From NCBI RefSeq assembly GCF_030373245.1, contig NZ_JAUCZF010000005.1, forward strand, positions 124,001 through 188,000: a stretch of DNA of 64,000 bases, read 5' to 3'. The number at the start of each line of letters is the position of its first letter. The stretch's first letter is position 1. The translations under genes were made by a program, and so were the position numbers. The stretch comes from Hydrogenophaga sp. (GTDB taxonomy: Bacteria > Pseudomonadota > Gammaproteobacteria > Burkholderiales > Burkholderiaceae_C). Under the pieces are notes generated by a model. The model was not told where the DNA came from, did not search any database, and worked only from the letters and a program-made list of their open reading frames with translations. Positions 1-64,000 of this stretch are shown here, piece by piece.

Positions 1-256
1 TGAGCTGCTCCACGCTGCCGCCATCCAGCACCGATTTGTTGATGGAATAGCGCCCATCGCTGCCCACCGCCACGATGATCTCTTTGGGGTTCTGCCGCTG
101 CGCCTCGGCGTCGGCCACTGGCAAGTTCACCTTGAGCTCGGTGAACTTGCTGTAAGTGGTGGTGAGCATGAGGAAAATCAGCACCACCAGCAGGATGTCG
201 ATGAACGGGATCAGGTTGATCTCGGGCTCGTCGCGGGTACCGGGTCGAAAGTTCAT
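1..256 (-). CDS. exbD: ExbD/TolR-type biopolymer transport protein (partial, runs off the left edge)
   Basis: Reading leftwards from an ATG at 256, the frame begins MNFRPGTRDEPEINLIPFID and continues as one hydrophobic segment (ILLVVLIFLMLTTT). This is the classic single N-terminal membrane span of ExbD/TolR, with the conserved Asp of the proton path in the INLIPFIDILLV segment. A periplasmic part follows and the window ends after about 85 residues, so the C-terminus is missing. Such proteins join an ExbB/TolQ channel in the inner membrane and pass proton-motive force to TonB or TolA. The ExbB-like gene lies just upstream on the same strand with a 33-base gap, so the two form an operon. ExbD rather than TolR is inferred from the absence of tolA nearby. 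Confidence 0.9.
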   Translation of the reverse strand, partial: MNFRPGTRDEPEINLIPFIDILLVVLIFLMLTTTYSKFTELKVNLPVADAEAQRQNPKEIIVAVGSDGRYSINKSVLDGGSVEQL

Positions 257-289
257 GCGCGGATCGGGTTCAAGACAGCGGGGCCGGGC

Positions 290-931
290 TCACTTGCGCA
301 GATGCTGCAGGTGACGCGCGAAACGGTCAGCGGCGATCTCCATGGTAAGCAGGTAGCCATCGACCCGAGCGCGGAAGTAGCGCCAGAAGATCAGTGCTGG
401 AATCGCCACGATCAGGCCAAACGCAGTGTTGTAGAGCGCGATCGAGATGCCATGCGCCAGCTGCTCGGGATTGCCGCCGCCTGGCGCAGTACCCATGCCG
501 CCGTCACCTCCCTGGGAGCCGAAGATCTCGATCATGCCGATGACCGTGCCCAGCAGGCCCAGCAACGGGGCGGCCGAGGCAATGGTGGCCAGCGCCCCCA
601 GGTAGCGCTGCAACTGGGCCGCTGCCTGACGACCGGCGCCTTCCAGGCTGGCCCGCAGATCTTCCTCGCTGGCCCTGGGATTGGCATTGAGCGCCCGAAA
701 ACCACTGGCCAACACGCCCCCGAGAGTCGAGTTCTGCTCCAGCTGCTTGACCACGTCGGGACCGGGCACACCGTTGCGCGAGACCATGATGGCTTCGTCC
801 AGCAGTTTCGGCGGAATGATCTTGGCGGTCTTCAGACTGATGAAACGCTCGATGATCAGCGCCAGACCGATGACGGAGCAGGCGATCAAAGGCCAGATCG
901 GCCAGCCGGCCGCTTGTATGATGGAAAACAA
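290..931 (-). CDS. exbB: ExbB/TolQ/MotA-family proton channel protein
   Basis: Inner-membrane proton channel subunit that works with the ExbD-like protein encoded next to it. The sequence has an N-terminal membrane segment (IIQAAGWPIWPLIACSVIGL), a cytoplasmic stretch, and then the diagnostic paired hydrophobic helices around TIASAAPLLGLLGTVIGMIE and ALYNTAFGLIVAIPALIFWR. The open frame extends far upstream, but the upstream residues are not family-like. A TTG at 931 preceded by GGAG at a spacing of seven bases gives a 213-residue protein of normal length, so I chose that start. A fixed ATG is not available near this point. The call to the MotA/TolQ/ExbB family is firm. Which transport system it energises cannot be read from the sequence. 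Confidence 0.88.
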   Translation of the reverse strand: MFSIIQAAGWPIWPLIACSVIGLALIIERFISLKTAKIIPPKLLDEAIMVSRNGVPGPDVVKQLEQNSTLGGVLASGFRALNANPRASEEDLRASLEGAGRQAAAQLQRYLGALATIASAAPLLGLLGTVIGMIEIFGSQGGDGGMGTAPGGGNPEQLAHGISIALYNTAFGLIVAIPALIFWRYFRARVDGYLLTMEIAADRFARHLQHLRK

Positions 932-1050
932 AACAGGGCTCCAGGCAAAAACAGCCAAGTTGCTACGGCGTCGATTATGGCGCACGCCCTGGCCGGCACG
1001 GTCACTGTGCTCCGGCCCCAAATCAGACTGCACTGGGGTATGCACAGATT

Positions 1051-1060
1051 CTGTGGATAA
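1051..1060 (-). promoter_or_regulatory. Perfect DnaA-box sequence in the exbB-xseA gap
   Basis: The 317-base gap between the divergent exbB and xseA starts contains no convincing gene. At 1051-1060 the plus strand reads CTGTGGATAA, which is TTATCCACAG on the minus strand and matches the DnaA-box consensus exactly. I found no cluster of further boxes, so this is not an origin. It could be a chance match or a DnaA-responsive site for either flanking gene. Confidence 0.4.
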
Positions 1061-1248
1061 CTTTGTGAAGAACCCGGGTGTACCCCTGCTCAATCCCGCG
1101 CATGCGCTGCATTTCGACAGATCGATGACAAAACGGGCACTTCAAAACGCCGTGAAATCAAGGACTTGGCCGCGAGCTGACGTGTCCATGCGGCTTTGGC
1201 TGAGAAAACCCAGCGACAACGCGGTGTGTGGACACATTCTGCTTGGAG

Positions 1249-2547
1249 ATGCCCGTGGTTGATGGTTTTGGTGGCGAAGATCCCGATGGCGCAGGGCGCG
1301 TGTGGGGAGTTGGCCCGCTGATGCGAGCAGTGGCGGACACCTTGGCCGCCCGATTCAATCCGGTCACGGTGCGCGGTGAGCTCTCGGGCTTTTCGCGTGC
1401 GGCCAGTGGCCACTGTTACTTCTCGCTCAAGGACGACAGCGGTCAGGTGCGCTGTGCCCTGTTTCGCCGTGCCGCAGACCAGCTTAGCTTCTCGCCACAG
1501 GATGGCCAGTTGGTGCAAGCGCTGGGCAAGCTCGACGTCTACGGACCGCGCGGCGACCTGCAGCTCATCGTCGACCGTCTCAAGCCAGCCGGGCAGGGCG
1601 CCTTGTTTGAGCAGTTTCTGCGTCTCAAGGCCCAGCTGGAAGCCGAGGGCCTGTTCGACCCGGCTCGAAAGCGCCCATTGCCTGCTCAGGCGCGAGGCAT
1701 TGCGGTGGTGACTTCGCTGGGCGCCGCAGCGCTGCGCGACGTGGTCACGGCCCTGCGTCGGCGCGTGCCGCACCTGCCGGTGGTGATATACCCGGCCCTG
1801 GTGCAGGGGCAGCTGGCGCCGGCCCAGATTGATGCCGCGATAACGGCTGCTGGCCACCATTTCTCTGCCGGAGGTCCTTGCGACGTGTTGTTGCTGGTGC
1901 GCGGCGGCGGGTCGCTGGAAGACCTGTGGTCATTCAATGACCCTGCTGTGGTGCGCGCGGTGGTGCGCTCGCCGATGCCGGTGGTCTGTGGCGTGGGCCA
2001 TGAGACGGACTTCACACTCGCCGATTTCGCTGCCGACCTGCGGGCGCCCACACCTACCGCTGCCGCCGAACTGTGCGCGCCATCGCGTGAGCAGCGGCTG
2101 GGCGAATTGGCACACCTGCAATCGAGTTTGTCGGATGCCGTGCACGCCGAACTCGACCTCGGCGCGCAGCGGCTGGATCGCATCGCCCAGCGCCTGGGCC
2201 GACCGTCGACCCGGCTGCACGACAGTCGCTACGCGCTGGCCCGTTTGCAGCATCGTCTGCAAAGCGGTTTGCAGTTGGCGGCGCAGGCGCAGCGCAACCG
2301 GGTGCAGTCGCTGGCGCTCGCCTTGACCCCGGCCTTGCAGCGGTCCATGCGGCAGCAGGAAGACCGCTGGCAGCGCCAGGCCACTGCGCTGGCGCTGCTC
2401 GACCCCCAGCTGGTGCTTGAGCGCGGCTACGCCTACCTGACCGATGCCGATGGCGATGCCATCACCCGCACCGCGCAGACCCGGCCAGGACAGTCGATTC
2501 GGGCCAGGTTGAGCGACGGCCAGCTCGGACTCACAGTGGATCGCTGA
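1249..2547 (+). CDS. xseA: Exodeoxyribonuclease VII large subunit
   Basis: Catalytic large subunit of exonuclease VII, which degrades single-stranded DNA to acid-soluble oligonucleotides together with several XseB small subunits. The N-terminal OB-fold is visible ([20 protein letters not shown], then [14 protein letters not shown]), followed by the core domain with the conserved [31 protein letters not shown] and [27 protein letters not shown] blocks, a long alpha-helical stretch, and the C-terminal [10 protein letters not shown] tail. Total length (about 432 residues) is typical. The start is uncertain: GTG 1228 and ATG 1249 are both possible and neither has a good ribosome binding site. The OB-fold begins shortly after either. 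It stands alone, divergent from exbB. Confidence 0.95.
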
Positions 2548-2669
2548 GCGCAGAGACCCCAGTCGCGGTTCCTTGGCCCGCCTTGCCTACAATGAGTGCC
2601 CGAGTCGACCAGCGGCCACCGCCGCTCTCGTCCCGTTCGATTCACGATTCGACCCCAAGAGGAAACACC

Positions 2670-3251
2670 ATGGAACACACCCTGCCAGCCTTGCCTTTCG
2701 CTATCGACGCGCTCGCGCCCCACTACTCCAAGGAAACGCTGGAGTTTCACCACGGCAAGCACCACAACGCCTATGTGGTCAACCTCAACAACCTGCAAAA
2801 AGGCACTGAGTTCGAGAGCATGGACCTCGAGTCCATCGTCAAGAAGTCCAGCGGCGGTGTGTACAACAACGCCGCTCAGATCTGGAACCACACCTTTTTC
2901 TGGAACTGCATGAAGCCCAACGGCGGCGGTGAGCCCTCGGGCGCTCTGGCTGCGGCCATTAACGCGAAGTGGGGCAGCTATGCCGCCTTTAAGGAGGCGT
3001 TTGTGAAAAGCGCGGTGGGTAACTTTGGCTCTGGCTGGACCTGGCTGGTCAAGAAACCCGACGGCTCGGTAGACATCGTCAATATGGGCGCGGCCGGCAC
3101 TCCGCTGACCACTGGCGACAAGGCCTTGCTGACGGTCGACGTCTGGGAGCACGCCTACTACATCGACTACCGCAACGCACGCCCCAAGTTTGTCGAGACC
3201 TTCCTGGACAAGCTGGTCAACTGGTCCTTCGCCGAAGCCAACTTCGCCTGA
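2670..3251 (+). CDS. sodB: Iron superoxide dismutase
   Basis: Cytoplasmic superoxide dismutase of 193 residues, the usual length for the Fe/Mn family. The ATG is preceded by AAGAGGAAACACC, a good ribosome binding site. The metal ligands can be placed: His in [13 protein letters not shown], His in [13 protein letters not shown], and Asp/His in [13 protein letters not shown] near the C-terminus. The [17 protein letters not shown] block is of the iron-type rather than the manganese-type pattern. There is no signal peptide. It is a single-gene unit between xseA and the monomeric isocitrate dehydrogenase gene and is followed by an intrinsic terminator. Confidence 0.97.
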
Positions 3252-3272
3252 CCGCGGTCTGGCTTGGCGCCC

Positions 3273-3306
3273 AGGGTCCGAAGGCTTTGCCTCGGGCCCT
3301 TTTTCT
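3273..3306 (+). terminator. Intrinsic terminator after sodB
   Basis: A GC-rich stem (AGGGTCCGAAGGC pairing with GCCTCGGGCCCT, loop TTT, with G-U and bulge tolerance) is followed directly by a T run (TTTTTC). It begins about 20 bases after the sodB stop codon. Confidence 0.8.
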
Positions 3307-3484
3307 TGCGCATCGCTGGAAATTTCCCTGCATTTCCGGCTTTGATTTTCTCAATGTGGGATCTGGCTTCAAGAAATGAAGCGCAGGTCAGAGCGTTGAA
3401 AGCAAAATTGCGGACGATTCCTTCATTCGGCTGACGACGCTTTCGATCAGCGGGATTTCCACCACGATTCACGGAGCCAAAGAC

Positions 3485-5722
3485 ATGAGCGCCCAGCAAC
3501 CCACCATCATTTACACGCTGACCGACGAGGCACCCCTGCTGGCCACGCGTGCGTTCCTGCCCATCATCCAGGCGTTCACCCAGCCCGCCGGCATCAACGT
3601 CGAGACCAGCGATATTTCCGTCGCGGCGCGGGTGCTGGCGGCTTTTCCCGAGTGCCTGAGCGAGGAGCAGCGGGTTCCCGACAACCTCGCCGCACTCGGC
3701 CAGCTCACACTCAAGCCCCAGGCCAACATCATCAAGCTGCCCAACATCAGCGCCTCGGTCTCGCAGCTCATCAGCGCAATCAAGGAGCTTCAGGCCAAGG
3801 GCTATGCATTGCCCGACTACCCCGAGTCACCCAAGACCGAGGAGGAAAAGTCGATCCGGGCGCGGTACGCCAAGTGCACCGGCAGCGCGGTCAATCCGGT
3901 GCTGCGCGAGGGCAACTCCGATCGGCGTGCACCCCGCGCAGTGAAGGAATACGCCCGCAAGAACCCCCATTCCATGGCCGACTGGAGCCAGGCTTCGCGC
4001 ACCCATGTCTCCCATATGCACCACGGCGACTTCTACCATGGCGAAAAGTCCATGACGCTGGACAAGGCGCGCGACGTCAAGATGGAGCTGATCACCAAGA
4101 GCGGTAAAACTATCGTGCTCAAAGACAAGGTGGCACTGCAAGACCGCGAAGTCGTCGACAGCATGTATATGAGCAAGAAGGCCTTGCTCGACTTCTACGA
4201 AAAGGAAATTCAGGACGCCTACAAGACCGGGGTGATGTTTTCGCTGCACGTGAAGGCCACGATGATGAAGGTGTCCCACCCCATCGTGTTTGGCCACTGC
4301 GTACGCATCTTTTACAAAGACGCGTTCGAGAAACACGCCAAGCTGTTCGATCAGCTGGGTGTGAACGTCAACAACGGCATGGTCAATCTTTACGACAAGC
4401 TGGCCACGCTGCCGCAGTCTCAGCGTGAGGAAATCATTGCCGACCTGCACGCCTGCCATGAAGGGCGTCCGGAGCTGGCCATGGTCGACTCGGCCAAGGG
4501 CATCACCAACTTCCATTCGCCCAACGACGTGATCGTGGATGCCTCCATGCCGGCCATGATCCGCAACGGCGGCAAGATGTGGGGAGCTGACGGCCGACTG
4601 AAGGACGTGAAGGCCGTGATGCCGGAATCGACCTTTGCCCGCATCTACCAGGAGATGATCAACTTCTGCAAGTGGCACGGTGCGTTTGACCCCACGACCA
4701 TGGGCACCGTACCGAACGTGGGCCTGATGGCACAGCAGGCCGAAGAGTACGGCTCGCACGACAAGACGTTCGAGATCCCAGAGGCCGGTACCGCCAACAT
4801 CACCGACCTGGCCACGGGCGAAGTGCTGCTGAGCCAGGAAGTCGAGCAGGGTGACATCTGGCGCATGTGCCAGGTGAAAGATGCGGCCATCCGCGACTGG
4901 GTCAAGCTGGCCGTGACCCGTGCGCGCAACTCGGGCATGCCGGTGGTGTTCTGGCTTGACCAGTACCGACCGCACGAAGCGCAGCTGATCACCAAGGTCA
5001 AGATGTACCTGCACGAGCACAACACGGCGGGCTTGGACATCCAGATCATGAGCCAGGTGCGCGCGATGCGCTACACGCTCGAGCGCGTAATCCGCGGGCT
5101 GGACACCATCAGCGCCACCGGCAACATCCTGCGCGACTACCTCACCGACCTGTTTCCCATCATGGAACTGGGTACCAGCGCCAAGATGCTGTCCATCGTG
5201 CCGCTGATGGCGGGCGGCGGCATGTACGAAACGGGTGCGGGTGGTTCAGCGCCCAAACATGTGCAGCAGCTGGTGGAAGAAAACCACTTGCGCTGGGATT
5301 CGCTTGGGGAGTTCCTGGCGATGGCCGCCTCGCTGGAGGATCTAGGCGTGAAGACGGGCAACGCCAAGGCCAGGATTCTGGCCCGCACCCTGGACGCGGC
5401 CACAGGACAGCTGCTGGACCAGAACAAGAACCCTTCGCCCAAGACGGGGCAACTCGACAACCGGGGCAGCCAGTTCTACCTGGCCATGTACTGGGCGCAG
5501 GCCCTGGCGGCGCAGACCGATGATCCGGCGCTTGCCACGCACTTCGCGCCGCTGGCCAAGCGCCTCACCGACAACGAGAAAACCATCGTGGCCGAGCTGG
5601 CTGCGGTACAAGGCCAGGCGGTGGACATTGGCGGCTACTACCAGCCTGATGTGCGCAAGCTCGACGCCGTCATGCGCCCAAGCAAGACCCTGAACGCGAG
5701 TCTGGCCGGCGCCGAGGCCTGA
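3485..5722 (+). CDS. icd2: Monomeric NADP-dependent isocitrate dehydrogenase
   Basis: Converts isocitrate to 2-oxoglutarate and CO2 with reduction of NADP+ in the TCA cycle. At 745 residues it has the length of the large monomeric class, which is unrelated in size to the 417-residue dimeric enzyme encoded 600 bases downstream. Diagnostic stretches include [20 protein letters not shown] at the N-terminus, [40 protein letters not shown] and [12 protein letters not shown]. The ATG has GGAG seven bases upstream. The 233-base gap before it contains the sodB terminator and presumably its own promoter. The neighbour on the other side is convergent (DUF192) and a shared hairpin separates them. Confidence 0.97.
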
Positions 5723-5745
5723 GGCCGACTATTCCTGAGCCAACA

Positions 5746-5776
5746 GAAAGTGGCGTGCGCAACGCGCGCCGCTTTC
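5746..5776. terminator. Bidirectional hairpin between icd2 and the DUF192 gene
   Basis: GAAAGTGGCGTGCGC pairs with GCGCGCCGCTTTC around a short loop in the 55-base gap between two convergent genes. The A and T rich flanks allow it to act in either direction. Confidence 0.6.
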
Positions 5777-5777
5777 T

Positions 5778-6227
5778 TCAGGGGCGCTTGTTGAGGCCGC
5801 CGATGCGGCCGCCAGCGGCGATGCCGCGCTTGGCGAACCATCCCTGATTCATCTCCAGCACGTAGCGCACTGGCTCGGTTGAGCAGTGCGAGTCGGTGGT
5901 CTGGGGTTTCATGTCGGCCAGGTTAACGATCCGACCATCGTCGGCCACAAACGCGGCGGTCAGTGGCAGCAGCGTGTTCTTCATCCAGAAGCATTGCACA
6001 GCGGGTGCTTCAAAGACGAAGAGCATGCCCTCCTGCACCGGCATCTCGGGCCGGTGCATCAGACCAATTTGTCGCTGCTGCGGGGTGCTCGCCACCTGCG
6101 CATCGATCAGGTGCATGCCGGCCGAGAGCTTCACACGCGGCAGGTTGATCTGAGGTTGATCCTGTGCGGCAGCCAACCCGGCGAAGGCGACAAGCAGGGC
6201 GGCGAGGGTGGGGTGAGTGCGTTTCAT
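5778..6227 (-). CDS. DUF192 family exported protein
   Basis: A small (149-residue) protein with a clear signal peptide ([20 protein letters not shown], cleavage after AAAQ) followed by one DUF192 domain. Family hallmarks are [20 protein letters not shown], the aromatic turn [15 protein letters not shown], and the late [17 protein letters not shown] block. The function of the family is unknown. It is usually periplasmic and single-domain in proteobacteria. The frame remains open upstream to 6401, but the ATG at 6227 begins the signal peptide and is the sensible start. It is transcribed divergently from icd with about 106 bases between the starts and is convergent with icd2. Confidence 0.9.
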
Positions 6228-6333
6228 GATCGGATGGGCAAGACTAGAATCGGCTGCGCCTGTGACCCAGTTTCCAATCCTGAGTTCACCGGCCCTAGGT
6301 TGTCCATCGTATCGAACCCGGAGACTCCATCCC

Positions 6334-7587
6334 ATGTACCAGCACATCAAAGTGCCCGCTGAAGGCCACAAGATCACCGTCAATGCCGACATGTCGCTCA
6401 ACGTGCCCGATCATCCCATCGTGCCGTACATCGAGGGCGATGGCACGGGCTTTGACATCACCCCGGTGATGCTCAAGGTGGTGGATGCGGCCGTGGCCAA
6501 GGCCTATGGCGGTCAGAAGAAAATCCACTGGATGGAGGTTTACGCTGGCGAAAAATCGACCCAGGTCTACGGCCCTGACGTGTGGCTGCCGGAAGAAACG
6601 CTGGCTGCGCTGCGCGAGTTCGTGGTGTCCATCAAAGGCCCATTGACCACACCGGTCGGTGGCGGTATCCGTTCACTCAACGTCGCGTTGCGCCAGGAGC
6701 TCGACCTCTACGTCTGCCTGCGCCCGGTGCAGTACTTCAAGGGCGTACCTTCCCCGGTCAAAGAGCCAGAGAAGACCAACATGGTGATTTTCCGAGAGAA
6801 CTCGGAAGACATCTATGCTGGTATCGAGTACGAAGCCGAGTCTGACAAGGCCAAGAAGCTCATCAAGTTTCTGCAAGACGAGATGGGCGTGACCAAGATC
6901 CGTTTTCCCAACACCTCGGGCATCGGCATCAAGCCGGTCAGCCGCGAGGGCACAGAGCGCCTGGTGCGCAAGGCGATCCAGTACGCGATCGACAACAACA
7001 AGCCCAGCGTGACCATCGTGCACAAGGGCAACATCATGAAGTACACCGAAGGCGGCTTCCGCGACTGGGCCTACGCCCTGGCGCAAAAGGAGTTCGGCGC
7101 CGAGCTGATCGACGGCGGCCCCTGGTGCAAGTTCAAGAACCCCAAATCTGGCAAGGACATCACGGTCAAGGACAGCATTGCCGACGCCTTCCTGCAGCAA
7201 ATCCTTTTGCGCCCGGCCGAGTACTCCGTGGTGGCCACTCTGAACCTCAATGGTGACTACATTTCCGACGCTCTGGCAGCCCAGGTGGGTGGCATCGGCA
7301 TCGCCCCAGGTGCCAATTTGTCGGACAACGTGGCCTGTTTTGAAGCCACGCACGGTACGGCGCCCAAGTATGCGGGCAAGGACTATGTGAATCCCGGCTC
7401 GGAAATTCTGTCGGCCGAAATGATGCTGCGCCACATGGGCTGGACCGAAGCGGCCGACCTCATCATCAGTTCGCTGGAGAAAGCCATCCTGTCCAAGAAG
7501 GTCACTTACGACTTCGCTCGCCTCATGGACGGCGCGACCCAGGTCAGCTGTTCGGGGTTTGGCCAGGTGATGATCGAAAACATGTAA
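6334..7587 (+). CDS. icd: Dimeric NADP-dependent isocitrate dehydrogenase
   Basis: Homodimeric isocitrate dehydrogenase of the TCA cycle, 417 residues. The isocitrate-binding segment ([20 protein letters not shown], around residues 149-168) contains the regulatory serine position used by IDH kinase/phosphatase in enterobacteria. The Mg-binding Asp cluster ([40 protein letters not shown]) and the NADP region ([20 protein letters not shown]) are intact. The ATG at 6334 gives the standard N-terminus [11 protein letters not shown]. The gene ends VMIENM-stop, and those last codons are repeated near 20200. I read this as integration of a mobile element into the icd 3' end, so the extreme 3' codons here may derive from the element. 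Confidence 0.97.
7567..7585 (+). other. Putative attL: 3' end of icd shared with 20197-20213
   Basis: The stretch GTGATGATCGA at 7567-7577 followed by AAACATGT recurs at 20197-20213 as the same 11 bases followed by ACATGT, two A residues shorter. It encodes the last residues of icd (VMIENM). The integrase gene starts 170 bases further on. Integration into the icd 3' end is an established site for lambdoid elements in enterobacteria (e14, phage 21). The assignment here is my inference. Confidence 0.6.
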
Positions 7588-7634
7588 CTTTGTTCCAGGA
7601 CGTCCCAAGACGTCCCTCAAGGTTTCAGAAAAAG

Positions 7635-7665
7635 ACCCCATTGCTTTGATTCAATGGGGTTTTTT
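7635..7665 (+). terminator. Intrinsic terminator downstream of icd
   Basis: ACCCCATTG pairs with CAATGGGGT around the loop CTTTGATT and runs into TTTTTT. It lies 48 bases after the icd stop. In the island model it was brought in by the element, and the original terminator is at 20261-20300. Confidence 0.85.
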
Positions 7666-7709
7666 GTTTCAAGATGTCCGGCATCGTTTCTTGACTTCCA
7701 ACGGCAACA

Positions 7710-7739
7710 GGGCCATATTCGGGGCCATCATGGGGCCAT
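7710..7739 (+). repeat. Three spaced GGGCCAT repeats before the integrase gene
   Basis: GGGCCAT occurs at 7710-7716, GGGGCCAT at 7721-7728 and GGGGCCAT at 7732-7739, about one helical turn apart and 20 bases before the integrase start. Short direct repeats here are typical of arm-type integrase sites or operator repeats. A related pair (GGGGCCAT, GGGGCCAC) sits at 20119-20138 near the right end of the island. Confidence 0.5.
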
Positions 7740-7760
7740 GGCTTAGGCCAAGTCATCAAA

Positions 7761-8984
7761 ATGCGCCACGTCAACTACTCCCTAAAACCCGCGACGATCG
7801 ACAACGCGAAGTCGCGTGAGAAAGCCTACGCGCTGACCGACGGGGGCGGCTTGCAGATTGAAATCCTGCCGTCCGGCGGCAAGACCTGGCGCTTCAAGTA
7901 CCACCTGAATGGCAAGCGTGAAAAGGTCACGATTGGTGCCTACCCGGCCTTCACCATCAAGCAGGCCCGCGACCGCCACGAAGAACTGCGCGCGTTGGTC
8001 GCCCGTGGCCAGAGTCCAGCGAAGGCAAAGCGGGCGGCAGCGACCGAACAGAAACTTGTCGAAGCTCGCCGGTTGACTTTCCGAAGCTTTGCGCAGCGCT
8101 GGGTGGACGAGACACTTTTTTACCGGTCTGGCGGCTATGTGGCTCAGACCGTGCGCTGGCTGGATGCCTATGTCTACCCGGCTATTGGCGACATGCCGCT
8201 GGACGAAGTTCTGCCTCGCGACGTGCTGGCCATCATCAAGGCGCGCGCCGACACCGCCGTGACCGCGGAGCGCATCCGCGTGATCGTTCAGCAGATCTAC
8301 AACCATGCGATCCGCAACCTACTGGTGACGACGAACCCGGCACAGCCGCTGCGTGGCGCCATCGCCCGCGCACCGGTGGAACATCACCGGCATCTCAGCG
8401 AAAAGGAACTGGCGGCGTTTTGGCGCAAGCTCGAAGACCAGGGCGCGCATTTCACAACGATTTCGGCGACCCGGTTGCTGATGCTCACGATGACGCGCAA
8501 GAGCGAATTGCTGCGCTCGAAGTGGCCCGAGTTCGATCTGGACGCCGCTCAGTGGGACATTCCGGCAGAGCGCATGAAGATGGGCAAGGCGCACCGCGTG
8601 TTTTTGTCGCGCCAGGCCGTTGACATCCTGAGGCAGGTGCACGAGTTCACTGGCCATGGGCAGTACGTGTTCCCGTCAATCTTTCGTGGCAGCGTGCCCA
8701 TTGGAGACGTGACCTTGAACCACTTCTTCAAGCGCATGGACTTCGGTGTGTCCGACTTCAGCCCCCACGGCACGCGAGGCACAGCAGCGACCCTATTGCG
8801 CGAACACGGTTTCGGCCGGGATGTGGTCGAACTGCTGCTTGCCCACAGCGAGAAGAACGCCACTGTGGCGGCGTACAGCCACATGGAACTGGCCGCGGAT
8901 CGGAAGAGGGCGCTGCAATTTCTCGCTGATCGTATCGAACAGCTTGTGGCAGTCGGCAACGTGGTCACCTTGCGCGCGGCCTGA
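7761..8984 (+). CDS. Tyrosine-type integrase with DUF4102 arm-binding domain
   Basis: Site-specific recombinase of 407 residues. Residues 1-100 form the DUF4102 arm-binding domain common in P4-like and genomic-island integrases (LTDGGGLQIEILPSGGKTWR, KREKVTIGAYPAFTIKQARD). A SAM-like core-binding region follows, then the catalytic domain. The catalytic set can be placed: Arg246 (MTRKSELL), His336 and Arg339 (SPHGTRGTAATLL), His362 (LLLAHSEKN) and Tyr372 (AAYSHMEL). All are present, so the enzyme looks intact. It is the first gene after icd and points into the island. With the duplicated icd 3' end at 20197 it probably catalysed the insertion. No tRNA target is visible next to it. Confidence 0.95.
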   Translation: MRHVNYSLKPATIDNAKSREKAYALTDGGGLQIEILPSGGKTWRFKYHLNGKREKVTIGAYPAFTIKQARDRHEELRALVARGQSPAKAKRAAATEQKLVEARRLTFRSFAQRWVDETLFYRSGGYVAQTVRWLDAYVYPAIGDMPLDEVLPRDVLAIIKARADTAVTAERIRVIVQQIYNHAIRNLLVTTNPAQPLRGAIARAPVEHHRHLSEKELAAFWRKLEDQGAHFTTISATRLLMLTMTRKSELLRSKWPEFDLDAAQWDIPAERMKMGKAHRVFLSRQAVDILRQVHEFTGHGQYVFPSIFRGSVPIGDVTLNHFFKRMDFGVSDFSPHGTRGTAATLLREHGFGRDVVELLLAHSEKNATVAAYSHMELAADRKRALQFLADRIEQLVAVGNVVTLRAA

Positions 8985-9121
8985 GTTCGGATGCGTTGCA
9001 GATGCCTGCGCCCGCATCCCGAATTCATGAAGAAAGTTGGAACAGTGCTCAACCTGCAGACACTGCTGTTGACCTTGCACAGAGGCTCGCGAAGGCGAGC
9101 GCCGGTGACCAGATGGCGATT

Positions 9122-9721
9122 TCATGGGTGGATCCTTCGGTTGCCGGGCCGGTTGCGGCCCCTTGGTTCTGCGGTGGCGGGGCGGCGCGGCTGCAGGTCA
9201 GCAAGCGTGCTGGAAGCGAGGTCGAGGTGCTGGCGCACATCGCGCGCCAGGGTGTCGAGCATCAACCGCAGCAGCCTGGAGGACTCGCCTTCGCTCCGAC
9301 GCAGCAGCGTGCTCAGCAGGTGGAGGTTGCGGCTGAAGGTGGCCAGTTCTGCGGTGGATTCATTCAAGACAGCGATGTGCTCTATCCGGCTGGCACCGCC
9401 TGTCAACACGGGCACGTGGGCCACCAGACCGGCCAGGTAGGCGCCGCGCGACAGGCCAGCGGCTCGGGCACCAGCAGCCAGCTGACCTGCCTCCATAGCG
9501 GTCATACGGATCGACAGCTTGACGCTGACAGCGTGCCCAGCCCCTTGGGGCGCCTCCACGCTCTTGGGCGCACCCTCCACCACCGAAAGACCCAGATCGC
9601 GCGCCACAGCGCTGCGCACCAACTCCGACACGCTGACCCGTTGCGCCTGCGCGCGGGCCACCAGCGCGGCCTTCAAGCCGCGCATTTCAACCGAGACGAA
9701 GTCGTGTGTTGACGTGTTCAT
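9122..9721 (-). CDS. MobC-like relaxosome accessory protein (relaxase missing downstream)
   Basis: Protein of 199 residues. The N-terminal segment (FVSVEMRGLKAALVARAQAQ, RVSVSELVRSAVARDLGL) looks like a ribbon-helix-helix DNA-binding motif. A second such block (VSVKLSIRMTAMEAGQLAAG, ARAAGLSRGAYLAGLVAHVP) resembles MobC-type mobilisation proteins, and the C-terminal helices (NLHLLSTLLRRSEGESSRLL) fit that family. In mobilisable elements a relaxase gene normally follows with a short overlap, and an ATG does overlap the stop here. The downstream frame is short and has no relaxase features before the convergent integrase gene ends at 8984. I infer a truncated mobilisation module. The family call is by pattern only and could be another RHH regulator. 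Confidence 0.55.
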   Translation of the reverse strand: MNTSTHDFVSVEMRGLKAALVARAQAQRVSVSELVRSAVARDLGLSVVEGAPKSVEAPQGAGHAVSVKLSIRMTAMEAGQLAAGARAAGLSRGAYLAGLVAHVPVLTGGASRIEHIAVLNESTAELATFSRNLHLLSTLLRRSEGESSRLLRLMLDTLARDVRQHLDLASSTLADLQPRRPATAEPRGRNRPGNRRIHP

Positions 9722-9828
9722 GGACCGACGAATGGAGGGGCGCGGAGCGCTTGTGAAACTGGCGGCAGGCCGCCTATCTCTGCACTCACCATGAACCCAG
9801 TATTGGTCTGAATCGAGGCTCTGCAGAC

Positions 9829-9852
9829 GCTGGATTTGGGCCCATATCCAGC
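9829..9852. repeat. Inverted repeat upstream of the mobC-like gene
   Basis: GCTGGAT (9829-9835) and ATCCAGC (9846-9852) form a perfect 7-base inverted repeat with a 10-base spacer, about 110 bases upstream of the mobC-like start. An oriT commonly carries such a repeat next to the nick site, but no relaxase-specific nick consensus is recognised here. Confidence 0.4.
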
Positions 9853-9913
9853 CCGGAACATGGCCTTTGGGGCGGCTAAGATCGTTTCAATCCCTGGGCA
9901 CCCTCGGCTCAAA

Positions 9914-9971
9914 TGCACAAACTGAACCACCAGTGAACACAGACTGCACAAACCGAACAGCAAGTGAACCG
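9914..9971 (+). repeat. Two 27-base direct repeats with a 31-base period (GAAC-rich)
   Basis: The copies at 9914-9940 and 9945-9971 both have TGCACAAAC-GAAC-C-AGTGAAC with a few substitutions. Further GAAC words follow at about 9986 and 10001. They fill the 355-base gap between the divergent mobC-like and abiEi genes, which otherwise has no coding frame. Iterated words of this sort serve as protein-binding sites in replication or transfer origins. Confidence 0.55.
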
Positions 9972-10036
9972 TTACCGCATAAGAACTGAACAGAGAGGCT
10001 GAACCGAATACCTGAGTTTGTTTCTTTATTTAGTTA

Positions 10037-10068
10037 TTTGTTGACAAATGACTAGACATTACAACAAA
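10037..10068. promoter_or_regulatory. Putative AbiEi operator and -35 element
   Basis: An interrupted inverted repeat reads TTTGTTG-ACA-AATG on the left and CATT-A-CAACAAA on the right, separated by ACTAGA, in an AT-rich patch ending nine bases before the abiEi start. A perfect TTGACA (10041-10046) lies in the left arm. I see no good -10 at the right spacing. AbiEi antitoxins are known to autorepress through inverted repeats, and this position fits. Confidence 0.45.
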
Positions 10069-10076
10069 CTGCATGA

Positions 10077-10694
10077 ATGGTCCAAGGCAAAAACCCAACG
10101 AGGGAACACGCCGTGCTCGCTCTGGCAGAGCGCCAGCCTCTTCTGCGCGCACGCGACCTGACCGCGCAGGCACTGCCGACTGTGGTGCTCAGCAGGCTGG
10201 TCGCCGCGGGCAAGCTGGAACGTGTGGCACGCGGCGTCTACAGCCTGCCGGGGCGTGCACTCAGTGAACACCGGTCCCTGGCCGAAGTGGCACTGCGGGT
10301 GCCGCGTGGTGTCGTGTGCCTGCTGTCGGCGCTGCGCGTCCATGGCATCGGCACCCAGGCGCCGTTCGAGGTCTGGCTGGCGATCCCTCCGCACACACCT
10401 ACACCCCGACTGGACCAGCCGGCGCTGCGTGTGGTGCGCATGTCGGGACTGGCTCTCTCCGAAGGCGTTGAACCCATCGACATTGATGGCGTGCCAGTTC
10501 CGGTGTTCAACGCCAACAAGACGGTGGCCGACTGCTTCAAGTACCGCAACAAGATCGGCCTGGACGTGGCGCTGGAGGCGCTGCGAGATGGCTGGGCACA
10601 GCGCAAGCTGAACATGGATGCGCTATGGCACTACGCCGCGGTCAACCGAGTGGCCAATGTGATGCGGCCCTACCTGGAAAGTGTCACGGCATGA
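10077..10694 (+). CDS. abiEi: AbiEi-family antitoxin / transcriptional repressor (type IV TA system)
   Basis: Antitoxin of the AbiE type IV toxin-antitoxin and phage-abortive-infection family, 205 residues. The N-terminal winged-helix domain (LARDLTAQALPTVVLSRLVAAG-like region, then KLERVARGVYSLPGRALSEH) is the DNA-binding part that represses the operon. The AbiEi C-terminal domain contains VVCLLSALRVHGIGTQAPFE and the conserved PVPVFNANKTVADCFKYRNK. The start is the ATG at 10077 (a GTG/ATG choice upstream is not supported). The toxin gene follows with a four-base ATGA overlap, so the pair is translationally coupled. An inverted repeat just upstream is a plausible operator. Confidence 0.9.
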   Translation: MVQGKNPTREHAVLALAERQPLLRARDLTAQALPTVVLSRLVAAGKLERVARGVYSLPGRALSEHRSLAEVALRVPRGVVCLLSALRVHGIGTQAPFEVWLAIPPHTPTPRLDQPALRVVRMSGLALSEGVEPIDIDGVPVPVFNANKTVADCFKYRNKIGLDVALEALRDGWAQRKLNMDALWHYAAVNRVANVMRPYLESVTA

Positions 10695-11539
10695 GCCGCA
10701 ACCTGGCCGCCTCCATCCGCGCCCGCTTGAAGCAACGTGCCGATGCCAGGAAGCAGGACTTCAATCTGACCCTCACCCACTATGGGCTGGAGCGCTTGCT
10801 GTATCGCCTGTCGATCTCACCCCATGCCGACAATTACCTGCTCAAGGGTGCGCTGCTGTTTTCGCTGTGGTACGACCAGCCACACCGGCCGACGCGCGAC
10901 GCGGACCTGCTGGGCTTTGGACCGGACGACATTGACACTGCCGTTGCAGTTTTCCGTGAAATCTGTGTGATGGAGGTGGAAGACGGCATCGCGTTCGACA
11001 CCGCATCCGTCAAGGGCTCGGTGATCCGCAAGGAGGCGGGCTATGGCGGTGTGCGGATCGACCTGCTGGCGAAGCTGGACGGCGCTCGCATCACGCTGCA
11101 GGTGGACATCGGATTTGGCGATGCGGTCACACCCGCGCCCGAATTGGTGAGCTACCCGGTGTTGCTTGAAGACCTGCCAGCACCGCAATTGCGCTCGTAC
11201 CCGAAATACACCGTGGTAGCCGAGAAGTTCCATGCAGTGTGCTTGCTCGGCATGGCCAACACCCGGATGAAGGACTATTTCGATCTGTGGGTGCTGCTCA
11301 CAGAGAGTGCCCTGGAACCGACAGAGCTGCGCCGCGCGATCGACGCCACCTTTGCCCGGCGGCAACTTCAAGTGCCGGACACCACACCTTCTGGCTTGAG
11401 CGATGTATTCGCACGGGATGCCGTGAAGACAGCGCAATGGACCGCGTTCCTGAAAAAGAACCGGCTGGCTGCCCTGGATCTGGTGGATGTGGTCACCCTG
11501 CTGCGCGATGAGTTTCAGAAGCTGCAAAAGCAAGGCTGA
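10691..11539 (+). CDS. abiEii: AbiEii-family nucleotidyltransferase toxin (type IV TA system)
   Basis: Toxin partner of AbiEi, 282 residues, a member of the AbiEii/AbiGii nucleotidyltransferase family (formerly DUF1814). The polymerase-beta-like active site is visible as NYLLKGALLFSLWYDQPHRP then TRDADLLGFGPDD, giving the KGA...R-T-x-D-x-D pattern; AGYGGVRIDLLAKLDG and KYTVVAEKFHAVCLLGMANT follow, the latter with the conserved Lys/Glu motif, and RMKDYFDLWVLL closes the domain. All expected motifs are intact, so the system appears functional. Start ATG 10691 overlaps the antitoxin stop. Related toxins transfer nucleotides to tRNA or other acceptors. The exact substrate here is unknown. Confidence 0.9.
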   Translation: MSRNLAASIRARLKQRADARKQDFNLTLTHYGLERLLYRLSISPHADNYLLKGALLFSLWYDQPHRPTRDADLLGFGPDDIDTAVAVFREICVMEVEDGIAFDTASVKGSVIRKEAGYGGVRIDLLAKLDGARITLQVDIGFGDAVTPAPELVSYPVLLEDLPAPQLRSYPKYTVVAEKFHAVCLLGMANTRMKDYFDLWVLLTESALEPTELRRAIDATFARRQLQVPDTTPSGLSDVFARDAVKTAQWTAFLKKNRLAALDLVDVVTLLRDEFQKLQKQG

Positions 11540-11585
11540 AAGGCTTGGTGGTACCTCAAACTTCAGACCAGAGAAATCTGAGGTT

Positions 11586-11765
11586 TCATGCGCCTTCCAG
11601 CCCATGATGTGAACGACGTGACAGCGACAACGGCAACACCGGGTCCAACCGATCCAGTGCCTGAACCGCCGTTTTCTCATCGACGCTGAACACCACCGCG
11701 TTTCCGGGGCGGTTCAAATGATCGGTCACGATGCCGAAATCACCGGTCACGTTGGTCCGAAAATG
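11586..11765 (-). pseudogene. Fragment of an IS630-family transposase
   Basis: On the minus strand an in-frame stretch of about 60 codons reads DFGIVTDHLNRPGNAVVFSV, then DEKTAVQALDRLDPVLPLS. The NPP-NAVVLCVDEK and QALDRTQP-LPL signature is characteristic of the catalytic core of IS630/Tc1-like transposases, including one catalytic Asp. Both flanks are gone: upstream it abuts the AhpD-like gene and downstream it ends in RRSHHGLEGA-stop. No terminal repeats are visible. It is a decayed relic. Confidence 0.7.
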
Positions 11766-11773
11766 CCCAGCAA

Positions 11774-12352
11774 TCAACGCCCCATGCTGTAGAACTCGTC
11801 GTTCGGCCGCATGCTGGTGACATTGGCCATGCGGTTGGACAATCCGAAGAAGGCCGCGATGCCGGCAATGTCCCAGATGTCATCCATGTCGAAGCCGTGC
11901 TGCCGCAATGTCTCGAAGTCGGCGTCATTCACCGCCCAGGCTTGCGCAGAGACCTTCATCGCGAAGTCCAGCATGGCCATCTGGCGAGGCGTGATGTCGG
12001 CCTTGCGGTAGTTCACCGCCACCTGGTCGGCCACCAGCGGGTTCTTGGCGCGAATGCGCAGGATGGCGCCATGCGCCACCACGCAGTACTGGCACTGGTT
12101 GGCGTTGCTGGTGGCCACCACGATCATCTCGCGCTCGGCCTTGGTGAGATTGCCCTTCTTGTCCATCAGGGAGTCGTGGTAGGCGAAGAATGCACGGAAT
12201 TCGTCGGGCCGGTGCGCAAGCACGAGGAACACATTGGGCACGAAGCCCGACTTCTCCTGCACGGCCAGGATGCGCGTGCGGATGTCCTCGGGCAGGTCGT
12301 GGATCTCAGGTACCGGGAAGCGGCTGATCGGGAAGGCGGCTGTGGTCGACAT
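11774..12352 (-). CDS. AhpD-like peroxidase-related enzyme (carboxymuconolactone decarboxylase fold)
   Basis: 192-residue protein of the CMD/AhpD superfamily. The redox motif is QCQYCVVAHGA, a CxxC pair with the downstream His in the usual place, preceded by the helix TKAEREMIVVATSNAN. The N-terminal PEDIRTRILAVQEKSGFVPN and later ITPRQMAMLDFAMKV blocks are typical of the peroxidase-related subgroup. It is the third gene of a minus-strand set with a TetR regulator and an AcuI-like reductase (gap 53 bases), which suggests a role in a reactive electrophile or peroxide response. Substrate unknown. The C-terminus lies directly next to an IS630 fragment but the gene itself looks complete. Confidence 0.88.
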   Translation of the reverse strand: MSTTAAFPISRFPVPEIHDLPEDIRTRILAVQEKSGFVPNVFLVLAHRPDEFRAFFAYHDSLMDKKGNLTKAEREMIVVATSNANQCQYCVVAHGAILRIRAKNPLVADQVAVNYRKADITPRQMAMLDFAMKVSAQAWAVNDADFETLRQHGFDMDDIWDIAGIAAFFGLSNRMANVTSMRPNDEFYSMGR

Positions 12353-12405
12353 GGTGGCTCCTTAAGCGTTGTTCAGGACAGGGAAGAATGGTGTGAGCTG
12401 AGGGC

Positions 12406-13392
12406 CTACGGCGCGTCGACTCGCACGACAACTCGGCCACGGACATGGCCTTCGAGCAGATCCGCAGCGACGCCGATGGCGTCGTCCAGATCAATCTCAC
12501 GGATCAGGCGCTCGAGCAGATCGTGGTCGAGGTCTTGTGCCAGCCGGCGCCAGGCTTGCAAGCGCTCGTCGACGGGTGCCATCACGCTGTCGATGCCGGC
12601 CAGGGTGACGCCCCGCAGGATGAACGGTGCCACGCTGGCGGGCCAGGACATCCCGGCCGCCAGGCCGCAGGCCGTGACCACACCGCGGTAGCGCATGGCC
12701 GCACAGACGTTGGCCAGCAATTGGCCGCCAGCGACATCCACGGCGCCAGCCCAGCGCTCCTTGTCCAGCGGCTTGCCGGGTTTGGACAACTCGGCGCGGT
12801 CGATGATCTGGCGGGCGCCCAGCGCGCTCAGGAAGTCGGCCTCCTGTGGCCGGCCCGTTACGGCGGCCACCTCATAGCCCAGTTTGGAGAGCATCGCCAC
12901 CGCCACGCTGCCCACGCCACCCGCGGCACCGGTCACGACCACTGGGCCTTGGTCCGGCGTCACGCCATGGCGCTCCAGCGCCAGCACACACAATGCGGCC
13001 GTGTAGCCAGCAGTGCCGATACCCATCGCCTGGCGCAGCGTGAAGGGCGACTGCAGCGGGATGAGCCACTTCCCCGGCACGCGCGCGCGCTCGGCCAGCC
13101 CGCCCCAATGCACCTCGCCCACGCCCCAGCCATTGAGCACCACCGGGTCTCCAATGGCAAAAGCCGGGTCGGCCGATGCCTCGACGGTGCCCGCAAAGTC
13201 GATGCCCGGCACCATCGGGAACCGGCGCACCACGGGCGAGCGGCCGGTGATGGCCAGCGCGTCCTTGTAGTTCAGCGTCGACCAGGCCACTCGCACGGTG
13301 ACCTCGCCCTCGGGAAGAGATGATTCAGACAACTGCTGCACGCTGGCTGTCTGCTGTCCGTCTTGCTTGTCGATGAGCAGGCCACGAAACAT
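12406..13392 (-). CDS. acuI: AcuI/YhdH-type zinc-independent quinone oxidoreductase (acryloyl-CoA reductase-like)
   Basis: 328-residue medium-chain dehydrogenase of the YhdH/AcuI branch, which lacks the zinc sites. The N-terminal GroES-like domain has [20 protein letters not shown] and [15 protein letters not shown]. The Rossmann motif is [20 protein letters not shown]. The characteristic [20 protein letters not shown] and [10 protein letters not shown] blocks are present. AcuI reduces acryloyl-CoA to propionyl-CoA with NADPH and protects against acrylate. The substrate here is inferred from family only. It follows the TetR gene by 40 bases on the same strand and precedes the AhpD-like gene. 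Confidence 0.88.
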
Positions 13393-13432
13393 GGGTGAGT
13401 CTCCTTTCGGGAGGTAGCGGGTGGTGGGGGGG

Positions 13433-14077
13433 TCAGGGGCCAGGGCTCAGCAGCGCAAAGAAGCCTTGTGCATAGACATCCAGCGCTTCGGGTGATCGCT
13501 CCAACTTGGCGCGCAGGACTGCACCTTCCCAGCCGATCCAGAAGAACTGGGCCAGGGCGGAACAGTCGAGTTGCGGCGGGATCTCTCCGGCCTGCTGTGC
13601 TTCAGCCAGGCAGCCCGCAGTGCGTGACTGCCAGTCGCGAAAGACCATCTGCAGCTGGACCCGGAAAGACTCTGGCAGCGTGCCCATCTCCTGCCCCAGG
13701 TTGCCCACCAGGCAGCCGCGCCGGAACCCATGGCGGGCCATGCCGGCCTTGGCATCCTCGATGAAGTGCCTCAGGCGCTGAAGTGGCGGGACGGGGACGC
13801 CCAGGAACCAGCGGTCCAGCTTGTGGGCGAAGTAGCTTGCATAGGCGTCGATCAACACCTGGCCAAAGGCTTCCTTGCTGTCGAAGTAATGATAGAAGGA
13901 GCCCTTGGGCACCTGCGCGATGCGAAGAATCTCGTCGATACCGACGGCCGAGTAACCCTTCTCGGTGAGGACCGCCACGCCTGTGCGCACCAAGAGCTCT
14001 CGCGTGTCCTGACGCGGCACGCTGGCGTCCCGCGGAGGTCGGCCGCGACGGCGGGGCAGCAAAGCAAGGTGGTTCAT
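13433..14077 (-). CDS. TetR-family transcriptional regulator (AcuR/NemR-like)
   Basis: A 214-residue TetR regulator. The N-terminal helix-turn-helix reads [20 protein letters not shown] with the usual SKEAF continuation, and a variable ligand-binding domain follows. The basic N-terminal arm [13 protein letters not shown] is typical of this branch. The ATG at 14077 has GAGGG at a good spacing, and an upstream in-frame TTG is less likely. It is the first gene of a three-gene minus-strand unit with AcuI- and AhpD-like proteins. Two palindromes in the promoter region match TetR operator architecture, so it is probably autoregulated and controls the reductase. By analogy with AcuR/NemR the inducer may be an electrophile such as acrylate. 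That is inference. Confidence 0.9.
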
Positions 14078-14091
14078 AGGGACCCTCAAAC

Positions 14092-14135
14092 AGACTGATC
14101 GGTCTAATTATAGACAAAAATAGACCGATCGTCTA
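14092..14135. promoter_or_regulatory. Twin TetR-type operators upstream of the tetR-acuI operon
   Basis: AGACTGATCGGTCT at 14092-14105 and TAGACCGATCGTCTA at 14121-14135 are both near-perfect palindromes with the shared half-site AGAC-GATC. Their centres are about 29 bases apart in an AT-rich patch, 15 bases upstream of the tetR start. TCTAATTATAGA between them is a further inverted repeat. The site lies where the regulator would repress its own operon. Confidence 0.75.
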
Positions 14136-14169
14136 TTTATTCGGATCTGGCCACGCCTGCCGCTGGCTC

Positions 14170-14472
14170 TCACCCCCGCGTGATGACCGAGGCGCCCTCG
14201 TGCACGGGGATCGCGGTGATCTCCAACTCCTTCAGGAAGGGCTCAGAACCGACCTTGGCGATGGCCGGCGAGGCCATGAAGGCATCCATGGACGCCTTGT
14301 CCTCCCAGATGTAGACACTGGCAAAGGTGCCCGTGTCGAAATCGGCCATCCAGGTCTTGCGGATCAGCCCGGGGACCTGGGCGATGGCCTCTGCATAAGG
14401 CTTCAGCCAGCGTTCCTGGTACTCGGTCTCGTTGAGGGTCAGGACGTAACGAAAAATCTGTGCGTATCTCAT
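14170..14472 (-). CDS. YdhR-like putative monooxygenase (dimeric alpha-beta barrel)
   Basis: 100-residue protein starting MRYAQIFRYVLTLNETEYQE, followed by QVPGLIRKTWMADFDTGTFA and SVYIWEDKASMDAFMASPA. This pattern fits the YdhR family of small dimeric ferredoxin-like-fold proteins, which are related to antibiotic-biosynthesis monooxygenases. The catalytic activity of the family is not well established. The frame is open further upstream, but the ATG at 14472 with AAAGGAA before it is the natural start. It is transcribed divergently from a LysR-type regulator with 109 bases between starts, and the palindrome in between suggests that the LysR protein controls it. Confidence 0.8.
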   Translation of the reverse strand: MRYAQIFRYVLTLNETEYQERWLKPYAEAIAQVPGLIRKTWMADFDTGTFASVYIWEDKASMDAFMASPAIAKVGSEPFLKELEITAIPVHEGASVITRG

Positions 14473-14556
14473 GGTCGTTCCTTTGAGGTGGCTGCCAGCA
14501 CATGCTGGTGCACCGAAGGTAAAGACTGAGGGCCGTAAAGACAACGCCTATACTTT

Positions 14557-14570
14557 CTATGAACGCATAG
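14557..14570. promoter_or_regulatory. LysR-type operator candidate
   Basis: CTATGAACGCATAG is a palindrome with a four-base centre and the T-N-A spacing often seen in LysR sites. It is 12 bases upstream of the lysR start in the divergent ydhR-lysR gap and is flanked by TATACTTT and GTATGTATA, themselves loosely symmetrical. Confidence 0.5.
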
Positions 14571-14581
14571 GTAAAAACTGT

Positions 14582-15487
14582 ATGTATAGCCTGACATCCC
14601 TGCGCTACGCAGAGGCCGCCGCCCGGCTGAAATCCTTCAGCGCCGCTGCCCGCGAGTGCGGCGTTTCGCAGCCGACGGTGTCCTCGTCCATTGCGGAGCT
14701 CGAAACGGAACTCGGCACGCCTTTGTTTGTCCGGGGCGGGCGGCAGCTCGAACTCTCGATTCCCGGCACCCGCTTGCTGCCCAAGATCGCCCAGGTCCTG
14801 GGCGCTGTCGAAGCTCTGGAGTCCGAGACCCGGGATCTCGCCTCCACGGCGCGCTCTGAACTTCGGATCGGCTTCACACCATTGGCTGGCGCCGGGCGGG
14901 TGGCGCTGTTGCTCGAACCGTTCAGGCGCCAGCATGCTGACGTGCGTTTGCTGTTCTTTGAATCGGGTGTGGTCGATCTCGAGCGCCGCCTGGACGCAGG
15001 TCAGCTGGATGTGATCGTTGGAAGCGGCTTTCGACGCCTGCGAACACGCAAGCGACTCAAACTCATGCAGGAACCCTTGATGGTGTGCTCCAAGGGGGTT
15101 GAATCGAACGCCATGGCCACCATTGGACTGGAGGCGACCAGCCAACACCGGCTTCTGTTCACCGAGGATCTCTGCGGGCTGGCCAGCGCCACGCGCACCC
15201 TGTTTGAAAACGCCCAACTGAAGGTGGACGCCTACCCAGGTCGTGCCATGAGTTATGGCGCGCTGGAGGATTGGGTTGAACTGGGTCTGGGGACCGCCGT
15301 GATCCCGAAGCATCACGTTCGAAACAGGGCGCAGGCGCGGCCGCTGGTGGGTGCAGATGGTGCGCCACTGTTTCTCGAGATGGAGGCCGTGTGGAAGTCG
15401 CCGCTGGCAGCTTCAGAGCATGCCGCAGCGTTTCTCACCTTTCTGCACCGGGTAGTGCCGAAACTGGCGAGTGGAATGGCTCAATGA
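14582..15487 (+). CDS. LysR-family transcriptional regulator
   Basis: 301-residue LysR regulator. The N-terminal winged helix-turn-helix is AAARLKSFSAAARECGVSQP, then TVSSSIAELETELGTPLFVR. The substrate-binding domain follows with typical landmarks (ELRIGFTPLAGAGRVALLLE, DVIVGSGFRRLRTRKRLKLM, ELGLGTAVIPKHHV). The HTH opens with SLRYAEAAARLKS, which resembles regulators of the OxyR/CbbR-like group. The chosen ATG gives the standard start just before the HTH; the frame extends upstream without family-like sequence. The divergent neighbour is the YdhR-like gene, its most likely target. Inducer unknown. Confidence 0.92.
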   Translation: MYSLTSLRYAEAAARLKSFSAAARECGVSQPTVSSSIAELETELGTPLFVRGGRQLELSIPGTRLLPKIAQVLGAVEALESETRDLASTARSELRIGFTPLAGAGRVALLLEPFRRQHADVRLLFFESGVVDLERRLDAGQLDVIVGSGFRRLRTRKRLKLMQEPLMVCSKGVESNAMATIGLEATSQHRLLFTEDLCGLASATRTLFENAQLKVDAYPGRAMSYGALEDWVELGLGTAVIPKHHVRNRAQARPLVGADGAPLFLEMEAVWKSPLAASEHAAAFLTFLHRVVPKLASGMAQ

Positions 15488-15558
15488 AGTCTGCAACTGT
15501 CCCTCGGTAGTCGAGGTCGCCAGCACGCCGACCACCTGCTGCAACTGGCTGTTGGGCG

Positions 15559-15951
15559 TCAATCAACTTGAGTACTGACCCACCACGTGGTGCCACCCGC
15601 ATCTGTGAAACCGCCGTGCCTGTCGGCATCGCTTTCCTGGACAGGCTGCTTCATGATCGTGGCTCCTGCAGCGACAGCCCGCTCGAAGACCGCCTCCACA
15701 TCGTTGGCGTAGATGTGCACGTGGCTTGGGGTGGCTGGTCACCCCTCCACTGCATCCGTGAGCATGGTCACCGTGTCGTCGATGCGCATCTCTGCGTGGG
15801 CAATCCTGCCGTCGCCACCTGGAATGACGCGCAGCGTCTGCGCATCAAACACCCTGATCAGGAAATCGATGGTGCCCTGAGCGCCGCTCACGGTGAGGTA
15901 AGGGGCAACCGATGTGTAGCCGGCGGGTTTGTGTACCGTGGGCCGAGGCAA
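15559..15951 (-). pseudogene. VOC/PhnB-like protein gene with an internal TGA
   Basis: From the ATG at 15951 the frame reads HKPAGYTSVAPYLTVSGAQG, TIDFLIRVFDAQTLRVIPGG and DGRIAHAEMRIDDTVTMLTD, which is the PhnB-like glyoxalase/VOC fold. It then hits a TGA after residue 70. Without any shift the same frame continues SHVHIYANDVEAVFERAVAA, GATIMKQPVQESDADRHGGF and TDAGGTTWWVSTQVD to a normal stop at 15559. The two halves together make a complete 130-codon VOC protein, so this is a nonsense-mutated gene. A few codons around the stop may also be deleted compared with relatives. Confidence 0.8.
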
Positions 15952-16013
15952 GCGACAGCGCAGGTGGAATGTGCGCGCCGCGCCACATCTCCATCGGCCA
16001 AAGACACTCAGTT

Positions 16014-17165
16014 TCAGTTCCGCAGTTTGCCGTCAGATGAGAGCACGCCGATCTCGAGGTACCGCGCGCCCTCGCGTCGCGCCTTGCTGAAGTCCAGCCG
16101 AATACCACCCAGGTCCAGCGTTCCCTGGCTTGCAAGTGCTGATGACACGGAAGCCCTTGTCGGGGTTCCTGGCACCCGGCGAATTGCAGCTATCAATACC
16201 TTCGCCGCCAGGAAGCCTTCAAGTCCATAAGCCGATGGTGCCCAGCCAGGATCGCCGTGCACCCGCAACGCTTCCAGATACTCGCTGACCAAGGGCAGGG
16301 CGACCTTGTAAGTCGGTGGAACAACCTGCAAGATTCCGACACCTCTCGAGAGTTCTTTCGGTAGGGCTTTGAGCAGGTGGTCCGCGCTGGTCGATGAACT
16401 GGTGGTCAGCATCGCGCCTCCACCTTGCTCTCTGTAGGAAGTGATGAACTTTGCAGCAGCTGCACCCGTGGCAAAGATGGCGATGGCCTGAGGCTTCCGT
16501 TCAAGCATGGTGGCAACGGCACCTTTCACATCTGTGGTCGCAGGCTGATAGGTTCCCGCTCCGACCAAGGTGAGCTTTCTGGAGGCGAGCGCTTGGGTGA
16601 CCTTTGCCAAGGCGTCGCGGCCAAAGGTGTCTTCCGGGTGGACCAGCGCCACGCGGTCAATGCCCAATGCTATGAAATGCGCAATGATGTGATTGGCCTC
16701 GTCCTCGACCCCGGGCCGGACGAAGTAAAGATGGGGACTCTTCAGCGCACGAACGCTGGTGGACCCTGTAAAGGCGCCAACAATGTTGAGGTCATTCGAT
16801 GCGAGCAGACCTTGACTGACCAGGTCACCGTTCTGGGACGAGCCAACCACGTTGATCAGGGCGACGATGGGTCTTTCCTTGTCGGCCAGCAACTCGGTAA
16901 CTGCACCCACCGTGCGCTTGGGATCGAAGCCATCGTCCTTGTCCAGCAGCTTCAGTGTCGAGCCGTTGATCCCGCCGTTCGCATTGACCTTACGCACCAA
17001 CAAGGACGCACCTCGGGTCAATGGAACGCCGACCGACGACGCCGGCCCCGTTAAAGGTGACACCTGCCCTACATATATCGGCTTCTTTGGGTCCTGTGCA
17101 GTGGCACCTGAGCCCAGCACGGCAAGCAGCGCGGCAATCCCGCATCTGACGAGCATCTTGAACAT
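16014..17165 (-). CDS. ABC-type branched-chain amino-acid-like substrate-binding protein (orphan)
   Basis: 383-residue periplasmic binding protein of the Leu/Ile/Val-type family (peripla_BP_6). A signal peptide is clear (MFKMLVRCGIAALLAVLGSG, cleavage after ATAQ). Family landmarks are PIYVGQVSPLTGPASSVGVP, TRGASLLVRKVNANGGINGS and LKLLDKDDGFDPKRTVGAVT. The ATG at 17165 has a strong GAGGAG site; upstream in-frame codons are ignored. No permease or ATPase genes lie nearby, so it is an orphan component, common in Comamonadaceae. It follows a LysR-type gene by 58 bases on the same strand and may be co-transcribed with it. Ligand unknown. Confidence 0.88.
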   Translation of the reverse strand: MFKMLVRCGIAALLAVLGSGATAQDPKKPIYVGQVSPLTGPASSVGVPLTRGASLLVRKVNANGGINGSTLKLLDKDDGFDPKRTVGAVTELLADKERPIVALINVVGSSQNGDLVSQGLLASNDLNIVGAFTGSTSVRALKSPHLYFVRPGVEDEANHIIAHFIALGIDRVALVHPEDTFGRDALAKVTQALASRKLTLVGAGTYQPATTDVKGAVATMLERKPQAIAIFATGAAAAKFITSYREQGGGAMLTTSSSTSADHLLKALPKELSRGVGILQVVPPTYKVALPLVSEYLEALRVHGDPGWAPSAYGLEGFLAAKVLIAAIRRVPGTPTRASVSSALASQGTLDLGGIRLDFSKARREGARYLEIGVLSSDGKLRN

Positions 17166-17223
17166 ACGTGTCTCCTCTTTGCAGTCAATCAGTCTGTGCA
17201 TCTTCCGAGACCGGAATTGACCC

Positions 17224-18156
17224 TCAGTGCGCCAGCGGTTTGCAGCCGCGCCACCGGCCTTGGTCGGCTTGCTCTCGGGCCAGTGTCACCATCAGGTCGA
17301 ACACCAACCCGGTCGCGGTGAGTTGAGGCTCGACCGGTGATATCGCCACCACGATTCGGCGGACCAAACGCGCGCCGGCCAAAGGCAAAAGCACAAGGTC
17401 TCCGGCAGCAACTTCATCCGCTACGCTGCATGCTGACAGCACAGCGCCGCCTAGCCCGGCTCGCGCCACGTGCGCCATCACCGTAAGAGAGTTGGCCTCG
17501 ACCAGCACCTTCGGAGCGAGACCGGCCTTGCGCAAGGCCTGCTCAACGATGGGCCGCACGCCAAACGGTGCACTGGGTATGGCCAGCGGCACCGTGGCCA
17601 GCCATTCCAGATCGATCTTCGATTCACGCGCCAGCGGGTGCCTTGCACTGACCGCCAGGAAGAGTTCCTCTTCGAAAACCGGCTGCCAACTCAGGCCGTC
17701 CAGGCCAGCGTCCTCGAAAAGCAGCGCCACCTGAAGTCGTCCTGATCGCAGACGGTCGGCCAGGGCGCCGCTTATCTCGTCGTGCAACTGCAGCGCCAGT
17801 CGCGGGTAAAGCGAGCGCGCTCTTTCGATCAGCGGGATGCACAGTGCCCGTGTCAGGCTCAGCGGGAAACCCACCGACAGCGTGCCGGTGGGCGAGTCAG
17901 CGGTTTGCGCCAGCGCAGCCTTGGCTTCGTCACCTAGACGCAGCATGGCTCGCGCGTAGCGAGCAAGCTCTTCGCCAGCGGGCGTCAGCGCGACACCGCG
18001 CCCGGTACGCAGCAGCAAAGCTTGACCGAACTCGGCCTCCATGTTGGCCACGTGTCGGCTTAGCGCCGACTGCGCGACATGCAACGACTCTGCGGCACGC
18101 GACACGCTGCCCAACTCAGCAATACGCAGAAAGTACTTGAACTGGCGCAGATCCAT
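17224..18156 (-). CDS. LysR-family transcriptional regulator
   Basis: 310-residue LysR regulator with an intact N-terminal HTH (MDLRQFKYFLRIAELGSVSR, AAESLHVAQSALSRHVANME) and the wing LRTGRGVALTPAGEELARYA. The effector domain shows LSVGFPLSLTRALCIPLIER and LQVALLFEDAGLDGLSWQPV. The N-terminus MDLRQFKYFL resembles Nac- and Cbl-type regulators. It is the first gene of a short minus-strand unit with the binding protein (gap 58 bases) and possibly the broken VOC gene further on. The most economical target is that downstream binding protein, but no operator was identified. Confidence 0.92.
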   Translation of the reverse strand: MDLRQFKYFLRIAELGSVSRAAESLHVAQSALSRHVANMEAEFGQALLLRTGRGVALTPAGEELARYARAMLRLGDEAKAALAQTADSPTGTLSVGFPLSLTRALCIPLIERARSLYPRLALQLHDEISGALADRLRSGRLQVALLFEDAGLDGLSWQPVFEEELFLAVSARHPLARESKIDLEWLATVPLAIPSAPFGVRPIVEQALRKAGLAPKVLVEANSLTVMAHVARAGLGGAVLSACSVADEVAAGDLVLLPLAGARLVRRIVVAISPVEPQLTATGLVFDLMVTLAREQADQGRWRGCKPLAH

Positions 18157-18240
18157 TTCGCAAGCTTACTTCTAGTCGCACTCCCGAGATATCTTGAGTT
18201 GCGATGCCGACAACGCACAAAGGCATCGAAGCTGACGTGA

Positions 18241-18510
18241 TTGGCCCTCCTTATCCGGGCTGACCCTGCGATACCACCATCGCCAATCGGCATTGGCACT
18301 TACAGGGCAGTTTCGGTAGATTTGCGACCTTTCTTGGGATGCAGTTTGGAGCCGTCAGCGCGTGTTCGAGGGACTGTTTCGCCCCTGCCGGTCAGGACCA
18401 AGGCCATGCTGCGCGATGCGGCCAACGAGCATATGGCAATGCTAGAGAAGTCACCCGAGCGGGTGATGACCTACTTCCAGGACCCAAGGTTCAAATATGC
18501 CGCCGGTTGA
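18241..18510 (+). other. Unrecognised short frame, possibly a gene relic
   Basis: In the 524-base gap between the lysR and AhpD-like genes a plus-strand frame of 89 codons ends KAMLRDAANEHMAMLEKSPE, then RVMTYFQDPRFKYAAG-stop. The second half looks protein-like (amphipathic, GC-rich third positions), while the first half does not. I do not recognise the family. It may be the 3' tail of a lost gene. The rest of the gap shows nothing I can name. Confidence 0.25.
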
Positions 18511-18680
18511 AACTTCAAGGGGCCGAAGCGATAGGTAGTCGTCCAGAGATCTGTCGCTATCCGTGCCTTTAGAATGCAGAGTCGTCTCCCTCAAGACCGG
18601 CATTCGCTTCACCACCCGCACGTCAGCTTTGTTACGCTGACGTATAGAGTCACGTGAGGACGAACAAGCAGAGCACAACC

Positions 18681-19091
18681 ATGGCATCGACACCTCAACT
18701 ATCCACTCCCGAAGACAACCCGCGCGTCAAAGCTGTGTTTGACGATATCCGAGCCACAAGAAGGACGGACTTCGTCAACAACATGTGGCGCGCTTTGGCG
18801 TTCGATCCCAGTTTATTGGAGAGCACGTGGTCCGAGGTCAAGCGCCTGATGGCCTCGGAGACCGCTCTCGACCCATTGACGAAAGAAATGATCTACATCG
18901 CAGTGTCGGTGGCCAATGGCTGCGGTTACTGCGTTCACTCCCACACAGCGGCTGCACGTGCAAAGGGAATGAACGATGCGCAACACGCTGAGCTCCTATC
19001 GATCATATCGCTGGCAGCAAAAACCAATCACTTGGCAACCGGTATGCAGGTCACCCTAGACCCCGTCTTCGATCTCAGCACCAAGAAGTGA
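18681..19091 (+). CDS. AhpD-like carboxymuconolactone decarboxylase family protein
   Basis: 136-residue single-domain CMD protein. The redox signature GCGYCVHSHTAAARAKGM has both cysteines and the His, after the family helix LTKEMIYIAVSVAN. The N-terminal part (NPRVKAVFDDIRATRRTDFV) and the DPSLLESTWSEVKRLM block fit the AhpD-like group. The ATG at 18681 follows AGCACAACC without a strong ribosome binding site; an in-frame codon at 18654 is less likely. It is an isolated gene in the island, on the plus strand, 43 bases before an IS5 fragment on the other strand. Function unknown beyond probable peroxide or electrophile chemistry. Confidence 0.82.
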   Translation: MASTPQLSTPEDNPRVKAVFDDIRATRRTDFVNNMWRALAFDPSLLESTWSEVKRLMASETALDPLTKEMIYIAVSVANGCGYCVHSHTAAARAKGMNDAQHAELLSIISLAAKTNHLATGMQVTLDPVFDLSTKK

Positions 19092-19133
19092 GTACCCCTA
19101 AGGGTGAGGCTCTCTGGCCGCTTGCAGGCGCAC

Positions 19134-19540
19134 TCATCCCCTTATCTCCTGCAACAAGGTTCGCCGCACCATCCATAGGTTGGAGAGTGCAAACAGCATG
19201 TGCAGTAGCGCCGTGTTCTTGGCCAGTCCTCAGAAGCGAACCTTCACATCTCCGAACTGGCGCTTGATCACCCGGAACGGGTGTTCGACCTTGCCGCGGA
19301 TACGCGCCTTGACCTGCTCCAGTCGCTCCGGAATCGCGCCCATCGGCGTGCTCTTGTCAAGCACTCGGCTCTTGCACGGCCGCATGGCCCCTGCCAGTTG
19401 ACTTCTATGTCCTGGGTATCTTCCCGCTTGCTCACGCTCTGGTAGCCCACGTCGGCAAAGGAATCGATTTCTTCTCCACGAACCAGCGTATATGTCTGCG
19501 CCATGTCGTTGACATTCGCCGCCGTGCCCAGGATCGCGCC
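19134..19540 (-). pseudogene. Remnant of an IS5-family transposase
   Basis: Minus-strand pieces read ILGTAANVNDMAQTYTLVRG and EEIDSFADVGYQSVSKREDT in one frame. A second frame has DKSTPMGAIPERLEQVKARI then RGKVEHPFRVIKRQFGDVKV. After a stop it continues GLAKNTALLHMLFALSNLWM. This is the C-terminal half of an IS5-type transposase (the KVEHPFRVIKxQFG and LFALSNLWM blocks are diagnostic), broken by a frameshift and an in-frame TGA. The N-terminal half is absent because the sequence passes into a DUF1016 fragment at about 19541. No inverted repeats were identified. Confidence 0.8.
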
Positions 19541-19888
19541 GTTTTCGGGCATGCCCTGCTGAAGCGGCTCTCGGTCGATTTGGCGAGACGTTTTGGCCAA
19601 GGGTTTTCCGAGCGCGATCTCGAACAGATGCGCCTTTTCTATATGGCATGGCCGCCGAAGGAAATATCGCAGACACCGTCTGCGATATTGGAAGCCTCCC
19701 AGGTTGAACAGGCGACTGGTGAGTCGACATCCGCACCGATCTCCGAATCTCTGCATCGGAAATCAGGGGCGCTACACGCCTTGACCCAGGTCTTCCCGCA
19801 GCCTTGGTCGGCCTATGTGCGCCTGCTATCCGTCAGGGCGCCACCGGCCCACAGTTTTTACGAAACCGAGGCACTGAGCGACGGCTGA
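19541..19888 (+). pseudogene. Fragment of a DUF1016 (YhcG-type PDDEXK nuclease) gene
   Basis: Plus-strand frame reads VFGHALLKRLSVDLARRFGQ, GFSERDLEQMRLFYMAWPPK, and later PWSAYVRLLSVRAPPAHSFY then ETEALSDG-stop. This matches the N-terminal domain of DUF1016/YhcG proteins (LLxxLSxDLxxRFGxGFSxxNLxxMRLFY, then PWSxYxxLLSVxxxxAR-FYExEAL-xGW). The TGA replaces the expected Trp of GWS. Both the 5' start and the nuclease domain are missing. The following 300 bases, including a 62-codon frame at 19892-20080, show nothing recognisable. Confidence 0.75.
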
Positions 19889-20196
19889 AGCTTGAGCCAG
19901 CATCGACAGCACGCCAGCACGACCGATGTACGGATCATCGACTTCGTCGATACAGGGCACCCTGCGTTGCTGCGCATGGGGGACAGGCGCTATCGTGGAT
20001 ACCGGGCGATGGGGTATCGAATAGGCACAGAATCCAGCAGCGACCTGGGAGAACTACCCCTCGATGAGACAATTGTGTGAGGCGTTCTGGTGAGCTTTCC
20101 ACCGGCAAGATGGGGGGCGGGGCCATGCCTGGGGCCACGTCGATGAACTGAAAATGGCGATCTTGCGCCGTTGCTGGCACTCCCGTCGATTGGGAA

Positions 20197-20213
20197 GTGA
20201 TGATCGAACATGT
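20197..20213 (+). other. Putative attR: copy of the icd 3' end
   Basis: GTGATGATCGA-ACATGT matches icd codons at 7567-7585 apart from two missing A residues. If those are restored, the sequence reads VMIENM followed by TGA, that is, a complete icd C-terminus with its own stop. A strong terminator lies 48 bases downstream, where the original icd terminator would be expected. Confidence 0.6.
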
Positions 20214-20260
20214 GATTTTCAACCCCGCTGCCGCCCACGCGCCGGGAGCGGGAAACGTGA

Positions 20261-20300
20261 AAAAACCGCCAGGAAGTTGGCTTCCTTGGCGGTTTTCTTT
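20261..20300. terminator. Strong hairpin terminator, probably the original icd terminator
   Basis: AAAACCGCCAGGAAG pairs with CTTCCTTGGCGGTTTT around TTGG (one bulge), flanked by A and T runs, so it could act in both directions. It separates the island from clpS. Confidence 0.85.
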
Positions 20301-20434
20301 TGTGAGAGCGAGCCACAATGGCCCATGAATTGCATTTGCTCCATCCGGGTCGCCCGGACCACCTGCGCGGTTTCGGAGCTAGGCGGAAGTCCATTCTCGG
20401 GCGCGGACCCGAGCGGACCGCTAGAATCATTTTC

Positions 20435-20791
20435 ATGGCGTCTCAGATCCCCAAAAAGCCCAACCAGCCGGTGGCTCCCCCCAGCATCGGCAGCGACGAC
20501 TCGGTCGTGCTCGAACGGCGCACCCAGCGCGTCAAGCCACCGCAGATGTTCCAGGTGGTCCTGCTCAATGACGATTTCACGCCGATGGAGTTCGTCGTTC
20601 ATGTGATCCAGGAATATTTCAGCAAGGACCGCGAAACAGCGACCCAGATCATGCTCAAGATCCACCTGGAAGGCAAAGGCATCTGCGGTGTCTACAGCCG
20701 CGATGTGGCCACCACCAAGGTGGACCAGGTCACCCAGGCGGCTCGCCAGGCCGGTCACCCGTTGCAGTGCTTGAGTGAACCAGTTGAATAA
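20435..20791 (+). CDS. clpS: ClpS adaptor for ClpAP protease
   Basis: Adaptor that delivers N-end-rule substrates to ClpA and blocks ClpA autodegradation. 118 residues with a proline-rich flexible N-terminus ([20 protein letters not shown]) and the conserved core [20 protein letters not shown], including the [10 protein letters not shown] motif that forms the N-degron pocket. [20 protein letters not shown] is the ClpA-contacting part. The ATG at 20435 gives the normal length. A TAGAAT hexamer lies seven bases upstream. clpA follows after 92 bases on the same strand, the usual arrangement. Confidence 0.96.
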
Positions 20792-20883
20792 AAGAAAAAT
20801 TGCCCCACTTGTTGGACTCTTTCCCATAACCTAGACCCCGTGGCCCAGCGTCAGCTCTCACACCCAGCCCAAAGGAAGTGTCC

Positions 20884-23229
<2,346 letters not shown>

Positions 23230-23243
23230 TCGACCCTGTTCCT

Positions 23244-23272
23244 AAAAAGGCCCGCTGTGCGGGCATTTTTTT
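23244..23272 (+). terminator. Intrinsic terminator after clpA
   Basis: GGCCCGC-TGT-GCGGGC stem followed by ATTTTTTT, starting 15 bases after the clpA stop. Confidence 0.9.
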
Positions 23273-23322
23273 CGCATGGGCTGACCGTCGCTGACGCTGC
23301 TCTTCACTTCAGCCAGCTGCTG

Positions 23323-23814
23323 TCAGGGCTCTGCCATGTAAGCACTGCGGATCGTTTCCATGCGGGCGCGGTTGGCGCCAAAGTCTTCTCGCCCCAGCCG
23401 GCTCGCGCTGCGAATCTCGATCACGCTGCGCGCAGGGTCGACCCAGAACTCCAGATCGTCCACAAACTTCAGCCACCGGGTCTGGGCCTCGACGCGCAAG
23501 TAGTCTGGGCGCTGCTCCACAAGCGTTACACCCGGCAACGTGTTGAGCACACGGGTGAGGGTCGAAATGGAAGCCAGCGCTCCGCCGGCCTTCAGCGGCA
23601 GCGGCTCGATTTGCGCATACACCCGCTGCGGATGGTCAGGGTAGCGCGACGCCTGACTGCTTACGCTGTTGCGGGTCAGTGAGGGAGCTTTGAGGCGGCC
23701 ATCGGTGACGCCCAGGTCTTCTGGCGTCTGACCTTTCAAAATGCCGTACTGGCCCGCCCCCAGCAACATCAGGGGAAGACCGACGATGAGCAGCAGCGCA
23801 ATCTTGTACAGCAT
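23323..23814 (-). CDS. DUF1499 family membrane-anchored protein
   Basis: 163-residue protein with one N-terminal hydrophobic segment (LYKIALLLIVGLPLMLLGAG) that should anchor or export it, followed by a DUF1499 domain: APSLTRNSVSSQASRYPDHP, YLRVEAQTRWLKFVDDLEFW and RSVIEIRSASRLGREDFGAN are family hallmarks. The function of DUF1499 is unknown. The ATG at 23814 follows AGGACCTTGACC. The in-frame TTG two codons earlier is possible. The stop of the HerA-like gene lies 14 bases upstream on the same strand, so the two may be co-transcribed. Confidence 0.85.
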   Translation of the reverse strand: MLYKIALLLIVGLPLMLLGAGQYGILKGQTPEDLGVTDGRLKAPSLTRNSVSSQASRYPDHPQRVYAQIEPLPLKAGGALASISTLTRVLNTLPGVTLVEQRPDYLRVEAQTRWLKFVDDLEFWVDPARSVIEIRSASRLGREDFGANRARMETIRSAYMAEP

Positions 23815-23828
23815 GGTCAAGGTCCTAT

Positions 23829-25370
23829 TCAGCGCTTGCCGCCCAGCAAGCCACCCAGGATGCCGCGCACCAGCTGGCGTCCCAGTCCACTGGCCACGCT
23901 GCGCGCCGCCGTCTTGGCCATGGTCTGGACGAGGCCGTCGTACTGGCCGCCGCGCGGCCCGGTGCGGCCAAACAGGGCTTCGTTGATCATGCCGCCCATG
24001 CCGCCTGTGTCCTTGGCGGTATCTGTCGAGCTGGCGCCCGGGACGCGGGGTGTCTTGGGCACGTCGGCCGCTGCAGGCGCTTCGGCGGTTCGCGCTTCGA
24101 CGTGGGCTCGCAGGATCTCGTGGGCGCTTTCGCGGTCCACGGTTTTTTCGTACACGCCGGCGACCAGCGAGCCTTGCAGCAAGGCCTGACGCTGCTGAGG
24201 GGTGATGGGGCCGAGCTGGCTGCCTGGTGGCAGGACAAACACACGCTCGGTTTCGGTGGGCCGACCTTTGGGATCCAGGAAGCTGACCAGCGCTTCGCCC
24301 ACCGCCAGCTCGGTGATGGCCGCTTCGATATCCAGCCCGGCCTTGGGCCGCATGGTCTCGGCGGTGGCCTTCACCGCTTTCTGGTCGCGCGGGGTGAAGG
24401 CGCGCAGGGCGTGCTGCACCCGGTTGCCCAGCTGTCCCAGCACGCTGTCGGGAATGTCCAGGGGGTTCTGCGTCACGAAATAAACGCCCACGCCCTTCGA
24501 TCGCACCAGCCGCACCACGAGTTCAATGCGCTCGATCAGTACCTTGGGGGCGTCGTTGAACAGCAGGTGGGCTTCGTCGAAGAAGAACACCAGCTTGGGC
24601 TTCTCGGGGTCGCCGATCTCGGGCAACTGTTCGAACAGCTCGGAGAGCATCCACAGCAAAAAGGTCGCGTAGAGCCGGGGTGCGTTCATCAGCCGGTCGG
24701 CCGCCAGGATGTTGATCACACCCTTGCCGCTCACGGTCTGCATGAAGTCCTGGATGTCGAGCATGGGCTCGCCGAAGAACTGGTCTCCTCCCTGTTGCTC
24801 GATCTGCATGAGGCCGCGCTGAATGGCCCCCACGCTGGCCGCGCTGATGTTGCCGTACTCGGTGGTGAACTGCTTGGCGTTGTCGCCCACGTGCTGCAGC
24901 ATGGCGCGCAGGTCTTTCATGTCCAGCAGCAGCAGGCCGTTGTCGTCGGCGATCTTGAACACCAGGTTGAGAACGCCAGCCTGCGTGTCGTTCAGATCAA
25001 GCATGCGGGCCAGCAGCAACGGCCCCATGTCGCTCACGGTGGCGCGCACCGGGTGACCCTGCTGGCCGAACACGTCCCACAGCGTGGTGGGGCAGGCCTG
25101 CGGCGGGGGCAGGGCGATGCCGCGGTCCTTCAGGATGCCGCTGATTTTTTCGCCGAAGCTGCCGGTCTGGCTGATGCCGGTGAGGTCGCCCTTGACGTCT
25201 GCCATGAACACTGGCACGCCGATGTTGGAGAACTGTTCGGCCAGCGTTTGCAAGGTGACCGTCTTGCCGGTGCCGGTGGCGCCAGTCACCAGCCCGTGGC
25301 GGTTGGCCAGACCAGGCATGAGATGGCACTGGGTGGTCTTGTTCTGAGCGATGAGCAGCGGTTCGGCCAT
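23829..25370 (-). CDS. HerA-like ATPase/helicase (DUF853, YjgR-type)
   Basis: 513-residue P-loop ATPase of the HerA/FtsK superfamily, DUF853 group. Walker A is [20 protein letters not shown] near residue 30, Walker B is [20 protein letters not shown], and an Arg-rich sensor region follows ([20 protein letters not shown]). The C-terminus is Ala/Pro/Gly-rich with a hydrophobic end ([12 protein letters not shown]). The family's substrate is unknown. It is typically a stand-alone gene in proteobacteria. Start: ATG 25370 has AAGGA eight bases upstream, whereas ATG 25379 overlaps that site. Divergent from yebC with 86 bases between starts. Confidence 0.9.
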
Positions 25371-25456
25371 GGCGGGCATCCTTCGGGTGCGGGGTGGGGG
25401 TGAACGTAAAATTGACCCGATTACACCAAACTCTGGTCAGAACAAAGGATGCACGC

Positions 25457-26176
25457 GTGGCTGGACACAGCAAATGGGCCAATATTCAACACCGCAAGGG
25501 CCGGCAGGACGAAAAACGCGGAAAGATCTGGACGCGAGTGATCCGTGAAATCACGGTGGCAGCGCGCGCTGGTGGCGGCGACCCCACCATGAACCCGCGC
25601 CTGCGGCTGGCGATCGAGAAAGCCAAGGCGGCCAACATGCCAGCCGACCGCATCAAGTACAACGTCGACAAGGCTTCTGGCAACCTGGAGGGCCAGGCGC
25701 TGGAGGAGATTCGCTACGAGGGCTACGGCATTGGCGGCGCGGCCATCATCGTGGACACCATGACCGACAACAAGGTGCGCACCGTGGCCGAAGTGCGCCA
25801 CGCCTTCAGCAAACACGGCGGGAACCTGGGTACGGACGGCTCGGTATCGTTCCAGTTCAAGCATTGCGGCCAGCTCATTTTTGCGCCTGGTACCTCGGAG
25901 GATCGGGTGATGGAGCTTGCGCTGGAGGCGGGTGCCGAGGACGTGATCACCGGTGACGACGGAGCCATCGAGGTGCTGACCAGCGCGCCAGACTTCGAGA
26001 AAGTCAAGGAAGCCCTGGAAGCAGGTGGCTTGAAACCGGAGCTGGCCGAGGTCACGATGCGGCCCGAGAACACCGTCGAACTCGCGGGCGAGGACGCCGA
26101 GCGCATGCAAAAGCTGCTCGACGCGCTGGAAGACCTGGACGATGTGCAGGAAGTCTTCCACAACGCTGAACTGTGA
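25457..26176 (+). CDS. yebC: YebC/PmpR-family DNA-binding or translation-linked protein
   Basis: 239-residue YebC protein (DUF28). The N-terminus [20 protein letters not shown] is diagnostic, as are [20 protein letters not shown] and [20 protein letters not shown]. The family was described as transcriptional regulators and has more recently been linked to translation of difficult (polyproline) sequences. Start is a GTG at 25457 preceded by AAAGGA at eight bases; ATG upstream is not available, and the frame extending to 25394 lacks similarity. It is followed by a copy of the dispersed intergenic repeat and then purD. Confidence 0.95.
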
Positions 26177-26256
26177 CCCACCCCGCGGCGCGTTGCGCGC
26201 GTCACCGCCTCAAGGGGTGCTGCTGGCGGCCCGGCAAAGCCGGTTCCGCGGCGGCC
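26177..26256 (+). repeat. Dispersed GC-rich intergenic repeat, copy 1
   Basis: Immediately after the yebC stop: CCCACCCCGCGGCG, GCGCGCG, a CCTCAAGGGG centre, then GGCGGCCCGGCAAAGCCGG and TTCCGCGGCG. Shared blocks occur at 32682, 48909 (reverse), 55925 and 61856. It has nested inverted repeats (CCGGCAAAGCCGG) and points with transcription. Confidence 0.8.
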
Positions 26257-26309
26257 TTGGCGCAGTCTTGCACCCCGAGGATGTTGTTTGTTGAGATTTG
26301 GAGTTTGTT

Positions 26310-27587
26310 TTGAAAGTTCTGGTGATTGGCGGCGGTGGCCGTGAGCATGCGCTGGCTTGGAAGCTCAAGCAGTCCGAGGGCGTTAGCCAGGTGTTTGTGG
26401 CGCCGGGCAATGCCGGTACAGCGCGCGACCCAGATCTGGTCAATCTGCCGATGACCGACAAGATGGCCTTGCGCGAATGGGCACATGCCAACGGCGTTGG
26501 CTTGACGGTGGTGGGGCCTGAGGCGCCGCTTGCTGCTGGCGTGGTGGATGAATTCCGAGCCCATGGTCTGGCCATCTTCGGCCCCACCCAGGCTGCAGCG
26601 CAACTGGAGAGCTCCAAGGCCTTCTCCAAGGCCTTCATGCAGCGTCACAGCATTCCCACCGCGGCCTACCAGGCCTTCACCGATCCGGCGCAGGCCCACG
26701 CCTATGTGAATGCGCAGGGGGCGCCCATCGTGGTCAAGGCCGACGGACTGGCAGCTGGCAAAGGCGTGGTCGTGGCGATGACACTCGCAGAGGCACACGA
26801 TGCGATCGACTTCATGCTGGTGGACAACAAACTGGGCGTGACGCACAACGCAGGCGGCGCGCGCGTGGTGATCGAGGAGTTCCTCGAGGGCGAAGAGGCC
26901 AGCTTCATCGTGCTGTGTGATGGCGTGAACGCCTTGCCGCTGGCCACCAGCCAGGACCATAAGCGCCTGCAGGACGCCGACCAGGGCCCCAACACGGGCG
27001 GCATGGGCGCCTACTCGCCAGCCCCGGTGGTAACGCCTGCCGTGCACCAGCGTGCCATGGACGAGGTGATCTTGCCCACGCTGCGTGGCATGTCGGCCGA
27101 CGGCAACCCGTTCACCGGCTTCCTCTACGCCGGCCTGATGATCACGCCCGAGGGGCGCGTGAAGACGCTGGAATTCAACGCCCGCATGGGCGACCCGGAG
27201 ACGCAACCCATCCTGATGCGCCTGCAAAGCAACCTGGCGCAGGTGCTGCTGGCGGCCACGCGCACCGAACTGGATCGGGTGCAACTGCAATGGGATACGC
27301 GCGTGGCGCTGGGTGTGGTGATGGCTGCGGCGGGCTACCCGCTGGAGCCGCGCAAGGGCGACGTGATCACCGGCCTGCCGCCCGACGCCGCCGACACCAT
27401 GGTGTTCCATGCGGGTACCGCGCAGGACGCCCAAGGGCAAGTGGTCGTCTCGGGGGGGCGGGTTCTGTGCGTGACGGCGCTGGCCGGTACCGTGGCCGAT
27501 GCCCGGACACAAGCCTATGCCGCTCTGGATGGCATCCGTTTCGATGGCGCGCAGTTCCGGCGCGACATCGGCTATCGTGCGCTCTGA
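26310..27587 (+). CDS. purD: Phosphoribosylamine-glycine ligase (GAR synthetase)
   Basis: ATP-dependent ligase for the second step of de novo purine synthesis, joining glycine to 5-phosphoribosylamine. 425 residues, ATP-grasp fold. Landmarks: [20 protein letters not shown] at the N-terminus, [40 protein letters not shown], and the late [20 protein letters not shown] plus [15 protein letters not shown]. The start is a TTG at 26310 with GGAG six bases upstream; it yields [10 protein letters not shown], the usual N-terminus. hemF follows by 49 bases on the same strand. Confidence 0.96.
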
Positions 27588-27636
27588 CGCTGCCAGCTCG
27601 ATCCACCGCCCCGGCACAACCTCTTTTCGATTGACC

Positions 27637-28554
27637 ATGAGCGCTTCTACTCTGCATGTTCGCCAATACCTAACCGGTCTTCAGGACCGCATCACCTCGA
27701 CCGTCTCAGTGGTCGACGGTGGTGAGTTCGTGGTCGATCGCTGGAAAAAGCCGGCCGGCGAGATGTTGCAGGGCAGCGGCATCACCCAGATCCTGGAGGG
27801 CGGGACGGTGTTCGAGCGGGCGGGTGTCGGCTTTTCGCACGTGACTGGTCCTCGCCTGCCGCCGTCTGCCACACAGCACCGACCCGAACTCTCCGGCGCA
27901 CCGTTCGAGGCCATGGGGGTCTCATTGGTTTTCCACCCACGCAATCCGCATGTGCCGACGGTGCACATGAACGTGCGCATGATCGCAGCAAAGCCAGTCA
28001 ACAGCCCGGCGGTTTGCTGGTTCGGCGGAGGCATGGACCTCACGCCTTACTACGGGCAAGAGGAAGACGCGGTGCATTTCCACCGCACCTGCAAGTCGGC
28101 GCTGGATCCGTTTGGAGTCGACAAATACCCGCGCTTCAAGCGCTGGTGCGACGAGTATTTTTACCTCAAGCACCGCGACGAACAGCGCGGCATCGGTGGC
28201 GTTTTTTACGACGACTTTGCCGAGTTCGGCTTTGACGGCAACTTTGCCATGATGCGCTCGGTGGGCGATGCGTTCCTGGATGCCTACCTGCCCATCGTCG
28301 ACCGGCGTCAGCACATGCCCTATGGCGAGCGCGAGCGAAATTTCCAGCTCTACCGGCGAGGCCGCTATGTCGAGTTCAACCTGGTGTGGGACAGGGGTAC
28401 CCACTTTGGCCTGCAGTCGGGTGGGCGCAGCGAGTCCATCCTGCTGTCCATGCCGCCGCTGGTGAGCTGGTCGTATCAGCGACGCAGCCAGAGCGGCACG
28501 CCCGAAGACCGCCTCTACAAAGAGTTTCTGGTGCGCAAGGACTGGCTCGAATGA
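27637..28554 (+). CDS. hemF: Aerobic coproporphyrinogen III oxidase
   Basis: Oxygen-dependent decarboxylation of coproporphyrinogen III to protoporphyrinogen IX in heme biosynthesis. 305 residues, the usual length. Family blocks: [100 protein letters not shown] and [20 protein letters not shown]. All are intact. The ATG at 27637 is the start by family alignment. The stop overlaps the nadD start by four bases (ATGA), which couples the two genes. Confidence 0.97.
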
Positions 28555-29204
28555 GCGATTTGCCTGCGGGCTCGGCTGTCCAGCGCGTGGGCATGTTTGG
28601 CGGCGCTTTTGACCCGCCGCATTGGGCTCACCGGTCGCTGGCCGAGGTGGCCTTGACCCAACTGCGTCTGGACGTGCTGCACATCATGCCCACCGGCCAG
28701 GCATGGCACAAGGCGAGGGTGCTGTCGCCTGCCGAACACCGCGTTGAAATGTGCCGCCTGGCCTTTGGCGATCTGCCCCGCACCCTGATCGACACCCGCG
28801 AGATGCATCGCGCCGGTCCGAGCTACACAGCCGATACCCTGGGCGAGCTCGCTGCCGAGTACCCAGGTGCCAAGTTGTACCTGGTCCTCGGCGCCGACCA
28901 GCTGCTGGCCTTCGAAAGCTGGGTGCGCTGGCAAGACGTGTTGCAACAGGCTACGCTGGCCGTGGCCAACCGCGCCACCCACATCGGTGCCGATGCGCCG
29001 CTGGAACAGATGCAGGAAATGGACTTGTCGGGCGTTCGCCTGCCGTTTGAACGGCTGTCCATGCCGCTCAAGAACATCAGCGCTACCGCGGTGCGAGCCC
29101 GCATCGGGCAGCCTGCGAGCCGCCACGGACCGCTGGACGTTCTGGTGCCCGAGACCGTCGCAAGCTATATTGATCAACATCACCTCTACCAAGACCCTAC
29201 ATGA
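28551..29204 (+). CDS. nadD: Nicotinate-nucleotide adenylyltransferase
   Basis: Adenylates nicotinate mononucleotide with ATP to give deamido-NAD in NAD biosynthesis. 217 residues. The nucleotidyltransferase motif is [20 protein letters not shown]; the family HxGH is here H-W-A-H, a mild deviation that keeps both His. The motif [10 protein letters not shown] near the C-terminus matches the ISSTxxR motif. The start ATG overlaps the hemF stop, and the gene itself ends with an ATGA overlap into rsfS. The nadD-rsfS-rlmH order is conserved in proteobacteria and supports the call. Confidence 0.95.
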
Positions 29205-29953
29205 GCAGCGAAACCACCGCCAAGAAAGACGTCCAGAAACTCCAGCGGGCCATCATCGATGGCCTTGAGGACGTCAAGGGACAAGACATCGTGGTGTTCG
29301 ACACCGAATCCCTTTCGCCGCTTTTCGAACGCGTCATCATCGCCAGCGGCACCTCGAACCGACAGACCAAGGCGCTGGCCGCCAGTGTTCGCGATGCGGT
29401 GCGCGAGGCGGGCTTCGACAAGCCCCGCATTGAGGGCGAAGACAACGGGGAATGGATCATCGTGGACTGTGGCGCCGCCGTGGCGCACGTGATGCAGCCC
29501 GTGATCCGCCAGTACTACCGCCTGGAAGAGATCTGGGGTGGCAAACCGGTGCGCATGAAACACGGGGCACCCAAGCCCGTGCAGCCGACCGCCAAACCGG
29601 TGGCGAAAAAGAAGGCCGCTGCCAAGAAAGGCAGCCCGGCGCCCGCGGCACCTGTGTCCGCCAAAACGGTGGTGCGCCAGCAGGCCAAGGCCACCGCCGT
29701 GGCAGCCCAGAAGGCGCCCGCCAGGAAAGCGGCCCCGGTCAAGCCGGTAGCAGGCAAGTCGGCGGTGCGCAAGACACCCGCCAAAACAGCAGCCAAGACA
29801 GCGAGCAAGCCACCGGTCAAGACGTCGGCCAAACCGGCCGTGAAGACGGTCGTGATCAAGGCCAAGGCGGCGAAACCCGGTGCCAAGGCCAGCGCGAAGC
29901 CAGTCACCAGGAAGACCGGGGCAACCAAGGCGCCCGCCCGCAAGAAGGCATGA
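29201..29953 (+). CDS. rsfS: Ribosome silencing factor RsfS with a long Lys/Ala/Pro-rich tail
   Basis: Residues 1-118 form the RsfS (Iojap) domain: [40 protein letters not shown] and [20 protein letters not shown] with the family GxWxxxDxG-like pattern. RsfS binds uL14 on the large subunit and blocks subunit joining in starvation. Usual proteins are 105-130 residues. Here residues 121-250 add a tail almost wholly of Lys, Ala, Pro, Thr and Val, with repeats such as KTAAKTASK and AKPAVKT, like histone-H1 or AlgP-type tails. It is in frame with no stop and ends with an ATGA overlap into rlmH, so it is genuinely coded. The function of the tail is unknown. Confidence 0.93.
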
Positions 29954-30417
29954 GGCTGCTGATCGTCGCGGTCGGGCAGCGGATGCCCGACTGGGCTCAG
30001 AGTGCCTACGACGACTACGCCAAGCGATTTCCGCCCGAATTTCGGGTCGAGATCAAGACCGTCAGGACCGAAACCCGCGGCTCCAAAACGCTGGAGACCT
30101 TGCTGTGTGCCGAGCGTGATCGCATTCAGGCGGCGTTGCCCCGCGGGTGCCGCGTGGTCGTGCTTGACGAGCGCGGCACACCACTCACCACGCTGGCGCT
30201 GGCCGAGCAATTGCGAGGCTGGCAGCTGGACGCGATCGATGTGGCGCTGGTGATCGGCGGCCCCGATGGGCTGGAGCCTGGATTTCGAGCAGCCGCGCAC
30301 CAGCGCATCCGCTTGTCCGACCTGACCCTGCCGCACGCACTGGCCCGTGTGTTGCTGGTCGAGCAGCTCTACCGCGCCTGGTCGATCAATGCAGGTCATC
30401 CTTATCACCGGGAGTGA
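29950..30417 (+). CDS. rlmH: 23S rRNA pseudouridine-1915 N3-methyltransferase
   Basis: SPOUT-class methyltransferase that modifies pseudouridine 1915 in helix 69 of 23S rRNA on assembled ribosomes. 155 residues, the usual size. The sequence starts [20 protein letters not shown] and contains the SAM-binding [17 protein letters not shown] and the C-terminal [29 protein letters not shown], all hallmark. The start overlaps the rsfS stop (ATGA), and a maf-type gene follows by 45 bases. Confidence 0.97.
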
Positions 30418-30462
30418 AGCGATGGATTTGTCCACCGGGATCACTGCAGTGGATTTCGATTC

Positions 30463-31086
30463 ATGACGCCCAGCCCCATGGTGTACCTCGCGTCCCAAAG
30501 TCCGCGGCGCTTGCAGTTGCTGGAGCAGTGGGGCGTTCGCTGCGAGCTGCTGCTGCCAGACGCTGACGAAGACGTGGAATCGCTTGAAGACGTCTCACCC
30601 GGCGAGGCGCCGGCGACCTATGTACAGCGGGTCACCGCGCTCAAGCTGCAGGCAGCGCAGTTGCGCCTGCGGCGCCGCGGACTGGCACCAGCACCCGTGT
30701 TGTGTGCCGACACCACGGTAGCGCTGGGTCGGCGCATCCTGGGCAAGCCGAAGGACGCGGCCGACGCGCGCGCCATGTTGACCGAGCTGTCGGGCCGTGA
30801 ACACCGCGTACTGACCGCGGTGGCGGTAGGCAAGCTGGTGGGGCGGCGCACCCGCAGCTGGATGGCGCTGTCGGTGTCGCGGGTCAGATTCGACCCGCTG
30901 AGCGCTGCGCAGATTCGGCGCTACGTGGCCAGCGGAGAACCCATGGGCAAGGCAGGTGCCTACGCCATCCAAGGCCAGGCGGCGCTCTGGGCACCTCGCA
31001 TGGTTGGCAGCTACTCGGGCATCATGGGCCTGCCTGCGAGCGAGACGGCGCAGGTGCTGGCCGCCGCCGGCCTGCCCCTGTTTTGA
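30463..31086 (+). CDS. maf: Maf-family nucleotide pyrophosphatase (dTTP/UTP type)
   Basis: House-cleaning nucleoside triphosphate pyrophosphatase of 207 residues. Maf signatures: [20 protein letters not shown] (the S-x-S-PRR motif), [33 protein letters not shown] and [36 protein letters not shown]. The [10 protein letters not shown] motif and overall pattern suit the dTTPase/UTPase (YhdE-like) subgroup more than the m7GTP (YceF) type; this is a judgement from motifs. ATG 30463 is the start. It belongs to the nadD-rsfS-rlmH-maf-rng run and is followed by rng after 40 bases. Confidence 0.92.
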
Positions 31087-31126
31087 GCCTACGCCCCCAC
31101 CACCACACGATGCGAGACGCCACACA

Positions 31127-32680
31127 ATGAGCCAGGAAATTCTGATCAATTGGGCACCGCAGGAAACGCGGGTAGCGGTGGTGGAGCAGGGCGCGGTGCA
31201 GGAAGTGCACCTGGAGCGCACGCTGGAGCGGGGACTGGTGGGCAATGTCTACCTGGGCAAGGTGTCCAGGGTGCTGCCCGGGATGCAGTCGGCCTTCATC
31301 GACATCGGGTTGGACCGCGCAGCGTTCCTGCACGTGGCCGATCTCATGCCCAGTATCAACGCCAAGCACGCCGCGCCGCGTGTGCGCGAGACCGTACCAG
31401 CCCAGCCGGTGGTCGACACCTTGCCTACCCAGGGCGGCAACCCTCGTGTCTTGCCACCGGACCCGGTGTTACCCATAGAGCGGCAGATTTTTGAGGGTCA
31501 GGCACTGATGGTGCAGGTGCTGAAAGACCCGATTGGAAGCAAAGGTGCGCGCCTCACTGCCCAGATCAGTATCGCTGGGCGGCTGCTGGTGTTTCTGCCG
31601 CAAGACAACCACATCGGCGTGTCACAGAAGATCCCGCCCGCCCAGCGCGAGGCGCTGCGCCAACGCGTGGCCGCGTTGGCTGTACCTCCAGGTGGCGGCG
31701 CTCCGGGTGGCTTCATCCTGCGCACCAATGCCGAAGACGCAAGCGACGACGAGCTGTCGGATGACATCGCCTACCTGCGCAAGACCTGGCAACGCATCAA
31801 GGAAGCGGCCACCCGCCACCCGCCACCGACCATGCTGCATGAAGATCTGAACCTCATGCAGCGTGTACTGCGCGATCTGGTGGGCAGCGAGACGCAGAGC
31901 ATCCGCATCGACTCGCGCGAACAACATGGGCTGATGCGAAGCTTCGCAGCTGAATTCATGCCAGACACGGTGGAGAAGATCCAGCACTACACGGGAGAGC
32001 GCCCCATCTTTGATCTGTTCAACGTCGACGAAGACATCGTGCGGGCGCTCAGCCGGCGCGTCGATCTGAAATCCGGTGGCTACCTGGTGATCGACCAGAC
32101 CGAGGCGCTGACCACGGTCGACGTGAACACAGGTGGCTTTGTCGGTGCACGCAACTTCGACGATACCGTTTTCCGCACCAATCTCGAAGCGGCGCAGGCG
32201 ATCGCCCGCCAGCTGCGACTGCGCAATCTGGGTGGAATCGTCATCGTGGATTTCATCGACATGGTGCGCGAGGACCATTGCGAGGCGGTGCTGTCCGAGT
32301 TCCGCAAACAGCTTGCGCGCGACCGCGTCAAGACCATGACGGGCGGCTTTTCCCAACTCGGGCTGGTGGAGATGACGCGCAAGCGCACCCGCGAATCGCT
32401 CGCCCAGCTGCTCAGCGAACCGTGTGCTGCATGCAACGGCCGGGGCTTGGTGAAGACCGCGCGCAGCCTGTGCTACGACATCTTGCGCGAGATCCTGCGC
32501 GAAGCGCGCGCCTTCAACCCGCGAGAGTTCCGTGTGATCGCCTCACCACAGGTGGTCGAGCTGTTTTTGGATGAAGAAAGCCAGCACCTGGCTGGCTTGT
32601 CGGATTTTGTTGGCAAGCCGATCTCGCTCCAGGCGGACAGCGCCATGACGCAGGAACAGTACGACATCGTGCTGCTGTGA
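31127..32680 (+). CDS. rng: Ribonuclease G
   Basis: Endoribonuclease of the RNase E/G family that matures the 5' end of 16S rRNA and degrades some mRNAs. 517 residues, longer than the E. coli enzyme (489). Sections: N-terminal MSQEILINWAPQETRVAVVE, the S1-like RNA-binding part GNVYLGKVSRVLPGMQSAFI, the catalytic domain with VIDQTEALTTVDVNTGGFVG (Mg-binding Asp), GIVIVDFIDM, and the zinc-link CAACNGRGLVKTA. A stretch around residues 80-120 (PAQPVVDTLPTQGGNPRVLP) is an insertion relative to E. coli. The ATG at 31127 matches the family start. Confidence 0.95.
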   Translation: MSQEILINWAPQETRVAVVEQGAVQEVHLERTLERGLVGNVYLGKVSRVLPGMQSAFIDIGLDRAAFLHVADLMPSINAKHAAPRVRETVPAQPVVDTLPTQGGNPRVLPPDPVLPIERQIFEGQALMVQVLKDPIGSKGARLTAQISIAGRLLVFLPQDNHIGVSQKIPPAQREALRQRVAALAVPPGGGAPGGFILRTNAEDASDDELSDDIAYLRKTWQRIKEAATRHPPPTMLHEDLNLMQRVLRDLVGSETQSIRIDSREQHGLMRSFAAEFMPDTVEKIQHYTGERPIFDLFNVDEDIVRALSRRVDLKSGGYLVIDQTEALTTVDVNTGGFVGARNFDDTVFRTNLEAAQAIARQLRLRNLGGIVIVDFIDMVREDHCEAVLSEFRKQLARDRVKTMTGGFSQLGLVEMTRKRTRESLAQLLSEPCAACNGRGLVKTARSLCYDILREILREARAFNPREFRVIASPQVVELFLDEESQHLAGLSDFVGKPISLQADSAMTQEQYDIVLL

Positions 32681-32681
32681 C

Positions 32682-32758
32682 TTTCCCCTAAGCCGCTGCA
32701 TATCTTCCCCGTCAGGCAGAGCACGCCAGTGGCCCGGCTAAGCCGCTTCCACGGAGTG
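32682..32758 (+). repeat. Dispersed GC-rich intergenic repeat, copy 2 (degenerate)
   Basis: Follows the rng stop: CCCCGTCAGG centre, then AGTGGCCCGGCTAAGCCGC and TTCCACGG. It is clearly related to copies at 26177 and 61856 but more diverged. The remaining 110 bases up to the convergent msbA stop show no feature I can name. Confidence 0.55.
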
Positions 32759-32870
32759 TGCGGAGGCCAAGCCCGTCTGCCCGTCAACCGCCCGCCCTCG
32801 GACCTGTCCTTGAGCGGGATCGAACCGAGTCACGCGCGCTGTGAAGAGCCGTGGCTTGAACCTGGGTAGA

Positions 32871-34676
32871 TCAGGCCTGAGGCGACATGCCCTGGGCATG
32901 CAGCCGCGCGTACAGGCCGTCAGCAGCCACGAGGTCGCTGTGGCTGCCTTGCTCGACGATTTGGCCGTCGGCCAGTACCACAACACGGTCGGCATGTTCG
33001 ATGGTGGACAGGCGGTGGGCGATCACGAGGGTGGTTCGGCCCTTCATAAGCTTGGCGAGTGCGTCCTGTACCAGGCGTTCGGATTCGTTGTCGAGTGCCG
33101 AAGTCGCTTCGTCGAGGATGAGGATGGGTGCATCTTTGTAGATGGCGCGGGCGATCGCCAGGCGCTGGCGCTGGCCTCCCGAGAGCTCGGCTGCGTTGTG
33201 CCCTACCGTGGTGTGGATGCCTTGCGGCAGGCGGTCAATCAACTCGGTGAGGTTGGCTGACCTGAGCGCGGCATGCACCCGCAGCTCGTCGATCTCGTTG
33301 GAACTGGCGCCCAGGGCCACGTTGGCCGCCAGACTGTCGTTGAGCATGACCACGTCCTGGGTAACCATTGCGAACTGGCTGCGCAGGCTGACCAGATCCC
33401 ACGAGGTCAGGGGCACGCCGTCGAGCAGTACGCGGCCATGTTCGAGTTCGACAAAGCGCGGCAGCAGGTTGACCAGCGTGGTCTTGCCCGATCCCGAGGG
33501 GCCGACAAAGGCCACCACCTCACCGGGCGCCACCGCCAGACTCACGCCGCGCAGCGCGGCTGGAGCTTCGGTGTCGGCGGCCAGGCCGCCTTCGCTCTCC
33601 CGCCGGGGGTAGCGCACCCACACGCCTTCGAGCTCCAGCCGACCCTCGGCGCGGTCGGTTCGGTGCGTGCCGCTGATCTGGTCGGGCGTGCCCTCAATCA
33701 AGGCCAGACCTCGCTCCAGCGCGGTCAGGCCGCGCGTGATCGGGCCGGCGATCTCGGCCAGCTGGCGGATCGGCGTGATCAGCATCAGCATGGCGGTTAC
33801 AAAGGCCACAAAATTGCCCACCGTGACGCCGCTGCTGCTGCTCTGCCACAGCGCCGTGGTGATCACAGCCGAGAGCGCAGTGGCTGCCAGAATCTGGGTC
33901 AACGGAGTCATCGCAGCCTGTGCCACTGTGGATTTCAGTGCCAGCCGGCGCAACTGCAGGCTCAGACCGTCAAAACGCTGAGCCTGTCGAGCCTGGGCAC
34001 CATGCAGCCGCACCATGCGGTGCGCCAGCGCGTTCTCCTCCACCACGTAAGCCAGCTCGTCGGTGGCGCTCTGGCTGTTCTTGGTGAGCTTGTAGAGGCG
34101 GCGCGAAAGCACCCGCATCACAAGCACCAGAGGCGGGAAGAGCAGCAGCACGATCAGCGTGAGTTTCCAGTTGAGGTACAGCAAATAGCCCAGCAACGCC
34201 AGCACCGTGAGGCTGCTCTTGGCCAGAGTGAGGAAAGCACCCACCAACATGCCTGAGCCGGTCTGCACCTCGTAGACCAGGGTATTGGAGAGTTTGCTGG
34301 CACTTTGCTGGACGAACAGCGAAAGCTCTGCCTGGCCCAGCTTGGCCATCATGGCCCGGCGCAGGTTCAGTACGCCCAGGCTGGCGGTGTGCGCCAGCGC
34401 GTACTGGGCGATGAAAACCGCAATACCGCGCAGTCCAAACAGCCCGATCAGCGCCACCGGCACCATCCACAAGGCGATGGCGCCCTCGGTGAATCCCCGG
34501 TCGAGCAGGGCCTTGAGCAGCGCCGGAATCATCGGCTCCGTGAGGGCGCCAGCCAGCGTGGCCACCGCCGCCAGCGCAATGCCACCGCGCGCCGCGCTGA
34601 AATACGGCCAGATGCGCAACAGGCGCTTTCGCACCGAATCCACGGGCAGGACGGTGTCGGTATCAGACTGATTCAA
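32871..34676 (-). CDS. msbA: MsbA-type lipid A ABC exporter
   Basis: Homodimeric inner-membrane ABC exporter that flips lipid A-core to the outer leaflet. 601 residues (usual 580-600). An N-terminal transmembrane domain of about six spans occupies residues 1-330 (GGIALAAVATLAGALTEPMI, VLALLGYLLYLNWKLTLIVL). The nucleotide-binding domain has Walker A GPSGSGKTTL, signature ELSGGQRQRLAIARAIYKDA, Walker B ILILDEATSALDNESERLVQ and H-loop IAHRLSTIEHADR. The start is a TTG at 34676 with no strong ribosome binding site; a GTG a dozen codons in could be the true start. Transcribed divergently from tolB. Confidence 0.93.
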   Translation of the reverse strand: MNQSDTDTVLPVDSVRKRLLRIWPYFSAARGGIALAAVATLAGALTEPMIPALLKALLDRGFTEGAIALWMVPVALIGLFGLRGIAVFIAQYALAHTASLGVLNLRRAMMAKLGQAELSLFVQQSASKLSNTLVYEVQTGSGMLVGAFLTLAKSSLTVLALLGYLLYLNWKLTLIVLLLFPPLVLVMRVLSRRLYKLTKNSQSATDELAYVVEENALAHRMVRLHGAQARQAQRFDGLSLQLRRLALKSTVAQAAMTPLTQILAATALSAVITTALWQSSSSGVTVGNFVAFVTAMLMLITPIRQLAEIAGPITRGLTALERGLALIEGTPDQISGTHRTDRAEGRLELEGVWVRYPRRESEGGLAADTEAPAALRGVSLAVAPGEVVAFVGPSGSGKTTLVNLLPRFVELEHGRVLLDGVPLTSWDLVSLRSQFAMVTQDVVMLNDSLAANVALGASSNEIDELRVHAALRSANLTELIDRLPQGIHTTVGHNAAELSGGQRQRLAIARAIYKDAPILILDEATSALDNESERLVQDALAKLMKGRTTLVIAHRLSTIEHADRVVVLADGQIVEQGSHSDLVAADGLYARLHAQGMSPQA

Positions 34677-34863
34677 GGGCGGATGTTTCGCAAAGTTCGA
34701 GGGACGGGGAACATTCTGGCGCTCCGTGGGTCATGGCAGTGGGCAAGCGCTGGCGCAACACACATCTTGTCACTGGGGGCCAAAACCCCTCCGTTATTAT
34801 CGGTTGCAGTTTTGAGGCGCCAGTCAGGGCGCTCTGTGACACCCTGTACTTTCAAGACAAAGG

Positions 34864-36180
34864 ATGCTCGATTTGACCCGTTTGAACCCTTGGGCACCCA
34901 CGCGACGCCGCCACCTGCTGAGTGCTGCGGCCGCGATTCCCTTCTTGGCCTGGCCGCTGCGCGAGGCCGCAGCCCAGTTCCGTGTTGAAGTGTCCGGCGT
35001 CGGCCTCACGCAGTTCCCGTTTTCTGTGGTCGCGTTTCGCGGCAACGACGCCGCCAGTGAAGACATCGCCGCCATCGTGCGGGCCGATCTCGAGCGCAGT
35101 GGCCAGTTCCGTTTTGTGAACCCTGCGCCGGGCGTTCTCGACGAGACCTCGCGTCCGGACCTTGCACCCTGGCGCGACAGGGGCGCCGACTCGCTCGTCA
35201 CTGGCAGCGTCATGCGGCTCGCTGACGGCCGCTTTGACGTCCGGTTTCGGCTTTGGGATGTGGTTCGTGGCCAGGACCTGGGTGGTTTGAGCTACCCGGT
35301 AGGCCCGCAAGCGCTGCGTCTCGCCGCGCACCGCATCTCGGACTACGTGTTCGAAAAACTGACGGGCGAGAAGGGTGTGTTTTCCACCCGCATCGCCTAC
35401 GTGACCAAGGCCGGATCGCGCCACACGCTCTGGGTGGCCGATGCCGATGGCGAAGGAGCCCGCTCAGCCCTCAGCAGCCCCGAGCCCATCATTTCGCCCA
35501 ACTGGGCGCCCAATGGTGCGCAGCTGGCGTATGTGTCCTTTGAAGCGCGCAAGCCGGTGATTTATGCCCACGACGTGGCGACCGGGCGGCGTCGCCTGCT
35601 GGCGAATTTCAAGGGCTCCAACAGCGCTCCCGCCTGGTCGCCGGACGGCCGCCAGTTGGTCGCCACCTTGTCGCTATCGGGCAATGCCCAGATTTACCTG
35701 ATGGATGCCAACGGCGGCGACCCCAAGCGCCTGACGCAGACTTCCAGCATCGACACCGAGCCGGTCTTCAGCGCCGACGGCAAAAGCATCTTCTTTGTCA
35801 GTGATCGCGGTGGATCACCGCAGATCTACCAGATGGATGCAGGCGGCGGCAACGCCAGGCGGCTGACCTTCAACGGCAACTACAACATCTCGCCCTCTGC
35901 CAGTCCCGATGGTCGCTGGCTAGCGTTCATTTCTCGCGTCAATGGCGCCTTTCGCCTGCACGTGCTGGAACTGGCCAGCGGCAAGGCCACCGCCATCAGC
36001 GAGACCAGCGCCGACGAGAGCCCGAGCTTTGCGCCCAACAGCCGCATGATCATTTACGCCACACGCGACAAGGGCCAGGAGGCCCTCATGACCACCAGCG
36101 TAGACGGCCGCATCAAATCCCGCCTGGCAGGCGCTCAGGGTGATATCCGGGAGCCTGAATGGGGCCCCTTTCTCCGCTGA
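34864..36180 (+). CDS. tolB: TolB, periplasmic beta-propeller of the Tol-Pal system
   Basis: Periplasmic component of Tol-Pal, needed for outer-membrane constriction during division. 438 residues. A signal peptide ends about residue 38 ([14 protein letters not shown]). Its n-region contains TRRRHLL, a twin-arginine-like motif that would be unusual for TolB. The N-terminal domain ([40 protein letters not shown]) is followed by the propeller with repeated [27 protein letters not shown] and [14 protein letters not shown] modules. pal and cpoB follow on the same strand. tolQ, tolR and tolA are not nearby. Confidence 0.96.
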
Positions 36181-36237
36181 GCCGGCCAGGCCATCCTTCC
36201 GCCATTGACCTCACCTCAAGTTACCCAAGGAACTACC

Positions 36238-36834
36238 ATGACTGCCAATGACTGCCTCAACCATCCTGTGAACCCTGGGACTGCTCGCCGATTGCTCACC
36301 AGCCTCGGCATGGGCGCTTGCGTCTTGCTGCTCGCCGCCTGCGGATCCAACGTCAAGCTGGACGAGGTGCCGGTTCAGGATCGCAGCGGCACGGCGGTGA
36401 GTCCCCTGCAATCGGGATCGGCTGCTGGCGGTACCGCCGGAGGTGCGGGCGCAGGCGCAGTGACTGGCGTTGAGGTCGGCTCCAACGCCTCGGCCCAGCC
36501 CGCTTCACTCGAGCGCCTCGTGTACTTCGACTACGACAGCTTTGTGATCCGGCCCGAGTTTGCGGCGAGCCTGGAGGCCAATGCCCGTTACCTGAACGCC
36601 AACACCAGCCGCCGCGTAGCGCTGGAAGGCCATACCGACGAACGTGGCGGACGCGAGTACAACCTGGCGCTGGGCCAGAAGCGAGCCGAGGCGGTGCGGC
36701 GTGCGCTGGGACTGCTGGGCGTGAGCGACAACCAGATGGAGGCGGTGAGCTTCGGTGAAGAAAAGCCCGCCATGACGGGCTTGGATGAGGCCTCATTCGC
36801 CAAAAACCGCCGCGTCGAACTGACCTACCGTTGA
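36238..36834 (+). CDS. pal: Pal, peptidoglycan-associated outer-membrane lipoprotein
   Basis: Outer-membrane lipoprotein that binds peptidoglycan and TolB. 198 residues. The signal ends in a lipobox LLAACGSNVKL with Cys35 as the lipidated residue. A glycine-rich linker (GSAAGGTAGGAGAGAVTGVE) leads to an OmpA-like domain: LERLVYFDYDSFVIRPEFAA, ALEGHTDERGGREYNLALGQ, KRAEAVRRALGLLGVSDNQM. The N-terminal region before the hydrophobic segment is longer than usual (about 17 residues). The ATG at 36238 has AAGGAA upstream. It is the second gene of the tolB-pal-cpoB operon. Confidence 0.96.
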   Translation: MTANDCLNHPVNPGTARRLLTSLGMGACVLLLAACGSNVKLDEVPVQDRSGTAVSPLQSGSAAGGTAGGAGAGAVTGVEVGSNASAQPASLERLVYFDYDSFVIRPEFAASLEANARYLNANTSRRVALEGHTDERGGREYNLALGQKRAEAVRRALGLLGVSDNQMEAVSFGEEKPAMTGLDEASFAKNRRVELTYR

Positions 36835-36839
36835 ACACC

Positions 36840-37634
36840 ATGCGCCTGACTTTGCCTGCTATGCATCGACTGCTGCCTTTTGCCCCACTTGCGCTGGCCC
36901 TGGCCTGGCCGCTGCAGGCCCACGCCCTGTTCGGCGACGACGAGGCTCGCAAGGCCATCATTGAACTGCGCCAGAAGGTCGATGCCAATCAGCAGGCCGC
37001 CGAAGCGGCCCGTCAGGCGCTGGAGACCACCAGGCAGGACAACGACGCCACCACCCGCCGCAGCCTGCTGGAGCTGTCCAACCAGATCGAACAGCTGCGT
37101 GCCGAAATGGCCCGTCTGCGTGGGCTCAACGAGCAGCTGGCGCGTGAAGTGTCTGAACTGCAGCGCCAGCAAAAAGATGTGCAGACAGGCCTCGATGAGC
37201 GCTTGCGCCAGGTCGAACCGATCAAGATCACTCACGATGAGGTGAGCTTCACAGCCGCCCCGGCAGAGAAGCGCGAGTTCGACGCGGCGCTGGAGCAACT
37301 TCGCAGATCCGAGTTTGCCGGGACCATCGACGCTTATGCCGCCTTTTTGCGCCGCTACCCGCAAAGCGGCTACACGCCGTCGGCGCTGTACTGGCTTGGC
37401 AATGCCCAGTACGCCACGCGGGCCTACGGCGCGGCGCTGGAAACGCATCGGCGACTGGTCACCCAGTTTCCGAACCACGTTCGCACGCCAGAGGCCTTGC
37501 TGGCCATGGCCAACAGCCAGGTCGAACTCAAGGACACGAAGGGCGCCCGCCGCACACTGGACCAGCTGGTGAAGGATCACCCGCAGTCCGAAGCCGCCGC
37601 CGCCGGCAAGGAACGGCTCGCGCGCCTGCGCTGA
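36840..37634 (+). CDS. cpoB: CpoB (YbgF), Tol-Pal coordinating protein
   Basis: Periplasmic protein that links Tol-Pal with peptidoglycan synthesis at the septum. 264 residues. A signal peptide (LLPFAPLALALAWPLQAHAL, cut near AHA-LFG) is followed by a coiled-coil rich in Glu, Ala and Arg (RKAIIELRQKVDANQQAAEA, NQIEQLRAEMARLRGLNEQL) and a C-terminal set of TPR repeats (EFDAALEQLRRSEFAGTIDA, YTPSALYWLGNAQYATRAYG, EALLAMANSQVELKDTKGAR). The ATG at 36840 lies five bases after the pal stop, so it is translationally coupled. Confidence 0.95.
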   Translation: MRLTLPAMHRLLPFAPLALALAWPLQAHALFGDDEARKAIIELRQKVDANQQAAEAARQALETTRQDNDATTRRSLLELSNQIEQLRAEMARLRGLNEQLAREVSELQRQQKDVQTGLDERLRQVEPIKITHDEVSFTAAPAEKREFDAALEQLRRSEFAGTIDAYAAFLRRYPQSGYTPSALYWLGNAQYATRAYGAALETHRRLVTQFPNHVRTPEALLAMANSQVELKDTKGARRTLDQLVKDHPQSEAAAAGKERLARLR

Positions 37635-37674
37635 GTGCGCCGGCCGGGAGTAGGGCTCCTGGCCTGCTCCTACA

Positions 37675-38796
37675 ATGTCGGCCATGCAAATCGCCGACCT
37701 CCAAGCCCTTTATGCCCAGGTGTTGTGGGCCGCGTTCGTGGTGTCACTGGCCTTCGGTTTCATCGCCCAGCGAACCCATTTCTGCACCATGGGTGCCGTC
37801 AGCGATGTGGTCAATATGGGCTCGTGGACCCGCATGCGCATGTGGGGGATGGCCGTTGGCGTGGCCAGCATCGGCTTCTATGGCATGGCCTGGCTGGGCT
37901 GGATTGACGCCGACAAGACGATTTACACCTCCAGTCGCATCATCTGGCTCTCCGCCATCGTGGGCGGCCTGCTGTTTGGTTTTGGCATGGTGCTGGCCTC
38001 GGGCTGTGGCAGCAAGACACTGGTGCGCATCGGCGCCGGCAGCCTGAAATCGCTGGTGGTGTTTTTTGTCATGGGTTTTTTCGCATTCGCCACCTTGCGT
38101 GGCGTGTTCGCCGTTTTGAGAGTAAATACGGTGGACCAGGTGGCATTCGAAATCCCCGCCGGCGGCGCCTTGCCTGACTGGATCGCGGCAGGATTCGGCA
38201 TGGAGGCCGGCTTGGCGGGTCTGCTGGCGGCACTGGTGGTAGGCGGCGCGCTGGTAATTTGGGCCCTGGCCGAGCGCGATTTCCGCAGCTTCAACAACCT
38301 GTTCGCCGGCCTCGGGCTGGGCATTGTCATCGCGGCCATGTGGTGGGTCAGTGGCCACTTGGGCTATGTTGCTGAGCATCCGGAAACCTTGGAATCGGTC
38401 TACCTGGCCACCAACACTGGGCGCATGGAGTCGCTCACCTTCACAGCGCCCATGGCCTATACGTTGGACTGGTTGATCCTGTTCAGCGACACCTCCAAGC
38501 TGCTGACCGTGGGTGTGGTGACGGTGATGGGTGTGGTCGTCGGCGCCTGTGCGCAGGCCTTGCTGGAGCGCAGCTTCCGCTGGGAAGGTTTTCGCAGCAC
38601 CCAGGACACCGCGCTGCACCTGCTGGGCGCAGCCTGCATGGGCGTGGGGGGTGTGACCGCGCTCGGCTGCACCGTGGGACAAGGTCTATCAGGCCTCTCC
38701 ACGCTCAGCCTCACCAGCGTGATTGCCGTGGCTGGTATCGCGGCTGGCGCGGTGCTGGGGTTCCGCTTCCAGATGTGGTTGCTGGAACGCGAGTGA
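37675..38796 (+). CDS. YeeE/YedE-family membrane transporter
   Basis: 373-residue polytopic protein with about nine to ten hydrophobic segments, of the YeeE/YedE (DUF395) family related to the thiosulfate importer TsuA. The family's paired sulfur-site Cys residues are visible: QRTHFCTMGAVSDVVNMGSW, FGFGMVLASGCGSKTLVRIG and VTALGCTVGQGLSGLSTLSL. These Cys-x-x-G motifs line the pore in TsuA. The substrate is inferred to be thiosulfate or another reduced sulfur species. The GTG start of tcdA overlaps the stop by four bases, so the two are coupled. The alternative start is ATG 37684. Confidence 0.9.
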   Translation: MSAMQIADLQALYAQVLWAAFVVSLAFGFIAQRTHFCTMGAVSDVVNMGSWTRMRMWGMAVGVASIGFYGMAWLGWIDADKTIYTSSRIIWLSAIVGGLLFGFGMVLASGCGSKTLVRIGAGSLKSLVVFFVMGFFAFATLRGVFAVLRVNTVDQVAFEIPAGGALPDWIAAGFGMEAGLAGLLAALVVGGALVIWALAERDFRSFNNLFAGLGLGIVIAAMWWVSGHLGYVAEHPETLESVYLATNTGRMESLTFTAPMAYTLDWLILFSDTSKLLTVGVVTVMGVVVGACAQALLERSFRWEGFRSTQDTALHLLGAACMGVGGVTALGCTVGQGLSGLSTLSLTSVIAVAGIAAGAVLGFRFQMWLLERE

Positions 38797-39620
38797 GCGA
38801 CCTATTTGAGCGCCGGTTTGGCGGCTTGCGGCGCCTCTACGGCGTGGCCGGCGCGCAGGCTGTTTTTGATGCTCACGTGGTGGTGGTGGGCATCGGCGGC
38901 GTGGGTTCGTGGGCGGCCGAGGCCTTGGCCCGCAGCGGGGTGAAGCGCCTGACCCTGATCGACCTGGACCACGTGTCCGAATCCAATATCAACCGGCAGA
39001 TCCATGCAACCGAATTCACGCTGGGTCAGGCCAAGGGCGACGCCATGCGCGAGCGCATCGCCCTGTTCCACCCGGATTGTGTGGTGGATGTCATCGACGA
39101 GTTCGTGACGCCGCACAACTGGCCTCAACTGGTGAACGGCTTGGCCCCCGATGCGCCACTCTCAGCGCTGATCGATGCCTGCGATCAGGTACAGGCCAAA
39201 ACCGTGATGGCGGCCTGGGCCAAGAAGCAGGGAGTACCCATGGTCACGGTGGGTGCAGCCGGTGGCAAGCGGCTGGCGCAGGCAGCGGAGGTGGCTGACC
39301 TGGCCGAGACCACGCACGACCCGCTGCTGGCCGCGCTGCGCTACCGCTTGCGCAAACACCATGGCGGTGCGCGACAAGGCCGCATGGGCTTGGCCTGCGT
39401 CTTCAGCCGAGAGGCGGTGGCTCCGCCCGATGCGTCCTGTGGGATCAACGAAACAGGAGGCGACGGCTCGCTCAATTGCCACGGCTATGGCTCGGTGGTG
39501 AGCGTGACCGCAACGTTTGGTTTTTGCGCGGCGGGCTGGGTGCTCAACCGTCTGGCCAACCAGGTCGCAGCAAGTGCGAATCAGGCTTCAAAAGCCCTCA
39601 AAAAAGACGCTATAATTTGA
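38793..39620 (+). CDS. tcdA: tRNA threonylcarbamoyladenosine dehydratase (TcdA/CsdL)
   Basis: E1-like ATP-dependent enzyme that cyclises t6A37 of tRNAs to ct6A. 275 residues. The Rossmann ATP-binding motif is VVVVGIGGVGSWAAEALARS, followed by GVKRLTLIDLDHVSESNINR and QIHATEFTLGQAKGDAMRER. The C-terminal block NETGGDGSLNCHGYGSVVSV, TATFGFCAAGWVLNRL is specific for the CsdL/TcdA branch of ThiF-like proteins. The start is a GTG at 38793 overlapping the stop of the YeeE-like gene. The 3' end contains a promoter for the tRNA-Lys gene 39 bases downstream. That tRNA has U36 and A37 and is a natural substrate class for TcdA. Confidence 0.95.
   Translation: MSDLFERRFGGLRRLYGVAGAQAVFDAHVVVVGIGGVGSWAAEALARSGVKRLTLIDLDHVSESNINRQIHATEFTLGQAKGDAMRERIALFHPDCVVDVIDEFVTPHNWPQLVNGLAPDAPLSALIDACDQVQAKTVMAAWAKKQGVPMVTVGAAGGKRLAQAAEVADLAETTHDPLLAALRYRLRKHHGGARQGRMGLACVFSREAVAPPDASCGINETGGDGSLNCHGYGSVVSVTATFGFCAAGWVLNRLANQVAASANQASKALKKDAII
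39587..39616 (+). promoter_or_regulatory. Promoter for tRNA-Lys inside the tcdA 3' end
   Basis: A perfect -10 hexamer TATAAT at 39611-39616 has TTCAAA (four of six matches) at 39587-39592, spacing 18. It lies 43 bases upstream of the tRNA and overlaps the last codons of tcdA. It points at the tRNA, and no other gene starts here. Confidence 0.7.
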
Positions 39621-39659
39621 GGCTTCGCAGCAAGCCACAAGCGAACTGCGGAACCGAGT

Positions 39660-39735
39660 GGGACGTTAGCTCAGTTGGTAGAGCAGCGGACTTTTAATCC
39701 GTTTGTCGTGGGTTCGACCCCCGCACGTCCCACCA
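39660..39735 (+). tRNA. tRNA-Lys (anticodon UUU), with encoded CCA
   Basis: 76 bases with a standard cloverleaf: acceptor GGGACGT/ACGTCCC, D-loop AGCTCAGTTGGTAGAGC, anticodon loop CTTTTAA with TTT at the anticodon positions, T-arm GTGGGTTCGACCCCCGC, discriminator A and CCA encoded. U36-A37 is the t6A determinant. A hairpin terminator follows ten bases later. Confidence 0.98.
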
Positions 39736-39744
39736 AAAAAACAC

Positions 39745-39776
39745 GAAGCCCTGATCGCAAGATCAGGGCTTTCTTG
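39745..39776. terminator. Terminator after tRNA-Lys
   Basis: AAGCCCTGATC pairs with GATCAGGGCTT around GCAA (a stable tetraloop), with T-rich sequence after it. It also faces the convergent GlsB-like gene and may serve both. Confidence 0.9.
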
Positions 39777-39794
39777 TTTGCGTGGCAGGTGGAC

Positions 39795-40040
39795 TTATTT
39801 CTTTTTCACCAGGCCGTAGATCACCAGCAGGACGATGGCGCCGATCACCGAGGCGATGAAACCAGCCGGTTGACCGGGGGCATACAGACCCAGCGCGGCG
39901 CCGCCGTAGCTCGCCACAAATGACCCGGCCACGCCGAGCACAGCGGTCATGATCCAGCCCATGCCGTCGTCTCCCGGTTTGATGGCGCGTGCCACGAAGC
40001 CGGCGATCAAGCCGATGATGACGGTGAAGATGATCGACAT
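39795..40040 (-). CDS. GlsB/YeaQ/YmgE-family stress-response membrane protein
   Basis: 81-residue membrane protein of the transglycosylase-associated (GlsB/YeaQ/YmgE) family. Hydrophobic segments are MSIIFTVIIGLIAGFVARAI, MGWIMTAVLGVAGSFVASYG and FIASVIGAIVLLVIYGLVKK. The GxxGGFxARxI-like start, a polar KPGDDGMG turn between the first two spans and the three-span length all fit. Function in stress is not defined at the molecular level. The gene stands alone on the minus strand. The 279 bases upstream of it, to 40319, hold no feature I recognise. Confidence 0.93.
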   Translation of the reverse strand: MSIIFTVIIGLIAGFVARAIKPGDDGMGWIMTAVLGVAGSFVASYGGAALGLYAPGQPAGFIASVIGAIVLLVIYGLVKKK

Positions 40041-40319
40041 AGTGACGCAGGCCTTTCTGATGTGGGGTTAACGACGCGTTGCGCTGGGCAGTGGCGCATG
40101 CGTCGACTTTACCGGGTCAGGCAGTCTGTGGTGTGAACGGTGAGCCTGGCAGGCAAGTCCAGGTGCGAAGGATCACACCGAGTGGTTGTTTCAGCAGCGC
40201 GCCAGGTTCACGCAGCTCGGCGTGGTGGCCACGCAGTGCTGACCTTGTTTTGTGCCCACCTGCAGAGGGGCAATGATGGCGTGAGCAAACGCCAGGATTT
40301 GCAGGCAGGGGCCGGTCGG

Positions 40320-40862
40320 CTACTCCGGCGTCACCTGCAGCGCCACCAGAAAGCGCGACACCATGTTGTACGCGGCCACGGTACCCACCAGCTCCACCAA
40401 CGCCTGGTTGCCCAGGGCGGCTTGCAGGCGGCGCATCAGCGCGTCTTCGACGTAGATGTTCCGCGTCATTTCCAGTGTGAGCTGGGCCGCATCGGCTTCA
40501 AGCGCACGGAACGCACCGGCGTCGAAGCGCTCGGTGCCCAACAGCCGCAGCGCATCGAGCTGCGCCTGTGTACCGCCGGCTTTCAGGAACAGCGGGGCAT
40601 GCTGGTTGAACTCGTATTCGGCAGCATTCAGCACCGCCACGCCGCACATGGCCAGTTCCCGCAATTGCGGATCCAGGCTCATGTGCTCGCGAACCTGCTT
40701 GAGAAACCCGTTCCAGCCGCTGGCCAGCGGGGCGCTGTGCAGCAGCATGCGGTCCAGGTTCAGCAGCTCGCCGCCGCGCCGCTCGCGGATGGCGTTCACC
40801 AACGCCGCAGGTTCAGCCAGGTCCAGTGGCTGGAACGGAACAATCCGGTGTGCTTCGCTCAT
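40320..40862 (-). CDS. Carboxymuconolactone-decarboxylase-like protein without a CxxC motif
   Basis: 180-residue CMD-family protein. The expected helix is present as LREHM-like region then LRELAMCGVAVLNAAEYEFN, QHAPLFLKAGGTQAQL. In place of the AhpD CxxC the sequence has AAEYEFNQHA, the pattern of non-peroxidase CMD proteins with acidic residues and a His. It is therefore unlikely to be an alkylhydroperoxidase. The start overlaps the stop of the Bug-type gene upstream by four bases (ATGA), so it belongs to that operon and presumably to the same unknown catabolic pathway. Confidence 0.82.
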   Translation of the reverse strand: MSEAHRIVPFQPLDLAEPAALVNAIRERRGGELLNLDRMLLHSAPLASGWNGFLKQVREHMSLDPQLRELAMCGVAVLNAAEYEFNQHAPLFLKAGGTQAQLDALRLLGTERFDAGAFRALEADAAQLTLEMTRNIYVEDALMRRLQAALGNQALVELVGTVAAYNMVSRFLVALQVTPE

Positions 40863-41824
40863 TCGGTGATGTTGTTGTCTTTGATGAACTTGACCCAGGT
40901 CGTCATCTGGCGCTCCACGAAAGGCGTGAACACCTCGGGGCCCCGACCGTCGATCTGGATGCCCTGGGCTTCGAGCTTGCTTGACACCGCCGGGTCACGC
41001 AGCACTTTGCGCAGCGCATCGTTGAATTGGGTCAGCACGGGCGCGGGTATCTTGGCCGGGCCGATCACACCCCACCAGGCCGGTGCATCGAAGCCGGGGA
41101 AGCCGCTTTCGGCGATGGTCGGCACGTTGGGCATGTCCTTCGATCGGTTGCTGGTGGTCACGGCCAACGGCGTCACGTTGCCTGAATCGGCGTGGGGCTT
41201 GACCAGGAACAGCGAGCCCACGGCCAGTGGTACGTGGCCACCAATGGCGTCGTTCATCAGCGGGCCGCCACCGCGGTAGGGCACGTGGGTCCAGTTGAAG
41301 CCGGCGTTCTTCGCCAGCTGGGCCAGTGCCAGGTGGCCCAGGCTGCCGGTGCCGATGGTGCCGAAGCTGTTGGGCTGCTTGGCCTTGGCCTGCGTCACCA
41401 GTTGCGCGAAGCTGGTCAGGGGCGAGCCCTTGCTGGCCACCAATACCATGGGCGCGGTACCCAGCAGGTTGACGTGGGTCAGGTCTTTCAGGGTGTCAAA
41501 CGCGATGCTGGGCTTGAGCGCCGGGTTCACCGCGTGGGTGTCGAACACCACGCCGAAGGTGTAGCCGTCTGGTTCGGCGCGGGCCACGGCTGCGGTACCG
41601 ATCATGCCGGAGGCGCCCCCAACGTTGTCCACCACCACCGTCTGCTTGAGTTCGGTGCGCAAGCCTTCCGCCAAGATGCGCGACACCTGGTCCACCGAGC
41701 CACCCGGCGGGAACACGGCAATCAGGCGGATGGGCTTGGCGCTGGGCCAGGCCTGGGCGTGGGCCACGGTCCCGCCCATGGCGGTCAGAGTCACCATGGC
41801 CGATACGAGCAATTTTTTCATCAT
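40859..41824 (-). CDS. Tripartite tricarboxylate transporter (Bug-type) substrate-binding protein
   Basis: 321-residue extracytoplasmic binding protein of the Bug/TctC family, which is greatly expanded in Burkholderiales. The signal peptide is MMKKLLVSAMVTLTAMGGTV, with a cut after AHAQ. Family blocks: KPIRLIAVFPPGGSVDQVSR, GASGMIGTAAVARAEPDGYT, TFGVVFDTHAVNPAL, NVPTIAESGFPGFDAPAWWG and VIGPAKIPAPVLTQFNDALR. No TctA/TctB membrane subunits lie nearby. The start ATG 41824 is preceded by CAGGAGACCAAGAAG. Coupled to the CMD-like gene downstream and divergent from a hydroxyacid dehydrogenase. The carboxylic acid ligand is unknown. Confidence 0.92.
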   Translation of the reverse strand: MMKKLLVSAMVTLTAMGGTVAHAQAWPSAKPIRLIAVFPPGGSVDQVSRILAEGLRTELKQTVVVDNVGGASGMIGTAAVARAEPDGYTFGVVFDTHAVNPALKPSIAFDTLKDLTHVNLLGTAPMVLVASKGSPLTSFAQLVTQAKAKQPNSFGTIGTGSLGHLALAQLAKNAGFNWTHVPYRGGGPLMNDAIGGHVPLAVGSLFLVKPHADSGNVTPLAVTTSNRSKDMPNVPTIAESGFPGFDAPAWWGVIGPAKIPAPVLTQFNDALRKVLRDPAVSSKLEAQGIQIDGRGPEVFTPFVERQMTTWVKFIKDNNITE

Positions 41825-42014
41825 CTTCTTGGTCTCCTGAGTGGAAAAGGCGAGGGGTGCTTGTGAACGGAAGCTTCGCAGTATGGGCGGCGCAGAGGCG
41901 ATGTCTGTACGTAAAACTACGGGCGCCCGCACGCCTATCATCCCGGGCACCACGCCAGTTCATGATGGATGGCGTTTGTGATGTCGCCTTTCTGCTTTCT
42001 GGATACCCCTTGTG

Positions 42015-43046
42015 ATGAACCAGACTTCTCAGTTCCTCTCCGCTGTCCCTGGCCAGAGGCCATGCATCGTCGTGCTGGACGATTACGAACAGGCCTTCGA
42101 GGCCCTGGCAGACTGGCAGCCGGTGCGCAAGCATGCGCAGCTGCACATACAGACCACACCGCTGAAAGGGGCGCCGCTGCTGGAGCTGCTGGCCGAGGCC
42201 GATGTGGTGGTGCTGATGAGAGACCGCACGCCCTTGTTGGCCGATCTGATCGCCAAGCTGCCCAGGCTCAAGTTGGTGGTGTTCACTGGCACGCGCAACC
42301 AGGCGCTTGACGTCGCTGCGCTGGCCGCGCGCGGCATTCCGGTTTGCCACACCGGATGGGGCCCGTCCAAGGACAGCACCGCCGAACTGACCTGGGCGCT
42401 CATCATGGCCGCCCACAAGCGGTTGGTGGAGAACTGCAACGCACTCATGCAGCGCAAGTCTCAGGAAGGGTTGGAGGGGCACTGGCGCACGCCGCACGCC
42501 CTGCTGCCTGTGCTCAAAGGCGAGACCCTCGGGCTGGTCGGCCTGGGCGAAATCGGTGGCCGCGTGGCTCGCTATGCGCAGGCCTTCGGCATGGAGGTGC
42601 TGGCATGGAGCCCGCGCATGACGGCCGAACGTGCCGCCGAACACGGTGCCAGCTTCGTGGATCTGGATACCTTGCTGGCGCGCTCCCGCATCGTGAGCCT
42701 GCACCTCGTGGTTACAGCACAGACGCGTGGCCTCATCAACGCCGAGCGCCTGGCCTTGATGCGCGCCGACAGCCTCCTGGTGAACACCTCGCGATCGACG
42801 CTGGTCGACACGGCGGCTCTACTTCAAGCACTGTCTCAAGGCCGTCCAGCTCAGGTCGCGCTGGATGTCTTCGATGCCGAGCCACTGCCTGAGGACGCTC
42901 CCCTGCGCAGTTTTCCGCAGGCGCTGCTGAGCCCCCACCTGGGCTTTGTGGCTCGTCCCGTGTTCGAGACTTTTGTGCAGGACGCCCGCGAATGTGTGCT
43001 GGCCTGGCTCGCCGGAGCGCCGTTGCCTCGCGTGTTGGCGCCCTGA
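42015..43046 (+). CDS. D-2-hydroxyacid dehydrogenase family protein
   Basis: 343-residue NAD-dependent oxidoreductase. A catalytic-domain half (CIVVLDDYEQAFEALADWQP) surrounds the NAD domain, whose motif is GLVGLGEIGGRVARYAQAFG. The catalytic Arg lies in VNTSRSTLVDTAALLQALSQ, the Glu in VALDVFDAEPLPEDAPLRSF, and the His in LLSPHLGFVARPVFE. The chosen ATG follows an in-frame GTG. The substrate is not recognised; phosphoglycerate dehydrogenase is excluded by the lack of regulatory domains. It is divergent from the Bug-type transporter, so the product could be an acid taken up by it. That is inference. Confidence 0.9.
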   Translation: MNQTSQFLSAVPGQRPCIVVLDDYEQAFEALADWQPVRKHAQLHIQTTPLKGAPLLELLAEADVVVLMRDRTPLLADLIAKLPRLKLVVFTGTRNQALDVAALAARGIPVCHTGWGPSKDSTAELTWALIMAAHKRLVENCNALMQRKSQEGLEGHWRTPHALLPVLKGETLGLVGLGEIGGRVARYAQAFGMEVLAWSPRMTAERAAEHGASFVDLDTLLARSRIVSLHLVVTAQTRGLINAERLALMRADSLLVNTSRSTLVDTAALLQALSQGRPAQVALDVFDAEPLPEDAPLRSFPQALLSPHLGFVARPVFETFVQDARECVLAWLAGAPLPRVLAP

Positions 43047-43057
43047 GGCACCTGGTT

Positions 43058-43456
43058 TCAGATTCCATCCACCAGACGCTCGGCGTGCAGCTCGCGGATG
43101 CGCGAGTCCACGTAGTAGCCGCCGTACTCTGTGTAACGCAGGAAGGGCAGGCGACAGTGCCGGCATGACCAGATCTCGCAGCGGTTGTAAGGGCGGCGCG
43201 AGAGCGAAATGGGTGCGGCGGCCGACCATTCGTCCACACCGGTGGGCCGAGGTGTTTCTTCCTGCGTCGGTTCGTCATCACCCGGCAGCCACAGAGCGCC
43301 AACAGCCTGCAGTACCTCAGCACTGGCCGTGGCCGGAAACGAACTCCAGCCGGGGCTAGAAAAGGCTCGGCATTGGTTGCAGGCGCTGCCGGGGGCAGAC
43401 AGGGCCAGTTCGGTGGCTTCTGCCGCGCTCAAGCGGCGCAGTGGCTGGGTACTCAT
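43058..43456 (-). CDS. Conserved-looking hypothetical protein with two Cys pairs
   Basis: 132-residue protein with Cys26-x-x-Cys29 (SACNQCRAF) and Cys93 with Cys98-x-x-Cys101 (RCEIWSCRHCRLPFLRYTEY), a spacing that could bind zinc. The last third (LRYTEYGGYYVDSRIRELHA) is rich in aromatic and charged residues and looks folded. I do not recognise the family. There is no signal peptide or membrane span. It is on the minus strand between a plus-strand dehydrogenase (12-base gap, tail to tail) and the ABC-F gene. The 180 bases between it and the ABC-F stop contain nothing I can name. Confidence 0.6.
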   Translation of the reverse strand: MSTQPLRRLSAAEATELALSAPGSACNQCRAFSSPGWSSFPATASAEVLQAVGALWLPGDDEPTQEETPRPTGVDEWSAAAPISLSRRPYNRCEIWSCRHCRLPFLRYTEYGGYYVDSRIRELHAERLVDGI

Positions 43457-43636
43457 GCTCCGATGCTAATCGGTGCGCGTGAGGGTGCAGGAACACCGGC
43501 CTGTTGAGCCAGTCAGGGGGCAAGAGTCAAGAAGTCCCATGCCTGGTCATGACTGGCACAGGAAAAAGAATCCCCGAGGACTCCCCGTGACATGACCTGG
43601 GTCACGGGCGGTGCGGCCTGCCTTTTGCAGCTGCGA

Positions 43637-45616
43637 CTACGTTGTGCTCGCGGCCTCGATCTGCTCGGTGAGTTCCAGCCAGCGCTCTTCCAGAGGTTCC
43701 AGGCTGGCATGGACGGCCTTGAGCTGGCGCCCCGCCTCGGCCAGCTCGGCAGGTGCGGCAGGCCCATTCAGTCTGGCCTCCAGGGCGGTTCGCTCCTGCG
43801 TGAACTGCGCCATCTGCTTTTCGACGCGCTCGAGCTCCTTCTTCAGCGGTTTGAGCTGTTCGCGCTTGAGGGCTTCCTGCTTGCGCTGGTCGGGACCTGC
43901 CGTGGGCACGGTCGCGGTCTGAAGCGCAGGGACGGGCGGCGGTGTTGCCTGAGCGGCGCGCTGTTCCTGGCGCTGGGCTTCGCGCGACTGCTTGGCCACG
44001 TCAAGCAGATAGCGCTGGTAGTCATCCAGATCGCCATCGAAGGGTTCGATGCCACCGCGGGAGACCAGCCAGAACTCATCGCACACCGCACGCAGCAAGG
44101 CGCGGTCGTGGCTGACCAGCATCACGGTACCTTCGAACTCGTTGAGCGCCATCGACAAGGCTTCGCGCGTCGCCAGATCCAGGTGGTTGGTGGGTTCGTC
44201 GAGCAGCAGCAGGTTGGGGCGCTGCCACACGATCATGCACAGCACCAGGCGGGCTTTTTCGCCGCCGCTCATGCTGCCCACGGTCTGCTTGACCTGGTCA
44301 CCCGTGAAGTTGAAGCTGCCGAGGAAACTGCGCAGATCCTGCTCGCGCGTGGCCTGACCTTGCAGACGGCCTTCGGCCGTGCACTCTTTCACCAGCCGGA
44401 TCATGTGCTCCAGCGGCGTGTCGGCCGGCCTCAGTACGTCCAGCTCTTGCTGCGCGAAATAGCCGATGTTCAGTCCCTTGCCCTCGGTGACCTGACCAGC
44501 CAGCGGCTGCAGTGCGCGGGCAATCGTCTTGACCACGGTGGACTTTCCCTGGCCGTTGGCGCCCAGGATGCCGATGCGTTGCCCCGCCTGCACCGAGCGG
44601 CTGATGCCGCGCACGATGGTGATCGGCTCGCTGCTGCCAGCCGGCGGTGGGTAACCAAAATCCACGTTCTGCATGGCCAGCATGGGGTTGGGAAGGTTCT
44701 GCGGCTCGGAGAATTCAAAGGTGAAATCCGCTTCGGCCAGCACCGGGCCGATCTTCTCCATGCGCTCCAGCGCCTTCACGCGGCTTTGTGCCTGCTTGGC
44801 CTTGCTGGCCTTGGCCTTGAAGCGGTCGATGAACTTCTGCAGGTGCGCCATCTTTTCCTGCTGGCGCGAGAACGCCGAGGCCTGAAGCGCCATCTGCTCG
44901 GCTCGCATGTCTTCGAAGCGGCTGTAGTTGCCGCCGTAGCGGGTGAGCTGGGCTCGCTCGATGTGCACCGTGACGTTGGTCACCGCGTCCAGAAACTCGC
45001 GGTCGTGGCTGATCACGAGCATGGTGCCTTCGTAGCGCTGCAGCCAGGCCTCCAGCCACACCAGGGCGTCCAGGTCCAGGTGGTTGGTGGGTTCGTCGAG
45101 CAGCAGCAGTTCACTCGGGCACATCAGCGCGCGCGCCAGCTGCAGGCGCATGCGCCAGCCGCCAGAGAAGCTGTTGACCGGGCGCTCGAGCTCGTCGGTG
45201 CGAAAACCCAGCCCGAGAATGAGCGCCTGTGCACGTGCGGGTGCGTCGTGGGCGCCGGCATCGTGCAGCGCCATGTAGGCGTTGCCCATGCGCTCGCCGT
45301 CGTCGCTGGCTTCTGCCGCGCTTACCTCGGCTTGCGCGGCGAGCAGCGTGGTGTCGCCTTCGATCACGAACTGGGTAGCGGGCATGTCCGTCTCGGGCAT
45401 GTCCTGCGCCACCTGCGCCATGCGCCATTGCGGTGGCACGTAGAAGTCACCCTTGTCTTCGTGCAGGCTGTGATCCAGCAAGCGAAACAGGCTGGACTTG
45501 CCCGCTCCGTTGCGGCCAACCAGGCCCACCTTTTCGCCCGGGTTGATGGTGACGGAGGCGTTGTCCAGCAGCACCTTGGTGCCGCGTCGCAGGACGATGT
45601 TCTTGATGGTGATCAT
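43637..45616 (-). CDS. ABC-F family ribosome-associated ATPase (YheS-like)
   Basis: 659-residue soluble protein with two ABC cassettes and no membrane spans. The first has Walker A GLVGRNGAGKSSLFRLL, signature NSFSGGWRMRLQLARALMCP and Walker B LLLLDEPTNHLDLDALVWLE. The linker (MALQASAFSRQQEKMAHLQK) is the charged P-site tRNA interaction motif region. The second has GILGANGQGKSTVVKTIARA, SMSGGEKARLVLCMI and LLLLDEPTNHLDLATREALS. A C-terminal coiled coil follows (KREQLKPLKKELERVEKQMA). The layout fits YheS/Uup more than EttA. Its start overlaps the prmB stop by four bases. Confidence 0.93.
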   Translation of the reverse strand: MITIKNIVLRRGTKVLLDNASVTINPGEKVGLVGRNGAGKSSLFRLLDHSLHEDKGDFYVPPQWRMAQVAQDMPETDMPATQFVIEGDTTLLAAQAEVSAAEASDDGERMGNAYMALHDAGAHDAPARAQALILGLGFRTDELERPVNSFSGGWRMRLQLARALMCPSELLLLDEPTNHLDLDALVWLEAWLQRYEGTMLVISHDREFLDAVTNVTVHIERAQLTRYGGNYSRFEDMRAEQMALQASAFSRQQEKMAHLQKFIDRFKAKASKAKQAQSRVKALERMEKIGPVLAEADFTFEFSEPQNLPNPMLAMQNVDFGYPPPAGSSEPITIVRGISRSVQAGQRIGILGANGQGKSTVVKTIARALQPLAGQVTEGKGLNIGYFAQQELDVLRPADTPLEHMIRLVKECTAEGRLQGQATREQDLRSFLGSFNFTGDQVKQTVGSMSGGEKARLVLCMIVWQRPNLLLLDEPTNHLDLATREALSMALNEFEGTVMLVSHDRALLRAVCDEFWLVSRGGIEPFDGDLDDYQRYLLDVAKQSREAQRQEQRAAQATPPPVPALQTATVPTAGPDQRKQEALKREQLKPLKKELERVEKQMAQFTQERTALEARLNGPAAPAELAEAGRQLKAVHASLEPLEERWLELTEQIEAASTT

Positions 45617-46506
45617 GGGGCGGGCGCAGGCAGCGAGGCCGGCGCCAAAAGAGATTCAGCGGTGAGCAAGAGCACCTGGTCGTCGCCGGCGCTGGTGGAC
45701 AGCCACACAGCTTCGAGTTGCGGGAACGCGGCTTCAAAGAACGGGCGCTCGTTACCGATTTCCAGCACCAGCACGCCTTGCGGGGACAAGCGAGAGGGTG
45801 CGTCGCGCAGCAGTTGACAGATGAAGTCCATGCCATCCGCACCGCCCGCCAGGGCCAGCACGGGCTCTGCCTGGTACTCCGGGGGCAGGGCACTCATGCT
45901 CTGCGCGTTCACATAGGGCGGGTTGCAGAGAATGAGGTCGTAAGGACCGGGGCAGGCCTGCAAGCCGTCGGACTCGACCAGGTCGATGCGGTCTTGCAGC
46001 CCGTGTTTGTCGACATTGATGCGCGCCACGGCCAAGGCGTCGACGGACAGATCGGCCGCGAGCACGTGCACATCGGGCCAGGCCATGGCCGCCAGCACCG
46101 CCAGGCTGCCATTGCCGGTGCACAGGTCGAGCACCTCGCGGGTGGACTCGCTCAGCCAGGCGTCAAAGCCGCCTTCGGCGATCAGCTCGGCGATGAAGCT
46201 GCGCGGCACGATGGTGCGCTCATCGACATAAAACGGAACACCCTGCAACCAGGCTTCGCGGGTGAGGTAGGCAGCGGGCTGGCGAGTCTCGATGCGGCGG
46301 GTGATCAGCGACTGAACCGCTTGCGACTGCGCTTCAGTGACGGCATGAGCAGCCAGGGCTTCGAGATCGCAGTCCAGCGGCAGGCCAAGCTGCCAGAGGA
46401 CCAGCCAGGCCGCTTCGTCGCGGGCGTTGCTGGTGCCGTGGCCAAAGGCCAATGGCGCGGCCGCCAGGCGCTCGGTGGCCTGGGTCAGGAGATCTTGCAG
46501 GGTCAT
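45613..46506 (-). CDS. prmB: 50S ribosomal protein L3 glutamine methyltransferase
   Basis: SAM-dependent N5-glutamine methyltransferase, 297 residues. The catalytic motif is [20 protein letters not shown] (NPPY), the SAM site is [20 protein letters not shown], and the N-terminal helical part carries [20 protein letters not shown] and [13 protein letters not shown]. The VPRSFIAE block and length favour PrmB (L3) over PrmC (release factors). The ATG at 46506 overlaps the dapE stop, so the much longer open frame upstream is a shadow. Operon order here is dapE-prmB-ABC-F. Confidence 0.95.
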
Positions 46507-47678
46507 GGCTGCTGGCCACGGACCTGCGCGGCCAGGTTGTCCAGTACGCGCCGATAGATGTTTTTCAGCGGTTCGATATCGGCCACGGCCACGCATTCGT
46601 CGATCTTGTGGATGGTCGCGTTGGGTGGACCGAGTTCGATCACCTGGGGGCAGATCTGGGCAATGAATCGTCCATCGCTGGTACCGCCGGTGGTCGAGAG
46701 CTGGGTCTCGATGCCGGTTTCGCTGCGAACCGCATCCCGCACGGCGTTGACCAGGGTGCCTGGCGGAGTGAGGAAGGGCAGACCACTCAGGTTCCACTCC
46801 AGGTCGCAACTTTCCCCTGGTTGCAGCTGGTGCGCCGCCAGAATGGCCGCGACGCGTTGCTGCAGGCTGTCTGGCGTGGACTCGGTGGAGAAACGGAAAT
46901 TGAAGTCGATCACCACGGTGCCGGGGATGACATTGCTGGCACCCGTGCCGCCGTGGATATTGCTGACCTGCCAACTGGTGGGCGGAAAAAACGCATTGCC
47001 CGCGTCCCAGACTTCGGCGGCCAGCGCGGCCAGCGCCGGCGCGGCCAGGTGGATGGGGTTCCTGGCGAGGTGGGGGTAGGCGATGTGGCCCTGGACGCCC
47101 TTGACGGTGAGCTTGCCGCTGAGCGAGCCACGGCGGCCGTTCTTGATCATGTCGCCGGTCTGCTCCACCGAGGTGGGCTCGCCGACGATGGCCCAGTCCA
47201 TTCGCTGTTTGCGTCGGGTGAGCTCGCGGCAGACCATGACCGTGCCATCGGTGGCAGGGCCCTCTTCATCGCTGGTGAGCAAGAAGGCAATGTCGATGGG
47301 CGGCTGGGGTGTGGCGGCCAGGAACTCTTCGCAGGCGACCACCATGGCCGCGAGTGATGCTTTCATGTCGCTCGCGCCCCGACCAAACAGCTTGCCGTCA
47401 CGGTGTGTGGGCACAAACGGGTCGCTGGTCCATGCGCTCAACGGGCCGGTGGGCACCACATCCGTGTGGCCAGCGAAGATAAGAGTCGGTTGTTGTCCAC
47501 TGCCCAGCCGGGCCCACAGGTTGGTGACGCGCAGGTCGGCTGGACCGCTCTCCATCGTTTCACAAACAAAGCCCTGTGCCGACAACCGTTCGCCGATGAT
47601 GGCCTGGCATCCCTCATCCCGAGGGGTGACGGAGGGGAGTGCGATCAGGGCTTCGGTCAGGCGCAGGGTGGCGGTCAT
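46503..47678 (-). CDS. dapE: Succinyl-diaminopimelate desuccinylase
   Basis: Zn-dependent M20 hydrolase that releases succinate to give LL-diaminopimelate in lysine and peptidoglycan synthesis. 391 residues. Metal-binding segments: [80 protein letters not shown] and the final [20 protein letters not shown]. The dimerisation domain contains [20 protein letters not shown]. The start overlaps the pilU stop by one base. Together with dapD and dapC nearby it makes a dap cluster. Confidence 0.96.
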
Positions 47679-48841
47679 CAGAATTTGACGTCGAGCGTGA
47701 ACTCGGTGAAGGTCGCTCGGTCCTGGGCCTCGTCTTCCAGCGGGGCCGACGCGGTGTTGGCCGACTTGGCCGCATTGAAGTCGTTTTGCAGGCGCCAGAG
47801 CAGGTTGTTCGGCGAGTCGGCCTGGGCCATGCCCTCGGTGCGGGTGACGATGCCATCGGCCACGAGGCGGGCAAGATCCTGCTCGAAGCTTTGTGATCCC
47901 TCGGCGAGTGATTTCTCCATCGCCTCACGAACGCCCGAAAAGTCGGCCTTCTGGATCAGATCGGAGATCAACGCCGTGTTGAGCATCACTTCCATCGCTG
48001 GAACACGGCCACCGGTGTGGGTGCGCAGCAGGCGCTGCGACACGATGGCGCGCAGCGCAGACCCGAGATCGCCCAGCATGGTCGGGCGCACTTCCACCGG
48101 GTAGAAGCTCAGGATGCGGTTGAGCGCGTGGTAGCTGTTGTTGGCGTGCAAGGTCGCCAGACAGAGGTGGCCCGACTGCGAATAAGAGATCGCGGCCGAC
48201 ATGGTCTCGCGGTCGCGGATTTCGCCGATCAGGATCACATCGGGTGCCTGGCGCAGCGCGTTCTTGAGTGCGATCTGAAGCGAGGCGGTGTCGGGCCCCA
48301 CTTCGCGCTGATTGACCACCGAGCGCTTGTTCTTGTAGACGTATTCGATCGGATCTTCAACAGTCAGGATGTGACCGCTGGCGTTTTCGTTGCGATGGTC
48401 GATCATGGCCGCAAGCGTGGTGCTCTTGCCGGCGCCGGTGGAGCCGACCATCAGGATCAGCCCACGCTTTTCCATCACCAGGTCGGCCAGGATCGGCGCC
48501 ACGTTGAGCGAATCGAGCGAAGGAATGTCGCCAGGCACGTAACGGATCACCACCGCATAGCTGCCGCGCTGGCGCATGGCACTGACGCGGAAGTTGCCCA
48601 CCCCATCCAGCGGCACGGCCATGTTGAGCTCCCCGGTTTCGGTGAGCTCCTCGATCCGGGTCGATGGCACCAGCTCGGACAGCAGGTTGCGCGGCGCCTC
48701 GGGTGGCAGCACCTGGCTGTTGATCGGGATCGTCTGCCCATTGATCTTGATCATGGCCGGCGCCTGCGCCGACAGATACACGTCCGACGCCTTTTTGTCC
48801 GCCATCAGGCGCAGGATGCGCTCCATCGTTCCACTGCTCAT
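47678..48841 (-). CDS. pilU: PilU-type type IV pilus retraction ATPase
   Basis: 387-residue PilT-family hexameric ATPase. Walker A is [20 protein letters not shown], the Asp box follows as [20 protein letters not shown], Walker [21 protein letters not shown] and the His box [20 protein letters not shown]. The N-terminal PAS-like domain is [20 protein letters not shown]. The C-terminal extension past residue 340 ([20 protein letters not shown]) is the feature that separates PilU from PilT. No pilT lies nearby. It sits between dapE and dapD, overlapping dapE. Confidence 0.9.
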
Positions 48842-48908
48842 GTCAGGCCTTTCAACACATCAAGCATCAACACATTCCACGCCAACGAGAGGCACCTTGT
48901 CCAGCGAA

Positions 48909-48982
48909 CACCCCGCAGCCGGCTTTCCCAGGCCGCAGGTGTTGTCCCCCTGAAGGGGAAAACGCGAAGCGGTGCAGGAGGG
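48909..48982 (-). repeat. Dispersed GC-rich intergenic repeat, copy 3 (reverse orientation)
   Basis: Read on the minus strand: CGCTTCGCG, CCCCTTCAGGGGG, CTGCGGCCTGGGAAAGCCGG, then CTGCGGGG. It starts directly after the dapD stop codon and points towards pilU, that is, with transcription. Confidence 0.7.
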
Positions 48983-49807
<825 letters not shown>

Positions 49808-49851
49808 GAGAAACGGTTGAATTGAAAAAAGGGAGCGTGGCGTTCACACCA

Positions 49852-51075
49852 TCAGCGAGCGCCGCTTACAAAGCGGTGGATGCGTTGCGCGGCTTCAAGG
49901 CATTCGGCGCTTTCAGCCACCAGGGCCATGCGGATCCGGCCCATGCCCGGATTGTGCCCGCCGACTTCACGCGCCAGGTAGCTGCCAGGCAACACCGTCA
50001 CATTGTATTGAGCCAGCAAGGCGCGGGCGAACGCCTCGTCCGCGCTCAGGCCAGGGGTGTGGCTGGCGAAGCGGGCGGGCACGCCGGCCCAGAGGTAGAA
50101 GGCGGCATCGGGCAACGCCACGTCCAGCACCTCGGCCAGCAGCGGGGTGACCTGGGCAAACTTCTCGCGGTACAGGCGCCGGTTCTCCACCACATGGTCT
50201 TCATCTCCCCAGGCGGCCACGCTGGCGGCCTGCACCGCCGGGCTCATGGCGCCACCGTGGTAGGTGCGGTAGAGCAGAAAGGGCTTGATGAGCGCCGCAT
50301 CTCCCGCGACAAAACCGCTGCGCAGGCCAGGCGCGTTGCTGCGCTTGGACAGGCTGGTGAAGGCCACCAGCCGCCGAAAGTCGGTGCGCCCGAGCTCCTT
50401 CGCGGCTTGCAGTCCGCCCAGGGGCGGTTCTTCGCGAAAATAGATCTCGCTGTAGCACTCGTCCGAGGCAATCACGAAACCGTGCTGGTCGCTGAGGGCA
50501 AACAGCTTGCGCCACTCGTCCAGCGGCATGACCGCGCCGGTCGGGTTGCCGGGCGAACACACATAGAGCAGTTGGGTGCGTGACCAGACCTCGGCCGGCA
50601 CGCTGTCCCAGTCGGGAGCAAAGTTGCGCGCCGGGTCGCTGGCCACATAGTGCGGCAGCGCCCCACCCAGCAAGGTCGCACCTTCGTAGATTTGGTAGAA
50701 GGGATTGGGAAACACCACCGTCGCCCCTTCCCGGGTGGGGTCGATCACCGTCTGCGCGAAAGCAAACAAGGCCTCACGCGAACCGTTGACGGGCAAAACC
50801 TGCGTCGCCGGGTCCACCGAGACCCCATACCGGCGCTGCAGCCACGCCGCGCAGGCGGCACGCAGACCGGGCTCGCCGCCTGTAGCGGGATAGCCCGCGA
50901 GGCCCGTGTCCAGCGCGTCAGCCAGGGCTTGTTTGAGCAAGGCGGGCGTGGCGTGCTTGGGCTCGCCGATGCCCAGGCTGATGGCTTGGTGGGCGGGGTT
51001 GGGGGTGACGCCGGCAAAGAGCTGGCGCAGCCGCTCGAACGGGTAGGGCTGCAGAAGCGACAACTTGGGATTCAT
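49852..51075 (-). CDS. dapC: Succinyldiaminopimelate transaminase
   Basis: PLP-dependent aminotransferase, 407 residues, acting between DapD and DapE. The pyridoxal Lys is in FTSLSKRSNAPGLRSGFVAG; the cofactor Asp and Tyr lie in VCSPGNPTGAVMPLDEWRKL and FVIASDECYSEIYFREEPPL. The start MNPKLSLLQPYPFERLRQLF is a DapC-type N-terminus and the ATG at 51075 is chosen from it; the frame extends upstream without similarity. The neighbours dapD and dapE support DapC over generic aspartate aminotransferase. Transcribed divergently from smc. Confidence 0.93.
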   Translation of the reverse strand: MNPKLSLLQPYPFERLRQLFAGVTPNPAHQAISLGIGEPKHATPALLKQALADALDTGLAGYPATGGEPGLRAACAAWLQRRYGVSVDPATQVLPVNGSREALFAFAQTVIDPTREGATVVFPNPFYQIYEGATLLGGALPHYVASDPARNFAPDWDSVPAEVWSRTQLLYVCSPGNPTGAVMPLDEWRKLFALSDQHGFVIASDECYSEIYFREEPPLGGLQAAKELGRTDFRRLVAFTSLSKRSNAPGLRSGFVAGDAALIKPFLLYRTYHGGAMSPAVQAASVAAWGDEDHVVENRRLYREKFAQVTPLLAEVLDVALPDAAFYLWAGVPARFASHTPGLSADEAFARALLAQYNVTVLPGSYLAREVGGHNPGMGRIRMALVAESAECLEAAQRIHRFVSGAR

Positions 51076-51222
51076 CGCGCCAATTATCCCCAGCGGTGCA
51101 AACCTCTGGCGGTGCGCCGTGCCGCTGGAGCGACGCGGTATCATGCGGATCGCGCTCCGGCCCCGACAGGGGGAGGATTTTCCTTACAAATCAAATAGTT
51201 AGCGTTCTGCGACCGATTCCAC

Positions 51223-54200
51223 GTGCGCCTTAACTCGATCAAGCTCTCCGGCTTCAAGTCTTTCGCCGAGCCGACCAACTTCCTGCTGCCGGGTCAGTTG
51301 GTGGGGGTGGTGGGGCCCAACGGCTGCGGCAAGTCCAACATCATGGACGCGGTGCGCTGGGTGCTGGGCGAGTCCAGGGCCTCCGAGCTGCGTGGCGAGT
51401 CCATGCAGGACGTGATCTTCAACGGCACCAACAACCGCAAGCCGGCCAGCCGCTCCAGCGTGGAGCTGGTGTTCGACAACAGCGATCACCGCGCCGGTGG
51501 CCAGTGGGGCCAGTTCCTGGAGATTGCGGTCAAGCGCGTGCTCACGCGCGACGGTACCAGCAGCTACTACATCAACAACCAGCCGGTGCGCCGTCGAGAT
51601 GTGCAGGATGTGTTCCTGGGCACCGGTCTGGGACCACGCGCCTACGCCATCATCGGCCAGGGCACCATCAGCCGCATCATCGAGTCCAAGCCCGAAGAAC
51701 TGCGCCTGTTTCTCGAAGAAGCCGCCGGGGTCTCGAAGTACAAGGAACGCCGCCGCGAAACCGCCAACCGCCTGGCCGACACGCGCGAAAACCTGACCCG
51801 GGTGGAAGACATTCTGCGCGAGCTCAATGCCAACCTGGACAAGCTGGAAAAGCAGGCCGAGGTCGCTGCCCGATACCAGCAGCTGCAGTCCAGCGCCACG
51901 CTCAAGCAACATCAGCTCTGGTTCCTCAAGCGGTCCGAAGCCGAGGCGGACCAGGCGCAGGTCAAGCAAAACGCGGCCCAGGCGCTGACCGACCTGGAGT
52001 CGCGCACGTCCGATCTGCGACGCGTCGAATCTGAGCTGGAGACCATTCGCCAGGCGCACTACGCGGCGGGTGATCAGGTCAACCAGGCGCAAGGCCGGCT
52101 GTACGAAGCGACCGCCGAGGTGGGCAAGCTCGAGGCCGAAATCCGCTTTGTGGTCGAAGGGCGCACCCGGGTCGAACAGCGCCTCGTGCAGCTCAGGGAA
52201 CAGATCGGATCCTGGAGCACGCGCAGCGCCGATGCGGGTATCGAGCTGGAGCAGATCGCAGCCAGCCTGGTCGAGGCTGAAGAGCAGTCGGTGGTGCTGG
52301 CCGCCCAGGGCGAGGAACAGGCGCACGCCCTGCCAGCCCTCGAAGACGCCTTGCGCCAGGCGCAGGGCCGCGCCAACGAACAGCGCAACAGCGTGGGCCA
52401 GGTGCAGCAGCAAATTCAGGTGCTCGCCGCCGAACAGCGCAGTATCGAAGAGCAGAGCCGCCAGCTCAACCAGCGCCACGAGCGGCTGAGTGCCGACCGC
52501 AATGCCCTTGCCGCACCCGACGAAGCCCGTGTGATGAGCGCACAGAGCGAACTGGCCAGCGCTCAGGCGCTCGCCGAGGTGGCCGAGGGCGTTCTGCACG
52601 AACTGCAAGACCGCGTGCCCCAGCTCGATGAAGAGCGCCGCACCGCCCAGCAAGCCGTGAACCAGGAATCTGCCCGGCAATCCGACCTGTCGGCCCGCTC
52701 GGAAGCACTCAAGGCCTTGCAAGAGAAAGTCAAGACCGACGGCAAGCTGGCGCCCTGGCTGTCCAAGCACGGGCTGGATGGGCTCCAGGGGCTGTGGAGC
52801 CGCATCCATGTCGAAACCGGATGGGAAAACGCGCTGGAAGCCGCCCTGCGTGAGCGCCTGGGTGCGCTTGAGGTTTCCCGTCTGGAGATGGTGCGCGCGT
52901 TTGGCAACGACGCCCCACCCGCCAAGCTGGCGTTCTACCATGCACCCGCCGCCGCTGCCGCTGCCCAGCCGGGCGCGTCGGGTCTCAAGCCACTGGCCGA
53001 CTGGCTGCGCCTGAACGACGCCGGCCAGCGCGCCTTGCTCGCTGACTGGCTGCAAGGTTGTCTGAGTGCCGCCAGCCTGGATGAAGCCCTGTCCAGACGC
53101 GATCAACTGCAGCCTGGTCAGGTGATCTACGTGCCCAGCGGGCACGCAGTCAGCGCGCACAGCGTCAGTTTTTACGCGCCCGACAGTGAACAGGCCGGCC
53201 TGCTGGCGCGCGCCCAGGAAATCGAGAACCTCGACAAGCAGATCAAGGCGCAGGTCCTGATCGCCGAGCAGGCGCGCTCCGCGCTGGTGCGTGCCGAGGC
53301 CGCCTACACCGAAGCCTCGCAGCGCCTGGTGAGTGCCCGACGAGAAGGCGCCGAGACGCGCACCCGTGCCCACGAGCTTCAAGTCGAAGCTTTGCGCCTG
53401 ACCCAGCTCGCCGAGCAGACCCGCGCCCGCAGCGAGCAGATCGCTGCCGATCTGGCCGAGGTCGACGCGCAGCTCGAAGTCCTCCAGGAGCGTCGGATCA
53501 CCGCCGAAGCGCGCTTCGAAGAGCTCGACCTGCAGCTGGCCGATCACCAGGAGCGCCACGCCCAGCTCGACGACGCGGTGATCGACGCCGAGCGCCGGCT
53601 CGCTCAGGCGCGCGAACAGCAGCGTGGTCTGGAGCGCAGCGCACAGGAAGCCGTGTTTGCATTGCGCAGCCTGCAGGCGCGCCAGGGTGAACTTCAGCGC
53701 TCGCTCGAAGGCGCAGCCAGCCAGGAAAAGCTGCTGGCCGAGGAGCAGCAACGCGCGTCTGACGAGCTCGCGCGCCTCAACGATGCTGCGGCGCAGGCCG
53801 GACTGCAGAGCGCCCTGGCCACCAAGCTGGAGCGGGAACAGTCGCTGGGCGCCTTGCGCAGCGACTACGACGACCTCACCAACAAACTGCGCGCCAGCGA
53901 CGAACGCCGCCTGAAGCTGGAGCGCGAGCTCGACCCGCTGCGTCAGCGCATCACCGACTTTCAGCTCAAGGAGCAGGCTGCCCGCCTGGGTGTGGAGCAG
54001 TACAGCCTGCAGCTCGAAGAGGCCCAGGCCGATCTGGCGGCGGTGGCGCAAAGCATCACCGAAGGCAACGTGCGCCTGAGCGGGTTGCAAGGCGAGATCG
54101 AGCGCCTGCACCGCGAGATCCAATCGCTCGGCGCCGTCAACCTGGCCGCGCTGGACGAGCTCACCGCCGCGCGCGAGCGCAAGAATTTCCTGGATGCTCA

Positions 54201-54744
54201 AACCGCCGACCTGACCGAGGCCATGACGACGCTGGAAGACGCGATCAAGAAGATCGACAACGAAACCCGCGACCTGCTGGGCAGCACGTTCGCCACCGTC
54301 AACACCCATTTCGGTCGCATGTTCCCCGAGCTTTTCGGCGGCGGCAACGCCCGGCTGGTGATGACCGGGGAAGAAATTCTGGATGCAGGCGTGCAGGTCA
54401 TGGCCCAGCCACCGGGCAAAAAGAACCAGACCATCCACCTGCTCTCGGGCGGTGAGAAGGCACTCACCGCGATCGCCCTGGTGTTCGCCATTTTCCAGCT
54501 CAATCCGGCACCGTTCTGTCTGCTCGACGAGGTTGATGCGCCCCTGGACGACGCCAATACCGAGCGCTACGCCAAGCTGGTGACCCAGATGGCCAAGGAC
54601 ACACAGTTCCTTTTCATCAGCCACAACAAGATCGCCATGGAAATGGCCGAACAGCTGATCGGTGTGACCATGCAGGAGCAAGGTGTTTCGCGCATCGTGG
54701 CCGTGGACATGGAGTCGGCTGCCGGTATGCTCGAAGCCACCTGA
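51223..54744 (+). CDS. smc: Chromosome segregation protein SMC
   Basis: 1173-residue structural-maintenance-of-chromosomes ATPase that compacts and segregates DNA. Walker A is GPNGCGKSN at residues 31-39. Two long coiled-coil arms (rich in Glu, Gln, Arg, Ala) flank a hinge at about residues 500-650, where GLDGLQGLWSRIHVETGWEN begins and YVPSGHAVSAHSVSFYAPDS follows. The C-terminal head has LLSGGEKALTAIALVFAIFQ and FCLLDEVDAPLDDANTERYA with LFISHNKIAMEMAEQLIGVT. Start GTG 51223 gives MRLNSIKLSGFKSF, the family N-terminus. zipA and ligA follow. A 1420-codon antisense frame over it is a composition artefact. Confidence 0.97.
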   Translation: MRLNSIKLSGFKSFAEPTNFLLPGQLVGVVGPNGCGKSNIMDAVRWVLGESRASELRGESMQDVIFNGTNNRKPASRSSVELVFDNSDHRAGGQWGQFLEIAVKRVLTRDGTSSYYINNQPVRRRDVQDVFLGTGLGPRAYAIIGQGTISRIIESKPEELRLFLEEAAGVSKYKERRRETANRLADTRENLTRVEDILRELNANLDKLEKQAEVAARYQQLQSSATLKQHQLWFLKRSEAEADQAQVKQNAAQALTDLESRTSDLRRVESELETIRQAHYAAGDQVNQAQGRLYEATAEVGKLEAEIRFVVEGRTRVEQRLVQLREQIGSWSTRSADAGIELEQIAASLVEAEEQSVVLAAQGEEQAHALPALEDALRQAQGRANEQRNSVGQVQQQIQVLAAEQRSIEEQSRQLNQRHERLSADRNALAAPDEARVMSAQSELASAQALAEVAEGVLHELQDRVPQLDEERRTAQQAVNQESARQSDLSARSEALKALQEKVKTDGKLAPWLSKHGLDGLQGLWSRIHVETGWENALEAALRERLGALEVSRLEMVRAFGNDAPPAKLAFYHAPAAAAAAQPGASGLKPLADWLRLNDAGQRALLADWLQGCLSAASLDEALSRRDQLQPGQVIYVPSGHAVSAHSVSFYAPDSEQAGLLARAQEIENLDKQIKAQVLIAEQARSALVRAEAAYTEASQRLVSARREGAETRTRAHELQVEALRLTQLAEQTRARSEQIAADLAEVDAQLEVLQERRITAEARFEELDLQLADHQERHAQLDDAVIDAERRLAQAREQQRGLERSAQEAVFALRSLQARQGELQRSLEGAASQEKLLAEEQQRASDELARLNDAAAQAGLQSALATKLEREQSLGALRSDYDDLTNKLRASDERRLKLERELDPLRQRITDFQLKEQAARLGVEQYSLQLEEAQADLAAVAQSITEGNVRLSGLQGEIERLHREIQSLGAVNLAALDELTAARERKNFLDAQTADLTEAMTTLEDAIKKIDNETRDLLGSTFATVNTHFGRMFPELFGGGNARLVMTGEEILDAGVQVMAQPPGKKNQTIHLLSGGEKALTAIALVFAIFQLNPAPFCLLDEVDAPLDDANTERYAKLVTQMAKDTQFLFISHNKIAMEMAEQLIGVTMQEQGVSRIVAVDMESAAGMLEAT

Positions 54745-54774
54745 TCTTTTGACCTCGCGCCCCACGCACGAACC

Positions 54775-55917
54775 ATGAGCACACTGCAAGTCAGCCTGGC
54801 CATCATCGGCGGTCTCATTCTGGCGGGCGTGGTGGCCTACAACGCCTGGATCACCCGCCGCAACGTGCCTCGAACCCTGCGCGAGCGCGGGGGTGAATCT
54901 GTCGCCGTCCCGGCAGGTCCGGTGGCAACGCCGGTATTTGCCGAGACCGCGCCCGGCGGCGAGGGCGATGGCCGCATCGACCCCGTGCTGGACGCGTTTC
55001 CCGGGGACGGACCCAACACCGCACCTCTCGCCGAGCCCGCAACGCCTCAGACGGTGCCCGTCACGTTGAACCACATGGTGGCAACCCCGGAGAAGCGGCC
55101 CGGCCTGGACGCGCTGATCGACGTCATCACGCCACTGGCCCTGGAGTCCGAGGTGTCGGGCGATGCACTGCTCGCCGCTTTGCCGGGCACCCGGCGCGTG
55201 GGCAGCAAACCTTTCGCCGTAGAAGGCCTGAGCGAGATGAATGGCGAGTGGGAGACTCCGCGCCCTGGTCAACGCTATCGGACGCTCCAGGCCGGTGTGC
55301 AGCTGGCCAACCGCGCTGGTGCCCTCAACGACATCGAATTTTCCGAGTTCGTGGTCAAGGCCCAGACCTTTGCGGATGCGGTGGGCGCCGCGCCGGATTT
55401 CCCGGACATGCGAGCCGAGGTGGCGCGCGCGCGCGAGCTCGACGCCTTTGCCAGCGGCCACGATGCCCAGCTCGGCTTCACCCTGAGAGCGCGTCGCGCC
55501 GCCTGGAGCCCGGGCTACGTGACGCAGCAGGCCGCGCGGCTCGGCTTTGTGGCAGGTGCCTTGCCCGGCCGCATGGTGCTTCCGGGCAGCGCCGCGGGAC
55601 AGGCGCCTATTCTGAGCCTGGCCTTTGATCCCCAGGCCGCCATGGCCGAAGACCCGGAGCTAAGCGCCCTGCGCGAACTGGCCTTGTCGCTGGAGGTCAC
55701 CCACGTGGCACGCATCGAGCAGCCTTTCGTGCGCATGCGCGAGGCCGCTGCCGCCCTGGCCGAGGCCATGGATGGCGTGGTCACCGACGACGCCGGCCAG
55801 CACCTGACGGCCGAGGCGCTGGACCGCATCGGCGCCGACCTGGAGGGGCTTTACGACGCGCTGGACAGCCGGGATCTGTCGGCAGGGTCGGCGCAGGCGC
55901 GCCGGCTGTTCAGTTGA
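54775..55917 (+). CDS. zipA: ZipA-like cell division protein
   Basis: Inner-membrane anchor for FtsZ, 380 residues. A single N-terminal membrane span (VSLAIIGGLILAGVVAYNAW) leads into a Pro/Ala-rich linker (residues 30-130), and the C-terminal ZipA domain begins near residue 230 (AQLGFTLRARRAAWSPGYVT) with ARRAAWSPGYVTQQAARLGF and AMDGVVTDDAGQHLTAEALD. Sequence identity to E. coli ZipA is low in the linker. The location smc-zipA-ligA is a conserved order, which supports the call. The ATG at 54775 is 30 bases after the smc stop. Confidence 0.9.
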   Translation: MSTLQVSLAIIGGLILAGVVAYNAWITRRNVPRTLRERGGESVAVPAGPVATPVFAETAPGGEGDGRIDPVLDAFPGDGPNTAPLAEPATPQTVPVTLNHMVATPEKRPGLDALIDVITPLALESEVSGDALLAALPGTRRVGSKPFAVEGLSEMNGEWETPRPGQRYRTLQAGVQLANRAGALNDIEFSEFVVKAQTFADAVGAAPDFPDMRAEVARARELDAFASGHDAQLGFTLRARRAAWSPGYVTQQAARLGFVAGALPGRMVLPGSAAGQAPILSLAFDPQAAMAEDPELSALRELALSLEVTHVARIEQPFVRMREAAAALAEAMDGVVTDDAGQHLTAEALDRIGADLEGLYDALDSRDLSAGSAQARRLFS

Positions 55918-55921
55918 ATGA

Positions 55922-58120
<2,199 letters not shown>

Positions 58121-58127
58121 GCGAACT

Positions 58128-58511
58128 TCACTTGAACTTGTAGTGATCCCGGTTCAGCACCGCGGCCACGGCGGTGACCTCTTCCGGGAACAGCCCCAAG
58201 TTCATGGTGGTGTTGCACATCTCCACCATGCCGCGCAGCAGGCCGGCGCTGTTGATCCGGCCTTGCGGCTTGTACATGGCGCTGCCGTCGCCGCCCACCT
58301 TGCTGATGTGGCAGGCCACGCATTTGTTGTCCGCAATCAGCTTTTGTCCCAGGGCGAGGTCGGCGTCTTTGAAGATCTCGGCGCCCTGGGCCTGGGCGCT
58401 GTGCCAGGTGAGGGCTCCCCCCAGCAGCAACAGGCTGGCCGTGGCCCAGGGCAGGGCGCGGCGGCTCCAGTGGGGGCGGGCGGTCAGGGTGGGGGTGTGG
58501 CGTGGGGTCAT
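58128..58511 (-). CDS. Small exported cytochrome c
   Basis: 127-residue protein with a signal peptide ([20 protein letters not shown], cut after AQAQ) and one heme c site CVACH at residues 64-68 in [20 protein letters not shown]. Candidate axial Met residues lie in [20 protein letters not shown] or the later [15 protein letters not shown]. The rest ([18 protein letters not shown]) is a short helix typical of small class I cytochromes. The electron partner is not known. The ATG at 58511 follows GGAGGCACCAC. It is convergent with ligA (7-base gap) and divergent from def. Confidence 0.88.
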
Positions 58512-58615
58512 GTGGTGCCTCCAGAACGTGGTCGCGTGTGTCTGGGACACTCTACCTGCATCAAAATGGCCTGTCACCCGCTCACACACCGCCTGCGCGG
58601 TTTTTCTGCCCGACC

Positions 58616-59155
58616 ATGACCCTTCACACCATTCTCAAAATGGGCGATCCGCGCCTGCTGTTGACCGCCCAGCCGGTGACCGCATTCGACACACCCGAAC
58701 TGCACCGTCTGATCGAAGACATGCGCGAAACCATGGCGGTGGCCAACGGGGCCGGCCTGGCCGCGCCACAGATCGGCGTGAACCTGCAGGTGGTGATTTT
58801 CGGTACCGGTGCGGTGGTGCCGCGTTACCCGGACGCCGAGCCTGTGCCGCGAACGGTCCTGATCAACCCCACCATCACCCCGATGGGGGATGAAGAAATC
58901 GAAGACTGGGAAGGCTGTTTGTCGGTGCCCGGGATGCGGGGCGTGGTGCCGCGCTGGGCACGCATCCGCTACCAGGGCTTTGATCCGCTGGGCGGGGTGA
59001 TCGACCGTGTGGCAGAGGGCTTTCATGCGCGCGTGGTACAACACGAATGCGACCACCTTTGGGGCAAGCTGTACCCCATGCGGGTGCGTGATTTTTCCCG
59101 TTTTGGTTTCATCGAGGTGCTGTTTCCCGAGCTGTCCGACCAGGCCGACGATTGA
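58616..59155 (+). CDS. def: Peptide deformylase
   Basis: Removes the N-formyl group from nascent proteins. 179 residues. The three active-site motifs are present: [27 protein letters not shown] and [16 protein letters not shown], with the metal ligands Cys and two His. The C-terminus [20 protein letters not shown] is longer than that of E. coli by about ten residues. The ATG at 58616 gives the usual N-terminal [15 protein letters not shown]. This may be a second deformylase, since the usual def-fmt pair is not here. It is followed after 113 bases by the RND efflux operon. Confidence 0.95.
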
Positions 59156-59268
59156 CCTGCGCATCGCCGGCGAAACATTCCGATGCGGCTCCGAAACACA
59201 GCGACACAAATCGCGTGGCACTCGCCGCTAGAGTCGCCACCTGATCGAACTCCACAGGAACACCCGAA

Positions 59269-60717
59269 TTGACGATCCGAACCTGCGCCGCGTTGCTCGC
59301 TGCGTCCTTCCTGGGCGCCTGCGCGGTCAACTCTGAGTTGCCGAGCACCCAAGCCGCCTCGGCCGCCACGCCACCGGCCTGGTACGCGCCACCGCTGGCG
59401 CATCAGGGCCGTTCGGCATCATTGACGCAATGGTGGGCGCGACTCGACGACCCGGTGCTCACCCGCTGGATCGCGCTGGCCCAGGCGGAAAGCCCGTCGA
59501 TCGCGGCCGCCCGGGCCCGAGTGTTTGACGCCCGCGCGCAGTTGCAGGGCGAGCAGACTGCCAGTGGGCCACAGCTGGCCGCGGTGGGCAGCGCCAGCCG
59601 CAGCCGTCAAGTGCTGGGTCAGCCGGCCGCAACAGCATTCGGAGCTGGCGTGCAGGCGTCCTGGGCGCTCGACCTCTGGGGTGGGGCGTCGGCCGGTATT
59701 GCGGCCGCGCAGGCCCGCCAGGACGCGGCGGGTGCGGGCTGGCACGAAGCTCGCGTGCTGGTGGCCGCCGAGCTGGCCAGTCTGTACTACGCCCAGCGCC
59801 AGTGCCAGGCCCAGCTGACCGTGGCTCAAGAAGACCGCGATTCGCGCGCCGCCACGGCCCAGGCCGCTGGCGAAACCGAGCGCGCCGGGCTGACCGCGCC
59901 CGCGGTTGCGGCGCTGGCGCGTGCGAGCGCCGCCGACGCGGCGAGCCGCACCCGCGCGCAGCAGCAGCGCTGCGAGCAGCAGATCAAGTCGCTGGTCTCG
60001 CTCACGGGCCTCCCTGAGCCTGAGCTGCGCGCCCAGCTCGCGCAGGCACCCGCCGTGCCAGCCGATGCGGCGCTCAACGACTGGCTGTCGGTGGATGCGG
60101 TGCCCGCTGCCGTGATCCGCCAGCGACCCGATGTGTACCAGGCGCAGCGCGAGCTGGTTGCGGCCGCCGAGTCGGTGGGAGTGGCGCGAGCCGCGCTCTT
60201 GCCGAGCCTGAGCCTCTCGGGCAGCCTGCTGCGCAACCGGGTCAGCAGCGCGGGCGCCAGCGATTCGTTCAACAGCTGGTCGGTCGGGCCCTTCACCCTC
60301 AGCCTGCCGCTGCTCGGACGCGGTGCGCTGCAGGCCGGGGTCGACAGTGCCCAGGCGCGCTACGAGAGTGCAGCGGTGGCTTACGCCGCCACGCTGCGCA
60401 ATGCCGTGGCCGAGGTGGAACGCTCGCTGGTGGCGCTCGCGTCTTTGCGGGAGCAGGCTGGCACCACTCAGACGGCACTCGATGGCTACAGCCAGTCGTT
60501 CACCGCCACGCAGGCGCGCTACCGGGTCGGGCTGGCGAATCTGAACGAACTGGAGGAAGCGCGCCGCCTGCAGCTCAACGCCAGCAGCAGCGCGGTCACG
60601 CTGCAGCAAGACCGTATCCAGGCCTGGATCGACCTTTACGTCGCCCTCGGCGGCGGTTTCGACCCAGCCCGTGTGGCCGACCCCCTCCAACACAACGCCG
60701 CCAAAGATCCCTCATGA
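59269..60717 (+). CDS. RND efflux outer-membrane factor (NodT/OprM-type lipoprotein)
   Basis: 482-residue TolC-like outer-membrane channel lipoprotein. The lipobox is LLAASFLGACAV with Cys18. The two repeated OEP domains are visible (WARLDDPVLTRWIALAQAES, later LNELEEARRLQLNASSSAVT), with RQRPDVYQAQRELVAAAESV and VGVARAALLPSLSLSGSLLR as the hallmark halves. The start is a TTG at 59269 with AGGAA upstream, which gives the signal. It is the first gene of a three-gene RND system with ATGA overlap into the adaptor gene. Confidence 0.93.
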   Translation: MTIRTCAALLAASFLGACAVNSELPSTQAASAATPPAWYAPPLAHQGRSASLTQWWARLDDPVLTRWIALAQAESPSIAAARARVFDARAQLQGEQTASGPQLAAVGSASRSRQVLGQPAATAFGAGVQASWALDLWGGASAGIAAAQARQDAAGAGWHEARVLVAAELASLYYAQRQCQAQLTVAQEDRDSRAATAQAAGETERAGLTAPAVAALARASAADAASRTRAQQQRCEQQIKSLVSLTGLPEPELRAQLAQAPAVPADAALNDWLSVDAVPAAVIRQRPDVYQAQRELVAAAESVGVARAALLPSLSLSGSLLRNRVSSAGASDSFNSWSVGPFTLSLPLLGRGALQAGVDSAQARYESAAVAYAATLRNAVAEVERSLVALASLREQAGTTQTALDGYSQSFTATQARYRVGLANLNELEEARRLQLNASSSAVTLQQDRIQAWIDLYVALGGGFDPARVADPLQHNAAKDPS

Positions 60718-61847
60718 GCAATGCGCCAACCTCTCCCAACAGCCGCCGACGTTGGCTGGCCCTGGCCGCTGTCCTGGCACTCATCTTCATTGCCGCCCTG
60801 GTCTGGTTTTCGCGGCAGCCAGCGCCCGGCGCTGCATCTGCGGCCGCGCCGGCCGACGAAGTGGCCGCCAAGCCATCGATGACGGTGACCGTGACCCAGC
60901 CGAGCCGAGAGACCCTGTCGCTGTCGCTGGATGCCAACGGCAATGTAAGCGCCTGGCAGGAAGCCAGCGTGGGGGCCGAGGTGAGCGGCCTGCGGCTGGC
61001 GCAGGTGAATGTGAACGTGGGCGATGTGGTGCGCAAGGGTCAGGTGCTGGCGGTCTTCGCCAGCGACAGCGCGCGCGCCGAAATGCTGCAAAGCGAGGCC
61101 AGCGCGGTGCAGGCCGAGGCCAGCTACCTCAACGCCAAAGCCGACGCCGACCGGGCCCGCTCCATCCAGGACACGGGTGCGCTCTCAGCCTCGCAGGTAG
61201 CGCAGTACCTGACGCAGGAGAAGGTGGCGAAAGCCCAGTGGGAGGCCGCCAAGGCGGTGCTGGGTGCCACCCAGATCCGCCTGGGCAATACCTCGGTGAA
61301 GGCGCCTGACGATGGCGTGATCTCGGCGCGCAGCGCCACCGTGGGTGCTGTCGTGGGCTCGGGCCAGGAGCTGTTTCGTCTGGTTCGCCAGAGCCGCATG
61401 GAGTGGCGCGCCGAGGTCACGGCCAGCGAGGTAGGGCGCATCGAGGTGGGTCAGCGGGCGCAGGTGACGATGGCCACCGGTGCCAGCGTGGAAGGCAAGG
61501 TGCGCGCGATCTCGCCGTCGGCCAACGAACAGACCCGCAACATCCTGGTCTACGTGGACCTGCCGCGCCACAAAGACCTGAAGTCGGGCACCTTTGCCCG
61601 GGGCCGCTTTGCCATAGGCCAGAGCGAAGCGCTGACCCTGCCAACGCCCGCCATCGTGGTGCGCGACGGCAGCAACTTCGTGTTCGTTGTGGACGAAGCG
61701 GGCAAAGCCAGCGCCATCAAGGTGCAAACCGGTCGCCGCGTGGGCGAACGCGTCGAAATCCTCAGTGGCCTGAAAGGCGACGAACGCGTGGCGGTGCAGG
61801 GTGCGGGTTTCCTCAACGAAGGCGACTTGGTCAAGGTGGTCCAGTGA
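60714..61847 (+). CDS. RND efflux periplasmic adaptor (membrane fusion protein)
   Basis: 377-residue membrane fusion protein. One N-terminal span (WLALAAVLALIFIAALVWFS) anchors it. The lipoyl halves are DANGNVSAWQEASVGAEVSG and RLGNTSVKAPDDGVISARSA, with an alpha-hairpin between (ASAVQAEASYLNAKADADRA). The beta-barrel follows (EWRAEVTASEVGRIEVGQRA) and then the membrane-proximal domain. The start overlaps the OMF stop, and the RND pump follows after 130 bases, which include one dispersed repeat. Confidence 0.93.
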   Translation: MSNAPTSPNSRRRWLALAAVLALIFIAALVWFSRQPAPGAASAAAPADEVAAKPSMTVTVTQPSRETLSLSLDANGNVSAWQEASVGAEVSGLRLAQVNVNVGDVVRKGQVLAVFASDSARAEMLQSEASAVQAEASYLNAKADADRARSIQDTGALSASQVAQYLTQEKVAKAQWEAAKAVLGATQIRLGNTSVKAPDDGVISARSATVGAVVGSGQELFRLVRQSRMEWRAEVTASEVGRIEVGQRAQVTMATGASVEGKVRAISPSANEQTRNILVYVDLPRHKDLKSGTFARGRFAIGQSEALTLPTPAIVVRDGSNFVFVVDEAGKASAIKVQTGRRVGERVEILSGLKGDERVAVQGAGFLNEGDLVKVVQ

Positions 61848-61855
61848 ATCAAGAG

Positions 61856-61930
61856 ACCACCCCGGCCGCGCGGCGCGCGACCCCCTTCCAGGGGGCAATC
61901 CCTGCGGCCTGGCAAAGCCGGTTCCACGGG
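61856..61930 (+). repeat. Dispersed GC-rich intergenic repeat, copy 5
   Basis: CCACCCCGGCC, GCGCGCGACCCCCTTCCAGG, CCTGCGGCCTGGCAAAGCCGG and TTCCACGGGA follow the adaptor stop by eight bases, oriented with the operon. The match to copies 1 and 4 covers nearly the full length. Confidence 0.85.
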
Positions 61931-61977
61931 ATTTTTGTGCCAAGTCACCGCTTCGGCACTGGTGCTGGAAAGCCAAT

Positions 61978-64000
61978 ATGAACGTCTCAGCCTGGTCCAT
62001 CAAGAACCCGATTCCTGCGGTCATGCTGTTCGTCATGCTGACGCTGGCGGGCTTGTATTCGTTCAAGTCGATGAAGGTGCAAAACTTCCCCGACCTGGAC
62101 GTGCCCAACATCACCATCGTCGCCAGCCTGCCGGGCGCTGCGCCGAACCAGCTCGAAAACGACGTCGCGCGGGTGATCGAGAACAGCCTGGCTACGGTGC
62201 AAGGCCTCAAGAACATCTTCACCAAAGTGCAGGACGGCGTGGTCTCGATCACCGCCGAGTTCCGCCTGGAAAAGGGTACGCAGGAAGCGCTGGACGATGT
62301 GCGCTCGGCGGTGGCCCGGGTGCGCGGCGATCTGCCCAGCGACATGCAAGAGCCCATCATCAACAAGCTGGAGCTCGCTGGCGGTGCGGTGCTGGCCTAC
62401 ACCGTGGCCTCGGACAAGATGGACGAAGAGGCGCTGTCCTGGTTTGTCGACAACGAGGTGTCCAAGCTGCTGCTCTCGGTGCGTGGCGTGGGCGCGGTGA
62501 ACCGGGTCGGCGGCGTGGACCGCGAGGTGCAGATTCAGCTCGACCCGCTCAAGCTGCAGGCGCTGGGCACCACGGTGGCCGACATCTCGCGCCAGCTGGC
62601 GCGGGTGCAGATCGAGAGCGCCGGCGGCGTGGCCGACATTGGCGGCAGCCAGCAGCCGCTGCGCACCGTCTCGGCGCTGAAATCGGCCGATGAGCTGGCG
62701 CGCATGGAGATTGCCCTGTCAGACGGGCGCAGCATCCGGTTCGATCAGATCGCGAAGATCGAAGACACGGTGGCTGAGCGCACCGCCGCCGCGTTTCTCG
62801 ACGGCCGGCCGGTGGTGGGCTTCGAGATCGCGCGCAGCCGCGGCGCCAGCGAGATCGAGGTGGGTGAAGGGGTGCGCGAGCGACTGCAGGAACTGCGGCA
62901 ATCCCGACCCGACCTGCAGATCACCGAGTCGTTCGACTTCGTGACACCGGTGCAGGAGGAGTTCGACGGCTCCATGGTGCTGCTCTACGAGGGCGCCATC
63001 CTCGCCGTGCTGGTGGTGTGGCTGTTCCTGCGCGACTTCCGCGCCACCATCGTCTCAGCAGTGGCCTTGCCCTTGTCCGCCATCCCGGCCTTCATCGGCA
63101 TGCACTACCTGGGCTTCACCATCAACGTGGTGACGCTGCTCGCGCTCTCGCTGGTGATCGGCATCCTGGTGGACGACGCCATCGTCGAGGTGGAAAACAC
63201 GGTGCGCCACATGCGCATGGGCAAAACGCCCTACCAGGCGGCCATGGAAGCGTCGGACGAGATCGGTTTGGCCGTGATCGCCACCACCTTCACCCTGATC
63301 GCGGTGTTTCTGCCCACCGCCTTCATGTCGGGCATTCCGGGCAAATTTTTCAAGCAATTCGGCTGGACGGCATCGCTCGCGGTGTTTGCCTCGCTGATCG
63401 TGGCGCGCGCGCTCACGCCCATGATGGCGGCTTACATCCTGCGGCCGTTTGTGCTGACCGAAGACCGGCCAGCCTGGGCCAAGAAGAATGCGCTGCTGGG
63501 CGGCTTGTGGGCCTGGGCGCATCCGCAGGAAGAGCCGAAATGGCTCGACACCTACCAGGGCTGGGCCGGCTGGTGCGTGCGCCACCGGTGGATCACCATG
63601 GCCTTTGCGGCGGCGTTTTTTATCGGCTCGGTGATGCTGATTCCCTTGCTGCCGCAAGGCTTCATCCCGCCCGACGACAACTCGCAGACGCAGGTCTACA
63701 TTGAGCTGCCGCCAGGCGCCACCCTGCAGCAGACGGTGCAGACCGCCGAACGCGCGCGTCAGCTGGTCGCTGCGGTGAAGCATGTGAAGTCGGTCTACAC
63801 CACCATCGGCTCAGGCTCGGCGGGCAGCGATCCGTTTGCGCCGCAGGGCGCGGTGGAATCGCGCAAGGCGGCGCTCACCATCCAGCTCGATGCGCGCGGC
63901 GAGCGACCGCGCAAACAGGTCATTGAAAACCAGTTGCGCGAGGCCATGAGCAACCTTCCCGGCGTGCGCAGCAAGGTCGGCCTGGGCGGATCGGGTGAAA
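61978..64000 (+). CDS. RND efflux inner-membrane pump (partial, runs off the right edge)
   Basis: At least 674 residues before the window ends. The ATG at 61978 opens MNVSAWSIKNPIPAVMLFVM with the first span. A periplasmic porter domain follows (LPGAAPNQLENDVARVIENS, VGAVNRVGGVDREVQIQLDP), then spans 2-6 starting LYEGAILAVLVVWLFLRDFR. Span 4 holds the proton-relay pair as LVIGILVDDAIVEVENTVRH, and PGKFFKQFGWTASLAVFASL is the family segment after span 5. An unusual linker (WAHPQEEPKWLDTYQG) joins the halves. The HAE1/MexB-like or heavy-metal subtype is not resolved. Confidence 0.93.
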   Translation, partial: MNVSAWSIKNPIPAVMLFVMLTLAGLYSFKSMKVQNFPDLDVPNITIVASLPGAAPNQLENDVARVIENSLATVQGLKNIFTKVQDGVVSITAEFRLEKGTQEALDDVRSAVARVRGDLPSDMQEPIINKLELAGGAVLAYTVASDKMDEEALSWFVDNEVSKLLLSVRGVGAVNRVGGVDREVQIQLDPLKLQALGTTVADISRQLARVQIESAGGVADIGGSQQPLRTVSALKSADELARMEIALSDGRSIRFDQIAKIEDTVAERTAAAFLDGRPVVGFEIARSRGASEIEVGEGVRERLQELRQSRPDLQITESFDFVTPVQEEFDGSMVLLYEGAILAVLVVWLFLRDFRATIVSAVALPLSAIPAFIGMHYLGFTINVVTLLALSLVIGILVDDAIVEVENTVRHMRMGKTPYQAAMEASDEIGLAVIATTFTLIAVFLPTAFMSGIPGKFFKQFGWTASLAVFASLIVARALTPMMAAYILRPFVLTEDRPAWAKKNALLGGLWAWAHPQEEPKWLDTYQGWAGWCVRHRWITMAFAAAFFIGSVMLIPLLPQGFIPPDDNSQTQVYIELPPGATLQQTVQTAERARQLVAAVKHVKSVYTTIGSGSAGSDPFAPQGAVESRKAALTIQLDARGERPRKQVIENQLREAMSNLPGVRSKVGLGGSGE

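Follow-up and report, generated by a model that had tools for sequence, protein, structure and literature searches.

The stretch of Hydrogenophaga sp. DNA analysed here (the window, 64,000 nucleotides) raises the question of how some 12.6 kb came to lie between icd and clpS. The source assembly comprises 10 contigs and is 90.85% complete, and both ends of the island lie on one contig. We consider it almost certain that this DNA is a 12.6-kb integrative element seated in the 3′ end of icd and inserted by its own tyrosine integrase. The features that define its two borders are the following.

6334..7587, + strand: icd, isocitrate dehydrogenase
7567..7577, + strand: attL crossover block GTGATGATCGA
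7630..7665, + strand: hairpin terminator, apparently element-borne and in place of the native one (−18.5 kcal/mol, z −3.6)
7691..7719, + strand: putative integrase promoter, a weak call (consensus match only)
7721..7738, + strand: two copies of GGGGCCA, putative arm sites for the integrase at the left end
20119..20137, + strand: two GGGGCCA sites at 12-bp spacing, putative arm sites at the right end, located at −81/−69 from ATGATCGA
20185..20207, + strand: right end of the element, GTCGATTGGGAAGTGATGATCGA, which the G091 element has without change
20197..20213, + strand: attR, host-derived from about 20208 and lacking two bases of the usual icd end
20257..20303, + strand: native icd terminator hairpin (−23.5 kcal/mol, z −4.3)
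20435..20791, + strand: clpS, the right host flank

Read directly from the window, icd ends in GTGATGATCGA (7567-7577) followed by AAACATGTAA, with the stop codon TAA at 7585-7587. The second repeat consists of GTGATGATCGA (20197-20207) followed by ACATGTGA and is short by two A's, so the pair reads just as the first-pass annotation had described it. On the + strand of the window, these are the only two copies of ATGATCGA between icd and clpS, and they are confirmed as attL and attR, the two ends of a single integrated element. The 19-base core originally proposed has to be shortened, because the bases to the right of ATGATCGA disagree between the two ends in the G021, G081 and G100 elements; the block common to attL and attR in the compared elements is ATGATCGA plus a few bases at most (8–11 bp, 11 in the window).

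Relatives with an empty site show what the locus looks like in the absence of the island. At 17 of 29 relatives' clpS loci, icd adjoins clpS at a distance of 219–349 bp. When the host flanks of the window were joined by script, the product gave a single alignment running through the junction with the icd–clpS interval of seven of these 17 relatives, and two alignments, one on either side of the junction, with that of the remaining 10. A single exact ATGATCGA is found in 14 of the 17 empty-site loci, a variant icd end without it in the other three, and two copies in none; the direct repeats bound both ends of the element, and the empty sites carry one copy at most. The flank in front of clpS retains icd 3′ sequence, and beyond it lies the hairpin that had been proposed as the original icd terminator, which aligns in the empty-site loci L007, L020 and L030. 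A simple terminator scan of the region gave 9 candidates, no more than the 10.9 expected from shuffles. Among occupied relatives, an element end stands in front of clpS in the same-genus genomes G021 and G004, and neither icd nor clpS is found in the approximately 19.6 kb past the second core of G081.

Between these borders lie the integrase and its cargo.

7761..8984, + strand: tyrosine integrase (Arm-DNA-bind_3, Phage_int_M and Phage_integrase; domain matches and alignment)
9122..9721, − strand: NikA/ribbon-helix-helix-like protein, possible mobilisation accessory (25.5 bits against a cut-off of 27)
10077..10694, + strand: AbiEi antitoxin
10694..11539, + strand: AbiEii nucleotidyltransferase toxin
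11774..12352, − strand: peroxidase-related, AhpD-like protein
12406..13392, − strand: AcuI, acrylyl-CoA reductase (NF051456, 550 bits, cut-off 440)
13433..14089, − strand: AcuR, TetR-family regulator (NF051457, 311 bits, cut-off 247)
14170..14544, − strand: ydhR/ABM mono-oxygenase-like protein
14471..15487, + strand: LysR regulator (start uncertain, overlaps its neighbour)
16014..17201, − strand: periplasmic binding protein of ABC-transporter type (genus matches at E ≤ 1e-60 only 36–37% identical)
17224..18156, − strand: LysR regulator
18654..19091, + strand: carboxymuconolactone decarboxylase/AhpD-like protein
19108..19530, no strand assigned: probable insertion-sequence remnant (81% DNA match inside the G081 and G021 elements)
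19580..19888, + strand: fragment of a DUF1016 gene

The integrase gene is uninterrupted, encodes arm, central and catalytic domains, and occupies one end of the element, its open reading frame starting at 7761, the 173 bases past the icd stop noted at first pass. Residues R246, H336, R339, H362 and Y372, which we take to be catalytic, are invariant across four integrase sequences. At E ≤ 1e-100 the integrase is found in four of 67 same-genus genomes (the window's included), each time directly 3′ of icd; at E ≤ 1e-110 it is found in 16 of 399 family genomes and four of 399 order genomes, the window's own counted in each. The plasmid collection gave no match at E ≤ 1e-80. Among 36 distinct related Burkholderiales integrases, 33 lie directly behind icd, and for the other three (L088, L093 and L159) the core or most of it precedes the integrase. 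The figure of 36 derives from 45 rows (44 loci and the window) less nine that share a 200-base integrase stretch with another row, some of these nine being different genomes (L089, L105, L174). The exact ATGATCGA block is present in 31 of the 33 icd-adjacent loci, window included, and missing in L097 and L162. For L158 the integrase start and for L162 the core were misplaced by script; icd adjacency at these two loci was seen separately as well, and their repeat counts are unreliable. We define an icd-directed integrase clade, presumably P4-like, by an integrase directly 3′ of icd together with the ATGATCGA block, both of which the window has. Judged from sequence, icd is the shared target of this clade. 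The suggestion that integration at icd extends beyond the enterobacteria is therefore upheld, and more widely than supposed, but any kinship with the e14 integrase is not.

At least two GGGGCCA sites occur in 18 of the 19 loci whose integrase is at least 60% identical (window included), and neither repeat motif occurs in eight of the 17 loci below 60%. A pair at the 12-bp spacing of the putative right arm sites is present in seven of nine element ends examined and absent from two. In a Rubrivivax MAG there is an element with an 88% identical integrase, and the right end of this element has 23 bases and an identically placed GGGGCCA pair in common with the window. The promoter scan of the region found four candidates against 2.2 expected, not clearly above shuffles. 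Similarity of the island DNA to the loci of 24 relatives, compared over no more than 6 kb past the integrase, is confined to the left end and integrase (7591-8984), and the cargo differs.

Cargo shared with same-genus elements amounts to the probable insertion-sequence remnant and a weak LysR similarity; the tblastx comparison of these elements gave mostly background and was left out of the results. The remnant has no Pfam or family match, and we take its translation to be a transposase. AbiEii relatives occur in 22 of 66 genus genomes at E ≤ 1e-30, and AcuI exceeds its curated cut-off in 37 of 66; the genome of the window itself holds a second AcuI copy. G081 carries its own AbiEii near its right end, which does not match that of the window. 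The claim that everything between the repeats is accessory holds for the icd–clpS locus, where 17 of 29 relatives lack the island; some of the cargo, as these counts show, has relatives at other places in the genus.

No relaxase, conjugation apparatus or coupling protein was recognised among the window ORFs scanned, and the island is therefore probably non-autonomous, a stripped relative of elements that are mobilisable or conjugative. One related element, G081, combines an integrase 55–56% identical to that of the window with transfer genes of Trb type, a coupling protein and a relaxase-like protein, and resembles Tn4371-like and other Burkholderiales ICEs; the window island differs in having no transfer gene among the ORFs scanned. 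For Tn4371 itself, an excerpt of one report gives the att sequence as TTTTTCAT (PMC9960961). As a small integrase-bearing element the island also resembles integrative and mobilisable elements, and among its relatives L092 and L099 encode a ParB. It could be supposed that the island is a complete and currently active integrative and mobilisable element relying on conjugation functions encoded outside it, given its intact integrase, both ends, repeat sites and NikA-like protein (which shares 30% identity over 174 aa with one encoded behind a related integrase in L098), as well as the relaxase encoded behind the related integrase of L088 (2.5e-12). We regard this as unlikely: no relaxase was recognised beside the NikA-like gene, whose match falls under the curated cut-off, no excisionase was found among the ORFs scanned (which include few of the small ORFs listed in two gaps), and the right end carries the probable insertion-sequence remnant and the DUF1016 fragment.

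A prophage or satellite relic like e14 is much less probable still. Phage 21, like e14, targets the 3′ end of icd, replaces the gene end and leaves the icd tail at the far side. The island shares this target gene, phage integrases are about 32–35% identical among the matches listed (all phage matches falling below 60%), and the viral collection has one contig with a related integrase, again situated behind icd. The prophage reading was rejected because the ORFs scanned with Pfam and NCBIfam include no phage structural or other phage gene; in addition, the related G081 element carries conjugation genes, and the 23-base right end has no exact match in viral contigs. The e14 integrase IntE shows no significant similarity to that of the window and has a different arm domain (Arm-DNA-bind_1 rather than Arm-DNA-bind_3); the two are unrelated, so that icd was adopted independently. 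Excerpts of a published account describe the same replacement of the gene end by e14, with crossover about 163–165 bp inside icd (PMC6379469), whereas the window element would have crossed over within the last 21 bp; the e14-side icdC pseudogene measures 165 bp. Integrases tied to one conserved gene have also been described for dusA (PMC4482086); for the island, the gene is icd, at its 3′ end and in Burkholderiales.

Scarcely credible is a chance repeat in a variable icd–clpS gap filled by ordinary gene gain: in 10 of 29 relatives icd lies nowhere within 1.5 kb of clpS and the window's integrase shows no trace there, the gap holding 1.9–13 kb of other DNA in the four examined, and the 11-mer alone appears in five of 2000 simulated 12.7-kb sequences (first-order Markov, ignoring the clpS adjacency of the right copy and its extra ACATGT), but those four genomes carry one core each and lack any related integrase; in the window, the 23 bases and repeat sites of a related element's end stand before the right copy, and sequence continuing the icd–clpS interval of empty-site relatives comes after it. 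The reading was rejected on the simulation, the shared element end, the joined-flank alignment and the empty-site copy counts. The copy-number check covered the 17 empty-site loci and these four genomes, none of which, though free of the integrase, carries both copies; six more relatives in which icd is farther than 1.5 kb from clpS, or absent, lie outside it, as do further core-pattern matches in G001, G029, G063 and G088.

For the integrative element, sequence comparison establishes the repeats, both junctions, the empty site and the target that the integrase clade has in common, and the course of insertion can be proposed from them. The integrase would recombine the attP of the element, which carries GTGATGATCGA, with an identical block among the last icd codons (attB), strand exchange falling within about ATGATCGA. 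From the crossover position, the left junction would keep the whole icd frame, the element now providing its last codons and stop along with a new terminator, and the native icd tail and terminator would have moved to the right end beside clpS. The integrase probably holds both ends through the GGGGCCA arm sites inside them. The two A's missing from attR may reflect a later neutral deletion, and the element, now apparently non-autonomous, may be kept by AbiE and its metabolic cargo. Counted against the integrative reading are the right copy without its two A's, the limits of a single incomplete assembly, in which an excised or circular form could not be seen, the three integrases not directly behind icd, the inexact blocks of L097 and L162, the right flank of G081, the loci and ends that lack the repeats, and the promoter and terminator scans.

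Among the matches listed in PMC literature, to which the search extended (subscription papers being outside its scope), none describes icd as an integration site in Burkholderiales. The locus shows icd to be a recurrent docking site for mobile DNA beyond the enterobacteria, used through an integrase unrelated to that of e14. The site could serve as a marker to delimit islands and ICEs in Hydrogenophaga, Rhizobacter, Simplicispira and their kin, the element provides a compact integrase/attB pair, and the swap of the icd 3′ end may carry a cost or a regulatory use. More speculatively, and we hold it doubtful as a whole, a Burkholderiales-wide P4-like integrase clade, borne on ICEs, mobilisable elements and stripped islands, might have become specialised on icd without any link to e14. 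Every integration would then rewrite the last residues of Icd, its stop and its terminator, with elements stacking in tandem and with integration or excision able to tune icd expression. Tandem arrays of elements may exist in relatives, and hairpins similar to the element-borne terminator can be seen by eye in the left ends of relatives.

The repeat bases of the first-pass annotation, which placed the last codons of icd at both ends of the island, are exact: GTGATGATCGA is found at the icd end and again from 20197. Two features mark the left side:
6334-7587, forward strand, icd, whose 3′ end reads GTGATGATCGA AAACATGTAA
from 7761, start of the integrase gene
The right copy reads GTGATGATCGA ACATGTGA and is followed by a hairpin and then by clpS. 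Taken by itself, the 11-mer turned up in 5 sequences when 2000 of 12.7 kb were simulated. The hairpins 3′ of the two copies are each more stable than 199 of 200 shuffled versions; a simple terminator scan of the region did not rise above shuffles. The right-hand hairpin can be aligned with its counterpart in three relatives' loci (L007, L020, and L030) and is therefore taken to be the native icd terminator.

The proposal that these copies are the attL and attR of an insertion into a single-copy site also held up among relatives. A clpS gene is present in 57 of the 60 genomes searched, the window's included, and 30 clpS loci were retained, comprising the window's and 29 from relatives. Among those 29, 17 have icd 219–349 bp ahead of clpS; none of these integrase-free empty sites carries both copies, while one exact ATGATCGA occurs in 14 and none in three (L019, L023, and L024). 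The window's icd as far as the block was fused in silico to the bases that come after the right-hand block; 7 of the 17 loci align with this fusion in one piece through the junction, and the remaining 10 align with it on either side. At the window's own left junction, the match to empty-site loci ends at or just behind the core. Among the remaining 12 relatives, element ends lie ahead of clpS in genomes G004 and G021, and icd is absent within 1.5 kb of clpS in 10. Four of these 10, all from the same genus (L113, L114, L115, and L073), were examined and have 1.9–13 kb of other DNA between icd and clpS, with a single core each and no related integrase. A core pattern search found matches in 39 of 67 same-genus genomes, with more than one in seven: the two matches in G000 (the window's genome), G021 (on two contigs), and G081 are element ends, and G001, G029, G063, and G088 have additional matches elsewhere or on other contigs. 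The G004 left end escaped the pattern because its stop is TAG.

Most related integrases are found at icd. At E≤1e-100 the integrase occurs in 4 of the 67 same-genus genomes, namely the window's and G021, G004, and G081, whose integrases are about 56% identical to the window's and lie directly behind icd in all three. A scan of named genomes gave 24 integrase loci (including Hydrogenophaga, Rubrivivax, Piscinibacter, Rhizobacter, Mitsuaria, Simplicispira, Xylophilus, Comamonas, and Pusillimonas), 21 of them directly behind icd and the nearest 88% identical to the window's. At E≤1e-110, own genome included, the integrase was present in 16 of 399 genomes of a family sample and 4 of 399 of an order sample; 17 of the 19 loci fetched were behind icd. 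After 45 rows were collapsed, 33 of 36 distinct integrases lie behind icd, with the exact block in 31 and one base changed in L097 and L162. In L088 and L159, whose left flanks are almost identical, the integrase is not behind icd and a complete block still precedes it; L093 shows just part of the block.

The bases common to attL and attR at the junction are ATGATCGA in G081, TCATGATCGA in G100 (Simplicispira), and only ATGATCGAT in G021. The attL bases 3′ of the block look element-derived, and L103, L104, L105, and L107, from different hosts, all have GATAACATGTAA there. In L157 and L158, attL adds one extra C-terminal residue to Icd, which ends DAMN-stop or DSMN-stop.

The window's right end equals that of an element in G091, a Rubrivivax MAG, over 23 bases, and both have GGGGCCA at −81 and −69. 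Such a pair, 12 bp apart, occurs in seven of nine element ends examined (GGGGCCA in three, GGAGCCA in four, with one site altered in G004); the other two ends, which are the L088 and L159 left flanks, lack it. On the integrase side, at least two GGGGCCA occur in 18 of 19 loci with integrase identity of at least 60%, window included; the sole miss is L158, where the script misplaced the integrase start. Below 60% (n = 17), GGGGCCA is found in three, GGAGCCA in six, and neither in eight. Given what is known of tyrosine integrases, the repeats are best read as putative arm sites.

In E. coli, icd is described as a well-known prophage site (PMC10111431), and e14 supplies the icd end (PMC6379469). 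That the island works like e14 is supported. However, the e14 integrase has no significant similarity to the window's and differs in its arm domain, so icd was adopted as a target independently of e14; assignment of the island to the e14 type is not supported.

DNA similarity between the island and 24 relatives' loci is confined to the left end and integrase. The island encodes AbiEi/AbiEii, AcuI and AcuR (both above their curated cut-offs), AhpD-like proteins, two LysR regulators, a periplasmic binding protein, and a NikA-like protein; it also holds part of a DUF1016 gene and what is probably an IS remnant. As neither a relaxase nor a transfer gene was recognised in the window, the island is most likely non-autonomous. 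In Streptococcus suis, AbiE is reported to stabilise an ICE (PMC11062541), which fits a maintenance role here. The acuI and acuR genes (acrylate detoxification) adjoin at 12406-14089, and a second AcuI above cut-off lies elsewhere in the genome (G000:C1:38319-39311). G088 has an AbiEii (L123, G088:C114:2721-3563) that shares 94% identity with that of the window and contains a single in-frame TGA; it lies on a different contig from that genome's icd-clpS site, which is empty (L086).

One large relative, G081, with 94 kb between cores on a single contig, was annotated. Among nine of its proteins that were scanned are a coupling protein, TrbB-, TrbE-, CagX/TrbG-, and TrbI-like proteins, a DUF3363 protein whose relaxase domain scores below cut-off, ParB, and an AbiEii close to the right end. 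By eye, G021 and G004 have similar ORFs; a relaxase is encoded in L088, and ParB in L092 and L099. The stretch past the second G081 core (L112, G081:C38:212000-231999), in which neither icd nor clpS was found, is possibly another island; 6–7 kb past that core lies an ORF that we take, from its sequence, to be homocitrate-synthase-like.

On one G091 contig an integrase 56% identical to the window's lies behind icd. On another, an 88%-identical integrase heads a 16.6-kb stretch bounded by two cores, followed by sequence like the left end of the 56% element and integrase pieces. G484 has two integrases, one behind icd. We infer tandem arrays at icd in both genomes, a probable arrangement in G091, which has two integrases and fragments of a third as well as several element ends (L088, L149, and L150).
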